The notes below the pieces were generated by a model. It was not told the DNA's origin. It worked only from the letters and a program-made list of their open reading frames with translations, and did not search any database. Of a stretch of DNA of 64,000 bases, positions 1-64,000 are shown one piece after another. This DNA comes from Sphaerolaimus hirsutus (taxonomy: Eukaryota > Nematoda > Chromadorea > Monhysterida > Sphaerolaimidae), in contig OZ038460.1 in the NCBI GenBank assembly GCA_964036195.1, forward strand, positions 9,179,504 through 9,243,503. The letters are read 5' to 3'. Each line of letters begins with the position of its first letter. Within the stretch, counting starts at the first letter, position 1. The position numbers and the translations under genes were made by a program.

Positions 1-3000
1 GATCGTTGTTCGAAATAATTCAGGCACATGGCATTTTGGTGTTGATAAGTACAAATAGTGTCACTTGGAAACATGATAGACAATTAGATGAACTTGATAA
101 TTTTAAAGAAAACAATTTTGATACACATTTATCAAGTAATGATGTTAGTATTGATACTTCCATTGCAATTAAAAGTGACACTATTTCATTGGGGCTAAAA
201 GACGAGACCAAAATCAGCCAAAATCATCAAAATACTGTTGATTCAACCGGTCTACTCACACGTGAAAATGGTGACTTTCCATTCCTATGGTTGATTTTGG
301 TAATAAATCTAAGCTTAGCGTTCGTAGAATATTCACATATCGACTTTTTGACACTTTTTTTGTCAGCTGGTATTTCGATATTCCTATATACATGGTTTAC
401 TGGGTCACCGTGGGGAGTGATCACTGCGAATTTATTTCCACGGGTGACGTTTTTTCAAATTTCTCAAATCTTTTTTCAAATTCTTTGTCAAATTCTTAAA
501 GAAATTTGTTTCTCAAAAAAACAATTCAAAACATTAAACCTCTTGACTGGACAAGTTAGGCGATACCTCATCGAGAGTGGGTTCTTTAAATACACACCTC
601 TCTGTAATGTTTGCATTTCTATATACATTGATAGATTTATTTACAATCTGATACATGTGTCGTTAAGGTCTGGTTTTAAACTGAATTTGGCAGATGAATG
701 GTGCTCGCATATGGACATTTTCAATTTTTTAAATACGATTATCTGTGTATTACTGCGCATATGGTTCCGTATAAATAGAATTTCTGAGGTATTTACTATA
801 ATTAGATATTTTATAATACGGAACATACTGTGGGTGAATTATATCGAGATGTCGTTTCTATATGGACACGTTTTTCAAATCATGTGCCGCAATTATAAAA
901 AAACTAGCTTTTTTTTGAAAAAAAATTTTAAAAAAAATTTTAAAAATATAAAAACAGCTTTTCGAGTAATTTATGGCACTGTGAAAATTATTCCGTTTAA
1001 ATATCCTTACATTTATTCGCACCTTAGAAGCATGGTTGATATACATGGGTTGCTCGGATGTGTTGGTTGCGTGCATTTACTAGCTAGAAAATCAACATGC
1101 ATACTTGCACTACTAATGAATTTTGTTATTAAAAACAAATATGTTAGTCTAGTATTGATATTTTTAATACAGGTTGATCCAGTCTCAGCAACTGGCATGT
1201 CATCCAACATAATACATTCAATTCCTGGAGCAATCTCGTTACTTGCATTGAGTATTCTCTATCAAAATACGCGGTGTCTTAAAGGCCATCTTAGCTCGCT
1301 ACTAGACACTATTCACACCTCAGGAGCAGAAATATTGTGCTTCACTGAAACACAATTTAGAAACGCTGCAGAAATATGTATGGTGGGTGGTTACACCGCT
1401 GAACATATCTTCAAGCAAGGTAGTGAAACAGGTGGTATCTCTATCTATCTTAGAAAAGGTATTAAGTATTCAGTAAACAAAGTATCTGATAAAGTATCAA
1501 ATAATATTCTAAGTATAAAATTATCAAATCACCCTATATTTGATACTTTGAAAGAAAATAAAGATAGACCGGACAGAAAATTGAATCTTGTGGTGGTATA
1601 TATGGAAAATAATGGTAAAATACTAAAATCTCGCGAATTCAGACAGCTCAACGCTCATATCATTGCGGAGCTTGAATCATGCATAAACAAAGGGCGCGTA
1701 CGAAATGAAGATACAATTATAGTAGGCGACTTCAATGGTCATATTGGAAATGATGATCTCGGCGTAGAGGGTAACACATCGGATATCAATGTGAATGGCC
1801 GCCTTATACGCCAATTTATATCCAGTACTGGCATCATGCCACTAAATAACAAATTCGAGGGACTATGGACCTATGCTCGATCAAATGCAAAGTCTCTAAT
1901 AGACATATGCTTCATGGATGGTATACTCTCATTAACAAAAGGGGTGGTCGATGAATGCGATGCTTATAGCAGAATTCAATCAGACCATAACGCCATCATT
2001 ATGACATTTGATTACATGCTCCCGCAAGAAATACATCATAGAAAGACTCTAAGACCAAAGACAGTAGAGGAAGAAGTGACATTCCAGGAAAAAATACGTG
2101 GGGTTAATGGTAACAATTATCACGACATCATATCTATCATTACAAGTGCGACTCAGATAGATTTACCGAATGATAAACCTCAAAGAGCACCCCTGGCTAT
2201 ACAAAAACAAGGAAAAACAATAGCCAAAATTAGACGCAAAATCAAAAAGTGTACTGACCCAAAATGCTTCACAGATCTTGATGTACAACTAAAGCAAGAA
2301 AGAAAGCAACTATCCAATATAAAAAGACACGATCGAAAGGAGAAGAAGGCTAAAGAAATCCTAAGACTAAGCAAAGCGAACGGGTCTGTTCCACTAAATG
2401 AACTCTACAAACGTGTTAATGCTATTAGATCAACTGGAGTAAATACGGTACACACTATACATAATAGTAAAGGAGAAGAGATTACCAACAGTGATGAAAT
2501 GAAAATGGAATTGAAGGCAGCATGGGATGTTGTTACAGCACCAAATCCTGGTGCAGATATTGACTCAATCGGTAAAACGGCAAAAGTATCATGCAGTGAA
2601 GGGCAGCTCGATAAATTACAATCGCCAATTACTATTATGGAGGTGGAAAAGGCAATAATCAAACTAAAGAACAACAAATCATCCGGAACGACATCAATAT
2701 ATCATGAACATTTAAAACTTCTGGAAGATGAGCATCAACTTCTTTTGCGAAACGTCTTTAACGAATGGCTAAATGGTGCAGAGATACCAGATGATGCCGC
2801 CATGTGCAAAATGATACTACTGCATAAAAAGGGCTCTAAAAGTGATTTGCGCAATTACAGGACATTGGGATTATCTTGCAATGTGAAAAAATTATATATG
2901 TCAATTCTAAACCAAAGACTTATTAGATGGCTTGAAGATACAAATGCTCTGACAGAGATGCAGGGGGGTTTCAGACCACACAGAAGAACACTGGACAATG

Positions 3001-4622
3001 TACAAATTCTAAAAACTTGTTACAATTATGCATGTGCTAATGGGAATGCTTTTGTAACATGTTTCCTAGATGCAGTAAAAGCATTTGACAGAGTGGATCG
3101 TGACAAATTATGGCAAAAAATGCTGGATATGGGAATACCAGACCGTCTGGTACTTGCAATCTCACGCGTCTATTCAAAAACACGAGCGATTATGACTTAT
3201 GGGGGATACGAGAGTGATATACTTGACTATCCGATAGGGGTTGCTCAAGGCTGTGCGTTGAGTCCGACCTTATACGCAATATATATACATGATCTAGCTG
3301 AAAAATTACTACATACAGGGATGGGGGCAAAGTGCGGCAAAAACATGCACAAGATCCCGGCATTGTTCTTTGCAGATGATATTGTGTTACTGGCCAGTAG
3401 AGACAGTGAGCTACAGAAATTACTCGATGTATTTGGGCAATGGGCCTGGACATGGAGTGTATCCATAAATACAAGCAAAAGTGAGGTGCTGAGATGGGGC
3501 GATAAAGAAATACCAAAAAAAGATTGGTATATACTAGAGGGAGACCCAGCGATAAACAAAAAAGGTGTGCTCAAAGAAACCGAGTCACTTCGATATCTTG
3601 GGGTGTTGATCAATAGAGGAAAAGATCCCTTTGAGAATCACAAGAGAAGATGTGTGTCAAAGATGATGCAATTATGTTCACTACCAATATCAGCGGCGAG
3701 AGATACGATAGCTCCATTATACAACGGAAAAATTACGTGGAAGGCCTACGTTGAACCAGGAAGTATGTACGGTGTAGAAGTTACAGGTTTAGACAAGAAA
3801 GATCTAACGGAAATGGACAAACTATATACACAGACAATGAAAAAAGTAGCTTCATTGCCAATTAGTAGTAGCAACGCTTCCCTAATTAATGATCTAGATG
3901 GGATACTGCCCTCAGATAAATACAGACAGCTTGTACTCACAAATGACAACTACATGCACCACATTGATAAGAGACGGTGGCTTGCACACGCATTAGAAGT
4001 TGACAAAGAGCTATGTGGCAACCCAAAGTTACCAATAGATAACACAAACTGCAGTCTAGTACAACAATGTAAGACTGCAATGAATTGGGAAATCGACACG
4101 TCAAATTTGAGAGCCACTTTAATCAAGCAACATATAGCCCTGCATAGGAAAGCCAGGATCCAACAAAAACTAAGGACGGAAAAAATATACAGTATAAGGA
4201 AGTGTGACCAAATAGAACTCAAGGGGGTACATTATGATGAAAAGCTTTGGTTTGCTGCAAGACATAACAGTCTTCGTTTATGGGATGGTAAACTTAAAAA
4301 AAATTGTCGACATTGCTCATCAAAATATGTTAAAATACCACTAAACACTCTACACGTTATGCATATATGCTCTGGTAATAAGGTGGAGAGAGAACAAATG
4401 GATAATATCTTATGCACAGTGCCGTGCAAATGGACAGAAGGGCTTTTACAATCAAATGTATGCCATGGGCACAGAAGGCAATGTGATGTGATGATACGGA
4501 AATGCCTATATGGCAAGATATCTTAACTAACAATATTGTGTGTGTTTAGAATGAGGAGAGGAGCGTAACCTCATAAGAGGTAGGGCTCCATATCTCGTTA
4601 ACTGTTTGATTTGATTTGATTT
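1..4622 (+). mobile_element. non-LTR (LINE) retrotransposon, 3' part
   Basis: The polyprotein is followed by a roughly 80-bp 3' UTR and then a short TTTGA microsatellite (4604-4622), the usual 3' tail of many non-LTR elements. The 5' end is off the window. A DIRS element begins only about 15 bp after the tail. Confidence 0.9.
3..4526 (+). CDS. LINE endonuclease-reverse transcriptase polyprotein, 5' end outside window
   Basis: One reading frame is open from the window edge to a TAA at 4526 (about 1,507 codons). There is no convincing ATG, so the 5' end probably lies upstream. An apurinic-type endonuclease runs from about residue 420 to 670: an N-T-R-C-L strand near 421, CFTETQ, GDFNGHIGN near 575 and SDHNAIIM near 658. 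The reverse transcriptase runs from about 900 to 1200, with AFDRVDRDKLW and the catalytic FADD near residue 1123. A C-terminal knuckle, CRHC followed by a His and a Cys, sits near residue 1435. These are the marks of an APE-class non-LTR element that nicks DNA and primes reverse transcription at the target. The first 400 residues are AT-rich and carry several hydrophobic stretches, which is unusual. The frame is intact, so the copy may be young. Clade not assigned. Confidence 0.93.
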   Translation, partial: SLFEIIQAHGILVLISTNSVTWKHDRQLDELDNFKENNFDTHLSSNDVSIDTSIAIKSDTISLGLKDETKISQNHQNTVDSTGLLTRENGDFPFLWLILVINLSLAFVEYSHIDFLTLFLSAGISIFLYTWFTGSPWGVITANLFPRVTFFQISQIFFQILCQILKEICFSKKQFKTLNLLTGQVRRYLIESGFFKYTPLCNVCISIYIDRFIYNLIHVSLRSGFKLNLADEWCSHMDIFNFLNTIICVLLRIWFRINRISEVFTIIRYFIIRNILWVNYIEMSFLYGHVFQIMCRNYKKTSFFLKKNFKKNFKNIKTAFRVIYGTVKIIPFKYPYIYSHLRSMVDIHGLLGCVGCVHLLARKSTCILALLMNFVIKNKYVSLVLIFLIQVDPVSATGMSSNIIHSIPGAISLLALSILYQNTRCLKGHLSSLLDTIHTSGAEILCFTETQFRNAAEICMVGGYTAEHIFKQGSETGGISIYLRKGIKYSVNKVSDKVSNNILSIKLSNHPIFDTLKENKDRPDRKLNLVVVYMENNGKILKSREFRQLNAHIIAELESCINKGRVRNEDTIIVGDFNGHIGNDDLGVEGNTSDINVNGRLIRQFISSTGIMPLNNKFEGLWTYARSNAKSLIDICFMDGILSLTKGVVDECDAYSRIQSDHNAIIMTFDYMLPQEIHHRKTLRPKTVEEEVTFQEKIRGVNGNNYHDIISIITSATQIDLPNDKPQRAPLAIQKQGKTIAKIRRKIKKCTDPKCFTDLDVQLKQERKQLSNIKRHDRKEKKAKEILRLSKANGSVPLNELYKRVNAIRSTGVNTVHTIHNSKGEEITNSDEMKMELKAAWDVVTAPNPGADIDSIGKTAKVSCSEGQLDKLQSPITIMEVEKAIIKLKNNKSSGTTSIYHEHLKLLEDEHQLLLRNVFNEWLNGAEIPDDAAMCKMILLHKKGSKSDLRNYRTLGLSCNVKKLYMSILNQRLIRWLEDTNALTEMQGGFRPHRRTLDNVQILKTCYNYACANGNAFVTCFLDAVKAFDRVDRDKLWQKMLDMGIPDRLVLAISRVYSKTRAIMTYGGYESDILDYPIGVAQGCALSPTLYAIYIHDLAEKLLHTGMGAKCGKNMHKIPALFFADDIVLLASRDSELQKLLDVFGQWAWTWSVSINTSKSEVLRWGDKEIPKKDWYILEGDPAINKKGVLKETESLRYLGVLINRGKDPFENHKRRCVSKMMQLCSLPISAARDTIAPLYNGKITWKAYVEPGSMYGVEVTGLDKKDLTEMDKLYTQTMKKVASLPISSSNASLINDLDGILPSDKYRQLVLTNDNYMHHIDKRRWLAHALEVDKELCGNPKLPIDNTNCSLVQQCKTAMNWEIDTSNLRATLIKQHIALHRKARIQQKLRTEKIYSIRKCDQIELKGVHYDEKLWFAARHNSLRLWDGKLKKNCRHCSSKYVKIPLNTLHVMHICSGNKVEREQMDNILCTVPCKWTEGLLQSNVCHGHRRQCDVMIRKCLYGKIS

Positions 4623-4636
4623 GGCGGCTTTTGTTG

Positions 4637-4804
4637 CATTTATGAGCCAACAGCTCACATACTAAATAAGAACGTAGGAATAATCCCGTAGGGAGCACTG
4701 CATTTACATGCGCATGACTGCGCAATTAATCCCATGGATTAAAAAGTAAGTGCAGTGAACCCCGGGCGGTATAAAACTACCGCGCAAACGCAGTAATAAT
4801 ATTC
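4637..4804 (+). repeat. left inverted terminal repeat of the DIRS element
   Basis: This 168-bp segment is the reverse complement of 10472-10637 with few differences, for example AGCTGTTGGC against AGCTGTTTGC in the complement. The outermost 38 bp (4637-4674) are also the reverse complement of 9628-9665. Confidence 0.95.
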
Positions 4805-4830
4805 TTTTTCTTCTGCAGCGACTTTTCTTC

Positions 4831-7800
4831 ATGCCTCGCCGTCGACGTTCCAGTAGTTCGTCGAGCTCAAGTTCGAACTCGAGTTCGGGCTCTTCGAGCA
4901 GTTCGTCTAGCAGCTCTTCGAGCAGCTCAGACAAGGACAAGTTGACAAAGCCAGCGCCCGTGTTGGAAAATCTGCCCGTGGTGGCAGAACCTACACAGGC
5001 CGGAGCTGTAGAACGGGATGTTCTAAGCGGAGTTCAATTGGATCCAAAGTTGGTACTTTGATCCATAATTTTGTGCAAAAGAGAATTGTGCTTCTCGCCC
5101 AAATGTTCCGCTGTTTTTTGCAGCGATGACCCGGACATCGATCCGGAGGACGATGTTCGGGTCGATCCCGAGATCGACGCCGCCGAACCTGCCGCCGACG
5201 CTGACAAAGCCATCGTGCCCGCCACGCCGGCAGATGCGCTGGCTCTCGCGCGCCGTTGCGGCGACGCGGTCGTCACGCCGGAGGTCATGCAGTGGCTCTC
5301 CGATTTGGGCGCCGGCGTTCGCATGTCGCCACAGCTCAACGCGGCGTACAAGCTCAAATACAAGCCGCTGAACAACGTTTTGATCGATGTCAGTTTTTTG
5401 AAGTTTCTTTCTTTTGGGAAATTTGAAACTTTTTGACAATTTGATCATTGTTACGTCCTTTTTGACGTCAGCTTTTCTGAAGTTTCAATTTTTGATACTT
5501 GAAACTTTTGACTTTGACTTTCTGAAATTTGTTTTCAAATTTTCAGACGGTGCCCAGACGCGACGAGCCATTCACGGAAGGTGGCAAATACGCCACTCCT
5601 TCTAAAGCCTCAATCGACGTGCACCATTTGAAGACCTTCAATGACAACTTATTCGAGTTGGACAAGGTCATGACGGAGATGGCGCGCATTCCCTTTATTT
5701 TGGGTGAGCGTTTTTTCATTCTCTCGTTTTTGAAACTTTTTTCAAACTTTTTTGCAACTTGAAAAAATGTTTCTAATGGGTTGTTTTTTCGACACGCAGG
5801 CGATCTGGCTGCCGTGCACAAAAACAACGCCAACTCCGACGCGTCCGAACACACCTTGGAGTCCACCCTGCAGCAGTACAAGATACTCGCCAAGGACACG
5901 TTTGAAGCCATGTCCTGGCTGGCTGCGAAAGGTTCACAGGTTCCTAAATTTTGTTCAATTTTCATATTTGATATTTTCAAATTTTGAAATTTTGTTGAAA
6001 TACCTGTTCTTTTTAGGCGCGTCTCTTCATCCACGGCATGCGTCGCATGCTCTGTCTGGCGCCGTGGTTCCGCAACATGTCCAAGCGCCAGGTGAAAGCC
6101 ATCAGCCGGGAGCTGATGCTTGTGGGGCTGCGCCAACGGACTTCTAAAGAAACGGGTTCGTTTCTTGTTAAAGTTCTGAATTTTTGGAATTTGAAATTTT
6201 GGAAAACTTTCTGAAGTTGGTAAAAACTTTTCAGACACCAAATTTCCCGATAAGAATTCGGCGCCCCCCTTGCTGTTTGGTTCGGCGCTGCTCAAAAAGA
6301 TGCGCAGGCGCCTCAAGAACAAGCGACGCACAGACAAAGTGGTCTGTTGTTTTGCTTATTTGTTCTTTCAAGTTGCCAATTTTTCAAATTTTGTCTTTTT
6401 TCAAAATTTTGAAAATAGTAATTGAATTAATATCGAACTTTCCCTTTCAAGGTGAGCGATCTCCTTGGCGCCGAGTCGAAGCGGATCGCCAAGCGGATTG
6501 GGCAGGCTGCCAAGCGCAACTTTCCGCAGAAGCAGCGCCGGCCGCAGTCCTTGCCAAACGCAATGAGCATGGACGGACGAAGGCAGGCTTACAAGGACCG
6601 CTACCAGGATTTCAGAGCCCAAAAGTTGGTTTTTTGGGTTCTTGTTTGTTCCTTGTGGTGGAAATCGTAATAGGTTCTGTTTTTGTAGGCTTGTGAAACG
6701 ATCAAAGTCCAAATTGATTCGCAAACAAAAGCCTGTGCCAAAGAAATCATTTAAATTTAATGAATTAAATTTAAATGTCAAATTTGTGGAATTAGATCTT
6801 CCCGAATGTGTAGCTGGAAGAACAAAATTTGCATTGCAAAATTGGAAATTGATTACATCAGATAGATGGGTTTTAAATGCCATTTCTGGGGCACCCCTTC
6901 TCCTGGCAAGAGAGCCAGTTCAAGAGAAACCAATTTTACCAATTCATTTTCCGGAAGAAACGGCTAAAATTGTGGACGAAAAAGTTGATGAATTACTTGA
7001 AAAAGGTGCAGTTACCGAAATTCATCATTCCAAAGCAACTTTTGTCACCAGAATTTTTATTGTGCATCAACCCTATAAAATCAGACCAGTTAATGATTTG
7101 GCTCCATTGAACAAATTCATTGATGCCCCTTCATTCAAAATGGAATCATTGAATGTTTTGCGCACCATCATTAGAGAGAATGATTTTTTGGCTAAAATCG
7201 ATCTCACGGATGCTTATTTTACGATTCCGATAAAAGAGTCGGAACAAAAATATTTGCAATTCTTTTGGGGTGGTGCGCTGTATGAATTCAATTGCATGCC
7301 CTTCGGGTTATCAACAGCACCATACATTTTCACGAAAATTATGGCACCTGTAGTGGCATTTTTTAGAGGGAAAGGTATTAGGTGTCTAATTTACTTGGAT
7401 GATTTGGGAGTTTTTTGTGAAGATTCACATAATCTCTCCATTCAGTTAGAATTCATCCTGGACACTCTAATTCATCTCGGATTCTCAGTTAACAAGAAAA
7501 AATGTCAACTGGATCCATCTCATGAAATGCAGTTTTTGGGGTTAATTGTTAATTCAGTTGACATGAAATTTCATGTGCCCGAAAACAAATGCATTGCAAT
7601 TCAGGAGAGGGCGTCTCAGTTATTGTGCGCTGACACAATAGCTTTACGCTCTTTGGCTTCTTATTTGGGACAGATAAATTTTGTGACACAGGCCTTGTTT
7701 GTGGGTGCAGCACATTGCAGAGAATTGCAATTTGCACTAATTGATGGACTGTCAGTTTCACAATCTTACAATCATCAGATTTCTCTGCCTTTAGAAGCCA

Positions 7801-8615
7801 GAAATGAATTGAGAATTTGGCTTTATCATCTCAAAGAAATGGACGGAAGGTCCATAGTTGAATCAGCCCCTTCATGTATCATCGAAACTGATGCATCTAA
7901 TTCAGGTTGGGGTGCTTGTCTCAATGGACAAGACATTCATGGTTTTTGGAGTGTTGATCAAAGGACATTCCATATCAATCATAAGGAATTATTGGCCATT
8001 CTCATTTCAATTCGGACTTTTAAATCTCAGATTGCTAGAAAGTCAGTTCTTGTCCAGTGCGATAATAGTACTGCCGTGGCTTATGTTAATAAGCGCGGGG
8101 GTACTCGCGGCAGGGAAATGGCCAGAACGGCCACTGCCATCTGGAAAGAATGTCTTGAAAATGAGATTTCTTTAATGGCTCAACATATTGCTGGCGTAAG
8201 CAATATAAGAGCCGATGCTTCTTCGAGAAAAAGATTCGAACCATCCGATTGGAAATTGGATGAAAAGATTTTTCATTCAATCACAGAAATTTGGGGACTT
8301 CCACAATTGGACCTTTTTGCTGTGTCTCATAATACGCAGCTAGAAAGATTTTGTTCACTTAGAGCTCATCCAGATGCTTTCGAAAAAGACGCTTTTTCTA
8401 TTGATTGGAATAGATTTGATCTATTGTACGCTTTTCCGCCACTTTGCTTGTTGGGCAGAGTGTTGCAAATGATAAGAAATTCAAGCGTACCTGTCATTTT
8501 GATTGCTCCAATGTGGCCTCGAAAATATTGGTTTCCGGATTTGCTTTCATTGTGCATTGATTTTCCAATCGCACTTCCAAAGATAGCTCATCTTCTTTCC
8601 AGACCGGATGGTTAG
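4831..8615 (+). CDS. DIRS gag-RT-RNase H, read through seven short introns
   Basis: Joining 4831-5048, 5124-5388, 5547-5703, 5800-5939, 6017-6155, 6235-6341, 6452-6624 and 6689-8615 gives 1,042 codons including the stop, with every junction GT-AG and in phase. Intron lengths are 75, 158, 96, 77, 79, 110 and 64 nt; the sixth donor could lie 3 nt earlier. The first seven exons encode gag: an RRRR plus poly-Ser start, an acidic stretch, then basic segments. Exon 8 is pol. RT shows PVNDLAPLN, MPFGLSTAPY and the catalytic YLDD (near nt 7398). RNase H shows ETDASNSGWG and a conserved HKE. The C-terminal part (8290-8600) resembles the Dam-methylase-like domain of DIRS-group elements, but with FPPL where an active enzyme has (D/N)PPY. 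The splice junctions are inferred from reading frame and need RNA data. Confidence 0.88.
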
Positions 8616-8668
8616 AATTCAGTTTTTTATCAATAAAATTTTAGATTTTCAAAAAATCTCATTTTCAG

Positions 8669-9625
8669 GACAGTTTCACTCAAGGGCTTTCACTCGAAGC
8701 TTCAGAAGTGGCAAAATGCTCCTTGGGTCAATCCACCTGGTCTCAATACCAGGTGGTCTGGAATCGCTGGTTATTGTGGTCTAAATCCACAAATTCCCAT
8801 ACCTTTTGCCCAACTGCTGCCCAGGTGGGCAATTTTCTGGCACACTTGTTCCACCAGAAATTAGCCTATAGTACAATAGCAGGTGCAAGATCAGCTTTGG
8901 CAACTATGTTGGCACCTAATGTAGGTTCAATTTTGACCGAAAGTATTTTGATCAAAAGAGTTTTGGCTGGTATTTACAAAGCCAATCCACCTACAGCCAG
9001 ATATAGTTCTATTTGGGATCCTCAATTGGTTCTCGATTTCATCAGATCAAATTGGTTTATCAATGATTCTTTATCCTTGATAAATCTGAGCCAGAAAGTT
9101 GTGGCATTGTTAGCCTTAGCCAGACCCGCTCGAGCGGCGGAATTGGCTTCAATCGATTTCAAATCGATCAACTTTTCCAAAGATTCATGTAAATTCAATT
9201 TACTCAGAATAACAAAGACGCAAAAATCGGGTCCTTTGAAAAGTTTTTCGATTCCCATTTTTGCTGAAGATGTGTCAATTTGTCCAGTCAGAAATTTGAA
9301 ATTTTATTTGGAAAAGGTCATTCAATTTAGACCGGACAGTTCTTTGGCTTGTTTCATAACTTCAAAAAAGCCATTTAATGATGCTTCCAGCGATACTTTA
9401 CGTCGCTGGTTGCTCAATACCCTGAAATTCGCTGGTATTAGCGATAATTTCACGGCACACAGTTTCAGAGCCGCTACAGCTTCAAAAGCTATAGCGACGG
9501 GGACACCAATTTCACAAATTTTGTTGGCCGGCCAATGGTCTCAAAGATCCTCGGCCTTTGCCAAACATTATCTCAAAGATATTGAACAGTTGCCACCTCA
9601 TAACTTGCCAAAGTTGGTCTTGTAA
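8669..9625 (+). CDS. DIRS tyrosine recombinase
   Basis: The product has about 318 residues and is a site-specific tyrosine recombinase, predicted to integrate the circular cDNA of the element. Visible active-site residues are the first Arg in RPARAAELASI, a Lys-containing beta turn (KTQKSGPLK), the HSFR box (H-x-x-R) and the nucleophile Tyr in HYLKDIEQLP near the C-terminus. The frame has no ATG before its conserved N-terminal part. It begins right after a splice-acceptor-like TTTTCAG (8668). A donor-like GTTAGA lies at 8611 beside the RT stop, but joining 8610 to 8669 does not keep the frame. How it is translated (its own transcript, a different splice or a small indel in this copy) is unclear. 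The stop at 9625 is 3 bp before the internal complementary region. Confidence 0.93.
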   Translation, partial: DSFTQGLSLEASEVAKCSLGQSTWSQYQVVWNRWLLWSKSTNSHTFCPTAAQVGNFLAHLFHQKLAYSTIAGARSALATMLAPNVGSILTESILIKRVLAGIYKANPPTARYSSIWDPQLVLDFIRSNWFINDSLSLINLSQKVVALLALARPARAAELASIDFKSINFSKDSCKFNLLRITKTQKSGPLKSFSIPIFAEDVSICPVRNLKFYLEKVIQFRPDSSLACFITSKKPFNDASSDTLRRWLLNTLKFAGISDNFTAHSFRAATASKAIATGTPISQILLAGQWSQRSSAFAKHYLKDIEQLPPHNLPKLVL

Positions 9626-9627
9626 CT

Positions 9628-9733
9628 CGTTCTTATTTAGTATGTGAGCTGTTGGCTCATAAATGTCAATTTGTGTGAGCAACTTTGTTGTGAAACACAA
9701 ATAATTTTATGAGCAAACAGCTCACATACTAAT
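9628..9733 (+). repeat. internal complementary region (ICR) of the DIRS element
   Basis: 9628-9665 is the exact reverse complement of the left terminus 4637-4674. From about 9663 to 9732 it is the reverse complement of the right terminus, about 10611-10682. The region therefore spells the junction that would form if both ends were joined in a circle, the hallmark DIRS template for completing the element ends. Confidence 0.96.
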
Positions 9734-9790
9734 GGCCCTAAATTTTAAATTTTACCCAACCCACCCAATTTCGTTTTTTCCAACTTTCAG

Positions 9791-9896
9791 TTCGTACGGT
9801 GGCGCGCCTCAGCGGCAGAACAATCAACAACAGCAGCCCGGCCCCTCTGGTTACAAAGGACAGAGAAAACCCGCTGCGAAAAATCAGAAAAAATGA
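9791..9896 (+). CDS. terminal gag exon of the DIRS element (Gln/Lys-rich tail)
   Basis: After the acceptor TTTCAG an open stretch encodes a Gly/Gln/Lys-rich tail (NNQQQQPGPSGYKGQRKP) ending at TGA 9894-9896. Joined to gag exon 7 at 6624 it completes an Asn codon and stays in frame, giving a 434-residue gag-only product. The basic, Gln-rich composition fits an RNA-binding gag C-terminus. It lies downstream of the recombinase, where no other gene claims it. Confidence 0.75.
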
Positions 9897-9945
9897 TTTT
9901 TTCGTTTTTGTGAAAGTTTTTGATTGGGTCTGGTTTGGAGTTTTA

Positions 9946-10062
9946 TCGGTATTGGGGGGCTCCGCCCCCCAAACCCCCCGTTTTCATTCGTGGATATCAA
10001 TTTAAATTGTTTGAAAATTTTATTGGATATTGGGGGGCTCTGCCCCCCAAACCCCCCGAATG
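9946..10062 (+). repeat. pair of GC-rich hairpins inside the DIRS 3' region
   Basis: Two near-identical units (TATTGGGGGGCTC, then T or C, then GCCCCCCAAACCCCCCG) lie about 75 bp apart. Each can fold as a GGGGGGCTCCGCCCCCC stem. They fall between the gag terminal exon and the right terminal repeat. Function is unknown; they could be a 3' UTR structure. The rest of 9897-10471 is AT-rich without features I can name. Confidence 0.7.
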
Positions 10063-10471
10063 TTCAGAAATTTGAATTTTTCTTCGGTTTTAAATTTCCG
10101 ATCTTTTCAAGTTTCAAATTGAAAATTTAAATTGATATCCAATCAAAATTTTCGAAGTCGTCATTTTTGCTATAATTAGAAATGCACCGTTTTTTCCTCT
10201 TGCCGGAGATCAAAAATGGTGATGTGTGGTAGTCGGTAGACGTACAACATTTTTTGTTCAAACGTTTTTTCCGCGTGTGATGACGGGTTATTTGCAAAAT
10301 TTTTATTTGCACTTTTTCCAATTTGTTGGTTTTTTACCTCAAATTTTTGGAATTTCGATATTTCATCAGTGAAATAAAGTCAATCTTGGATTGAAAATAC
10401 AATTTGATTATAAATCAAGAGCAATTTAGTGTGAAACACAAAGCATTCGAAGTCGCTACAGAAGAAATTAG

Positions 10472-10680
10472 GAATATTATTACTGCGTTTGCGCGGTAGT
10501 TTTATACCGCCCGGGGTTCACTGCACTTACTTTTTAATCCATGGGATTAATTGCGCAGTCATGCGCATGTAAATGCAGTGCTCCCTACGGGATTATTCCT
10601 ACGTTCTTATTTAGTATGTGAGCTGTTTGCTCATAAAATTATTTGTGTTTCACAACAAAGTTGCTCACACAAATTGACAT
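10472..10680 (+). repeat. right inverted terminal repeat and terminus of the DIRS element
   Basis: 10472-10637 mirrors the left repeat. The last roughly 43 bp (to 10680) are unique to the right end and are matched, in complement, only by the internal complementary region. Confidence 0.94.
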
Positions 10681-10739
10681 TTTTCGACGTCTGCGTACGT
10701 TTCAGACGACAATTTTGTACTTGGTTTTCAAAAATTTTC

Positions 10740-10860
10740 TTGTGTAATAATAACCCCCCCCCCTCGAAATACCCCCCCCCCCTCGTTTAACCCCCCCCCT
10801 CTCGGGACCACTATGAAACAATCACCCCCCGGGGGGTATTTCGAGGAAATACGGTATGTA
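10740..10860. mobile_element. MITE remnant, TACCGTATTT-CTCGAA family
   Basis: C-rich stretches separated by CTCGAAATA run into GGGGGTATTTCGAGGAAATACGGTA, the terminal motif of a MITE family that recurs at 21.7, 28.1, 32.6 and 37.5 kb. Only the right terminus is clear here. Confidence 0.6.
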
Positions 10861-11403
10861 AATTTTGAATTGGGATTGGGATCGGAACCTTTGAATCTCT
10901 GAAATTATCGGGATTCGGAATCGGGATCCTGTTTGGACTAGGGTGTCAACTTTACGTTTCCCCTTTTCCGTTTTCTGGAGGAAAATTTTAACCCTTTCCG
11001 TTTTCCGGCCGTTGAAAATTTTTACCCTTTCCGTTTTCCGTTTTCCGGCAGCTGAAATCATTTTACCCTTTCCGTTTTCCGTTTTCCGGAAGCTAAAATT
11101 TTTACACTTTCCATGACCGTTTTTTCGGACCATTTTTCCGTTTTCCGTCTAGATCCATTTCCATTTTTCCGGACCATTTTTCCGTTTTCCAGCTAGATCC
11201 ATTTCCATTTTTCTGGACCATTTTTCCGTTTTCTGGCTAGATTTTCAGTTTTCTGACATCTTCCCATTATTTCTCTGCTCTGTATTTTATTTTTTTCCAC
11301 TGGTATTTTTAAGTCCCACTTTCTTTGTAGCAATTTGAAGGCTGAAACAGCTGAGAAGTTGATTATGTTGCATCAACTGTTGCCTCAAATTGATTATTGT
11401 TAC

Positions 11404-11560
11404 TAGGGTTCAAACGGGACCGCGGTCCCGGTACATGGTTCGGCAAAAAGTCGGGACTGGGGTGGTCCCGGTCCCGACAAGCCAGTCCCGGTCCCGGTCC
11501 AACCCCCCAGTTCCGGTCCCCGTCCCGGTCCCGGCATTTTATAGCGGTCCCGACAAGGCA
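11404..11560. repeat. GGTCCCG-rich fragment, AGGGTTCAAACGGGACC family
   Basis: It begins TAGGGTTCAAACGGGACCGC and continues as a low-complexity array of GGTCCCGGTCCCG. It matches the start of the copy at 12465-13153, but its right terminus is missing. Confidence 0.6.
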
Positions 11561-11946
11561 TGAAAAAAAACGTATTTTTCAATGACCTGGGTTTAAAGAA
11601 TTATGTTTTTTTTTATTACATAAAATGTTTTTTTTCAAAGGCTCCCAAACATAGTTACAATGTGGTCACCATATACACGTAAATAAGTCAGACAAATAGC
11701 AGTATCTTATGATGTCATAAATTTATATAGCAATATAATGGCTGTGGAGCCTTGTTGTAGTATTATAATTGCTGATTTCTGCCAAAAAAATTATTTACAA
11801 TGTTGTTGCAAGTGTCTTGTCGAACTTGTTACATAAATACATCGCTTTTCATCAAATATTCACGACTTCAAGTGAAGATGGGTATGGAAAAGTGCTTGAA
11901 TGATGTTATAAGAAAAGGCTCATACATTGAGAGTGTTCCTTCACAC

Positions 11947-12402
11947 CAGGGACGTAGCCAGGATTTTTGAGCGGGGGGGGCGGATTGTATACGGAGCCCG
12001 GCGAACGGGGGGGGGGGCGGCGCCCCCCCCCCCTAAAATTTTACCCCTGTTGTAGGGGAATGGCGCCGTGGCGCTGGCGCCATTCGTAGGCGCCACGCCA
12101 TGGCGCCACTGGCGTTGGCATTGGAGCTAAAACAGCAGTATACGTCTTTATTTTACAGGCATATACAGCGACATGGACAGAAATTGGGTCCATTTTCACT
12201 GGTTTTTAGGCCGCGGAGACTGGTCAGCAAAAAAGATATGTTGTGAAGGGTGAATGCGCGCTTGCGCGCAAAATTTTTTCAAACTGTCGACAAAATCGTC
12301 GTCTGAAAGTGCCATTGCTGGCACATTTTTTGGTCCGGCCCGGGAAGGGGGGGGGGGGGGGGCGGCCGCCCCCCCCGCCCCCCCCCCCTGGCTACGTCCT
12401 TG
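11947..12402. mobile_element. hAT-type MITE, CAGGGACGTAGCCAGG termini
   Basis: CAGGGACGTAGCCAGG at the left and CCTGGCTACGTCCTTG at the right are inverted. They are flanked by a perfect 8-bp duplication CTTCACAC (11939-11946 and 12403-12410). The interior has long G and C runs and GGCGCCATGGCGCC repeats. It interrupts an older copy of the TAGGGATGG family (compare 30325-32073). Confidence 0.85.
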
Positions 12403-12464
12403 CTTCACACAGTGGAGGTGTGTGGAACAACATTGGCTGGATATTACGTACCAAAAGGATTCAA

Positions 12465-13153
12465 ACCAAAGTTGTTAAAATGTACGTACATTTACTCGAA
12501 AAATACGCGTACGCGAGTACGCGGTTAATACATTTACATATACTTTAAAAAAAAGTAATGTACTCTCTTTTACGAGTACATTTTAAAAGTACTCGCGTGC
12601 AGAGAAAATGTATTTTTGTTGCTAAAATCACACTTTTCTGTTGCTAAAAAACGAAAATTTTGATGAAATCATATAATATTTCTAAAAAAGACTAAATAAT
12701 CACTAAAAAGTGACATCTATTATGTCCTCCAGTGTAAAACTCACTCTCAAATGTAAAAAAGTAGTAGCTTTTAGGTTTTATGGGGGAAAAATACTTGCTT
12801 TTACATTTTCCTGGCAAAAGAAGTATTTTACTCACATTTACGCATGAGTACAAGTAAAAAAAGTATTTTACATTTTCTATACTTTTTGGTGAGTAAAAAA
12901 TAAATACTTACATTTACATATACATTTATAAAAAGTTCAGTAATTCTAACAACTCTGGTTCAAACGAGACCGCGGTCCCTGTACATGGTTCGGCAAATCC
13001 CAGTCCCGGTCCCGACCCTCCAGTCCCGGTCCCGACAATTGAAAAAAGCCAGTCCCGGTCCCGGTCCGACCCCCCAGTCCTGGACCTGGTCCCGGTCCCG
13101 ACATTATAAAATTTCTGGTCCCGGTCCGAAAAACTGGTCCCGTTTGAACCCTA
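12465..13153. mobile_element. MITE of the AGGGTTCAAACGGGACC family, interrupted
   Basis: The left end AGGATTCAAAC and right end GTCCCGTTTGAACCCT are inverted. The interior is GGTCCCGGTCCCGAC repeats. It is split by the hAT copy 12477-12957, whose target duplication falls inside the left terminus. Confidence 0.65.
12477..12957. mobile_element. hAT-type MITE, AGTTGTTAAAA termini
   Basis: The ends CAAAGTTGTTAAAA and CTAACAACTCTG are inverted, with ATTCAAAC and GTTCAAAC flanking (7 of 8 identical). The interior is rich in variants of GTAAAAGTGAGTA and TTTACTCG. Related copies lie at 18418, 34982, 41293 and 54853. Confidence 0.75.
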
Positions 13154-13821
13154 ATTGTTACACCATTTGATTTTGATGCAGTGATATTTTGTGGCACTAT
13201 GTGGCATTATATTGTCTCATATACTCTGAAGACTGCATGCCATGCATTTTTCAGAGGAAAATGCTCCATAATGATACCATCTCCATAAAACATCACTTGT
13301 ATCCAACCCAGCCCTGACATTTTGTTTGCATACATTGCAGTCTGCTGAACTCTTATACTGTTTACTGTTATGTTACATCACAGATCCATTTTGCTAGATA
13401 CAGAGTATTGTTGTTGCGTTGATCCTTTTGTATTGATTTTTGCTGGTTATGCTCAGTACAAACAAGTAAAGGTACACTGGTACAATCAAAACTTCAAAAC
13501 TACCACAGCTACCACAATTATAGCTAAACAGGCGAACCTGCATGCAGATGTTTCATGTTAATTTTTCCATTTCTAGAAACATTTTGTTAACTTTTTCCGT
13601 TCCCGTGCAAATTTCGCTTTCCGTTTTCCGTTTTTGCGCATTTCTTTTTTCCATTTTCCGGCATTTCATTTTTCCATTTTCTGGCTGATAAATTGTTTTA
13701 CCCTTTTCGTTTTCCGGCAGATGAAAATTTTTACCCTTTCCGTTTTCTGTTTTCCGGCCGATAATGTTTTTTACCCTTTCCGTTTTCCGTAAAAATTTTT
13801 TTATGACACCCTAGTTTGGAC

Positions 13822-15035
13822 CCTAATGATGTATTTACATTCACGAGGTAATAGCTTTTTCAATTTAGCTTTGTACAGTTGGCAGTGTTCATAGAATAGA
13901 ACAAATAGCCCGCTGTATTTACGCATTATTTTTAATCTACTAGCAACCACTCGCTGCGCCCACGTCAGTATTTAGGTACTTTTAAAACACGATTTCCTCT
14001 TGTTTTCCACGTTGGAAAGGGGTTAGCACGGGGGTTGGATAGGTTTAATTTACGAGGTGCGATATATTGGTGAAGTGTGTTTGTTCGTTGTTTGCGGTGG
14101 TTTGTTATTTTAAATCACTATCAACGAGATGGGTATGGACTCTGTACAAAATCTCGTGCTAAAAGGAATTGTTCGAATATATTCATCTTCTGAACATTGA
14201 TTTTATATTTTCGCGGGGGGGGGGGTGTTCAGGGGAAAGTTGCCAAAAAAATTGTGCCAGGGGTAGATAGATAGCTGGGCGGTTTGGGGTGGGGTCACCC
14301 GCCCCCCCCCTCTCTTACCCCTGTCTATAATGGGTTTACATGCGGAATAGGCTTGACCCTATAAGGATGCCCAGTGATTTTCATACTTCTTATAGATTCT
14401 CACCTTCAAAATCATCAAGTCATGTCATGTGTTTTATTGCCTATTTTCAGCAGGCCGGGTACAATTGAATGTGTTCCGGGTCAACATGCAGGATGGGTTT
14501 ACATGCAGAACAGTGCAGTGCCATCAACTTGCTGTAATTTCGTGCTAAGCTACTGAAAAAATTCGAAAGTTGTTTATATTTTTAGATCATTCCATCGCCA
14601 ATTCCTCACCATGTAAAATTTCGTGCCAAATGCCCGGTGAAATTTTACTGTGATTTTTTACCTGGCACTTGACTGGCATTCCTCTTAAATACTGGTTATT
14701 GCGTTTTCCAGAGTGTATGATTGACACCTTTTGTTCATTTATCATAATATGTAAGTACATGGGTTGATGTTGATGACCAATTGAACGGTCGTTGGACGCA
14801 TAACAGTTTAATTTTGCACACCAAAACTGTCCAGAGAAAACTTTAACAAAATTTTGAAACAGAATCATTACCTCAATCGACATTCGAGAAGGCTGTCATT
14901 TTAAAAATGATTTGCAAAGCGCACAAGCTAGCGTCTAAAAATCGTAAAAATAACGTGAAAAAACTATTTAGCATGTAAATATTATAGTAATTGTAAAAAT
15001 ACTAAATGAATTATTGCCATCACTTTCAAATTAAA
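13822..15035. other. intergenic stretch without recognised features
   Basis: AT-rich DNA with a G run at 14214-14224. Short open frames here have no family features, splice context or repeats that I recognise. Confidence 0.5.
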
Positions 15036-15873
15036 TCAGACCAAAATCTTCGCCAAAACAACCGGAAACAGTGCCGTCACAACTGTGGCTATTTGCAGCC
15101 TTGGAGCCGAATTGCAGTAGTATTCGTCGCGGCAATAACAGGTCGTGATTTCCTTGTGCGTCGGTACGGCGCCCCTGTGTTATTTGTGTGAAAAGTGCAG
15201 AGGCTTTGTAGATTTGGACCCCCATCGGGGGCTGGGCTATGCAGTAAATCACTCCTAAGGGGCATGGTTCTCATCGGGTAGACCCACACCCTGCAAAATG
15301 CCATGCAAAGTGTCAAAAGTCGTGTAAAATGCCCTGCAATATGACAACTGTCTGTTTGCCATTTTCCAGGGCATTTTACATGACTTTTTGACACTTTGCA
15401 TGACATTTTACATTTTACAAGGTCTGGGATTGACACCCGGGGGTAGTAGCCGAAAATTTTGCCTCGGGATGGATGGCTGGAGTGTTTGGAGGAGGCAACC
15501 CCCATATTACACCACTGTTTCTGTGGTTGCTCCAGGGTGGAATGGCTTGATATTTCGCGTGATCACTGTGATTTCAGTTGGTTTCGTATTGACTTTGACA
15601 GTCAATAACAGAGGGCGTGGCTTTCCTCCAGATAAATTGCGTTTTAACCCTTTAAACTCTTCACCGACTTCATGGCTCTGCTAGGATCATACTCGGTCAT
15701 CCAGTAGGTCCTGCAAGTGTCGGCGCCGAAGGGGTTGAAGTCGGTGCACGACTTGCTGATGAACTCTCTGTCGTCGTTGGTGGTGGTCAGCTGGTAGCCA
15801 CAGTAGTAGCCCGTGCAGCGGCCCTCCTCGCAGCTGTCCGAGTCGTCCTCCGTGCACTCGTAGCAGGTCACTT
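15036..15873 (-). CDS. Ly6/uPAR-domain protein with GPI-anchor-type tail, first exon not found
   Basis: Two exons on the minus strand, 15873-15669 and 15174-15036, join in phase (donor GTCGGT, acceptor ACACAG) and end at TGA 15036. Together they encode a three-finger (Ly6/uPAR) domain. It starts VTCYECTED, has further Cys at GRC, YYC, KSC and DTC, and ends in the family signature CYCRDEYYCN. After CN a hydrophobic stretch (IATVVTALFPVVLAKILV) runs to the stop, as expected for a GPI-anchor signal, so a cell-surface protein is likely. Exon 15873 starts after a C-rich acceptor and needs one base from an upstream exon that should carry the signal peptide. I could not find that exon; a MITE occupies part of the interval. 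Partner unknown. Confidence 0.8.
15276..15438. mobile_element. MITE of the GTGCCAATCCCAGACC family
   Basis: An inverted-repeat element built from TGCAAAATGCC and TTTGACACTTTGCATGAC, with termini GGGTAGACCCACACCCTG and GGTCTGGGATTGACACCC. It lies within the intron of the GPI-type Ly6 gene. The same family forms receptor intron 4 at 62615-62799. Confidence 0.75.
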
Positions 15874-15997
15874 CTGCGGGGGGGGGGGGGGTAGATTGAA
15901 CTATTGATCTATTGAGTCCTTTTATTCTAATTCTGTCGTTTGTTTTATTTTATTATCGAAGAAATGTATTTTTGGTGTACTCAGTGCATCATTATTG

Positions 15998-16208
15998 GTG
16001 GCCCGCGCACTAGTTGACACATGTGTATATACTAAGACTATGTCAACCAAGGTTTCTGCTTCACGTACCGCAGAGCGATCTTCGAAGGCACTTGCCGTGA
16101 CATTTTTTATTTTTCAACACTGCCTCATGTGCATTTGGAGCCGTGAAGCCGAAATCACAGTTGGCACAGACCAGCTCACACACGTGTGCCAACTAGTGTG
16201 TGTGCCGC
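15998..16208. mobile_element. MITE of the GGCGGCCCRCACACTAGTTGACAC family
   Basis: Long inverted arms (ACTAGTTGACACATGTGT, then TCGGCTTCACGT, against the reverse on the right) are flanked by CATTATTG on both sides (15990-15997 and 16209-16216), an 8-bp target duplication. Copies also lie at 28885, 33488 and 63323. Confidence 0.8.
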
Positions 16209-16305
16209 CATTATTGTCATTCATGCAAAATCTCTCTGACATTCCAAGTTTGATCGACGCCCCTTTGATTGTCTGGGTCTGTAGCATGTTTTGAATAACC
16301 CCTCA

Positions 16306-18006
16306 CTAACGGGTGGTCTCTGTAACATCTGTGCACCCGGATACGATGTTATTTACATCCACAAGGTTACACTTGTCAGTTTCACAGGTCTTGTAATACT
16401 GCTTGACATTGACCGCCTTGTTGTCTTTGTTGTACATTTTCTGCGTGCTTTTCTGACATTTGCCGCTCATTTTTTGTATGATGGACTTCCAGTTTGGGTC
16501 AGATTGTGTCAGCTGGTCCCAACAGCCGCGCACCGAGTAGTATGTGCTCGCTGCGTGGAAATTTCAATTTTTTTCAAGTTTTATTCTAGACTGAGGGTTG
16601 AAAAAATGAAAAAGGACTGCTTTGGATAAATGTATACATAGAATGTAATTTGGTAGAGGTATATTTTTCATTTTTTTGTTGTAAATCTCGCGAGTCTCGT
16701 GTCTTTGGTCTTTAAGCACCGAATTAATTTTTATTTGGTCTTTTAACACCGAAGGCCGCTTGTTCCTACAAGAGCCCTACACATAAAGACTACCCAATAG
16801 TTGGCTGCCGAAATTTCAAAAAAAAATCGAATACTTGTACATCAGCTTTGAGGTTAACCGGAATTGGAGTGATCGTCACTACAGCTGGCGGAGATACAGG
16901 GGTCTCGAATGAGGGGTCCGAAAAAGCCTATATATTGAACCCCCGCGGACCCCCCCCCCCAAACCCCCCCTCAACCCCCCAGTAAATTTTTCAGCTATCT
17001 ATCCCCCCGGAGGAGCGATTTGCTATCTATCCAACCACCCAGAGGGTCGAAATTCAAGGTACCCCTGCGGATATAAAAAAATGACGCATTCCGGTAAACT
17101 CAATTTTATATAGTCGATATGAGTTGTAAATTTTCTGAACTTAACATATTTTTCGGAGTTATTATCGAGGCATTTTTGGTGCCACTTAAAATGCTAGCGC
17201 CAGAAAGCAGTGCCCCTACATTTACTTACCGTAAATCCTCGAATAAGTCCCCCTCGAATAATTCCCCTCAGGGTATAGTAGCCAAAAAATTTGCCTCCGG
17301 ATAACTGAATTTGTTTCCCTCAGCCCCCTATTGGAGACCCCTCCCCCTATTCCGGTAAACTCAAGTGTCCCCTAACTTAATTCATCAGTTTGCGATATTT
17401 CCGCGGTAAACTGGTGTGTATGGACTCATTATGGTAAACTGAATTGAATACAAGCATATTTATCAGTTTTGGAAGTTCCGGTTGTCAATCAGTTGCAGGG
17501 GCGCTCGGTGGCGCCTGAGTAATTTTCATAATTACAAGCGCCAAAGGTACTATGGTGCTTTTCGCTTTGCCGTTGGCGCCGTGGCCCAACGCCATGGCGC
17601 GCCTTTACATCACTAATGGCGCCGAGATGCATTCAAAGACATTGATTCTCTATTGTTGGCATCCAAGTATCTAGTTTTGACTCACGGGAATCTGGATCCT
17701 CTGTGACGAACGTGACGCACAAGCTTGAGCAGGTGACCAGCGCCGATTCTGGCACCGTGCCAGGCGTGTTGCAAGTGACCCCCGTCCCTTGGTCCGGCTG
17801 AAAGGGGCACATAATAAAAGGTGGGGGTTATCTTTGGCGAGTAAAAAGCGAGTTAAATCTACCTTTTTTGGGAAGCCGGTGATCTGCCACTCGTACTGCA
17901 GTTGGGGGGTGTAGCACGAGACGCACTGGAAGTTTCCTTGTGCTGCGCTTGTCTTCCCGATGAAAATGGCTGAGCTGATCGCGATTATTTTGATGATTGC
18001 GGACAT
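16306..18006 (-). CDS. secreted Ly6/uPAR-domain protein
   Basis: Three exons on the minus strand, 18006-17863, 17797-17686 and 16550-16306, join with GT-AG junctions (phases 0 and 1) to 167 codons including TAG. Residues 1-22 are a signal peptide (MSAIIKIIAISSAIFIGKTS). The three-finger domain follows: FQCVSCY, VTCN, LVTCSSLCVTF, VRGCW, GKCQ and the terminal KTCETDKCN signature. A further 20 polar residues with one extra Cys end the chain. There is no hydrophobic tail, so unlike its neighbour it should be secreted rather than GPI-anchored. Ly6 proteins commonly bind receptors or act as soluble modulators; the target here is unknown. It lies in tandem with the GPI-type gene, which suggests local duplication. 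Confidence 0.88.
16900..17345. repeat. intronic C-rich repeat remnants
   Basis: This part of the large Ly6 intron holds C-runs near 16950 and, at 17229, ACCGTAAATCCTCGAATAAG followed by C-rich blocks. These are one end of the TACCGTATTT-CTCGAA family. GGCGCC-rich sequence follows at 17500-17600. Confidence 0.5.
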
Positions 18007-18417
18007 TTTGGTTTGTTTGGAGTATATTTCGATGCTAGCGGTTATCTTGGTGTCTGAAAATGATCGCAATTCAAGCTTTTTGTGAAGTCAACGATGCATT
18101 TGGGCGGTGAACATGATTGTAGAGTGTGGAAAATATTGAAGATTACAAGGATTGATCTCATAAAACTCAACAAAAAATTGATCACAATGCAGATCACGTC
18201 GTCAAAAGTGGAAGTGGACAATACTAGAACTAGAAGTTTGGTGTCAAAATAGTCAAGTGATTTCCGACAATTCGGCGCGCCGCTCTTTTTGACATGAGGT
18301 GTCACTGTAATCGCACCAGTTGAGTTACTAAGCAAATAGATGCGGAGCCTTACTCATGTCATGTGCGGCTTTGTATTTATCATCGCTGTCAACTTTCCAT
18401 TCTGCGGATGCTGGAGG

Positions 18418-18978
18418 CTGAGATGTTAAAAGTGCTGAACTTTTTCAAAGCAAACGTAAAGTACTTTTATTTTACTCCCCGTTGAGTACAGAAAACGTAA
18501 AGCAAATTTTTTTAGTTATACACAGATTAAAAGGTGAGTAAAGAACTTGTTTCAGGCGAACACGTAAAAGTGAGTATTTTTCACACAGAACCGTTAAAGT
18601 GAGTAATTTTTCTAATTTTCACTCTGTAAAATGTAAACGTGATTTTTCTGCTCACAGAAAAGGTAAGTGAGTGTTTAAAAAAATATATTTTTTCTCTGGA
18701 ATACATCAAAGATGCGTTTCCTTCACCTGATATGTTTTTTGGGAGGAAATGTCAGTGAATTTCTACGTGCTCATTGATTTTTCGTTAGTTGTTATATGCC
18801 CAATAAAGTAGGTTTTCTGTATATGCGTACTTTATAAAGTATGCCTAATGGTGAGTACTAGTAATTTTCATCCGAGGAAACGTAAACGTATTTTTCGGGT
18901 ACGCGAGTTCATCAGAGGAAACGCAGTACGCAGTATACGTATTTCTCGAGTAAACGTACATAAGTTTTAACAACTATG
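18418..18978. mobile_element. hAT-type MITE, AGTTGTTAAAA family
   Basis: It lies between perfect 8-bp duplications GCTGGAGG (18410-18417 and 18979-18986). The ends are CTGAGATGTTAAAAGTGC and TTTTAACAACTATG. The interior carries many GTAAAAGTGAGTA variants. It sits about 400 bp upstream of the secreted Ly6 start codon. Confidence 0.85.
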
Positions 18979-18986
18979 GCTGGAGG

Positions 18987-19721
18987 TATGATGCGAGGTG
19001 TTTGTGCGGAGGTGGGGCTTGCGGTGTACCCACATTTTATGTACTCAGTCCAGGAATCTCGGTGCTTCATGCTGTGCTTTTTCACACCTTTATTTTCCAC
19101 TTTTGTGTTTGCACAAGTTTTTCCCTTGCGCCAACATTGACACAATGATGCCAAGGTTACAGTTTTGTGGTGTGAAAATGTGATACGTCTGGCCGTCGGG
19201 CTTCAAGGTGTCATGATGCCGAGATAGGGTGATCATGACTTTTTTGATTTGAAGTAGGTGGGAATGTACATACTGAATTATTGAAATATACATACCTACT
19301 TTCGTTATCATTATCATTCATTTGGGATTAAAACCAACGTTTTTTAATAAAACAGTAAAAAAAAACAATTCGGTTGTTATAAAACAAATATGGAGTCAAC
19401 TAAACTAATCCATACCATATCATTACAATCACGTTCGATTTACAATATTTATTCCCTTCTCTGTGCATATCGTCTACTACTGTTGCTTCAATATAACATT
19501 ACCACATCAAGCTTCTGTTTATTTCATTCTGTTTGCACACCTGCACAATTATAAATACCATCCAAAGTCATCCACTTCGGGCATTTATGTAAAGCCAGAT
19601 TGGTAAATATAATATCTTTCTCTGCATGGCTCTATATGTGCATTTTAGGTGAATCAGCGCATCATTTCAACAAATGCACTGTGACTCAATCGTTTTTATC
19701 ATTTGATCTCATGCCTTGAAA
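18987..19721. other. intergenic stretch upstream of the galaxin-like gene
   Basis: AT-rich sequence separating the divergent Ly6 and galaxin-like genes. It must hold both promoters, but I see no clear core promoter motif, repeat or coding signal. Confidence 0.5.
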
Positions 19722-21388
19722 ATGATGACCAAAATTTGCGGCACTACCGCATTTGTTTTGGTACGTGACTCATTTTTATTTGTCTCGCCTGTTTAATAGC
19801 TTTATTTAAACCCCCCCCCCAAGAGCACAAATAACTTTATGTGACACTGTTTGTGAATCACCTCACTTCAGGTACTCTTGCAGTCACACTTTGTATTGAG
19901 TCAACCTGCTTCGTCAACTCGTGAAACCACTGAGGAATCCATCACTGAAACGGCAACTGGGGGTACAACTGAAAAAACTTCCAAGGGAACTGGTATCTGG
20001 ACCTAAATTGCATTGTCAATTTTTTGATAAGTATGAGCGTGTACAATGTACTAAATCTAGGCAAAACTGACGCGGGGACAAGCGCCGGTAGTACAGGTGA
20101 GCCAATTACTACCGAGGCAGCTGGTACAGATGTCACAACTGAGGAACCTGGTGATGGTGACACCACTGCCACTGACACAGCTGGCGTAACAACAGAGTCT
20201 GGTGGCACTGACACAGTGACCAATACCACTCAAGCAACAAATGAGACTAGTGCGGGAACGAGTGCCACCACGAATGTTCCTACTACAAGTGAAGGCCCAC
20301 TGGTGATTTTGCCGGAGGAAGTTGGTCAGTTACTGTGGTGGTTTACAGTAGAAAATTGTGTAGCCTTGATCAATATTTATTTGATCTTGGTACAAATTCT
20401 GAAGTAGGGCATAATTGGGGAGGCTAGTGTGTCAAACTGCACTCTACATGGCTGGCTTTTTAGCATTCCCTGGCACTGAAATTCCTCTTTTTATTTAGAA
20501 TATTCCTTGGACAATTATAGTTTTGTAATGAAATCTTCAAGTGACATCTCAGTACAAAAAAATACAAAGTAAAATTTTTCAGTGCTGCAAGCATGCTGTG
20601 ACAAACACTGTACAAATTACACCAGTCCACTTGAATTGTTTGGGCTAAAATGCTGTGGCCAGCATCCATTCAACTTATTCAATGAAATTTGTTGTAATGG
20701 CAGTGTGCACTCAAGGCAAAGAGCCAACTATTATTATGAGGAATGCTGTGGAAATGAGCCCTTGGCATATGATCAGAGCTGTTGTCAAGGCAGAGTTTTT
20801 GATGTAGCTGGTCAGATGTGCTGTGGCCCCCAGCCATACAATATGTATGATGAAGGTCAATTGTGCTGCAATGACAAACTTCACAGACTGAGGCCTGGTA
20901 AGTAAGATGGAGGTGGAGGGTACACAAATTTGGAGAATGCTAAATTTGTCAATGCAGGTGACAATGCTGCATGTTGCGGTGAGGAGCAATATGATGGTGG
21001 TGTAAAGGAATTTTGCTGTGGAGACAAGGTTTATCAGAGAAACCTTTTTGATTCATGCTGCTTGAAGGAGACAGTGGATATAAAAACTGGGATAACCATT
21101 GTTTCTGGGGAAGGCATGCTAACTATATTTTTCTGTGCTGATTCACACTGCAATATTTGAACTGTTCAGAGCCCATTTGTGTTTTCAGGTTTTAAATCTG
21201 CTGATGCATTCTGCTGCAATGGTGTTCAGAAATTCAACTCTAAAGAAAAATTTGATCTCTGCTGTTACATTTTCAATGACAAAACAGGGAAATGGGATAT
21301 GGAACCTTATAACTCAAAGACACAGTGTTGTGATTACAGTGGCATCAAAGATAAAGACAAGGATGGAAAATGTCCATCTAAATCCTAA
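19722..21388 (+). CDS. galaxin-like secreted protein with Thr/Ser-rich leader
   Basis: Exons 19722-19760, 19872-19992, 20061-20324, 20583-20897, 20958-about 21100 and 21189-21388 join in frame, with Gly or Val codons split in phase 1. Exons 1-2 give a signal peptide (MMTKICGTTAFVLVLLQSHF). Exons 2-3 are a mucin-like stretch of Thr, Ser, Gly and Glu. From exon 4 on the protein is a run of di-cysteine repeats (CCDKHC, KCCGQHPFN, ICCNGSV, ECCGNEPLAY, SCCQGRV, MCCGPQPYN, LCCNDKL and more), the hallmark of galaxins, extracellular matrix proteins first known from coral skeleton and also found in lophotrochozoans. The donor of exon 5 is uncertain: the expected split Gly after DIKT meets GGATAA, not GT. 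A canonical GT about 40 nt further on also keeps the frame. Function here (matrix, barrier or antimicrobial) is open. Confidence 0.85.
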
Positions 21389-21478
21389 AATAATAAGAAG
21401 TTTTTTTGCATTCTATTTATATGCATTCCTGAGATTAAATTACAGTCACCAGAGTATTTCTTGAATGTCCATTGTCTA

Positions 21479-21698
21479 TAGGGCTCATATGGGACTTTTC
21501 GTATCAGGACCGGGTGCAAGATCAGAATCAGGACTTCTCAATTTCCATTATCATGCATTTGACATTCAGGGGTGGGTTTTTTTATCTGTCGTGGTGCGGA
21601 TTGGGATTGTGGTGTCATGATTTGGATTCAAACTGGAAAATCCTCACACATTGCAAACTTCGCTGTGGATCCATGGTTTGGATCCCATTTGAACCCTA
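21479..21698. mobile_element. MITE of the AGGGTTCAAACGGGATC family
   Basis: The ends TAGGGCTCATATGGGAC and GGATCCCATTTGAACCCTA are inverted, and the interior has GATTGGGATT-like repeats. It starts about 90 bp after the galaxin-like stop codon. No clear target duplication. Confidence 0.6.
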
Positions 21699-21727
21699 AT
21701 GGTGTAGTTTACGTATCTTCTTAATAT

Positions 21728-22144
21728 ACTGTATTACCTCGAATTATCCCCCCCTTGAATTAACCCCCCCCTCGAATTAACCCCCCCTCAAAATGGGCTG
21801 GGGAAATAATAAACCCCCCCCTCGAAATACCCCCCCTCCGGAATGATGTACATCATGGATGCAATGTACATGATGTATTTTTTACTACTTATTTGCATCG
21901 CAGCTACACTTATACGCTTATTTGTGTACAGATGTACATCTATAGCCCAAATATAACCCACTTTCTCACATTTATTACCGTTTTTGTGTAAGAAAAACCG
22001 TACTCTTTACTATGAATTTCACGAAAATTTCTGGCGAAATAATAAAACCCCCCCTCGAATAAACCCCCCCTCGAATTAACCCCCCCTCAAATTTTGCTGG
22101 CGAAATAATAAACCCCCATGGGGGTATTTCGAGGTAATACGGTA
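21728..22144. mobile_element. MITE of the TACCGTATTT-CTCGAA family
   Basis: The left end TACTGTATTACCTCGAATTA and right end GGTATTTCGAGGTAATACGGTA are inverted. Inside are repeated blocks of CCCCCCCTCGAATTAA. It ends about 110 bp downstream of the beta-glucuronidase stop codon, so it may supply part of that gene's 3' region. Confidence 0.75.
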
Positions 22145-22251
22145 ACGTCTGTATATGCTTCAACCATTTTACAATGAATAAGAATACTGAATAATGTGGA
22201 ACGAAATCATTGGAACCGACAATGTCAACATTTTTTCACTGTATCAGATAT

Positions 22252-25200
22252 TCAATGCAAAAAACATTGATCTTCGTTAGACTCTGCGAATGGCATAGCA
22301 TTGTGGCACCCATCTAAACTGTGGTATCTGCCCCTTATTGCATAAGCAGCCATTTTTGGTTGACGATTTCTTGTCAAAATACCCTTCCTGTTTCCAGCAA
22401 CACGTTTCACCCCTGCGAAAGCGAAATACTAACTGAAATGAACGTTTTGAAAATATTTTATTTTAATTATATATCTATTTATGGTCTGGCTTGCATGAAT
22501 GTGCATAAAATTTAGATGGTTACATGTCTACAAAAAATGCTATTAGTTCATTCATGCTTCTAAATAATTGCATGTCCCTATCTCAATCTATTTTCGCACC
22601 TCAGCAAGTGACAAAATAGATTTTTTATAAATATTTGCGAAAAAAATTACGAATCGTAATCAAGTAAATGTGACAGTCAACGAACTATTTAAGCTCGCAG
22701 TTTTTGGCAAACTACAACTTTCACATGCAAGTTGTCACTTTTCCATCACTTGAAAGTCTGCGGGATTGGCCCCAAGTTAAACCGCTCAATAAAAATAGCC
22801 ACCAACCGTCATGGGTCATAAAATCGTGAAAGTTCCAGCACATTTCACCCGCAAGAAATGATGCATTGAGTGCTTTGAGCTGATCAAAAGCTTTCCACGT
22901 TTGCTGCAACACGTTCACTTGATAGGATTCAGTGAAATCCATCGTTGGGGGGTCCTGTTTTAGCGATGATTGCATTTTTGCGTTTAATTGTCATTACAAT
23001 GTTTTCAACATACAGCATTCACTCCATTCATTGATCCGGCTCCATATTCTGTCATAATTATTGGCTTATTGAACTTATCGTGCCATTGCGTCAAATCCCA
23101 GGCCAAGTGTTTTGCTATGGTTTGTTGGTATCCCATGTCTATGTACCAGCCGTAGTAACGATTGACACAAATTATATCGATCATGTCGGCCTGAAATTGT
23201 GATTTTGAGGTTAAGAAGACAATCTTGAAAGCGAAGTTTCGAAAGCACCGTCTTGTCATTAGATGGCCCCGTCGGTCCGTACACAATGGTCACTGGTCGC
23301 GTATCATCCATCGAGTGTGCTAATTTGATCAGTTCGCTGTAAATATGTCATTGAATAAGCACTTTTACACCCGATACACTCAAAATCTTTCAATCTTCAA
23401 CCATTCATTCAAGCGCACCTGAAGTATTGCCTTGAGCTGGTCTGGTAAGTCTGCGGTTCGTTGGCAAGACTCCAAGCGATCACGCTGGGGTGGTTGAAGT
23501 CCCTGTTGATCATGTCCGTCAGCATCTCTTTGTGGGTAGCTAGATTTTCTGGTGTGAAGTGCCTGTGGTGTAAGGAAAGTGGGTGATTTTTAAAAACTTA
23601 TTTATTTTGAATTTTTATCATGTCAATGTATTGCTGTAAGCGAGGCCGCAAAACGATTTTGCACCTTGCTTAAGAAACTCATTGGCACACCACGGGTAGG
23701 AAAGGGAGGGGGGGTTGAATAAAATTTCTTTATGGACACTTATTTGGACTTCTCAACTTTCAAAAGTCAGTGTCTAACATGAACTTATCGCATTTCTTAA
23801 TATTTTCCCCCACCAAAAAAAATCATGCAAGACTGGACTTGTCGACTTTTAACCCGAGTCTGTGTGGACTTGTCAACTTCTCGTTCCATTTTTGTGTGAT
23901 TTGTTGTCAATGTGCTACACTTCAAAAACGGGGCAAATACGGCTAGAACAAATTGTGGAAAAACGGCAAAATTGTGTGGAAGCGTGAGGTTTCTGGGCCT
24001 AACGATATTCTACCGATTTTGATTTTGAATCGAGTCTAAGGTATTTTAAATTGGGTGCCTCAATTTCAGTATAAATATGAACCTGAGTCCCACTCCCGGA
24101 GTCTCCGACACAATCACAATGCCCCGTTTATCTGCTTCCTGATAGCGCTCTTCCGCATAGGGATAGTGCGAGGTGCGGAAACAGTTGGCGCCGAGCCACT
24201 CCAACATGTTGAAATCTTTGACCGTCATCACTGGGTCGTGGCCCCGGCCGCGCACCTGCGTATTGGCCAGGGCAGACTAGTTTATGGATAAATTTTGGAA
24301 ACTGATAAATCAGTTTTAGACGCTTTTGAGTTTACCGGAATGACCCCATCAGGGGTAACCTAGAGTTTGACCCTCCGAGGGGTTAGATAGGTAGAATGGG
24401 GATTGGTTTACTTGGATCGGGTGGGCGCGCCAGCGCCCTCCCTCGCTGCCGAGGGAGGGCGCAAGCGACCCACCCATAATATGGTCAGACACACCAAAAT
24501 GCGGAAATCGCAAATTTAAAATCGCAATAACTTCGGAACGCAATGCGCTAGTTCAGAACCGACTGCACCATTAAAAAGCCCGTGTCGAAAAGTACCACCA
24601 TGCAAATTTTCAGATCCAACGGTGGAGTTCGGAGGAAGTTATTACGCATTTTCTTTTTCAAGTAGTGTTCTTGTTGTTGTTGTTCTTGTTCTCCCGAAAA
24701 TCTTCAAACTGCAATAACTTCCTTGAAACACGACCGATTTTCATGGTTGATGGCTCATTTGAAAGAGAATATGATGCCATTTCCTATTTTCGGGATTTTT
24801 TTTCACAGGCTCCGCCCACTTTGGTACGGTATCTGTTTGAAATTTTCAAACCTCAATAAATTTAAAATTTGAATACAAATGGGGCAATAAAAAAAATTTG
24901 TTGATGTGTGCCATGACTAGAGCTTTCAAATGAGCCAATTTTTGGCAATTTTGGTACAGATTTACAAAAGTTATTCAAGTTTGCTTATTTTGGGTAAAAT
25001 GCGCAAACATGCCTGAACTACTGCTTCATGTGATACTGAGCATGTGACCTTGCATGCTGATTACTATCAGGTCATAAATGTCTAGTGGTTGATGTCAAGT
25101 CAAATGTCAAGTTATAAATGTCAAGTCAAATGTCAAGTGATAAATGTCAAGTGATAGATGTCTAGTGATAAAATATTAAGTGATAAAATATCAAGTCAAA

Positions 25201-28200
25201 TATCAAGTGATAAATGTCAAGTGGTAGATTTCAAGTGAAATGTCAAGTGATAATTGTCAAGTGATAAATTTCAAGTGAAATGTCAATTGATAAATGTCAA
25301 GTGATAGATAGTTATAAAATATCAAGTGATAAAGTATCAAGTCAAATTTCAAGTGATAACTTTCAAGTCAAATGTCAACTGATAAATTTCAATTGAAATG
25401 TCAAGTTTAATGTCAAGTGATAAATGTCATGTCAAATGTCAAGTCAAATGTAAAGTGATAAATTTCAAGTGAAATGAAATGTCAAATGTCAAGTCAAATG
25501 TCAAGTGACACATTTCAAGTCAAATGTCAAGTGACAAATTTCAAGTGAAATGTCAAGTTTAATGTCAACTCATAAATGTCAAGTCAAATATCAAGTCATA
25601 TGTCAAGTCAAATTTATAGTGATAAATGTCAAGTCAATCAAATTTCAAGTGATAAATGTCAAGTCAAATCTCAAGTGAGAAATGTCAAGTCAAATGTAAA
25701 ATTTAATGTCAAGTGATCAAATATCAAGTCAAATGTCAAGTTATAAATGTCAAGTCTAAAGTCAAGTCAAATGTCAAGTGATAAATGTCAAGGTGAATAT
25801 ACAGTGATAACTTTCAATTGAAATGTCAAGTCAAATGCCAAGTGATAAATTTCAAGTGAAATGTCAAGTAATAAATTTGAAGTGAAATGTCAAGTCAAAT
25901 GTCAAGTTAAATGTCAAGCTTAATGTCAAGTGATAAATGTCATGTCAAATGTCAAGTTTAATGTCAAGTGATAAATTTCAAGTGAAATGTCAAGTTTAAT
26001 GTCAAGTGATAAATGTCATGTCAAATGTCAAGTAATATGTCATGTAACAATTTTCAGGTGATACCTGTCAAGTTGTTTATGTCAAGTGAAAACTATCAGG
26101 TGAAAAAATGGCAAGCAATTCATGTCAAGTCATAAATATCAAGTGATGCCATTCAGTCATAAATGTCAAGTGGTTTATGTCAAGTTATTGTCAAGTGGGT
26201 AATTTCAAGTCATAAATGTCAAGTGATAACTTTCAGGTTCTAAATGTCATGTTGAAAATCTTTTGAATCTTAATATTTGGCTTCTTCTCGACTATAGATT
26301 GTATTGCTCAGTGCCACATTTGACATTTGCTTGATTTGCAATAACTTATAAAATTTGGGCCTGTGGCCCTCAAAAAGAAGTATATCCCATAAAAAATGGC
26401 TAAAGCCAACAAAAAGTGGACGCTGCACCTAAACATGTGTATGCTTTTGAATGCACAAAAGTAATATATCATATACCATGCCATTTTCTTATCGAGCTAT
26501 CAAAAGATGTATATCAAGGTAAATGTATACAAATGCTAATAATATAGGCTATCAACACAGCAAACTGCATCACAAGAAACAATTTCACCAAACTTTTGCA
26601 TGGCAGCATGAGCTTTTTGTATCTTTAATGATTGCAGCACTTTGACACAGCTCACACTGCCATGCAAAAGTTTGGTGAAATTGTTTCTTGTGATGCAGTT
26701 TGCTGTGTTGATAGCCTATATTATTAGCATTTGTATACATTTCCCTTGATATACATCTTTTGATAGCTCGATAAGAAAATGGCATGGTATATGATATATT
26801 ACTTTTGTGCATTCAAAAGCATACACATGTTTAGGTGCAGCGTCCACTTTTTGTTGGCTTTAGCCATTTTTTATGGGATGTGAAATAACAGCAGTTGGTG
26901 GAGATTGGAAGTGGTTCATTTTGGTAAACTCAAATGTGTGATAAACAGATTATAAACCAGTTTCCAAAGTTTCGGCCGTAAACTAGTGTTTTGAGTGACT
27001 ATTACACTGGGAACATTACTTTTCATGGCTTAATGATCTGACGCAGTATTGTAAAAAAGACCAATCCTCTGAGGTTAGAATAAAAGATAAATATTTGCAA
27101 TGGCGTCTATGAAGAACATGTCTCAGTATTTGGTTAAACACTGTCAAACGATACTTACGTCTGTGTCTTCGTGCATGCCAAAACCTTTGCAGTAGAACGG
27201 CTTGTCATTGATGTACAGTGTGTTGTTGTCCCATTTCACAGTTCTGAAACCGAACGGAATTCTGTGCAGGTCGACCATATGGTGGCCGGTTTCGTCGAAA
27301 AGAGCGACCTGTGCAAATTATTTATGTTGATATTTATGAAAATTAATTGTAGGGATTATTCTACAATTTTTACCTCGAACATGTAGAGATATCCATATTT
27401 ATTTTGAAACTCGTTTTTGTCATAACTCCTCGGCTCCCATTTTATTGCGCTGGGCTGATCAAGAAATCCACTGTAGTATGGTTCGTTCTGATTTGTAGAC
27501 AAATTTGGCCTCTGCCCCAGTTTTTTCAGTGGCATTTTGAACATTTCAGTTTGCAGATGGATCGTTTTCGGATCGTAAATAGCTACGTAGCCCATTTTAG
27601 GTCTTTTTGGACCGCTCGTTGTTATTTCATATTCCAGGCGACCTGCGAGAATTCGTTGTCGCTATCAGTATTTTATAGTGTGGCAAATCAACGTTGCGAA
27701 ACATATATTTATCCTCGAATAACTGCCTCAAAAGTTTTTTAAATCTTTTTCTCATAAATTTGACGAGTGAGTCATTCGATCTTATCATCCGGATTGGGGA
27801 AATATTTACCCAGAGTGGTTGCAAAAGCCGGGAAACACTGCGAGTGGAAAAACGGTGGTACTCTCATGTATAGTTACCCAATTTCCCCCGAGTCGCTTAC
27901 ACTGCGTAGTTATTAAGTATCTACATTCAAAAATATACGGTACACACCATCGACTCCATTGATCTGTGGCTTCAGCTTCACATTCGATACGTGATAGTCC
28001 GCATATCTGGTGTAAAGCACCACCGATCTCAGGATGCCAGCATAGTTGAAAAAGTCAAAATCAGGGGTATGTTCAAAGAAACCCTCTGGGTACCTGCGGA
28101 CAGAGACCAATTTTGATCTGAACAACAGGTTAAACAGAAATACCGTGTTTGCTTGAATAATTCCACCTGGGGGATTTTTTCGTCACACTTTTTTTTAGGG

Positions 28201-31200
28201 AGCAACTATTCAAGGGAAGGAATTATTATTTCGTCAAAATTTTCAAGTATCGTTTTAGGGAATTTTTCAAAAGGTGAAATTATTTAAGGGTTATTATTCA
28301 AGCAAATACGGTAACTATGCCAAATCTCCAACATCACCCACACTCTAGTGTCTGTCTTGTACACGAACTCGCCGTGCGGAATGGTGTGCGCACTGAGTGT
28401 GTTGTTGACAGCCACAGTGAGAAAATTGATGCCCGGTGATTCGAGTATCGATTTGCTCAATTCGAATTCGAATGGCAGGTGGCCGCCCGTGTGGTTGCCA
28501 ACCAAGTGACCGTTCCAGTACTGCGCGTGGTGGCATTCAGGCGTTTCATATTTATGTTTTGGTCACATCTTGATATTTCTTGGTGTTGATATTTTCTTGT
28601 TGAACTTTTTGGCCTTTAAATCTTCCGTTCTACGGGCATGGTTTCATCTTATCTTTGCAGTCCTGGCATTCACATTTTTTACGCACGTTTTAAACTAATA
28701 CATATTAACCTAGGTAATTATTTACATTTGTATTTAATATCGTAGAGAATTTCTATGAGATCTATTTATGTCAACTGGATTTGAAAACTACGCTGACGGC
28801 TACTTCCCAGCTGGGCCAGGATCCAGCGACCCCAACCTAGTCTCGCACTGTAACCCAGTCGCATCTCGACTCCAAAAACCCAATGGCGGCCCGGAAACTA
28901 GTTGACACATGTGTGTCGACTGGTCTGTGTCAACTCAGATTTCGGCTTCGCGTGTAGCAGAGCGATCTTCGAATGTTTAATAATAAATCTGAGTTGACAC
29001 AGACCTGTTGACACACATGTGTCAACTAGTGTGTGGGCCGCCAATACTGTTTGAGTGCTATCTGTATGGAAAGAACAAATTAAATTGATCACTTACGACT
29101 GCGCAATAGTAGTTGACTGATCCAAATCTGAGCACTAAGTTTGTGGACGAGTCGCTGACCAACTGTTTGGGCAGGCGCACGTAGCGCTGATACCACACCC
29201 AGCCCACGTGGCTTCGTACAGCGGCGTTCTGAAAATTGAAATTTGGGTTTCAGATATTTGCCGCTGTGATGGATGTATGTAAATATCTATAATTTACGCG
29301 TTTTTTTAAACTACATTCCTGGAGCAATGGCGAATGGCATTTTGTTTCATAAATTTCATAAACTATCACTCTGGAACTGTTGCTTCAATAAGATATCAAT
29401 ACAGCGATACAACAGTGACAGTGGCGTGGCCTGTTGCTGAACTGTACGCAGATGAACAAAGTCGTTCAAAATATTTGGATTTTGAGTAAATCGCATTTTA
29501 AGTTTCAGTTCCAATTTACGATGCCTGGTGCGGATCCAATTTCTCTCTCTCATGCCTAACATTAAGTTCCATATGTTGGCAATTAAGTGTCAAATTTTTA
29601 GCCCCTGTTCTAGTGATGTAAAAGCGCCATGGCGCTGGTGCCTGACGCTAGCGCCAAACCTAAAAGCGCCATGGCGGTAACACTTCAGTGGAAGGGAAGG
29701 GAACACGTATGTATCTGACGATTTTTAATAAAATATAATAGTTGCTGAAGTGCCCGTGGGAAATTTTACGGTGGATAGTTGCAATGCACGGACGTATCTA
29801 GGGGTGGGGGGCGGGGGGGGGGGATTCTTATGTGTTTGTGCAACTGAAAATGTACTCAATGGGGTGCCCGGTGCGATATATTGATGTGTGTATACCTATA
29901 TAATTATATATATGTATGTTTTCGCGGCATTGCTTATCGCCTACCATGGCGTCACGCCTATGAATGGCTTCAGCGCCATGGCTCCATTATGCCGTTATTC
30001 AGGTACAATTTTAAGGGGGTTGAGCCGCTCGCCTGGCTCTCTGTATACAAACAGTCCAGCTCGTGAAAATCCTATGTTCATCCCTGGACCTGTGTATAGA
30101 CCAGAACAAACCAGGAAGTCCGCTACACAAATTGGTCGTTTTTCTAAATATGGCTTTTCAATTGTTCTAACAGACAACCAATGAATGGCCATGCTATTGC
30201 AACAAAACTGAAGCATAAAAACGCAAACCAACTACGGCAATTAAACTTGATGGACATCGTTGTCACGGTGATCATATATAGGCACGTGTCCTTTGAAATG
30301 GTTGATGTAAATGCATATTTACATTAGGGATGGAAAAAAACCTTGTTTTTTTCAATGACCTTGTTTGTTTGTTTTTTAAACAACGTTTCTTAAATAAAAA
30401 ACGTTGTTTTTTAAGGGTTTTTTCCAAAAGCTCCCAGATATGGTTATGGGTCAACATATACAGGTACATTAGACAACTGGCAGTACTTTGTGATGTTATA
30501 TATAGCCACCAGGGTTGGTTTTATAAAAATTCATTTTAGTAAAATTGTATAAAAATTGTATAAAAATTTTATTTTATTTTTATTTTATTCTTGTTTCATT
30601 TTATTTTATTTTATTTTATTCCCAAAAGTCATTAATAAAATAAAATGACTCATTTTACAAAAATTTTACAAAAATTGTACAAAAATTTTACAAAAAATCA
30701 GAAACATGCATGCAAGGCCAGAAAAATGTTATAATTAGACCTTACATGAAAAACCTGTGACAAATTTTTCCCTTACTTTTCAAAAGTTGCATGCAATAGG
30801 TATGTATTGTTAGCTAGCTGCAAGTGTAAAGTTACAATTATTGATAAGAATGGTTTGCATTTTCAGTAGAAGGACTACTGGAGTGTGCTGGGCACATTTG
30901 TAAAATGTCATGCAAAGTGTCAATTGTCATGACAAATGGCAAGTAAAGTATCAATTGTTGTGCAAAATGTCAAGTGTCATGTAAAATTTCAAGCAAAGTG
31001 GCAATTGTCATGACAAATGTCATGCAAAGTGTAAATTGTGTATCCAAATCTTGTGTTTTTGTATCCATAGTATGTTTTATATCCAAATCTTATGTTTTTG
31101 TATCCAAATGTTCACATAATATTTTGGAGTCAACAACAACAAAATTTGGATACAAAACAAAAGATTTCAAAATAAAACATGAGATTTGAACACAATTTGC

Positions 31201-33426
31201 TTGACAATTGATACTTTACATTTTACATGTCACAACAATTGACACTTTGCATGACATTTGACATGACATTTGACACTTTACAATGCTTGGGACTGCCCCC
31301 AGATCCATGAATAAACAGGTAGAGACTCGAGCAATGAGACAAAATTTTACAAAAAATATGAATTTTTATACAATTTTACAAAAATACGAATTTTTATACA
31401 ATTTTACAAAAATTTTACAAAAATTCAAATTTTTATACAATTTTTATTTTTATTCTTAAAAATTCCATTTTATTTTATTTTATTTTATTCTTCAATATTC
31501 CATTTTATTTTTATTTTATTTTTATTTTTTTCTGAGATTTTGCCAACCCTGATAGCCACAGATTGGCTGTGGAGCCATGGGATAGCATTATAAGTGGTGA
31601 TTTATGTCAAAAATATCTGTTTTATGTCAACTTCTTACGTATATCGCCTTTTGTCGAATGTTTGTGACTTCAAGTGAAGTTGTGCATGGAAAAGTGCTTA
31701 AATAATGTTATAAGAGCAGGCAGATATTTACATTGGCAGTGATGTATCACACTGTACAGCTATATGGGGGCACATTGGCTGGATATTATATACTACACTA
31801 ACATATCACGGCTTATTATGACACAATAGCATGAACAAATGGAAGGTTTCACACTAAAAATGCCTCAAAACCAATGAAAATAACCACCACCAATGGTAAT
31901 GGGCATGTGAAATTGCGCGCTTGCGCGCAAAAAAATTGCAAAATACCTAGTGCATAGTACTAAAAATTTTGGCTGCCATTAAAAAAAAACGGTTGCAATG
32001 CCTCTGTTTTTTTTAAATTTAAAAAACGTTGTTTTTTTTAAAACAACGGTTAAAAAAACACCGGCCATCCCTAATTTACATACCAACCAATATTTGCTAT
32101 GATTACTTGTGATGAGCTGTACACGTTCCACATCTCATTTAAGAGCCACTGGTATTAAATGTGCTTCTCTTCTAGATTGAGAACAAATTGATTATGGATG
32201 CGTGCAATGTGCACAACATTTTGCGGTGATGATTGGATGATGCAACGATGTCAATTTTGTTGCAACTCTTGTCCTGGGGCATAAAAGGGTGAAAATGCTG
32301 CTGTGTTAGATTGCAAAAAGATTCTTCAAAGTGTTGTTTATGTAGATGGTATGTGATACACCACTTGAAAAGGCGCGCAATGCCTTCTAATCCAATAGCA
32401 TTAACATGCACTCATTTCTCATGCAAACCTGGGTCACATCATTGAAAGCAGTCGGCACTGGCATTGTCGTTGCATTCTGCGATGTTTCTTAAGATTATGT
32501 GATCGGTAAAAATCTTGTGATCCGATGTACATATTCATTGTCATGTATAAATTGTACTCCATCCACATATCCCTAGATTTACTTATTTTTAATTAGCGTA
32601 TTTCCTCGAAATCCCCCCCCCCTAAAAATGGGCACTATGAATTTAGAACCACCCGTCGAAATACCCCGCCCCCCAATCGAGTGTAAAGAGAACGTTAATG
32701 ATAAAAGCTGCGCTTTGTGATCCGGGCAATACAGAACACACGTTTAAACAATGACTTACGTGTTACGTTAGAACCTGTTTTATACCATATACGTACTTAT
32801 TCTATTGACTCTTACTACGAGTCTATTGACTCTTACTACGAGTCTATTAACTCTTACTACGAGTCTATTGACTCTTACTACGAGTCTATTGACTCTTATA
32901 CATAGTGATTATTGTTTCATTTTTCTACATCTAAGTGCGTTACAAACATCAAATTATTGATGGGAGTTCAAAAAATTTCAGGTGAAATAGTAAGCCCCCC
33001 CTCGAAATACCCCCCTCATTTAACCCGCTCAAAATTCTCACTCTGAATCAATCACCCGGGGCGTATTTCGAGCAAATACGGTAACAAATTTAATACGGAT
33101 TGAACTGCAAAAACAGCACCATTTGCAGCCGACGCATGAGTGGAAGCTGTCGAGCGTCGAGCCACAGTCACCCGCAACACAAACCACAAATCCCTTTTCT
33201 AACCAACCGTGAAGCGGACACCAAAGTCCTCATTAGGCCAGTCATTAGCGAAGCCGTAGCCTAGGGAATTACTGGTTTCCGCGACGAAATTCCACATGCC
33301 ATCCAAAGTTTGCACCTGGCGCACTTCATTTGGCTCGTTCACATAGAGCAGCGCGTTAGCAGTCGAGTGTGGCTGAGCTAGTAAAATTATGGTTGCCACC
33401 AATATGGCGGCCGTGAGGCGATGCAT
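22252..33426 (-). CDS. GUSB: beta-glucuronidase (glycoside hydrolase family 2), 13 exons
   Basis: Exons on the minus strand: 33426-33208, 32476-32429, 29228-29097, 28520-28342, 28093-27948, 27642-27374, 27308-27159, 24255-24083, 23562-23419, 23336-23249, 23190-23014, 22954-22807 and 22412-22252. All junctions are GT-AG and in phase, giving 677 residues (human GUSB has 651). A signal peptide (MHRLTAAILVATIILLAQPH) starts it. The N-terminal sugar-binding and Ig-like domains show VGWVWYQR, GGHLPFEFEL and FDFFNYAGILRSV. The TIM barrel shows KPFYCKGFGMHED, WLGANCFRTSHYPY and PGVGL. The catalytic acid Glu474 is in ANEP and the nucleophile Glu564 in TEYGA; WNFHDFMT and KGILTRNRQPKMAA follow. It hydrolyses terminal beta-glucuronosyl residues of glycosaminoglycans, normally in the lysosome. 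The GFANDWPNEDFGVRF region and exon 6 are more divergent. No broken frame was seen. Confidence 0.96.
25068..26252. repeat. degenerate TGTCAAGTGATAAA minisatellite
   Basis: About 1.2 kb of short imperfect units built on AAATGTCAAGTGATAAATG and AAATGTCAAGTCAAATG, in the 2.9-kb seventh intron of the beta-glucuronidase gene. Units vary in length and orientation is constant. No unique spacers, so not a CRISPR. Confidence 0.9.
26384..26879. repeat. 222-bp-arm near-perfect inverted repeat (long hairpin)
   Basis: 26384-26605 and 26658-26879 are reverse complements with one mismatch seen by eye (TCAAGGTAAATG against the complement of CATTTCCCTTGA), separated by a 52-bp loop. It lies in the same beta-glucuronidase intron as the minisatellite, so the pre-mRNA would carry a dsRNA stem of over 200 bp. 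No coding potential. Confidence 0.93.
28141..28313. mobile_element. MITE of the TACCGTATTTGCTTGAATAAT family
   Basis: TACCGTGTTTGCTTGAATAA at the left and TTATTCAAGCAAATACGGTA at the right are inverted. The element fills 173 of the 248 nt of beta-glucuronidase intron 4 (28094-28341). Confidence 0.85.
28885..29042. mobile_element. MITE of the GGCGGCCC-ACTAGTTGACAC family
   Basis: A short copy with termini GGCGGCCCGGAAACTAGTTG and CAACTAGTGTGTGGGCCGCC. It lies in beta-glucuronidase intron 3, 55 bp from exon 3. Confidence 0.8.
30510..31551. mobile_element. hAT-type MITE, CAGGGTTGG termini, nested
   Basis: CAGGGTTGG and CCAACCCTG, with perfect 8-bp duplications ATAGCCAC at 30502-30509 and 31552-31559. 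The arms are rich in TTTTATTTTATT and TTTTACAAAAATTTTAC. The host sequence on both sides matches the uninterrupted relative at 41.5 kb. Confidence 0.93.
30891..31298. mobile_element. MITE of the GTGCCAATCCCAGACC family, third nesting layer
   Basis: Arms of GTAAAATGTCATGCAAAGTG and CACTTTGCATGACATTTGAC, ending TTGGGACTGCCCCC, inside the CAGGGTTGG element. The centre has TTGTGTTTTTGTATCCA repeats. Confidence 0.75.
32596..33083. mobile_element. MITE of the TACCGTATTT-CTCGAA family with internal minisatellite
   Basis: GCGTATTTCCTCGAAATCCC and CGTATTTCGAGCAAATACGG are inverted. The interior has a 21-bp unit (TCTATTGACTCTTACTACGAG) repeated about five times at 32802-32903. It lies in beta-glucuronidase intron 1. 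Confidence 0.8.
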
Positions 33427-33487
33427 GCTTGTGTTTTGTGCCTCTTCTGGTTATCGCCTGTTGTGTATCGTTTGAAACCTACCTATT

Positions 33488-33713
33488 GGCGGCCCACACA
33501 CTAGTTGACACGTGTGTGTCAACTGGTTTGTGTCAACTCAGATTTCGGCTTCACGTGTCACAGAGCATCTTCTGAGTCACTTTTTGTAATATTTATTTTT
33601 TTAAATTGCCGCATGTGCATTTAGAGATCGCTTTGCGACACGTGAAGCCGAAATCTGAGTTAACACATACCAGTTGACACACCACACGTGTACCAACTGG
33701 TGTGCGGGCCGCC
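33488..33713. mobile_element. MITE of the GGCGGCCC-ACTAGTTGACAC family in the beta-glucuronidase 5' region
   Basis: Termini GGCGGCCCACACACTAGTTG and CAACTGGTGTGCGGGCCGCC. It begins about 60 bp upstream of the start codon at 33426, so it falls in the presumed 5' UTR or core promoter. Confidence 0.8.
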
Positions 33714-34981
33714 ATCATTTAAATCTGTTGACTTCTGTTAACGCGAGAGTCAACAATCGCGAAAAGTTGCAAAATCGAATGCTAATTTTCGGCCCCGTTT
33801 TGCTAGTATAGATACTGGGCGTGCTAACTATTAGGTAATGATATTAGCGGCAGTGCGAAAAAAATTCGGAGAAGCGGCCAAACAATTGGGCAATGTAATT
33901 TTCAGTTTTTAATTCAAGGCCGCCCACGCCAGAAGAGCTCGCCAATCAAGCGAATTAAAAAAACACACTCACTTCATAGCGAATTGTTGCTATATTTTTA
34001 TATCACGTTACTACTTCTCTAGGGCTGGAAACATCGAAAAAAAGTCATGGTGACCTTAGATGCTTTTTACAGCAATTAAGCAAGTGCAACTTCTGCTGTG
34101 GTCAGTAACCCTTATACGAAATGTATTTTACTGTACAAAACCGGCTACCAGTGTTGGAAAAATCTCAGAATTAAATAAAATGGGAGATTTAAGAATAGAA
34201 TAAAGTACAATTAAAATGAAATGGTAAACGTGAATTCAAAATTATATAAAAATTTATATTTTTGTAAAATTGTAACAAAAAATACATGTTTTCTGTAAAA
34301 TTGTATAAAAATTCATACATATTTTGGAAAACTGTACATAAAGAACCCTTTATAAGTGATTTTTCTCAACGTTCTTTCATTTAACCAAATTTTGGTGGTG
34401 TACCACTGTGCGCAGCGCCAATACCTGAAAACATACTTGCACACTCATTGTTTGCCAGGAAAAATATACAATTTTTTGCTTCTATGAAGAAAAGATGCTT
34501 TTACATTATCTTACGCATCTGCTGTGTATAAAACTTTTCCGTCAAATGCCTGGAATGTACAAAAAATTTTTTCCAACGCTACAGGTTGCAATCGTGCTCT
34601 GCATTTATTAATGTTTATGTTTCGTTCGTGTACCTTTTAGCGGGACCATTTTATGGTTTTTAATCCGCTTTTTATACCCGTGAACCACAGATAGTGTTTG
34701 CACCCACACCCAACTGATAAAACGTTCAGTATAAATAGATACTGAAATCTGTGCTGTCTCAATTATCAGCACATGCTATGTAGAAATTGACCAACAGAGT
34801 ATTCTACCGACCGTGCTACCGACCGATGTATTCAGTGTATCACCATATTTAAATATGTAGAAATATATATGTACGTAAATATTATTTATTAACCCGATTT
34901 TCAAAGTGAAAAATTTCAGCCCATATTTATATTAACAATGTTAATGTCACTCATGGAAGCTTACCTACTGTGGTAGTACGG
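33714..34981. other. intergenic stretch with a partial AT-rich hAT-like fragment
   Basis: 34152-34345 (CAGTGTTGGAAAAATCTCAG, then AAATAAAATGGGAG) resembles the arms of the CAGGGTTGG element at 30510 but lacks matching ends. Nothing else recognised. Confidence 0.45.
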
Positions 34982-35425
34982 CAGAGTTGTTAAAAGTACC
35001 GAACCTTTTTCAAAGTATACATAAACGTAAAGTATTTATTTTACTCACTCCCTGAGTACAGGAACAAAGTTGTTTTTTTTACTTTTTCTCATGAGTAAAC
35101 GTGAGTACTTTCGAGAAATATCGCCAAAATTTTTGCTCAAAATCACTAATTTTCATAACTTTTTGGGGTATTTTAAACAGTTTTTTGGCCATATGTTTGC
35201 TCATATACCGATTTTCAACCAGTTTCCCTATTTTTAGCATACTTTTTCCCTTGTTTCCCTTCTGTGCCTTTACAAAACTTATATAAAAATACGTTCTCTG
35301 TACTCGAGCACTTTCCAAAAGTATACGTAAAAGCGAGTACAGGAAAAATTATCGGAGGAAACGTAATTGTATTTACTCTGTTTTCGTGATTATCGAGTAA
35401 AAGTAAATACGTTTTAACAACTATG
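34982..35425. mobile_element. hAT-type MITE, AGTTGTTAAAA family
   Basis: The ends CAGAGTTGTTAAAAGTAC and GTTTTAACAACTATG are inverted, with GTAAAAGTGAGTA-type interior. The target duplication is not clear. Confidence 0.7.
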
Positions 35426-36379
35426 CAGTAAAATACGGACGAGCGATTTCCACTTTTCATCCCGTACGGTTTACATACTCACGGTTTACATACCATTCTG
35501 TGTCACTTTACTAGCTAAGTGTGACACGTTACTTGCTACTCTACTGTGTCAGTTTTCATCCAAAGTATGACACTTTACTTCCTATAAGTATGCCACTTTT
35601 CAAGCCAAAGTTGTGTGTTTTGTGCAAATTTACTCTTTTACACAAAATGTGGCATACCATATTTCTTCTAATAGAGGGGCGGGTCTCCAATAAAAGGGTG
35701 CCTCCAATAGAAGGTACATCGTAAACCTGCTGGAAATACTGATGTCAGGCATGATGGAAATAAGGTAGTCAAAATTTTGAGATGGTTGTTATTGTTGTTA
35801 TTTAAGATATATTGAATTCTATGATTTGTTCCAAATGATGCTAAAAAACGACTGTTGAGTATACCCTGTAAAATGTTAGCTGAACTTGAAAAAAAATGTC
35901 TGAAAAAAATAGAAAGGGGTGAAAAAATAGAAAGGCGGACTCGAAATAGAAGGGTGGGTAAAAACGTTGATGGAAAATAGAAGGGCTTCTATCAGGAGAA
36001 ATACGGTATTTATTTGACATGTCTGTGCTTGTAAACTGTAATACTTTGGCACGTAAACTGTTATACTCTGGGATGAAAAGTGGCTAACGATGGCAAAAAA
36101 AGATTCGAAAATTCAAAAACATTTTCGAATTTTCGAATTTTTTCGGAATTTTCGAATTTTTATTTCACCCCCAGAAAAAACACTTAAAAATCGATTTATT
36201 TTTCAAAAAATTCGAAAATTAAAAAATTCGAAAATTCGAAAATACTTTTCGATTTTTTTAGGGAATTCAAGGCAAAAAAACGCACTCATAGGTTCAACGT
36301 GCAAAATAAAACGACAAATGATACGCGGTGCGTATGAAAAAGCGAAACAAAACAAAAAAACGTCCAAAAACGTTGAAAT

Positions 36380-36536
36380 GTATAATGTGAAATGTCTTGC
36401 AAGTGTCAAAAGTTATGAAAATGCCCTTGAAAATGGCTAACATATTTGAAATTTTCCACAGCATTTCCATGACTTTAGACAATGTGCATAACACTTGACA
36501 TTTCACAGAGCATTTTACAGGTGTCTGGGACTGCCC
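36380..36536. mobile_element. MITE of the GTGCCAATCCCAGACC family, nested
   Basis: GTGAAATGTCTTGCAAGTGTC against GACATTTCACAGAGCATTTTAC, ending GTGTCTGGGACTGCCC, inside the TAACGATGGC element. The left boundary is blurred. Confidence 0.6.
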
Positions 36537-36593
36537 AAAGGAACTGCACATATTTATAAGTAAAAGGGATGTGATCAAAGAGATACTCCAGCC

Positions 36594-36766
36594 ACATAAC
36601 ACCTTACATTGAAATCTACCATATCCCATCTGAATAAAAGAACCAAAATTAAAAAAATTCATCAAATTTATCAAAGCAATTTGATAAATATAATTAAAAA
36701 ATGTAATGTTTGTCCTTTTGTTCAGATGGGGTATGGTATATTTCATTGTAAGGTGTAATGTTGCTG
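36594..36766. repeat. small palindromic element
   Basis: ACATAACACCTTACATTGAA and TTCATTGTAAGGTGTAATG form an inverted pair, continued inward by CCATATCCCATCTGAA and TTCAGATGGGGTATGG. Confidence 0.65.
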
Positions 36767-37513
36767 GAGTATAAGAGTGGTTTCGAGTATTGGTTTGAGA
36801 AGTACCCGTATCTTGTGAAGTCAGCACTGTATGCACTGAGTACACTCAGTGTGTCACCCACTTCCAAAACAGTCCCAATTCTGCGTTTAAAGCTTCAGAT
36901 TCAATATTTTCCCAAAAAAATTCAAAAATTATTTGAAAAAATTCGAAAAATAGGCCAAAAAATTCGAAAATTGCGAAAAAAGATTCGAAAATTCAAAAAT
37001 TCGAAAATTAAATTCGAAATTCGAAAATTAATGTCAGGAAAAATTCGAAAATTCGAAAATTCATTTTGGAAAAAACACTTAAAAATTTAAATACTTTTTT
37101 TTGGAGGGTTTGCCATCGTTAAAAGTGGCACATCAATTTGGCATGTAAAAATTTGTCTGGGGCTTGAAAACCGTACGTTTCAGCTAGTAAAATAGAGCAT
37201 TTTAGATGAAAACCGTGAGCATGTAAACCGTTAGGGATGAAAAGTGGAACACTCAATACGGACTGAAATCAAGCCTGGAGCGAATACGTATAGATATTTA
37301 TAACAATAGTCAAGACCCGGGTGGGTGGGCGTAACGGAGAAAACACGAGGTCTATGAAAACATAAAGTTCAAATTGCTTCCATAGCTAGTCGCCTATGAT
37401 TATGCCGACCGTTCATCATGGTTGTTATAGGCAGTTAGTTCATTCATAATGGACCTTTATTTACGTTGGCACGGGTGCATGAAACATCTATATCATAAAA
37501 CACCGGGATCAAC

Positions 37514-37767
37514 TACCGTATTTGCTTGCATAATTCCTCTGGGGAATCATTTTTTGTCAGTTTTTCTGAGGGGTGGATTTTTTAAGGGGATGAATTATTA
37601 TTTTGTCAAAATTTTCAATTTTGTCATGTGTCTATCCACTCATTCTACAAAACATGCTTGATTAACACAACAAAATGTCGCTTTTGTTCAAATTGAGCAC
37701 AGCAAATTGTTCACATACCTTCACGGAAAAAATTTTCAAGGGGGCAATTTTTCAAGCAAATATGGTA
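37514..37767. mobile_element. MITE of the TACCGTATTTGCTTGAATAAT family
   Basis: TACCGTATTTGCTTGCATAA at the left and TTTTCAAGCAAATATGGTA at the right are inverted, with the GGGG-rich inner border typical of the family. Confidence 0.8.
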
Positions 37768-38413
37768 TTCATACTAGATCTGATAGTTTTCAGCGCCAAA
37801 ACAGACCTGAGTCCTGAACACATTTAGAACTAGCCTTGTAGGATGGATTTTATGAGGACCAATATTTTCGGTCTCGATGTATCCGTCTGTTGATTCATAT
37901 CGTTGGCCGATTTTTTCAATTACCTTTTAATTTAAAACCATATTTATAAAAACTCAAAATGTCAGATTCATAAGACATTTTGCAAGAGGTCTGCAAGAAC
38001 ATGGTTTCAAAAAGATCTCATTTTGAAAAACGTTATTAGCTTCTGTGATATTATGAATTTTTGGTACAACCTTGTTTCTCTATGTTAGCTAGGTATGTAG
38101 CATTTGTTTATAAGCATGACGTGTTAGGGAAAGTTTCTATACTCCGCGGACAGCACAGTCTACATGGGCACATATTTTTACTTGTGTCTTATGCAACAAT
38201 GCGCCAACGTAGCACTTATATGCACTCACCTGTGTACGCAAAAAAAATTCGCGCTATCTATCTCTCCGGAGGAATGATTTGCTATTCCTCTAGCCCCCGC
38301 GAAGGTAAAAATGTGGATACCCCTATATGGCTGTGGGGTCGCTGTAGCTACACGTTGCGGCACCAAATCTACTTTTTTTCTGACAAGATGTCACCATGAT
38401 TGTGACCCTTGCA
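37768..38413. other. intergenic stretch without recognised features
   Basis: No family features, splice structure or clear repeat boundary that I can support. Confidence 0.5.
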
Positions 38414-38640
38414 GGGGGGCAGTACCAGACCGTGTTAAGTGTAGTCAAATGTCGTGTAAAATATCAATCAAACCAAAGAAAGAAAAGATTTTTTTACTGA
38501 ACAATTGATAATTGACACCTTACTTTACATTTGTCATGACAATTGACACTTTGCATGACATTTTACATGACATTTTACATGACATTTTACATGACATTTG
38601 ACACTTTACTTTACACTTTACAAGGTCTGTGATTGGCACC
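38414..38640. mobile_element. MITE of the GTGCCAATCCCAGACC family
   Basis: The left end GGGGGGCAGTACCAGACC and right end GGTCTGTGATTGGCACC are inverted; the interior is ATGACATTTTACATGACATT repeats. The right end, read in reverse, starts GGTGCCAATC exactly like receptor intron 4. Confidence 0.78.
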
Positions 38641-39262
38641 ATATAGTAAACCGCTCCTGTGGGTGGGGATACATAACTACAAAACTGTTTTTGGTGGTTT
38701 GTTCACGCAGAAAACAAAGGAAAGAGAAAACAAACATTGGCAAAAGCTCCACAAACTTCGCTCCACATAAATAGTAGCTGGGCAACTTGGGGGTTGGGTG
38801 TCGTTCAGGGGTAGCAGCAAAGTCTGTGATAGATCAAATAGATAAATAGCTGAAGGCATTTGGGTCGGGGTAACTTGCTCCCCTTGTGAGTCGATCTTAT
38901 AGACAAAATGCATTTTGTTTCCCTTTGCTTCCGAAATTTGGCTCTCAATCTAACGAACCATGATTAAAAATATCACATGTTCAAAAACTTTGTGAACAAA
39001 TGTGCTTTCCGAATGCTCTAGTATGAACTAGTTCGGTTTTTGAAAGCTTTGTTCCATACTTCCTCCATGCCTAGGTAGGTATATTAGCCAGACAATAAGC
39101 GCACTCAAGTACACCCCGCGTGTCATTATTTTCAGTCACACAATCCCATGCCGCGCGCAATTTACCCTCTGCTCCAGGGGCCAGATTCAATACGAGCGTA
39201 GGGCACCCACTAGGCGATTGACCGCATGAATTCATGCGCACGTGCCGAATTTCAGCGCTCAC

Positions 39263-39445
39263 TAGTGATGGAAAAGCCACGGGGACATATGGCACTGCAC
39301 CGAACCGGCACCTCTGCCACTGCCAGCCCTCAGAAAGGGCACCTGACACCGGCCAAAAAATGCCACCGGCACCGCACCATACCGGTGCTGGTGCGTTCGG
39401 TGCCCGGCACCGGGGCACCGGTACCCCGATGCCTTTCCATCACTA
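39263..39445. mobile_element. hAT-type MITE, TAGTGATGGAAAAG termini
   Basis: TAGTGATGGAAAAG and CTTTCCATCACTA are inverted, flanked by GCGCTCAC and GCGCTCCT (6 of 8 identical). The interior is GGCACC-rich. A relative lies at 49900-50201. Confidence 0.75.
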
Positions 39446-41292
39446 GCGCTCCTTTGCTTGTCCGGCAGTGGCACCTTACATGCACCTAACTGAACTTGGA
39501 TCCGGTGCCACCAGATATGTCAGTGTGAATAATTTGTCATACCTGTATAGGTAGGTTGTTTTGTCCGTTTTTTACTTGTTTTTTTTTTGGTTAGTTTGAC
39601 TGTGTGTCTAAGTTCTTGCACGTTTTCTTCCATTTGTCTCTGTTATAATTGTTTATTCTGCTGAAGGAATATTTCTACTCAGTTGTTTTATCTGCTTTTC
39701 TTTTGCACAGCGTGCCGTTCTAATTATTAACTCGTCAATTTATAATACAAATGTTTTTGTTTAAAGTTGCATGCAATATCATATTCAAATATATGTATGC
39801 TTCTTACTCTTAAAATAATACTCTTAAACACATGGAAAAATGGCAACTGGGAACATTAAGAAAATTGTTATCTTTGAAATACATATCAGTGTGGTGTTCT
39901 TTTTCTATTCTTGTGTGTTTTAATTCACGATGTTGCTATATAATATTTAACACTATTCTCTGCTCATTTGCCGTTTCAATGTACGATAATCGCCAAAGGA
40001 TGTCCCAAAGTCAGTTGGTGCGCATCAATACCGCATTACCAACAAAGGCAACAATTGTAGGTATACCTTCAATTGATTCAGTCTTTTTTCTGTACCTTCA
40101 ATTAGAATGTGCTTTTTATTGGAGGTATGCCTAGAATTGGAGGTATACCTACATGCAATATGGAATAAATATATTAGGTACATGCATTTACCTAAATACC
40201 TAGCTATATAAATTATGTACGAGAGCGTGGTCTGCAAGTAAATACATGTTGAATGGGTAGATTTCGCATGGAGCTCGCATAAATATAAATAGTGCGCATG
40301 AAGAGCACAGTTCATAGGTAAGCTGCATGTAGCATCGGCGCGCCCTGCTTCATGGTGTTAACTGTGTTGAAGCAGTCGCATGCACTCGTTGATGGCGCTA
40401 TAGCTCCATATCTACCTACACTCCTGGAAAGAAGTCTTTATGCTTTGGGTTTTTTTGGGTTCAATTGGGTACCAATCATCATGTATGGGTTTATTCGAGG
40501 TGACACTTATTTTTAGGGGTAGTTAAAGTGTCGACTTTCTCATGAGCGGCTGCAAGCGATAGCAGATAGCAGTGAGCATCATAAATCCAGCACAGTCATT
40601 CTCTTTGGGGGGGGGTCCACTCACATCTGACGGGGTTCCAGCTGTATATAGTGTGATCTGCAGTAGCACTGGTGCGTTCAGTAGTTTTTTATCCACCATT
40701 CTTTGAAAATCAAAAAAGCATAAGTACTTTTTCCATGCAATATTTGGCTTTAAATAGCCACCAAAAAATCAGCGATGCATTGATTTGGCTGAAAATCGAT
40801 ATGCTGCTCAAAGACTCCTCAATTTAGGACATGGTATACTGGGTAAACACCAACAACAGCTGGCACATTTCAAACGGGAGTACAGATAAAAAATTTACTC
40901 CCATCCAGGAACATAAAGACATTTTTCCAGGAGTGTATATCAGTAACTGGTGCACATGAGCTATCTTTTTACTATTAGCTGGCGCATGCGCGAGCGCCGA
41001 TCGCATTGTCCTCTTTGTTGGGCCCGCCGCCGCTGGCAATTGCCCCGCCGCCCGCGGCGGCCCGTTCCCACTCATAAATTATGTTGCTATTTATATTCCC
41101 CGCGAGTGCCGTATCACGCCGTTTCGCAGCGCTGCACCGCGCCGCCCAACGTGTAAGTTCGCGGCAAAAGCTTGAAACTCATTCTTGATCATCCAGGCAG
41201 TGCCGGTTGTGCGGGTGATGTGATCGCTATGCATTGCGGTGCGCTGTTACATGCAGGTGTTCTCTCGTGTCGTGTGTCTGTGTCGTATCAAC

Positions 41293-42561
41293 CAGAGTTG
41301 CGAAAGCGTATTTACGCTTACCCGAAATACGCGGGTAAATGGGTATTTATACTTACGGTTACTCTGATGTAGGGATGGAAAAAAGCGCTTTTTTCAACGG
41401 CCCGCTTTTTAAAAAAAAGCGCTTTTTCAAAAAATGTCAAGACTCTAAAAAGACGTTAAGACTCTAAAAAGCTCCCAAATATGGTTCTGAGTCAATATCT
41501 ACAGGTATATCAGACAAGTGGCAATACATGTGATGATATATAGCCGTAGAATGGCTGTGAAATCATGGCATTCATGGGATAGCATTATAAGTGCTGATTT
41601 CTGCCAAAAAATCCAATTTTATGTCGACTCGTTATGTATATCGCTGTTTTTGAATGTTTCTTGACTGCAGGTGAAGTTAGGCATGGAATAGTGCTTAAGT
41701 ACGGCTATAAGAGAAAGCTAATACATGACAATGATGTTTCACACTGTAGAAAAGTATGTGGAAGCACATTGGCTGGATATTATTTACTACACTGACATAT
41801 CACAACTTATCATTATATGATACCATGCAGGGATAGAAGCAGTGCCACTAAAATGCCACAAAACCAATGAAAACAACCACCAATGGCAATTTGCATGTGA
41901 AATTACGTGTTTGAGTGCAAAAAATTTTGCACAATACCTAGTGCATAAGTACACAAATTTTTGCCAGCGCTTTTTTTACAGCGCTGGGACCCTTGCGCAT
42001 TTTTTTAAGAAAGCGCTGGCCATCCCTACTGTTATGGTTACGTTGTTGTGAAATACCTGTACGCTTTCCGGGCCAAAATACCTGGGTACTAAAAGCGTTA
42101 AAAAAACTTTTCACACGGTAAAGTTTAAAGCTTTTGAAAAAGTGTAGAACAACAAAAAAGAATATGAATGAGAAGAGAACAAGAAGACCTACCAAAAAAT
42201 AACTGCATGCATGCAGTAATACACTGAACATAGTGCCACGTAGTATACATTGAGTTGAAATGCAAATGTCTGGATAAAATTGTGTGATCTAGCATGGCTT
42301 TAGATTAGGAATTTTGGGGCCAATAATAGATTCGATGACAATGTTGTCGCCGTCGACAGCACTAAGATGCTCTACTGATTTTTTTGATGCTAAGATGCTT
42401 TACCGAGCACTTTTTAACAAAAATTCCGCTTACGCTTTCTTTTACGCTTTCCTAGGTATTTTAAAAATACCATACGCTTTAGTATCCATAGTCAAAATTT
42501 TGAAAGTGTATTTACGCTTATGCTTATGCTTTCAAAAAATACCGATATTTTAACAACTCTG
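41293..42561. mobile_element. hAT-type element, CAGAGTTG termini, inside duplication copy 1
   Basis: CAGAGTTGCGAAAGCGTATT and TATTTTAACAACTCTG are inverted. The other duplication copy lacks it (TGTCGTTTCAGCCCCTGTTC near 45860), so it inserted after, or only in, copy 1. It is itself interrupted by 41370-42028. Confidence 0.75.
41370..42028. mobile_element. hAT-type element, TAGGGATGG family, nested
   Basis: TAGGGATGGAAAAAAGCGC and GCGCTGGCCATCCCTA are inverted, flanked by CTCTGATG and CTGTTATG (6 of 8 identical). It is an uninterrupted relative of 30325-32073. No transposase frame. Confidence 0.82.
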
Positions 42562-42595
42562 TGTTCAAAGCAGGTGAAAGATGCTTATTTGGACT

Positions 42596-42690
42596 TCGCT
42601 AGGTGAATCTAGGAACGCCGTTAGATAAGCTAGGTGAATCTAGGAACGCCGTTAGATAAGCTAGGTGAATCTAGGAACACCGTCAGATAT
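42596..42690 (+). repeat. 31-bp tandem repeat, three units
   Basis: GCTAGGTGAATCTAGGAACG plus CCGTTAGATAA occurs three times here and only once at the matching place of duplication copy 2 (45909), an expansion private to copy 1. Confidence 0.85.
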
Positions 42691-43349
42691 TTATATACAT
42701 CATCGTTTTTGATTAAATGGGCTACCGAGTAGCGGGAACATTGAATTGATAATCACACGCATTTGTTGTCATATTCATTCCATTACTGCGGTTTGCTTCT
42801 CATCTCAGCGCTGTGGCCTGTGGGTAAAACAAAGAAGAAAAAAGGGACATGAACGAAATAATTAGAGTGATACCATGTATAAAATTGTATCTAATAGTCT
42901 GAGAACTGTGTATTTTGGTCCTGGATCGCAGTACAAGCTTGTCAGGTCTATTGTTTATGAGGACGTTTGATGTATTTGCATAAGTTTTCATGTAAATACA
43001 TTCACACAAGATTCATAATACGCAACACTTTGTTTCAATCCAATAGCAAAAGCTTTTTAAATTGTCTTTCATTTTTTTGACATTTTTTTCAATTTTGACA
43101 CCTCGGTGGTCAGTGTACACTTTTTGCTGTTCGCATTGAGAACGTGTTGCCAGTGCCAGTATCTGTATTCCATCAAGCAGTGTGAGTGCGCGCTGCAGGC
43201 GTCGTCTTCGCTAACGAGGCGGGAACAACTTGTCATTTGCACCACAAATCCAGTGTTTGATTTGATCGCTCAGATCTGTCACTGAGGGGGTGCACAGCTT
43301 CACGTTCGACCCTGTCACTGTGAAGTGTACGTATTTAAGATGTTTAATT

Positions 43350-43526
43350 GGCCCCGCACCTGTAAGCACAAACGCCCGGCGCGCACAAACGCCTGGCACG
43401 CACAAAATGAAAGTCCGGTACGCACAAACGCCCGGTAAGCACAAAACTGTAGCTTTGTGCGTGCCGGACATTGTGCGTGCCAGGCGTTTGTGCGCGCCGG
43501 TCATTTGTGCGTAGGAGGCCTGGCCC
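43350..43526. mobile_element. 177-bp hairpin MITE with 8-bp duplication
   Basis: It is flanked by perfect GTTTAATT duplications (43342-43349 and 43527-43534) and is absent from duplication copy 2 at about 46620. The interior is an inverted set of GCGCACAAACGCCTGGC units. Confidence 0.85.
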
Positions 43527-43630
43527 GTTTAATTCATTCATTGTGTCCTGGTACGTGACGAAACATTTCCTTTCGCTACATGCTTAATCACAAATGCCAC
43601 TCGAAATCTAAAATTTTATCGAGACACCTG

Positions 43631-43840
43631 GGTCCAGTCACGCGTGTCAAAGTGAAAAAAAGTCAAGAGTCAAGTGAAATTGCAAATAGTAAGTTAATAG
43701 TTAAGTAAAATGACAAATGATAAGTTAAAATTATAATCATCATTGGTCATTTTACTTAACTCTTAACTTATCATTTGTCATTTTACTTGATTGACTCTTG
43801 ACTTTTGTCATTTTACTTTGCAACTTGCGGGACCGGCACC
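43631..43840. mobile_element. fold-back element, GGTGCCGG-TCCCGCAAG family
   Basis: The left end GGTCCAGTCACGCG and right end TTGCGGGACCGGCACC are inverted, with arms of AAGTCAAGAGTCAAGTGA and TTAACTTATCATTTGTCA. Absent from duplication copy 2. Confidence 0.7.
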
Positions 43841-44033
43841 TAGACGTGAGCTGACTGCGTGCGCGATTGCTTCAGTTCTGTGTCTGTGGGCCAGTCCCGC
43901 ACAGTGATGTCACGTAAAATGATTGGCAGAATCTGTCAAGTTTTCTATCGTGCCTCATAAAAAAAATTACCCATTGATTGATATAATTAGCACGTTTGCA
44001 ATGGCAAATTATACCCCACTCAAGTGTTCACCA

Positions 44034-44191
44034 GGTGCCGGTTCCGCAAGTGGAAAAGTTAAGAGTTGAGTAAAATCATTTGTCGTTTTACTCAACTCTT
44101 AACTCTTAACTTTACTCATAACTTGTCATTTGTCATTTTACTCAACTCTTAAGTCTTAACTGTTAACTTTGCCACTTGCGGAACTGGCCCC
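44034..44191. mobile_element. fold-back element, GGTGCCGGTTCCGCAAG family
   Basis: GGTGCCGGTTCCGCAAGTGG at the left and CCACTTGCGGAACTGGCC at the right are inverted around AAGAGTTGAGTAAAAT-type arms. Absent from duplication copy 2. Confidence 0.78.
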
Positions 44192-44580
44192 TGGTTCATC
44201 TCGATATTTAGCTGTATTGCTTTCCACACTATTACACTGCAATGAAGACACCATTTCAGTTTCAAATGCGTTGATACAGTTGAATGTGAAAAGTTTTTTA
44301 TTTTATTTTTGTCATTTTTGTTGCAAAGCTTACTCTACGCGTCTGTGACCTATACAGCGGCGCTTTTAAGTTTGCTTTGGTGGGTCGGTAGGTGGTGCGA
44401 TGTTTGCGGTAGTGCCGTAAATTGAGACGTTATCTTTACTCCCCACTATTCTGCTTTTGATTCTGTGCTTTGATTGGGGTATCGGATGAATGAATTCTGA
44501 TAGTGTTTTGATAGCAGTAATGACGTCAGACTGACCGTGTATTGAAAAGGTGTTGACTTGAATATAAACTTTGTTCAGTG

Positions 44581-44780
44581 NNNNNNNNNNNNNNNNNNNN
44601 NNNNNNNNNNNNNNNNNNNNNNNNNNNNNNNNNNNNNNNNNNNNNNNNNNNNNNNNNNNNNNNNNNNNNNNNNNNNNNNNNNNNNNNNNNNNNNNNNNNN
44701 NNNNNNNNNNNNNNNNNNNNNNNNNNNNNNNNNNNNNNNNNNNNNNNNNNNNNNNNNNNNNNNNNNNNNNNNNNNNNNNN
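44581..44780. other. assembly gap of 200 N
   Basis: Exactly 200 undetermined bases, starting where duplication copy 1 ends. The size is probably a placeholder. Confidence 0.98.
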
Positions 44781-44944
44781 ATAAATACGTGTGCTAAACA
44801 AAGCACAACACTTTATGTAACGACTTTTTGCTCATCAAAATCACCATTTTGAATTATTTGTATCTTCATTTGTCACAATACATAGGATTCTAATTTTTCG
44901 TTTTCGGTATTCCTCCAGATACCCTAAAGAAGCACTCTTCCATT

Positions 44945-47534
44945 CATTTCTTGTAACTCTTAAAAACATGGAAAAGTGGCAACTGGAAAAAATTTAGAAA
45001 ACTGTTCCTCTTTTTGTAAATACATCTCAGTGAGCTTTTCTATCTCTATTCTTGTGGTTTAAATTCCTGATGTTGCTAAAAATAATATTAAATACTATTC
45101 TCAGCCCATTTGCCGTTTCAATGTACGATTATCGCCAAAGGATTGTCTCTTCAGTGGGTGCGCATCAATACAGTCTCTACAATTGTAGGTATTCCTTCAA
45201 TTGATTTTGTCTTGTTTTCCTGTACCTTCAATTATAGGATACTTTTATTGGAGGTATGCCTTTGAGGTATAGCTACAATCGTAGGTAATACGGTACATGC
45301 ATTTACTTAAATAAATTATGTACGAGTACAGAGTCTGCAAGTACATGTTGAATGGGTAGATCAGTTTCGCGTGGAGCTCGCATAACATAAATAGTGTGCA
45401 TGAAGAGCACAGTTCATAGGTGAGCTAAATACGTGTAGCATGGAAACACGCGGCTTCACGGTGTTAACTGCGTTGAAGCGGTCACATGCACTCGTGATGC
45501 CGCCATACCTCCATATCTGTATCAGTAACTGGTGCACATGAGCTATCTTTTTACTATTAGCCGGCGCATGCGCCAGTGCCGGTCGCATTGTCCTCTTTGT
45601 TCAGCCCCGCTGGCAATTGCCGCGGCCGCCCGCAGCGGCCGCCCGTTCCCACTCATAAATTATGTTGCTATTTGCATGCCCCGCGAGACGGCCGTATCAC
45701 GCCCGTTTTCGCAGCGTTGCGCCGCGTTTCCAATGTAAAAATAAGTTCGCGGCAAAAGCTTGAAACTCATTCTTGATCGCCTGGGCAGTGCTGGCTGCGT
45801 GGTGATGTGATCGCTGTGCGTTGCGGTGCGCTGAAACCTGCAGGTGTTGTTGTGTCTCTGTGTCGTTTCAGCCCCTGTTCAAGGCAGGAAAGATGCTTAT
45901 TGGAACTTAGCTAGGTGAAGCTAGGAACACCGTTAGATCTATAGGTAAGTACATCATCGTTTTTGATTAACTGAAGTACCGGGTGCCGGGACCGGGAACA
46001 TTGTATTGATACTCACACGCATCCTTGTTCATATCCATTTCATTACCGCACTTGGCGTCTTATCGTCTTAGGTTAGAGCAAACAGGAAAATGAACGAAAT
46101 GATTAGACTGATATTATGCGTACCACGAATAAAATAGTATTTGATATTATGCGGACTGTGTAGAGTAAAGCTGAAAAGTTCTATTGTTTATGAGGACATG
46201 ATGTAAATACATAGGTTGCTATGTAAATACATTTACACAATATTTCCGCATCTAAGATTCAGTCGTTAATTCAAGATAAACTTCAATCGCATAACCGAAT
46301 ACGTAACACTTAGTCTCAATCCAATAGAAAGTGTTCTTTAAAATTCCCTTTGTTTTTTTTAATTGTTAAAAAATGTCGACAGGACACCCTCTGTGCTCAG
46401 TTCAGTACGCACTTTTTACTGTTCGCGTTATGGGGAGGGAACGTATTACCAGTATCCGTATTCCATCAACATGTGGGATTGTGCGCGCTGCAGGCGTCGT
46501 CTGCGCTAACGAGGCGGGAACAACTTGTCATTTGCACCACAAATCCAGTGTTTGATTTGAACACTCAGATCCGTCACTGGGGGGGGGGGCACCCTGTCAG
46601 TGAAGTGTACTGTACATAAATAAAATGTTTCATCCATCCCTTGTGTTCCTGGGCACTTGACGAGACATTTCTTTTCTCTGTTTGCAAAACCTCAAATCTA
46701 CAGGTTACCTGACCTGACTGCGTGCGCGATTGCTTTCAGTTCCGTGTGCCAGTCCCGCATCGTTTTTGATGCCATGTAAAATGTGAGGCAGAATCTGTCA
46801 AGTTTTCTATCGTGAATCGTAAAAAATTACCGATTGATAGATAAATATAATGAGCTGATTGGTAGATAATGTAGTTTCAAATTGTAGCCAACTCAAGTTC
46901 CATCGCTGCCTCGACATATGACTCATCTACATATCTAGCTGTATTTCTTTTCACACTTTTTACTGTATTTCTTCGAACTGTTCCCTCCCCTCAATTGACC
47001 CCCACCCTCAAAATCCCTTAGATCTGGGCGAGCCGAGGAAAAAATAAACCCCCTTCGAAATAATCCCCGTCTTGAACGATGTACATCATGTACGCAATGT
47101 CTACATTGCATTGCAGGCGGCAGCTACACATAGGTATACTAGTTTGTGTAGACATATTGATACCTATATATTGTCCATATATAGCTGAGGTGTTTTGAGG
47201 ACAACCCCATTTCACGTAAAAAGTGTGTTGATACAGTTGGGTGTGAAGAGTTGTTTCTTTCATGTTTGTTAACATTTTTGCAAATCTTACTTTACGTGTC
47301 TGTGAGCCACGCAGCGGCGCTTTTGAGTTTGCTTTGGTGGGTCGGTAGGTGTAATGTTTGCGGTAGTGCCGTAAATTGAGACGTTATCGTTACTCCCCCA
47401 CTATTCTGCTTGTGATTCTGTGCTTTGATTGGGGTATCGGATGAATGAATTCTGATAGTGTTTTGATAGCAGTAATGACGTCAGACTGTCTGTGTATTCA
47501 ACAGGTGTTTACTTGAATAAAACTTTGTTCACTG
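44945..47534. repeat. segmental duplication, copy 2
   Basis: Parallel to 39817-44580 in the same orientation, with similarity that looks highest near the 3' end (about 95 percent by eye over the last 110 bp) and lower elsewhere. It preserves the empty sites of several insertions seen in copy 1. It has its own insertion of C-rich TACCGTATTT-type sequence near 46975-47215. No gene recognised. Confidence 0.83.
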
Positions 47535-47543
47535 GCTTGGAAC

Positions 47544-48902
47544 CATAGGGGATTTTGGGGGTAGCATTTTGGGGGAGGGGGGTCGGCCCCAGAGCACGTG
47601 TTTATAACTCGGGAACGGCTTATGGAAAATTTTCATATTTGGATATAATATGGTTACAGGTCGGGGCTAATTACAAGTCCTAGGGAATTTTCCTATGACC
47701 CCCCTGACTGGAGATAGGGTGGGTCTATAAAAAGGTGGTCATTTCCAGAATTTTTGGGTGTCACCCAGAACATGCAAACTTTTAACATCAATAACTCTAT
47801 TATTTCTGGGCGGATTTGGATCGTTGAACACTTAAAATGATCGGGACAACCTGCAGATCCCATTTTTGTTGTTGTGTTAGTGATGTCTAAATTCGGTATG
47901 CCGATTTGACCCGGTTTTTTAACACAAAAACATAAATTTATCTAAACAAGCTATCCTATAGTCTAGACAATGGGAAATCATTTAAAACAGAAATGAGTTC
48001 AATATCTTATTCCGATCAAAAGTTACAGCGCTTCAAACTCCCCCCCCCATCCACATAAATAACCACATGAAGCATGATGCATGCAACTTCAAAACACCAC
48101 ATCCGCACCATTTCTCAGCCGATTTTCACCAATGAACACTTCAAATGATCAGAATAACATGATGATTCCATTTATATGCACAGACTATCTGTATATTTCA
48201 TTAGATTTCCGATACAATAAAATAATGCGAACTCATGAGTGAAATTTTCACAATGAAAATGGACACAGGTTAACCGAGACTAAAAACGATATCTCCATGT
48301 TATTCTGATCACTTAAAGTGTTCATTGGTGGAAATCGGCTGAGAAATGGTGAGATATGGTATTTTGAAGTTGCACGCATCATTCTTCATGCAGTTATTGA
48401 TGTGAAAAGTTTGAAGTGCTATAACTTTTGATTGGAAAGAGATATTGAACTCATTTTTGTCTTGAATGAATTCTCATTATCTAAACTTTACTATAGCATG
48501 TTTAGATAAATTTTATTTTCGTGTTGAAAAACTGGGTCAAATTGGCATACCTAATTTAGACATCACTAACACAACAACAAAAATTGTATCTGCACGTTGT
48601 CCTGACCATTTTAAGTGTTCAACAATCCAAATCCGCCCAGAAATAGTCGAGTTATTGATGTTCAAAATTTGCATGTTCTGGGTGACACACAAAAATTCTG
48701 GAAATGACCACCTCTTTATAGACCCACCCTATCTCCAGTCAGGGGGGTCATAGGAAAATTCCCTCGGACTTGTAATTAGCCCTGACCTGAAACCATATTA
48801 TATCCAAATATGAACATTTTCCACCATACCATTCGCGAGTTATAAACACGTGCTCGGGGGCCGACCCCCCTCCCCTAAAATGCTACCCCCAAAATCCCCT
48901 AT
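47544..48902. mobile_element. fold-back transposon with long terminal inverted repeats and 9-bp duplication
   Basis: Arms of several hundred bp: ATAGGGGATTTTGGGGGTAG at the left mirrors the right end, and matching continues through CACGTGTTTATAAC, TGACCCCCCTGACTGGAGAT and TAGTGATGTCTAAATT. GCTTGGAAC flanks both sides (47535-47543 and 48903-48911). Long terminal repeats with a 9-bp duplication fit a Mutator-like fold-back element. No transposase seen. Confidence 0.85.
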
Positions 48903-48973
48903 GCTTGGAACACCCGGATTATTATTTTTGCGCGGTAGCCGCACCATTCACACGAAGCCTATGCTGATACCAT

Positions 48974-49145
48974 GGGCCAGTTCCGCAAGCGGAGAAGTGA
49001 GAAGTGAAATGGCAAAAGCGAAGTGAATTGAGAAAAAAATGGCAAAAGCGAAGTGAAATTACTTATTATTTTTATTATTTTACTAGCCATTTCAATTCGC
49101 TTTTGCCGTTTCACTTCTCACTTCTCCACTTGCGTATCTGGCACC
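48974..49145. mobile_element. fold-back element, GGGCCAGTTCCGCAAGCGG family
   Basis: GGGCCAGTTCCGCAAGCGGA and CCACTTGCGTATCTGGCACC are inverted, arms of GAAGTGAGAAGTGAAATGGC. Same family as 44034 and 59608. Confidence 0.78.
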
Positions 49146-49899
49146 AGGGCATCTCAATAGCAAGGTAAATACAAAATACGCATACAGATGCGTGTAATGT
49201 AACCTATCTAATCAGTGCTACCAACACAAAAGGACGCCTATACCAGCTAATTGCATCGTATCCATGCCACTCAGATCTCTTTGAAACGCCAGCGCTGCAC
49301 CACCGCAGGAATTTCGTTATTTGCCTACACGCGCTTTGAGGTCCAGGCAAATTTGCATTTTTTGCAAGCTAAGGTAACTCGTAAAGTTTTTTTTTCCGAA
49401 AGCTGGAAATTCAAATTGAATTTTGAATCTGTGTCTCAGCTGTACCTACAGTGCCGCGTAATTCGTTCACGTGAAACGTTGTAACTTTTTCGGTTAGCAT
49501 TCAATGAATTTGTGTCAATACTGTGTTGCCTTTGAAGTTTGATAACGTTTTTTCAGCGAGCATTTCGAGTTCGCAGATTTCAGTTTTTACTTGACGGGGG
49601 CAAGTATACAGCTAGCGACATATCTCAATTGAAGAAGCAAGCTTCAAGCTTTGTAGGACTTGTTGCATGCAAATCTAAACTGGAAGAAACCTTATGAAAC
49701 ATGCTGTGACTGTGTGATGCAACTATGCTATGTTGACTTCCGTCCGTCATATAAATAGGAAGAAAATTCTTGCCTTTTTGTCGTTTTTTACTGTCAATAT
49801 TTATATATTTTGATGAGTGGGAGAATTTGAAGCAACGATGGCACCGTTTTTACTTGTTTTCAACTGCAGTGGTCGGCAATGTATGGCAGTGGTCGGCAG

Positions 49900-50201
49900 T
49901 AGTGATGGAACTGCGCCACGGCGACGGCGCCCCATTTTCTGTGGTGCCACTGGCGCCCGGCCCCCTTTATCTGTATGGCGCTATGTCGATCGTTATCTGA
50001 ATGGCGCCACGGTGCCTTTGGCGCTTGGTGTCCATTTTCCGTGGTGCTTTTCCCACCTAAGGACGCGTAACCAGGGAGGGTAGGTCCCGGTCCAGGCATA
50101 CTCCTCTATGTCTATAGGTCCCTTGTATGTCGACACTTTCTGCTAGAATACTTTTTTCCGTGACGTGGCGTCCGCGGGCGCCTGACGCTTTTCCATCACT
50201 A
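49900..50201. mobile_element. hAT-type MITE, TAGTGATGGAA termini
   Basis: TAGTGATGGAACTGCGCC and GACGCTTTTCCATCACTA are inverted, flanked by GTCGGCAG and GTTGACAG (6 of 8 identical); the interior is GGCGCC-rich. Confidence 0.72.
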
Positions 50202-50621
50202 GTTGACAGCAATGTTGCATTTTGGACATTTTCTAGCCGAATAGAATGCGTGACACGACTGTTTGCGATTAAATTGTCATCTATCTACATATTTATAAAG
50301 TTTTGTCTGATAAATGCCTATGCTTTTTAAAATGGAATGGGTTTTGAAGCGTGTGCAATAAAGCCGGCTCCGGAACTTTTCTGTGGACCCATTCCATCTC
50401 ATTTTACAGCGCTGGCGTCCCTCATCAAAGAGGGGGGGGGGGAGTTTTCCCAGTCAGCTGACAGAGGGAGTTATTCGAGGGGGACTTATTCGGGGATTTA
50501 CCATAGCTAAGTATTTCGGAAATTGTGGAAATCAATTCTATACGGTGCAAAGCAAAATTTTTGCGTTTTTCTGTCCTAGTATTTTGCATTGATGATCCTA
50601 TTGATAATATCGGTTTATAGT

Positions 50622-51753
50622 AAACACCTTCCCGGTCACGTCCGGCACCCTATTTTTGATTGTACTTGTGACATCCTATCTCCAGTTCTAGGGCGCGCCA
50701 GAAGCTGAAACTTGGGCGAGATATTGGCGCAACCCCCCCTCTACTTCGCATGACTTGGGGGCGTCGCGGCGACCCCTTACAGGGTGGGTCGCGCTAAGTA
50801 CAAAATTTTTATTGGCTGTTTTGGTGTCCCGCACAGGTCCGGCACCCACTTATTTCTGAGTTGTGGGAGGGGTATAAATTTAAAATTTTGTGGATGTGTT
50901 ACCAACACCCCTCCCCTACTATACACTATTCAATAATGTGAGATTAATGTGAAAAATTTCTAAAAAATTATCTGTTTCTCTAAAAAAAACCACCTCCCAA
51001 TAGATGGATAACAAAAAAATTCACTTTTTGGAACTTTATTATTAGACACTTTAAGAGCTGGTTTACAATACTTTAAAGGGAAGGGTTGGATGTTCAAAGT
51101 TATGTAAAGAACCATACCTCTAAAATGCCTGCATTGCAAAATTTACTTGGGGGGGAATTCCATGACATCATAATGACATCATTGCAGGAACAAAATTTAC
51201 AAAATTTACACTTTGAAATTCCCCCCAAGTCAATTTTGCAATGCAGGCATTTTAGAGATAAGGTTCTTTACATAACTTTAAACATCAAACCCTTCCCTTT
51301 AGAGTATCGTAAACCAGCTTTTCAAATGTCTAATAAAAAAGTTCAAAAAAGTGATTTTTTTGTCATCCATCTATTGGGGGTGTTTGTTAGAGAATAAGAT
51401 AATTTTTTAGAAATTTTTCACATTGATCTCACATTATTGAACAGTGTATAGTAGGGTAGGGTTGTCGGTAACACACCCCCAAAATTTGAGATTTATACCC
51501 CTCCCACAGCTCAGAAATAAGTGGATGCTGGACCTGTGTGAGACACCAAAAAGCCAATAAAAATTTTGCACTTAAGGTGGCCCACCCTGAGAGGGGTTGC
51601 CGCGACCCCCCCCCCCCCCAATTCATGCAAAGTAGAGAGGGGTTGCGCCAATATCTCCCCCAAGTTTCAGCTTCTGGCGCGCCCTAGAACTGGAAATAGG
51701 ATGTCACAAGTAAAATCAAAAATAGGGTGCCGGACGTGACCGGGAAGGTGTTT
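50622..51753. mobile_element. 1.1-kb fold-back element with very long arms
   Basis: AAACACCTTCCCGGTCACGT at the left mirrors ACGTGACCGGGAAGGTGTTT at the right. Matching continues inward through GGGCGCGCCAGAAGCTGAAA, the C-runs and AATGCCTGCATTGCAAAATT to a centre near 51190, so arms are about 500 bp. No convincing target duplication and no coding region. Confidence 0.85.
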
Positions 51754-52941
51754 ATATTGGTGGTAAAAATGCGTCGCATTTTGCAACTGCTTTTGATGAT
51801 CTATGCAAATTAAACACAGGGAAGTAATTGTCACTAGCTAGCATGTCAATTCATCACATTTCCAGAAGTGGCTTCGCGCAGCATCTGAATTCAGGAAATA
51901 AATTCTATGGAACGCTTCATACATAGCAATGCAGGTCTACACATGCAGATAGCACATTTGGGTATCTCCTCACGTGGTTGACGTCACAATAATGCGTATA
52001 CTAAATCATGCATGCATATGTGCACTTTATGTATAACTTTTTATGTACGCGATGACGTGATTTGCGGACAGTTTGTGTGCTCTGAACCGAATGTGACAAG
52101 ATGGAAAAAAAACAGCTTTTACTCATGCACACATTGGGAGAGGGCCCGAGGTAGTATTGGCTTGCGTGTGAGCCATTTTCGGTTTGGCGTCGCCTCTGCC
52201 CGCCGCTGCAGCCGCGACTCTACAGCTGCAAGTATGTGTCCATTAGCATTTAGTCACCGCGGCACTATTGCTCCCGTAGTTTAGCTACGCGGTGGCTCAA
52301 CTGCAACGCGGCAATGATGAATCTCAGAGTTTTATCAGGCAAATTCATAGTGGTTTCGGATTTCGTGGATACATTCTTTTTAATGGCGAACAGTGCCAGT
52401 TTTTCACGTCACAGCCTTTGGTATGAAGGTGTGACACTCTGAATGAATTTTTCATTTTTATCATTTTTATTTTTACGTTTTGAATCACAAGCTAAATAAT
52501 TTTTACTTTTACGTTTTGAGTTAATATTTAGTTACAGTGGAATTTTTAATGATAAGATTGGATACATGCGCGAAAATTCCCGCCCGCGATATTCCCCACT
52601 AGACGGATCATGCATAAATCATTGCGCAGAAATTGCACCATATTTATAAAACTCTGACACTCATTTATTATTATGTACTATTTATACTGAACTCACAGAA
52701 AGATCTCAACTGAAAAACCTCACTCATCATCTGGCAACGCGACGGAAAATCAATCGTCAATTTTTCTCAGCTCGCGCTGAAAAAAGAAAACTTGACGCCC
52801 TCGGGCAACTGTCTTTTGCAATGTTATTTGCTTCAGTAGGAAACAACCGTATATGAATTGTTTGTTATGGGGATAAATAATTGAATGGTGATGGATGGGT
52901 GAGGTGGCAAGGTTCTCGGATTTGTCATATGCATGTGGCTG
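51754..52941. other. intergenic stretch without recognised features
   Basis: Mixed-composition DNA. Short open frames (for example 52012-52284) show no family features or splice context. Confidence 0.5.
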
Positions 52942-53389
52942 TAGGGTTTAAACGGGATTGACTTTTCGGGATCGGAATCGGGATTGAGGTCACGGGATTG
53001 GTATTCGTTTTTGAGTTGGGGATCGGGATCGGGTTTATCTCACGATCCTGGTTAAGAGGTCGTGATTTTGGCCTAAGTTCTGGTATAGAGTGTTTTTCTC
53101 GAAATTTTTCACAGAGAAAGTTTTAAAAGCACAATGAGTTCGAGAGAAGTTGAATATAAAAAAAAGACACAGTGAATATTCGGTTCACATTTCACAGTGC
53201 AAAACGTCATTTTTCACGTTTTTTTTCTTTTGCTCTAAATATTCCGGGATCGGGATCCAGATTCAGGGCTGTTTTTTGGGATTTGGATTTGAAAAAATTT
53301 TCGGGATCGGGATTGGGATTTTCAGATTTCGGGATCGGTATCAGGATTGAGGTTTCGGGATTCAGGATCGGGATCCCATTTGAACCCTA
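52942..53389. mobile_element. hAT-type MITE, TAGGGTTTAAACGGGAT termini
   Basis: TAGGGTTTAAACGGGATTG and GGATCCCATTTGAACCCTA are inverted, between perfect 8-bp duplications TGTGGCTG (52934-52941 and 53390-53397). The interior is GGGATCGGGATT repeats. Confidence 0.9.
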
Positions 53390-53397
53390 TGTGGCTG

Positions 53398-54852
53398 GTT
53401 GATATTCAGTTGGCAGTGCACTGCTCCAAATCGAAATATATAAAATATAAAAATGCCTACAGTGAAGATGCGGTTATTGATTGCATTTTTCTCTTCCAGT
53501 GATGCCATTTCTTATGAATAGCGTGCGCTTTGTGTTCTATGTGCGCGATGCTGTGCGCGTGCAGTGCACATTCAAGTTGCAGTCAACCCTTGTTTCAATT
53601 ATCTATTAATCAATTGTATTGCGCTGCACTCGAGTTGGCTGCACCGACGCGAATGGAATGACCCTTGGACCATGTTCTATTTTATGGCCGGGAGCGTTTT
53701 TCGCTGCCCGACCCGTAGCAACTTTAATTTTTCGCTGCCCGATAAAAATAGCCCTACCGAGTCTTTCAATGGGCATGATACATTACATGGTATACTAGGT
53801 AATGTGATATTTGATACTTCAGAAGAAGCATGTGGAAGCACATTTGGCATTTACTACGAAACTAGTGTACTCTGAATTGTACACGCTATGCCACTATATC
53901 CCTAACTATTGTTATTTGAAGGTAGGTAGTTGTGATGTCACAAACACTATAAAAAACCTCCCAGATCCTTTTGTATCTTAATTGCATGTTTGCACCCACA
54001 AAAAAGCAAAAACCCGTGAGATGACATTTGCGTTTCAAAAACCGTAGTTTTGAAGAGAATAAGTCTTGAAATAAGCGAACATAGGTAATGTTTCTGGTGC
54101 ATTTTTGAGACACAATAACAAATGTCAAACTTAACTGCAAGCGAAAAAAATTTTTTACAACATGAATTGCCATCGGTCATGGCCATTTGTATTGCCTGCC
54201 TGGCCTTGCATTGTTTTGAATCAAATTTTCCTGCTTTGGCTCGGATTGTAGCCGAGTCGGACTGTCGCAAAAGTCGGGTTGGCAACCCCACCCGTCGCAA
54301 CTCGCAATGGCTTTGTTTCACCACAGGAGATAACTCGGCTACCTTACTTACGTGCTTAAATGTCAATCATTTTTTTGCGCGCAAGCGTGGCGCGGCTTTT
54401 GAGACAATCGAAGGAATGGTGTCCGGACGGGAAAGCTTTCCGGCTGACTTCAAGTGACTGTCGCGTAGTGACGTTAAGCGCCTGAGAAAATGGCGCCGCG
54501 CAAGAATGTAAGCGATACCGAGTGAGCCGGGTGTTTTCGGTCCCATAAAGTAAGCTGCAATGGCGCCGGCCACAAACTCTGGCGTGGTGACACAGAAACG
54601 TAAATAGGTTCGCAATGCCCACCGCTGGTGTTTTTGAGTGGAAGACAGTCATGCTTGTCTGATTCCTTTGGACGTTAGTGACGTCGGAACGGCTAAGGTT
54701 CAGAATTAATAATTTTCTAGCGTTCTCGTTTGAGTGCATTTAGGTGTGGGAATATTTGTTTTATAAAAAAATGCCCATGCTGCGTTCAAACGCCGTTAAC
54801 TACACATGTCTGCACCCAAAAGGCATCCGGATATCCCTCAGATACCAGTAAG
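53398..54852. other. intergenic stretch without recognised features
   Basis: Overlapping open frames on both strands near 53950-54740 have no domain or splice pattern I recognise and probably reflect base composition. Confidence 0.45.
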
Positions 54853-55336
54853 TAGAGTTGTTAAGAGTACTGAACTTTTTAAAAGTAAACGTAAACATAA
54901 AGTTTTTTATTTTTATACACCCCTGGCCCTGGGTACAGAAAACTTTAAGTAAATTTTTATTAGTTTTACGCTGCGTGAAAGGTGAATAAACGTAAATACC
55001 CGTATTTTTATTGGGGGGAAACGTAAAAGTGATATTTTTTCCCGATTTTGTGCCTAGGAAAACGTAACAAAGTGTAAAAGTAAAGCTTTCCCTATCCATC
55101 GCAAATTCTATCATTACCGCTGCCATTTTTGCAGCCGTTTCAATTTGTCTGAGATGTTTTTGCTTTTTGTGCACCCCAAAATTCTTCAGCAATTACGTTT
55201 TATGTACTTGCGTACTTTCAAAAAATACGCGTAAAGGTGAGTACTGGTATTTTTCTGGAAGAAACGTAAACGTATTTAGTTAGTACTCGAGTATACGTAT
55301 TTCTCGAGTGAACGTAAATATGTTTTAACAACTATG
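54853..55336. mobile_element. hAT-type MITE, AGTTGTTAAAA family
   Basis: TAGAGTTGTTAAGAGTAC and GTTTTAACAACTATG are inverted, flanked by CCAGTAAG and CCAGTAAA (7 of 8 identical). Confidence 0.82.
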
Positions 55337-55344
55337 CCAGTAAA

Positions 55345-56520
55345 GTAAGCACTGACGTCCGCAGTTCCAACCAGTTCTGTTTAATAACCCTGTTCCCAGT
55401 CATATTTCATCGCCATCACAGCACACGCTCGACGGTAACTTCTATTTTTTAAGCGATATCCCCATCCGAGGCACTTTTTACGGCCGTCGCACAGCTTCGC
55501 TTCCACGCGGTCGCCGGTTTGGAACGGTTTCATGACTCCCGCGAGTGCCATACGCCGGCGATATATTTTAAGCGTGCTTGATGGAGCTTTCGCTGTGATG
55601 ATATGATACCGTATATTGTGAAGTTGGAATTCGACACGGTGCGGCGTTGATAGTGCTCGCTCAATGATTATTGGCGTGCGAGATCTCTAGTTCAGCTCCA
55701 GAATCGGTCCATTTCTGGGCATTTTATTGTCCCTGTGTAGCGTGGTTAGCCGTCGCATTTCAGGATTCCCAGCTGCCATAAATGAATGCTTATAGTGCGC
55801 GGGGGAAATAGGCATGATGAGCACTTTCTTTCTTTCATACATCCACTTTTCGCGTTTGAATGCGTTGCACGAATCGTAGCGTGCGCGCCGATAAACACTG
55901 TATGTTTGACTACGATTCTTAGGTGATGGCAGGGCACTACATTGACGGAAACGTTTTTTAGGATTTGTTGAATCCCTTTAATTATCGCATTTTTTATTTT
56001 TTTAAGCGTAACAAACATTTTACGAAGACTTTCCTAATCGCTCAGGAAACTACATCGTTGTTCCTCTGGAAATTTTTTTGCAATGATTGCAGCTAAACGA
56101 ACAATAATCACAATTCAATTTCCCATTTCGCATTATGTCGTTCTCCCGACCACCTACATTAAAATAAGGTTGTCATTGTGTGGGAAACTTCGGCTATTGT
56201 GTCGCGTGTTGCATTGTGCCGCACGTGACTCCAGTCCAGGTTGCGTGCAGTGCACCGCCCCACCTGCAGTGCGATTGTCCGAGTGCATACTGCCGACTCT
56301 GCGTAGAATTTCCCGCCCGTGCACCAACCACGTTCGGTTTGTCTGCATTGGCGCAAATTTTGCGAAAATTTTGCGTTTGTGACGTAAATCAAGCCTAGAA
56401 TTTTTTTCTGATTCTTGGCAGCCGCTTAATGATGATTTAATGATGAAGTGAATAAGAATGTGGAATTAAAAACTATTTATCCTCATTTAAATGCCACATT
56501 TTTTTATTAACGACGTTTTT
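55345..56520. other. intergenic stretch without recognised features
   Basis: No repeat boundary or coding exon that I can support. Confidence 0.45.
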
Positions 56521-56529
56521 CAACCGCCC

Positions 56530-57080
56530 AAATATAGGTAAGAAGAGTCAACATACACAGCTATGTATCTGACAAAAGACATAATTTTATTGTTATGTCT
56601 ACTGTGGACACATAATGCTGTGCCTGTGGGGCCATGTGATAGTATTACAAGTGGTGATTTCTGCCAAAAAATCCATTGTTTGTCGACACATTTCGTGTAT
56701 CGCCCTTAATCAGACATTCATGACTCCAGGTTACCTTGAACATAAGACAGCGCTCTAACAGGCTGAAAGAACGTGAATACATAATACATTATGAGTGATA
56801 TTTCATAAAGCATTTTATATACTGGCTGATCTCATATACTATCATTGCTTATTATTACAGTGTGCCAAACAGAAATGGATTGTTTGCCACAAAAACATAA
56901 CAAAACCAATGAAAACAACCCCCCTAACGTTAATTGGCTTGTGAATGTTAATACGCTGGTGCGCGAACCAATTCAAAATACCTAGAGAATCAGCACTGAA
57001 AATTTCAGCTGCCGTTTTTGAAATATAAAAAAACGGTTTCGTTGCCCTCGCTCTCGAAAACACAGTAAAAAACTCCGACC
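56530..57080. repeat. degenerate TAGGGATGG-family copy
   Basis: The order of short motifs (TGGGGCCATGTGATAGTATTA, GTGGTGATTTCTGCCAAAAA, ATTGCTTATTATTACA) follows the interiors of 30325-32073 and 41370-42028. Terminal sequences are decayed. Confidence 0.6.
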
Positions 57081-58701
57081 ATACCTATACATATGAATAA
57101 TTTCTTAAACTCTGAAATGTGGTCTAAAACCTGACTGTTTTCCGGATTTGTCCATGTTGATAGTGACAAAGCGGCGTGATGTGATAACCATAATGCGTGT
57201 TTCGCGGCCACCGGTTTTGCACACCACCGAGGGTTGCCATAATCGGGCTATCAGCTGATTAAAAATGTACATAGCTGCAACGTCGCTCTGAGCACCTCGC
57301 ATCAGGTAGAGTCCACGGAAATCCGTCGGCACTCCATTGTGGCGCGTGGGGAAAAATCGCCGGCCCAAATGCCCGCGCGCGCCCAGTTTCAGGCAACCTT
57401 GTTAGCGCGCAGAAATCGCACATATCGGATTGGGGGGCAGCTCCGGGGGTGCATCATTTAGTATGCTAGTCACTTAGTATGACGCGGAAATGCACAGTTT
57501 ATATGCTGTAGTGCTTTGTTTCAAGTGCTACTGTGCTAGAAGTGAATTGAGAAGTAAAATGAGAAGTGAATTGAGCAGTAATAAAGTAAAAAAAACACAT
57601 GGCAAGTGACAAGAAAATGCTTAAAAATTATTTTAAAAATTCAATTCACTTCCAATGCTCACGAAATCCATCTTAAGTGTCGCATTTGATGAGCAAGCAC
57701 GAGATGATTCAATGGTGGCATACAACGTGTAGCTAGTTGTCACGTCAAGCGATGCCTTACAACATCCTAAGTGAGCTTTTTGGCAGCATACCAAACGACT
57801 AGCATCCTAAGTTTTCTGGCCTCGGCAGCTCCGGCGCGGCGCATGCTAAGTTCACCTCGGGTCCAGAAAAGTCCCCTTGCCAAATGGACTTTTTGTGTAT
57901 TGAGTGCGTGCCTTGACTGCTTATTTCCATCTCGCGAGCGACTGTGGACCGCCTGGCAATTCACTAAACCCTAGCAGGGTGGCTTGGGCTGTAGGGAGAA
58001 TAAGCTATAAGCGTTTGAGCCGCTAGTAAAGCGCATTAGCGGCGCGAGTTTTTGCGCGCCAGCTAACACAACAATTACAGCCGCGCGGATCTCTTTTACA
58101 CGCTGTCAGGAATTAGTAGATGAATGGATTGTGAGGCTACCTCTCGACTGTAGGGCCGGATATTTCTCTGACACCTCCATGTCCATAATGCGATCGCGTT
58201 ATAGTATGCTGCATGACATGTGGGTGGAAACGAGCAGTATATCGTCTAGACGGAGTTTACGTAAATTCTGCGCTCGGCCGTTGTGTTTGTCAATTGACAC
58301 CCCAGACCCCCCCCCCCCAGTGGGGTGTCGTAAAAGTGTGTTGTGGTGATTAGCGGGTGGCATAATGGAGTAAATATACACATGTGTGCATGCAAACAGC
58401 TAAACAGACAGTGTTAAGTTTATCACTAATTATTTACTCCAATTTCCGTGTAATTAAAGTAAAACTTCATCACCGGGTCTTATATTGTTTACGCAGGTCA
58501 GTAATGAAATGAGTAACGGCTACATTGGACCATGAGCGCCTATCCAAAACCTATCGCCTATTATATCTACCACATAAATACATCTTGATTCATATCAGTC
58601 AAAGGACACTTTGCTAAAATATGTCATAGATTTTATCATTATCAACAGGAAGTGAGACTGAAAACTACTCGAAATTTTCGTCGATTTTATTTGTCGATAG
58701 A
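57081..58701. other. intergenic stretch upstream of the glutamate receptor gene
   Basis: Includes a partial GAAGTGAATTGAGAAGTAAA fold-back piece near 57540-57650. The receptor promoter should lie near its 3' end; no core promoter motif is clear. Confidence 0.45.
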
Positions 58702-61700
58702 ATGACCGTGGTCGACTTATCGCGGAGAAGAGCTCATTTGTTATTGTGTCTTTCATTAATTGCGTCCTGCTTTCAAATTGCCTCTTGCCTACCGCCGGCT
58801 ATCAATTTTGGTTAGTCAATAGATTGTTTTATAAAATAAAGCTCGTTTTATACAGTTTATTTGTGCTGAGACCGATCACAGTTTGCGTTTTAAAAACCTC
58901 GGGAGAAATATTTTTTAATATAATATCATTAAATTATAGAATAAAAATAAAAATATCTTATATATTTTTATATTTTCTCCATTTTTTGCAATAGTAATTT
59001 TATTACCTAGGTATATTTATTTTATAAAGACGAAAAAAATACCAAAATCTCTGATATATATTTACTTCTACTTTCTCTGCGTTTTATCAGACAGATTTAA
59101 TTATTTTTTTATCTTTTGAGAAGTTTTCTGAGATTATATTCATTTATATTTGCTGAAAAAACACCCATTTTTGGAACGCTAAAAACAATCCACCCCAAAA
59201 TTGAGCTCACATTTGACCTCCAATCCACACAATAAAAACCCAGGCGGTCTGTTTTCCTCAACCGACGTGGCTGGCAGGTCGACATTTGCGCTCGCGGTCG
59301 ATTCTCTAAATGAACAGCAGAGTAGAGATGGACAGACTGGCGAGCGAATTACCACCTGGGGCAGCGTGGTGCAAACTACTGATGGGGATGATGCCCTCAC
59401 TGCGCATAGAACTGGTGAGGGGGGTCTTTTCTGAGAGAGTTGGCTTTGAATGGCTGTGAGGTTGTGAGGGATTTCCTCCCAGCGTGATTACCCGTGATAA
59501 ATGGCTTCTTTTTGATTAAAAAAATTTTTATATGATTTTGTGTGAGAGGAATTCAAAAAAAAAATTCAAAATATCTACCTACCTATTTGCTATTGTTAGT
59601 CTTGCCTGGGGCCAGAGCCGCAAGCGGAGAAGTGAAAGCCAACAGCAAAAGCGGAGTGAAATAAATGGCAAGTAAATTGGCAAAAGCGAAGTAAACCCGA
59701 CAGTAAAGTAAAACGAAGTTAAAAAACAAATGTGTCTCTCAAAAAAATTTCACTTTTCACTTCACATATATTTACCTACTTGTCATCTCACTTCGCTTTT
59801 GCCGTTTGCGCTTTCACTTATCCACTTTCGGAACTGGCACCAGATCAAGTGAATGGGGTAATGTGAGTGAGCACTGGATGCTAATTTTAGGTAGATCATA
59901 AATCATAGATCTGTACCTTTTTCGCCCCCCCCCCCACAGCTTGCTCACTGTTGCTGTCGGCAGTGAGTGCCGTGTGGGGCCCCTCCAGCGAGCCGGCGCT
60001 CGGCCACGTCAGATCCCTGTGCGACGCAAAGGAGCTGCCGCACGTGTCCACCGGCGCCGCCCCTGGGGCCACGCTGCGCGGCCGCGACGCGTCCGAGCAC
60101 CACGGCTTCAGTGTCAGCGTGCACCCGCCCAGGGAGAGCGTGGGCAGGGCGGCCGCCACTTTGATAATGTATTACGGGTGGAAATCGCTCGTGTTGCTGT
60201 ATGAGGACACTGCTGGTGAGTGGCGCGATTGTGACTGGTAATCGTCATTGGCATGATAAAGCCGGAATTACAGCTCAGCGGCGTTTGACGTGAAATGATG
60301 ACGTCGTAAAATTGATTACATCAAAATAGACATAGGTACAGCGTAGAAATTTCAGAATTTGATAGGTTCTAGTTTGTGTGTAATGTCCTAAAAAAATTAA
60401 GAAAATAATTATTATTAAATAAGTTATTTATTTTACGTCAAAATTTACACATTCTACGTCAACATTTCATGTTAAACATTTTACGTAACCAAAAAATTTT
60501 GATGTTAAATTAATAACTACTTAAATAATGATTATTTGATGATAAATTTTTAAGACATTGCACACAATTACTAGAACTATCTAATTCTGAAATTTCAATG
60601 CTGTACCTTTGTCTATTTTGATGTAATCAATTTTACGACGTCATCATTTCACGTCAAATGCCGCTGAGCTGTAATTCCGGCTTAATGGCTGATTGTGAAT
60701 GAAGAAATATGACAAGGATATCAGGAAAGAACTCAAAAAAAACTTTAAAATAGCTCAAAGTAGCTATATAAGTACATACATAGGTACAGCCGTACAGGGC
60801 CGTATCCAGGGCGGGGGCTGGGTGAGAGCTAAAAACCCTCGGGAAATGCGACTTTTGGTATTAAATTTTCAACATTTGTGTAAAAATTTTGTGGGCAAGC
60901 GCACATTTCACCGTTATACCTTATATCATCTTTTGTTCTGTCCCCATAATCAGAAATCAATGAAATTGTACTCAATCGTGTAACCTCTCGTTGTAAATAT
61001 ACAGTTGAGTGTGTGATAGTGAGTGATCACTCCCAGTGAGTGACATCCCATTTGAGGGCTGTATAAGCAGCATACATAGGCCAGTACAAGAATAACAGGT
61101 TAATAGTTCACAATGAATACTGAATAAACAGAACAACACCAGCTGGCTGCCACATGGGGCTGAGGGACCCCAAAACAATCCCCTTAACTGGTGCCGCGAC
61201 CGTGGAACAAGAGACCTGACAGTGAAACAACAGAGCACAGCTCAGTGAACAACACAACTGGCCAACAACAACAACAAGCACCCTTCAACAACAACCCAAA
61301 CACAACTGCAAACACAACCAACTCCAAATACAACATCAGAAATCACAACCTGCTCCAACACAGTCAAGCACAACCAGCTGCTGACTACCACAGGCAGTCT
61401 CAGTGAGCTGAAAAACAACTGCACAAGCCTGAAATGGTGCCAGACTCAGAGAGATGGCATCCACACACCAACACAACCTGCACAATTCAGTGGGTCACAC
61501 AGAGGGCCACCAGCACAACTGGTTCTGGAGTGTATTAGCCACACAGACACTGGCAGCAAAAGCAAGGTGTTCATGGGCAGTCAATGGTGTCACTGGGAGG
61601 CAGCACCCACCAGTTATCTACAGCTTTCAAACTGTAGTCAATGGATCCAGAATCCATCAACCAGGCAAACAGTGCAACAACACAAAAACAACAGAGAGCA

Positions 61701-64000
61701 GTGACAGGTGATGTCATGTGATTCATGAACTCAGTCTTGAGTATTTGGGCCAAATACTTCTTGTGCCCCCTAGGAGTTGAGTGTGTGATAGTGAGTGATC
61801 ACTTCCAGTGAGTGACATCCCATTTGAGGGCTGTATAAGCAGCATACATAGGCCAGTACAAGAATAACAAGTGAACAGTTCACAATGAATACTGAATAAA
61901 CACAACAACACCAGCTGGCTGCCACATGGGGCTGAGGAACCCCAAAACAATTCCCTTAACTATACGTATATTAACGTACATATACAGCGGTTCATGGCGC
62001 TAGCGCCAACGCCATTGGCGCCATGGCGTGGCGCCTACGAATGGCGCCAGCGCCATGGCGCCATTCCATTACTTTGTAGGAAACATTTGAGCGGGGGGGG
62101 GGGGGTAGAGCTCCCCCCGTTCGCCGGGCTCCGGAAACAAACAGCATGCGCTCAAAAATCCTGGATACGTCCCTGCATAGGAAAAACCCAAAATAGTGAT
62201 TTGGGAGGTTACTATGAGCAAAAATGTCACCAAAATACTCAACAGGTTAAATATGCTTACCTGCTATGAAGTGCAGTGTGTTTTGAGTGTGAAATCGGCA
62301 AATTTGGAAGAAAAAAAATTGGAGATTTTTTTAAAAAAGCAAAAAAGTGTTGCTTTTAAAGCGCTTTAAAAAATATCGGGACCGTGTAATAAATGACTTT
62401 TTCCATCCCCACGTTTTGACGAAGATCAAAAGTACCTTTGCTTGCATGCAACCCAGTCAGTTAATTCAATCACCGACCCAATCGCAGACCTGTCCGATCT
62501 ACAGGACGTGCTTGCTCTATCGTCTGCCGCCAAGAATACTGGCATCCGCATCGCCATCAGAAGAGTCTCGCTAGAGCCGAGACACGACATCAGACCCCTG
62601 CTCAAGGACATCAGGTGCCAATCCCAGACCCTGTAAATGGCCCTGTAAAATGTCAAATGTCACGCAAAGTGTCAAAAGTCATTTAAAATGCCATGCAAAA
62701 TGAAAAAGTTTGTCATTTTACCGGGCATTTTACACGAGTTTGACACTGCATGGCATTTGACATTTTACAGGGCATTTTACAGGGTCCGAGACTGCCCAGG
62801 AACGGACTGGAGGAGAGCAACGTGCTCGTGCACGCCAGCCTGCCCGCTAGCAGGATGTTTCTGGCGCATGCGGCTGAGTTCGGAATGTTGACGAGCAACT
62901 ATCACTATATTTTGACACATTTGGTGGGTCACAGGGGTGGGGTTAGTGCCGTAATTGCTCGAAAAATCCCCCTGGGGAATTATTATTCCGTTAAACTTTT
63001 CAAGCATGTTTCAACTTTCAAGGTGAAACAGGCGAAACAAATATCCATTAAGTAGCATTATGCCTTCACACACTTCACGCCAGCACTGCGACATTAGCCC
63101 CTCCCCGGCGGCCCCTCGCAGGACACGTACACCCTGGACCTGTCCGACTACCAGTCGGCCGGCTGCAACCTGACCATGCTCAGACTGGTCGACCTGGACT
63201 CGGCCGGCACGCAGGCGCTCACCACGCGCTTGAGGCACTTCGCCGCCAGCCCCACTACTGGTGCTGCGTTTGTTATGCCGAGTATTGGAGTGCCGGTGAG
63301 ATGGGCTTTTTGTTGGGTCAATGGTGGCACACGCACTACCTAGTCGACACATGTGAGTCGACTCTCGCGACTGGTTTGTGTCGACTCAGATTTCGGCTTC
63401 ACAGAGCGATATTACAATGCAGTTTCCGTTGTACTCATTTTTCGGCATTGTCGCATGTGTTTTTGGAGATCGCTCTGCGACACGTGAAGCCGAAGTCTGA
63501 GTTGACACAGACCAGTTGACACACGTGTGTCAACTATTGTGCGGGCCGCCAATGACGATCGAGAGTATTTTCAGTGGACTGCCAATTTTCACTTTTCCTT
63601 ACATTTTCTTGTCATTTGCCATTTGTCTTTCAACTTTTTACCTATGTGTGAGCCGCCAATAAAGTTTGTACGCCCATGTTTGTGGTATGAATTTGCAAAG
63701 TCAAGATTGGGGAGTCATAATTATGAAGTTGAAAGCCCTCAGACTCCCAGTTAGTCTAAGAAATTTATGTTCTCCGACATAAACGGTGATGTTGCATCAA
63801 AGCAAAAGCATACTATAGCATAACGGCATATTATAACGTTCATCAGACGCGCAAAAGGTCCGCCGGACAAAATTTCACTCTATTCACTTCCAGACTTCGA
63901 TGGCCGTTCTTTACGACTCTGTGCATCTGGTGGCCGAGTCGCTGCGCAGGGCCGACCTTGGCGGACTGCCAAATTCTGGCGCACCTCCGCTCAGATGCGA
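58702..64000 (+). CDS. kainate-type ionotropic glutamate receptor, amino-terminal domain exons (3' incomplete)
   Basis: Exons 58702-58810, 59244-59414, 59940-60215, 62488-62614, 62800-62923, 63122-63295 and 63894 to the window end join in phase (1, 1, 1, 2, 0, 0). A signal peptide (LLLCLSLIASCFQIASC) leads into NFGGLFSSTDVAGRSTFALAVDSLNE. This is followed by SAVWGPSSEPALGHVRSLCD, YYGWKSLVLLYEDTA, LLKDIRNG, HYILTHLDTYTLDLSDY and AVLYDSVHLVAESLRR. The order and spacing match the periplasmic-binding-protein-like amino-terminal domain of kainate receptor subunits, which mediates subunit assembly at the synaptic membrane. The ligand-binding and channel domains lie beyond the window. An NMDA or AMPA subunit is less likely. 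GC is markedly higher in exons 3 to 7 than in the introns. Confidence 0.9.
59608..59841. mobile_element. fold-back element in receptor intron 2
   Basis: GGGCCAGAGCCGCAAGCGGA and TTTCGGAACTGGCAC are inverted; arms of AGCAAAAGCGGAGTGAAAT. Same family as 44034 and 48974. Confidence 0.78.
60260..60682. mobile_element. PIF/Harbinger-like MITE in receptor intron 3
   Basis: Arms of about 200 bp: AGCCGGAATTACAGCTCAGC mirrors GCTGAGCTGTAATTCCGGCT and matching continues through ATGATGACGTCGTAAAATTG. The 3-bp duplication TAA (60257-60259 and 60683-60685) fits the Harbinger group. No coding capacity. Confidence 0.85.
61003..61189 (+). repeat. 5' LTR of the TRIM element
   Basis: 187 bp, nearly identical to 61775-61961 (differences such as CACTCCCAGTG against CACTTCCAGTG), which suggests moderately recent insertion. 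Confidence 0.9.
61775..61961 (+). repeat. 3' LTR of the TRIM element
   Basis: Same length and ends as the 5' LTR. No clear polypurine tract precedes it; the bases before it are TGCCCCCTAGG. Confidence 0.88.
61980..62180. repeat. GGCGCCATGGCGCC block and end of the CAGGGACGT hAT family
   Basis: GGCGCTAGCGCC-type palindromes are followed by a G-run, CCCCGTTCGCCGGGCTCCGG and TCCTGGATACGTCCCTG. This is the right-hand end of the family seen at 11947-12402. The left end is not clear. Confidence 0.6.
62615..62799 (+). mobile_element. MITE that coincides with receptor intron 4
   Basis: The intron runs GTGCCAATCCCAGACC to GAGACTGCCCAG. TGCCAATCCCAGACCCTGTAA at its left is the inverted counterpart of TTACAGGGTCCGAGACTGCCC at its right, and AGG stands on both sides (62613-62615 and 62798-62800). 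The element plus one target duplication is therefore the whole intron. The left AGG plus the first T of the element supplies the GT donor, and the right AGG supplies the AG acceptor. Removing it leaves an uninterrupted frame. Confidence 0.85.
62940..63015. repeat. TACCGTATTTGCTCGAA-family remnant in receptor intron 5
   Basis: CCGTAATTGCTCGAAAAATC, then CCCCTGGGGAATTATTATTC and TTTTCAAGCATG, is a decayed copy of the family at 28141 and 37514. Confidence 0.6.
63323..63550. mobile_element. MITE of the GGCGGCCC-ACTAGTTGACAC family in receptor intron 6
   Basis: GGTGGCACACGCACTACCTAG, with TTTCGGCTTCACAGAGCGAT, mirrors the right arm ending ACTATTGTGCGGGCCGCC. CAATG flanks both sides. Confidence 0.8.

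Follow-up and report, generated by a model that had tools for sequence, protein, structure and literature searches.

In the nematode Sphaerolaimus hirsutus we found a DIRS1-like retrotransposon in which the pol region together with the internal complementary region (ICR) probably lies within the last, facultative intron of gag, whereby the predicted long splice would yield Gag with a separate tail, and Gag-RT would be made otherwise. Joining the donor at the gag end to an acceptor 3' of the ICR would produce Gag with a short basic tail, and Gag-RT-RNase H would result when the long intron is retained or, where the frame is broken, when a mini-intron alone is removed. Unspliced RNA would retain the ICR and would therefore be the form that could be replicated. 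If used in this manner, the splice may act as a switch of the Gag to Gag-Pol ratio and may have taken the place of frameshifting, as the preliminary description proposed.

Architecture of the Element

The element was analyzed within a window of 64,000 nucleotides from contig OZ038460.1, and all positions refer to the forward strand of this window. It is flanked by inverted terminal repeats (ITRs) of 166 nt with 99% complementarity. The left terminus spans 4637–4804, of which 4639–4804 pairs with 10472–10637, and the right ITR is continued by a right extension (10472–10682 in total). The putative gag gene comprises seven exons. Exon 1 (4831–5048), described from the window copy alone, starts with ATG, is rich in Arg and Ser and leaves phase 2 at a donor AAA|GTTGGT. 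It is followed by exon 2 (5124–5388, leaving phase 0), exon 3 (5547–5703, phase 1), exon 4 (5800–5939, phase 0), exon 5 (6017–6155, phase 1), exon 6 (6235–6341, phase 0), and exon 7 (6452–6624, phase 2). A mini-intron of 64 nt (6625–6688) with the donor AAA|GTTGGT and the acceptor TTTTTGTAG separates gag from an exon (6689–8610) that encodes the reverse transcriptase and RNase H (Pfam RVT_1, 1.8e-23; RT_RNaseH, 2.1e-07). Behind RNase H there is a weak match to a Dam-like methyltransferase, which stays below the cutoff (PF05869, E 0.0032, 17.6 bits, cutoff 28.1); a domain of this type is also listed for several RT relatives, e.g., P0006 and P0018. The next intron (8611–8668; donor RPDG|GT, acceptor TTTTCAG) leads to the tyrosine recombinase (YR) frame (8669–9625; Phage_integrase, 3.6e-07; weak Cre matches at E 0.02 to 0.2), which has its own stop at 9623–9625. 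Direct splicing from RT into the YR frame was considered and rejected, as this donor leaves phase 1 and YR needs phase 2. The ICR (9628–9732) is located between YR and the tail exon and complements both termini, with 9628–9665 pairing with the start of the left ITR (4637–4674) and 9661–9732 with the right ITR and its extension (10611–10682). A stretch directly 3' of the ICR (9733–9790) ends in the acceptor CCAACTTTCAG, which opens the predicted tail exon (SYGGAPQRQNNQQQQPGPSGYKGQRKPAAKNQKK-stop, 9791–9896).

The preliminary description had proposed that the donor at 6625 is in phase with two acceptors, namely 6688, giving Gag-RT, and 9790, giving Gag with a tail, and these coordinates proved exact. 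Position 6689 enters the RT frame, whereas 9791, entered in phase 2, opens a tail of 34 codons plus the stop TGA (9894–9896). The seven gag exons and the tail together form a stop-free frame of 434 aa, and the facultative intron that would be removed (6625–9790, 3166 nt) contains RT, RNase H, the putative methyltransferase, YR, and the ICR.

The assignment as a DIRS1-like retrotransposon is based on RT/RNase H, YR, ITRs, an ICR with right extension, and overlapping pol and YR frames, all of which were found. The Pfam matches in the RT and YR exons include no DDE-type integrase, and the element has YR and inverted repeats but no direct LTRs. The frame overlap is seen in relatives, which read one exon in phase 1 and in phase 2, and in copies L029–L032, where the frames overlap without an intron. 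In the window copy, the YR start is damaged: compared with copy L009 it is shorter by 61 nt, and it does not fit the phase of the YR acceptor.

Copies and Relatives

For comparison we used 25 copies from one genome, i.e., the window and 24 fetched stretches; there were 70 matching stretches, some of which are pieces of one copy, and 44 of them lie outside the fetched set. The first split of the family separates L029–L032 from the other 21 copies, which we refer to as the window's clade. As the layout is present on either side of this split, it appears to date back to the common ancestor of the copies sampled. In the RT tree, P0002 and P0015 are placed beside the family (support 94/82). The gag exon model is supported by the fact that two other gag introns are precisely present or absent among the copies.

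A single-sequence search for gag homologues among 5354 candidates yielded none at E 0.1 or better. A gag profile built from 15 copies was then run on the 97 proteins of the RT search, on four outgroup frames, and on the frames of L029–L032. It gave matches below E 0.001 for L030, L029, and L032 only, followed by L031 at 2, P0012 at 3.1, and the outgroup L033 at 8.5. Because no gag relative was found outside the family in these searches and the profile missed even the gag of L031, the designation of this gene as gag is a putative one that rests on position and structure. Among the viral contigs scanned no relative was found. Four relatives from prokaryote genome contigs served as outgroups; they are located in MAG contigs and are interpreted as eukaryotic contamination.

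Conservation of the Tail Exon

Two checks had been set beforehand, that the tail acceptor is conserved among copies and that Ka/Ks of the tail is below 1, and the data bear out both. A fitting acceptor directly 3' of the ICR is kept in 22 of the 25 copies, a count in which the agreement in phase is partly built in, since the scan took phase-2 acceptors only and candidates were chosen by place and ending. An intact tail of 32–69 aa that ends at a stop is present in 21 copies. As to the four exceptions, L010 has the acceptor but a shifted frame, L015 diverges at the YR end, and in L019 and L021 the YR match is broken off, so that their 3' ends lie outside the comparison. The pooled pN/pS of the tail is 0.44 (bootstrap 0.35–0.55; six chosen pairs, 232 codons), and for the pair of the window and L009 it is 0.13.

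Two tests are free of the bias of phase selection. In nucleotide alignments of the tail, pN/pS amounts to 0.50 in frame versus 1.20 and 0.94 in the other two frames; the tail frame is thus under purifying selection. Secondly, when all AGs around the tail acceptor were ranked by score alone in any phase, the acceptor took first place in 13 of the 22 copies and never ranked lower than fourth among 11–27 AGs, with scores in the 74th to 100th percentile. Together, these data support that the tail is a coding exon and that both the exon and its acceptor are conserved, as far as can be judged from the sequences. It is highly improbable that the region is conserved as a DNA or RNA signal with an incidental open frame. 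Such a role would suit its position next to the ICR, which is a replication signal in the model put forward for DIRS elements (PMC3266345), but the selection is frame-specific, the tails of 21 copies end at a stop, and the clades differ widely in tail sequence while the make-up is kept.

This make-up is basic and rich in Gly, Gln, and Arg, a composition from which the tail probably binds nucleic acid. Since the part of gag that precedes the donor is itself basic (RK 0.19), the tail is unnecessary for a basic Gag, and we gave up the argument that gag has no such stretch there. In the window, an AATAAA (10373–10378) follows the tail exon and precedes the right ITR. Conservation of this motif was not upheld, as it occurs within 100–900 nt after the tail in 15 of the 22 tail-bearing copies at varying places.

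The Gag-End Donor and the Gag/RT Border

All 25 copies have a GTNNGT at the gag end. The counts of motif and phase are in part a product of the search, because donors were sought by patterns (e.g., GT..GT) preceded by an open phase-2 frame. Where there were several candidates, we took the one that coincides with the end of gag in the alignment, and the donor of L010 was placed by hand. In order to score sites, a matrix from 40 donors and 40 acceptors was used, and donor scores were expressed as percentiles relative to the GTs in the RT coding sequence. The gag-end donors reach a median at the 80th percentile (25 sites), with 4 of 25 below the 60th; the donor of the window copy is weak (32nd percentile).

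In 13 of the 25 copies, gag and RT form one open frame across this donor. Eight of the 13 have no other nearby phase-2 acceptor by the filter used, and the donor is nevertheless present; in the remaining five (L011, L016, L025, L031, and L032) it has another possible use because a candidate mini-intron acceptor exists. Among the 13 unbroken copies, the TNN codon encodes different residues (F, L, Y, S, C, W) and the GT stays, as expected of a splice site and not of a coding constraint. The clearest cases are L029 and L030, which combine intact tails with strong donors at the gag end (94th and 100th percentile), and in which neither a mini-intron acceptor nor an RT/YR acceptor was found. A donor that is kept although gag and RT are one frame fits a switch that would work by splicing or not splicing.

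The same 13 copies can read Gag-RT without a splice at the gag/RT border, which, together with the weak donor of the window, would also suit a Gag that stems chiefly from cleavage or premature termination of Gag-RT, with the long splice as a rare by-product. We consider this unlikely, since selection would hardly maintain the tail frame for the sake of a rare by-product and the RT and YR exons gave no Pfam match to a protease domain.

The End of the Recombinase

The preliminary description regarded the tail exon as private to Gag, which could not be established, because a phase-2 GT is likewise found where YR ends, so that YR may share the tail. This GT is present in all 18 copies of the window's clade with a readable YR end, in the forms GTNNGT (11), GTAAGC (3), GTAATC (2), and weaker ones (2); in the window it is a possible donor AAA|GTTGGT at 9613–9618 (33rd percentile). 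Furthermore, the YR acceptor takes phase 2 in 18 of the 21 copies of this clade, so Gag-YR is a possible third product there, with the gag donor in phase with the YR acceptor.

One reading of these sites is that the tail exon represents the C-terminus of the recombinase, whose end would be spliced over the ICR to 9791, while the gag donor serves the RT or YR acceptors alone. The 18 phase-2 GTs agree with it, as does the YR of outgroup L033, which ends in a short basic stretch. However, in L029–L032 such a GT close to the stop of YR was found in only one of the four copies (GTAAAT), and all four keep the tail and the gag-end donor. The YR-end donors have a median at the 42nd percentile (19 sites) versus the 80th for the gag donors, and they outscore the gag donor only in L016, L017, and L020 and, by one point, in the window. 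The tail also differs from the last 30 aa of YR in 14 copies (G 0.16 versus 0.01; hydrophobic residues 0.17 versus 0.40). We therefore regard this reading as quite unlikely.

It is a serious possibility, to which we would give not quite an even chance, that Gag and YR (or Gag-YR) both end in the tail and that each tail-spliced mRNA would lose the ICR. All joints in the window's clade are in phase 2, i.e., the gag donor, the YR acceptor (18 of 21), the YR-end donor (18 of 18 readable), and the tail acceptor. On the other hand, a coded K-x-V ending can account for the YR-end motif in many copies, the donor scores of this motif are weak, and the phase-2 GT was not found at the YR end of L030–L032. 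A broader scheme, which we put forward tentatively and with some doubt, would have one gag donor and three phase-2 acceptors (RT, YR, and tail), so that Gag-tail, Gag-RT, and Gag-YR are produced by 3' splice-site choice and splicing separates translated from copyable RNA. Each tail-spliced mRNA would lose the replication signal because the ICR sits in the intron.

Comparison With Known Systems

To our knowledge, it is an open question by what means the three partly overlapping genes of DIRS elements are expressed and an excess of Gag would be obtained without frameshifting of the LTR type. The family presented here offers a concrete and testable answer on DIRS gene expression, with conserved splice sites. 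DIRS elements are described in the overview PMC3266345 with three ORFs, half of 28 described elements have overlapping pol and YR frames (PMC3266345), and the main text of this overview contains no word beginning with intron, splic, or exon. With DIRS1-like elements the family shares the RT-RNase H and YR genes, the ITRs, the ICR with right extension, and, in relatives, the pol/YR overlap. It differs from the described elements in a gag with six introns plus a facultative one and in a predicted Gag exon 3' of the ICR.

In foamy viruses, Pol is translated from a spliced RNA and does not depend on frameshifting; there the splice makes Pol, whereas the long splice of the present element would remove pol. 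The Drosophila element copia, an LTR element with an integrase and without an ICR, would share with the present family the principle that pol is spliced out for a Gag RNA, for which the family has conserved sites and frames. We know of no conserved Gag domain that copia encodes beyond pol. In this Ty1/copia element, 2950 nt comprising almost the whole of pol are removed by alternative splicing, which results in a Gag RNA (PMC3735527). In the plant Ty1/copia elements BARE1 and EVD/ATCOPIA93, one gag-pol frame likewise yields a subgenomic Gag RNA by splicing, whereby 104 nt are removed in BARE1 to reach a stop and splicing is coupled to early polyadenylation in EVD; the passages on these elements make no mention of a Gag exon 3' of pol (PMC3735527, PMC8892269). 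The preliminary claim that no known element has this layout stands for DIRS elements in so far as none was found in the titles and abstract openings of open-licence literature, but the principle as such is known from copia (PMC3735527).

If the proposed model is true, the copia principle would reach a second order of retrotransposons. A tail of Gag would then be encoded beyond the enzymes, and what distinguishes Gag from Gag-Pol would be the exchange of a C-terminal module and not a truncation. The layout also suggests a way in which the ICR may be kept out of translated RNA.

The DIRS1-like element and its gag introns

The window lies on contig C16 of a 348-Mb genome assembled in 762 contigs and contains a DIRS1-like element at 4637–10682. 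Its inverted terminal repeats (4639–4804 and 10472–10637) are 166 nt long and 99% complementary, a right extension runs up to 10682, RT and RNase H occupy 6690–8612, and the tyrosine recombinase (YR, 8669–9625) is followed by an internal complementary region (ICR, 9628–9732) that is complementary to both element ends. These are the parts which PMC3266345 sets out for DIRS1-like elements. A Dam-like methyltransferase match within the element scored under the domain cutoff.

Upstream of RT, seven gag exons merge into a single frame, separated by AT-rich introns of 75–158 nt and leaving phases 2, 0, 1, 0, 1, 0, and 2 (exons 1–7). The donor of exon 7 at 6625 is phase-compatible both with 6689, which leads to Gag-RT, and with 9791, where a split codon is followed by 34 codons (SYGGAPQRQNNQQQQPGPSGYKGQRKPAAKNQKK) and a TGA; the latter junction gives a predicted spliced gag product of 434 aa. 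The preliminary description had placed one donor in phase with two acceptors at these sites, and its coordinates (6625, 6688/6689, and 9790/9791) proved correct, as did the phases; the arrangement now also has comparative support from other copies.

Intron places are identical across copies wherever gag exons 2–7, the range compared, can be aligned; the exon search did not recognize exon 7 in several distant copies. Intron 2/3 is precisely absent, with contiguous exons, in L014–L018, and the same holds for intron 6/7, for example in L011–L013, with the other introns remaining in such copies. Precise absence of a single intron between copies is the behavior expected of genuine introns that are gained or lost over time. 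These single losses or gains also represent intron turnover within a retrotransposon.

Copies compared and RT phylogeny

In all, 70 stretches of the genome match the window RT exon, counting the window's own and including some fragments of one copy. From these, 24 copies were fetched and compared with the window copy (25 in total), namely the next 20 by score (L009–L028) and four more distant ones with 44–48% identity (L029–L032), while 44 stretches were left out. In the RT tree (74 rows) all 25 copies share one branch with a support of 100/100, within which the first split separates L029–L032 from the other 21, referred to here as the window's clade. Four further DIRS-like RT relatives (L033–L036) lie in contigs labelled Parachlamydia and Breoghania. 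Long inverted repeats are present in the three loci examined (L033, L034, and L036), and all four are probably eukaryotic contamination of bacterial MAG assemblies.

The tail exon is conserved

An acceptor fitting the tail exon (9791–9896) is present 3' of the ICR in 22 of the 25 copies, in the window's clade 146–182 nt past the projected YR end, and the tail frame is intact and stop-terminated, with 32–69 aa, in 21. L010 keeps the acceptor with a shifted frame, L015 diverges inside the YR end, and the YR match of L019 and L021 ends early, these two counting among the 25 with 3' ends outside the tail scan. Since the scan considered phase-2 entries only and candidates were picked by place and ending (by eye for L029–L032), the phase agreement of the tail acceptors follows in part from the procedure itself. 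This bias does not affect two checks. When ranked by score only, in any phase, the tail acceptor came top among the surrounding AGs in 13 of 22 copies and never fell below fourth place. Secondly, nucleotide alignments of six hand-chosen, within-clade pairs yielded a pN/pS of 0.50 in frame (226 codons) versus 1.20 and 0.94 when read in the two alternative frames. For the same pairs, the pooled pN/pS of the tail was 0.44 (232 codons; bootstrap 0.35–0.55, with none of 1000 resamples reaching 1), ranging from 0.13 (window–L009) to 0.82 (L030–L032) in single pairs. The preliminary description had proposed, as a check, to see whether the terminal exon and its acceptor are conserved among related copies; both are. 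Judged from these sequence comparisons, the tail is a coding exon under selection.

Gag-RT frame and RT/YR junction

All 25 copies have a GTNNGT where gag ends, as found by a pattern search that favors such a motif and with that of L010 placed by hand. In 13 copies (L011–L013, L016, L019–L022, L025, and L029–L032) gag and RT form one unbroken frame across this donor; there the GT is constant and the residue from the TNN codon varies (F, L, Y, S, C, or W). Five of them (L011, L016, L025, L031, and L032) carry a candidate mini-intron acceptor, and in the other eight none passed the filter. Gag and RT are not in one frame in the remaining 12 copies, eight of which have a candidate mini-intron acceptor 58–76 nt from the donor; none passing the filter was found in L009, L014, L015, and L018. 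The broken frames are spread over three clades of the tree (window, L009, and L010; L014, L015, L017, and L018, with the unbroken L016 nested among them; L023, L024, and L026–L028), and from frames and tree the unbroken gag-RT frame looks to predate the broken one.

In the window's clade RT ends with RPDG directly before a GT, or similarly, and leaves phase 1. Entering the RT/YR acceptor in phase 1 gives endings of the type GSxHPLVKSRLxLxxWxxSG, and RT proteins from other sources have a comparable, uninterrupted ending (GExHPLxxxLxLxxWxxSG); entering it in phase 2 leads to YR. The phase-2 entry holds in 18 of 21 window-clade copies, with the acceptor picked by eye if there were several. As for the exceptions, L025 gives the same reading but is split by an insertion of >1 kb (~4815–6110) soon after the YR start, for L016 no acceptor stood out, and the rule fails in the window copy because its YR start (8669–8690) is not in phase with the acceptor and is 61 nt shorter than that of L009. 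The window copy itself probably cannot make YR. Since the YR acceptor is entered in phase 2, the phase-2 gag donor is equally compatible with the RT, YR, and tail acceptors, and copies of the window's clade thereby offer it a possible further partner in the YR acceptor.

Assignment of the tail to Gag or YR

The tail had been described as private to Gag. Three points favor Gag, but YR could splice across the ICR into the same exon, so that the two proteins may share the tail: all 18 window-clade copies with a readable YR end have a phase-2 GT at the YR stop or a little upstream of it (GTNNGT in 11, GTAAGC in 3, GTAATC in 2, other in 2). We rate such sharing at somewhat below an even chance. Only one of the four distant copies has this GT, whereas all four keep the tail and the gag donor, which a YR-to-tail splice does not explain. 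In favor of Gag, the gag-end GT is kept also in the 13 copies whose gag-RT frame is unbroken; the cleanest cases among them are L029 and L030, with intact tails and gag-end donors at the 94th and 100th percentile, where neither a mini-intron acceptor nor an RT/YR acceptor was found. Donors were scored by a matrix built on 40 gag donors, each copy being excluded from its own test, against GTs in RT coding as background; the median percentile was the 80th for gag-end donors (25 sites) versus the 42nd for YR-end GTs (19 sites), and the window's own gag donor lies at the 32nd. In composition the tail (RK 0.20, G 0.16, hydrophobic 0.17) is unlike the YR ends (G 0.01, hydrophobic 0.40; 14 copies) and nearer to the putative gag ORF ends of L033, L035, and L036 (RK 0.29, hydrophobic 0.02–0.16), in which a comparable segment belongs to the ORF. 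The hint at a Gag tail is a weak one, because only their position marks these ORFs as gag and because gag upstream of the donor is itself already basic (RK 0.19, hydrophobic 0.30).

A predicted splicing switch and known systems

Overall, a splicing switch between Gag and Gag-RT is likely. In the apparently older state, Gag-RT would be made from unspliced RNA that retains the ICR, and splicing from the gag end to the tail would yield Gag with the tail and an RNA without the ICR; in the window's branch, Gag-RT would require removal of the mini-intron (6625–6688). Splicing out pol to give a Gag RNA would be the strategy of copia, where, according to passages of PMC3735527, 2950 nt of pol are deleted; BARE1 and EVD are described in parts of PMC3735527 and PMC8892269 as using smaller introns or early polyadenylation. 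The window family differs in that it is a YR element whose exon past pol, beyond the ICR, encodes a conserved tail. Among titles and abstract openings of open-licence papers in PMC, no paper evidently on introns or splicing in DIRS gag was found, which does not prove absence. The main text of PMC3266345 contains no word starting with intron, splic, or exon, excerpts of PMC4157794 mention splicing in general terms only, and the DIRS descriptions in sections of PMC5633606 and PMC5890265 are without such a layout. The preliminary description knew of no well-described element with this layout; copia is a precedent for the principle, though not for the layout.

Other features of the window

A GGGGGGCTCCGCCCCCC-type hairpin occurs twice between the tail exon and the right terminal repeat (9941–9980 and 10019–10058). 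Resembling stretches match after the tail in 11 of 20 copies (blastn comparison), and the hairpin is possibly a 3' UTR signal. A 1507-aa open frame on the plus strand (3–4526) enters across the window start, carries RT (RVT_1, 2.9e-29) and endonuclease (Exo_endo_phos_2, 4.8e-07) domains, and is a non-LTR retrotransposon whose frame ends ~110 nt before the left terminus of the DIRS element. A dense array of diverged short repeats with the core TGTCAAGT extends over 25074–26099. Nested long inverted repeats at 47541–48906 and 50621–51754, including ones of 316 nt (92%) and 116 nt (97%), are perhaps foldback elements.
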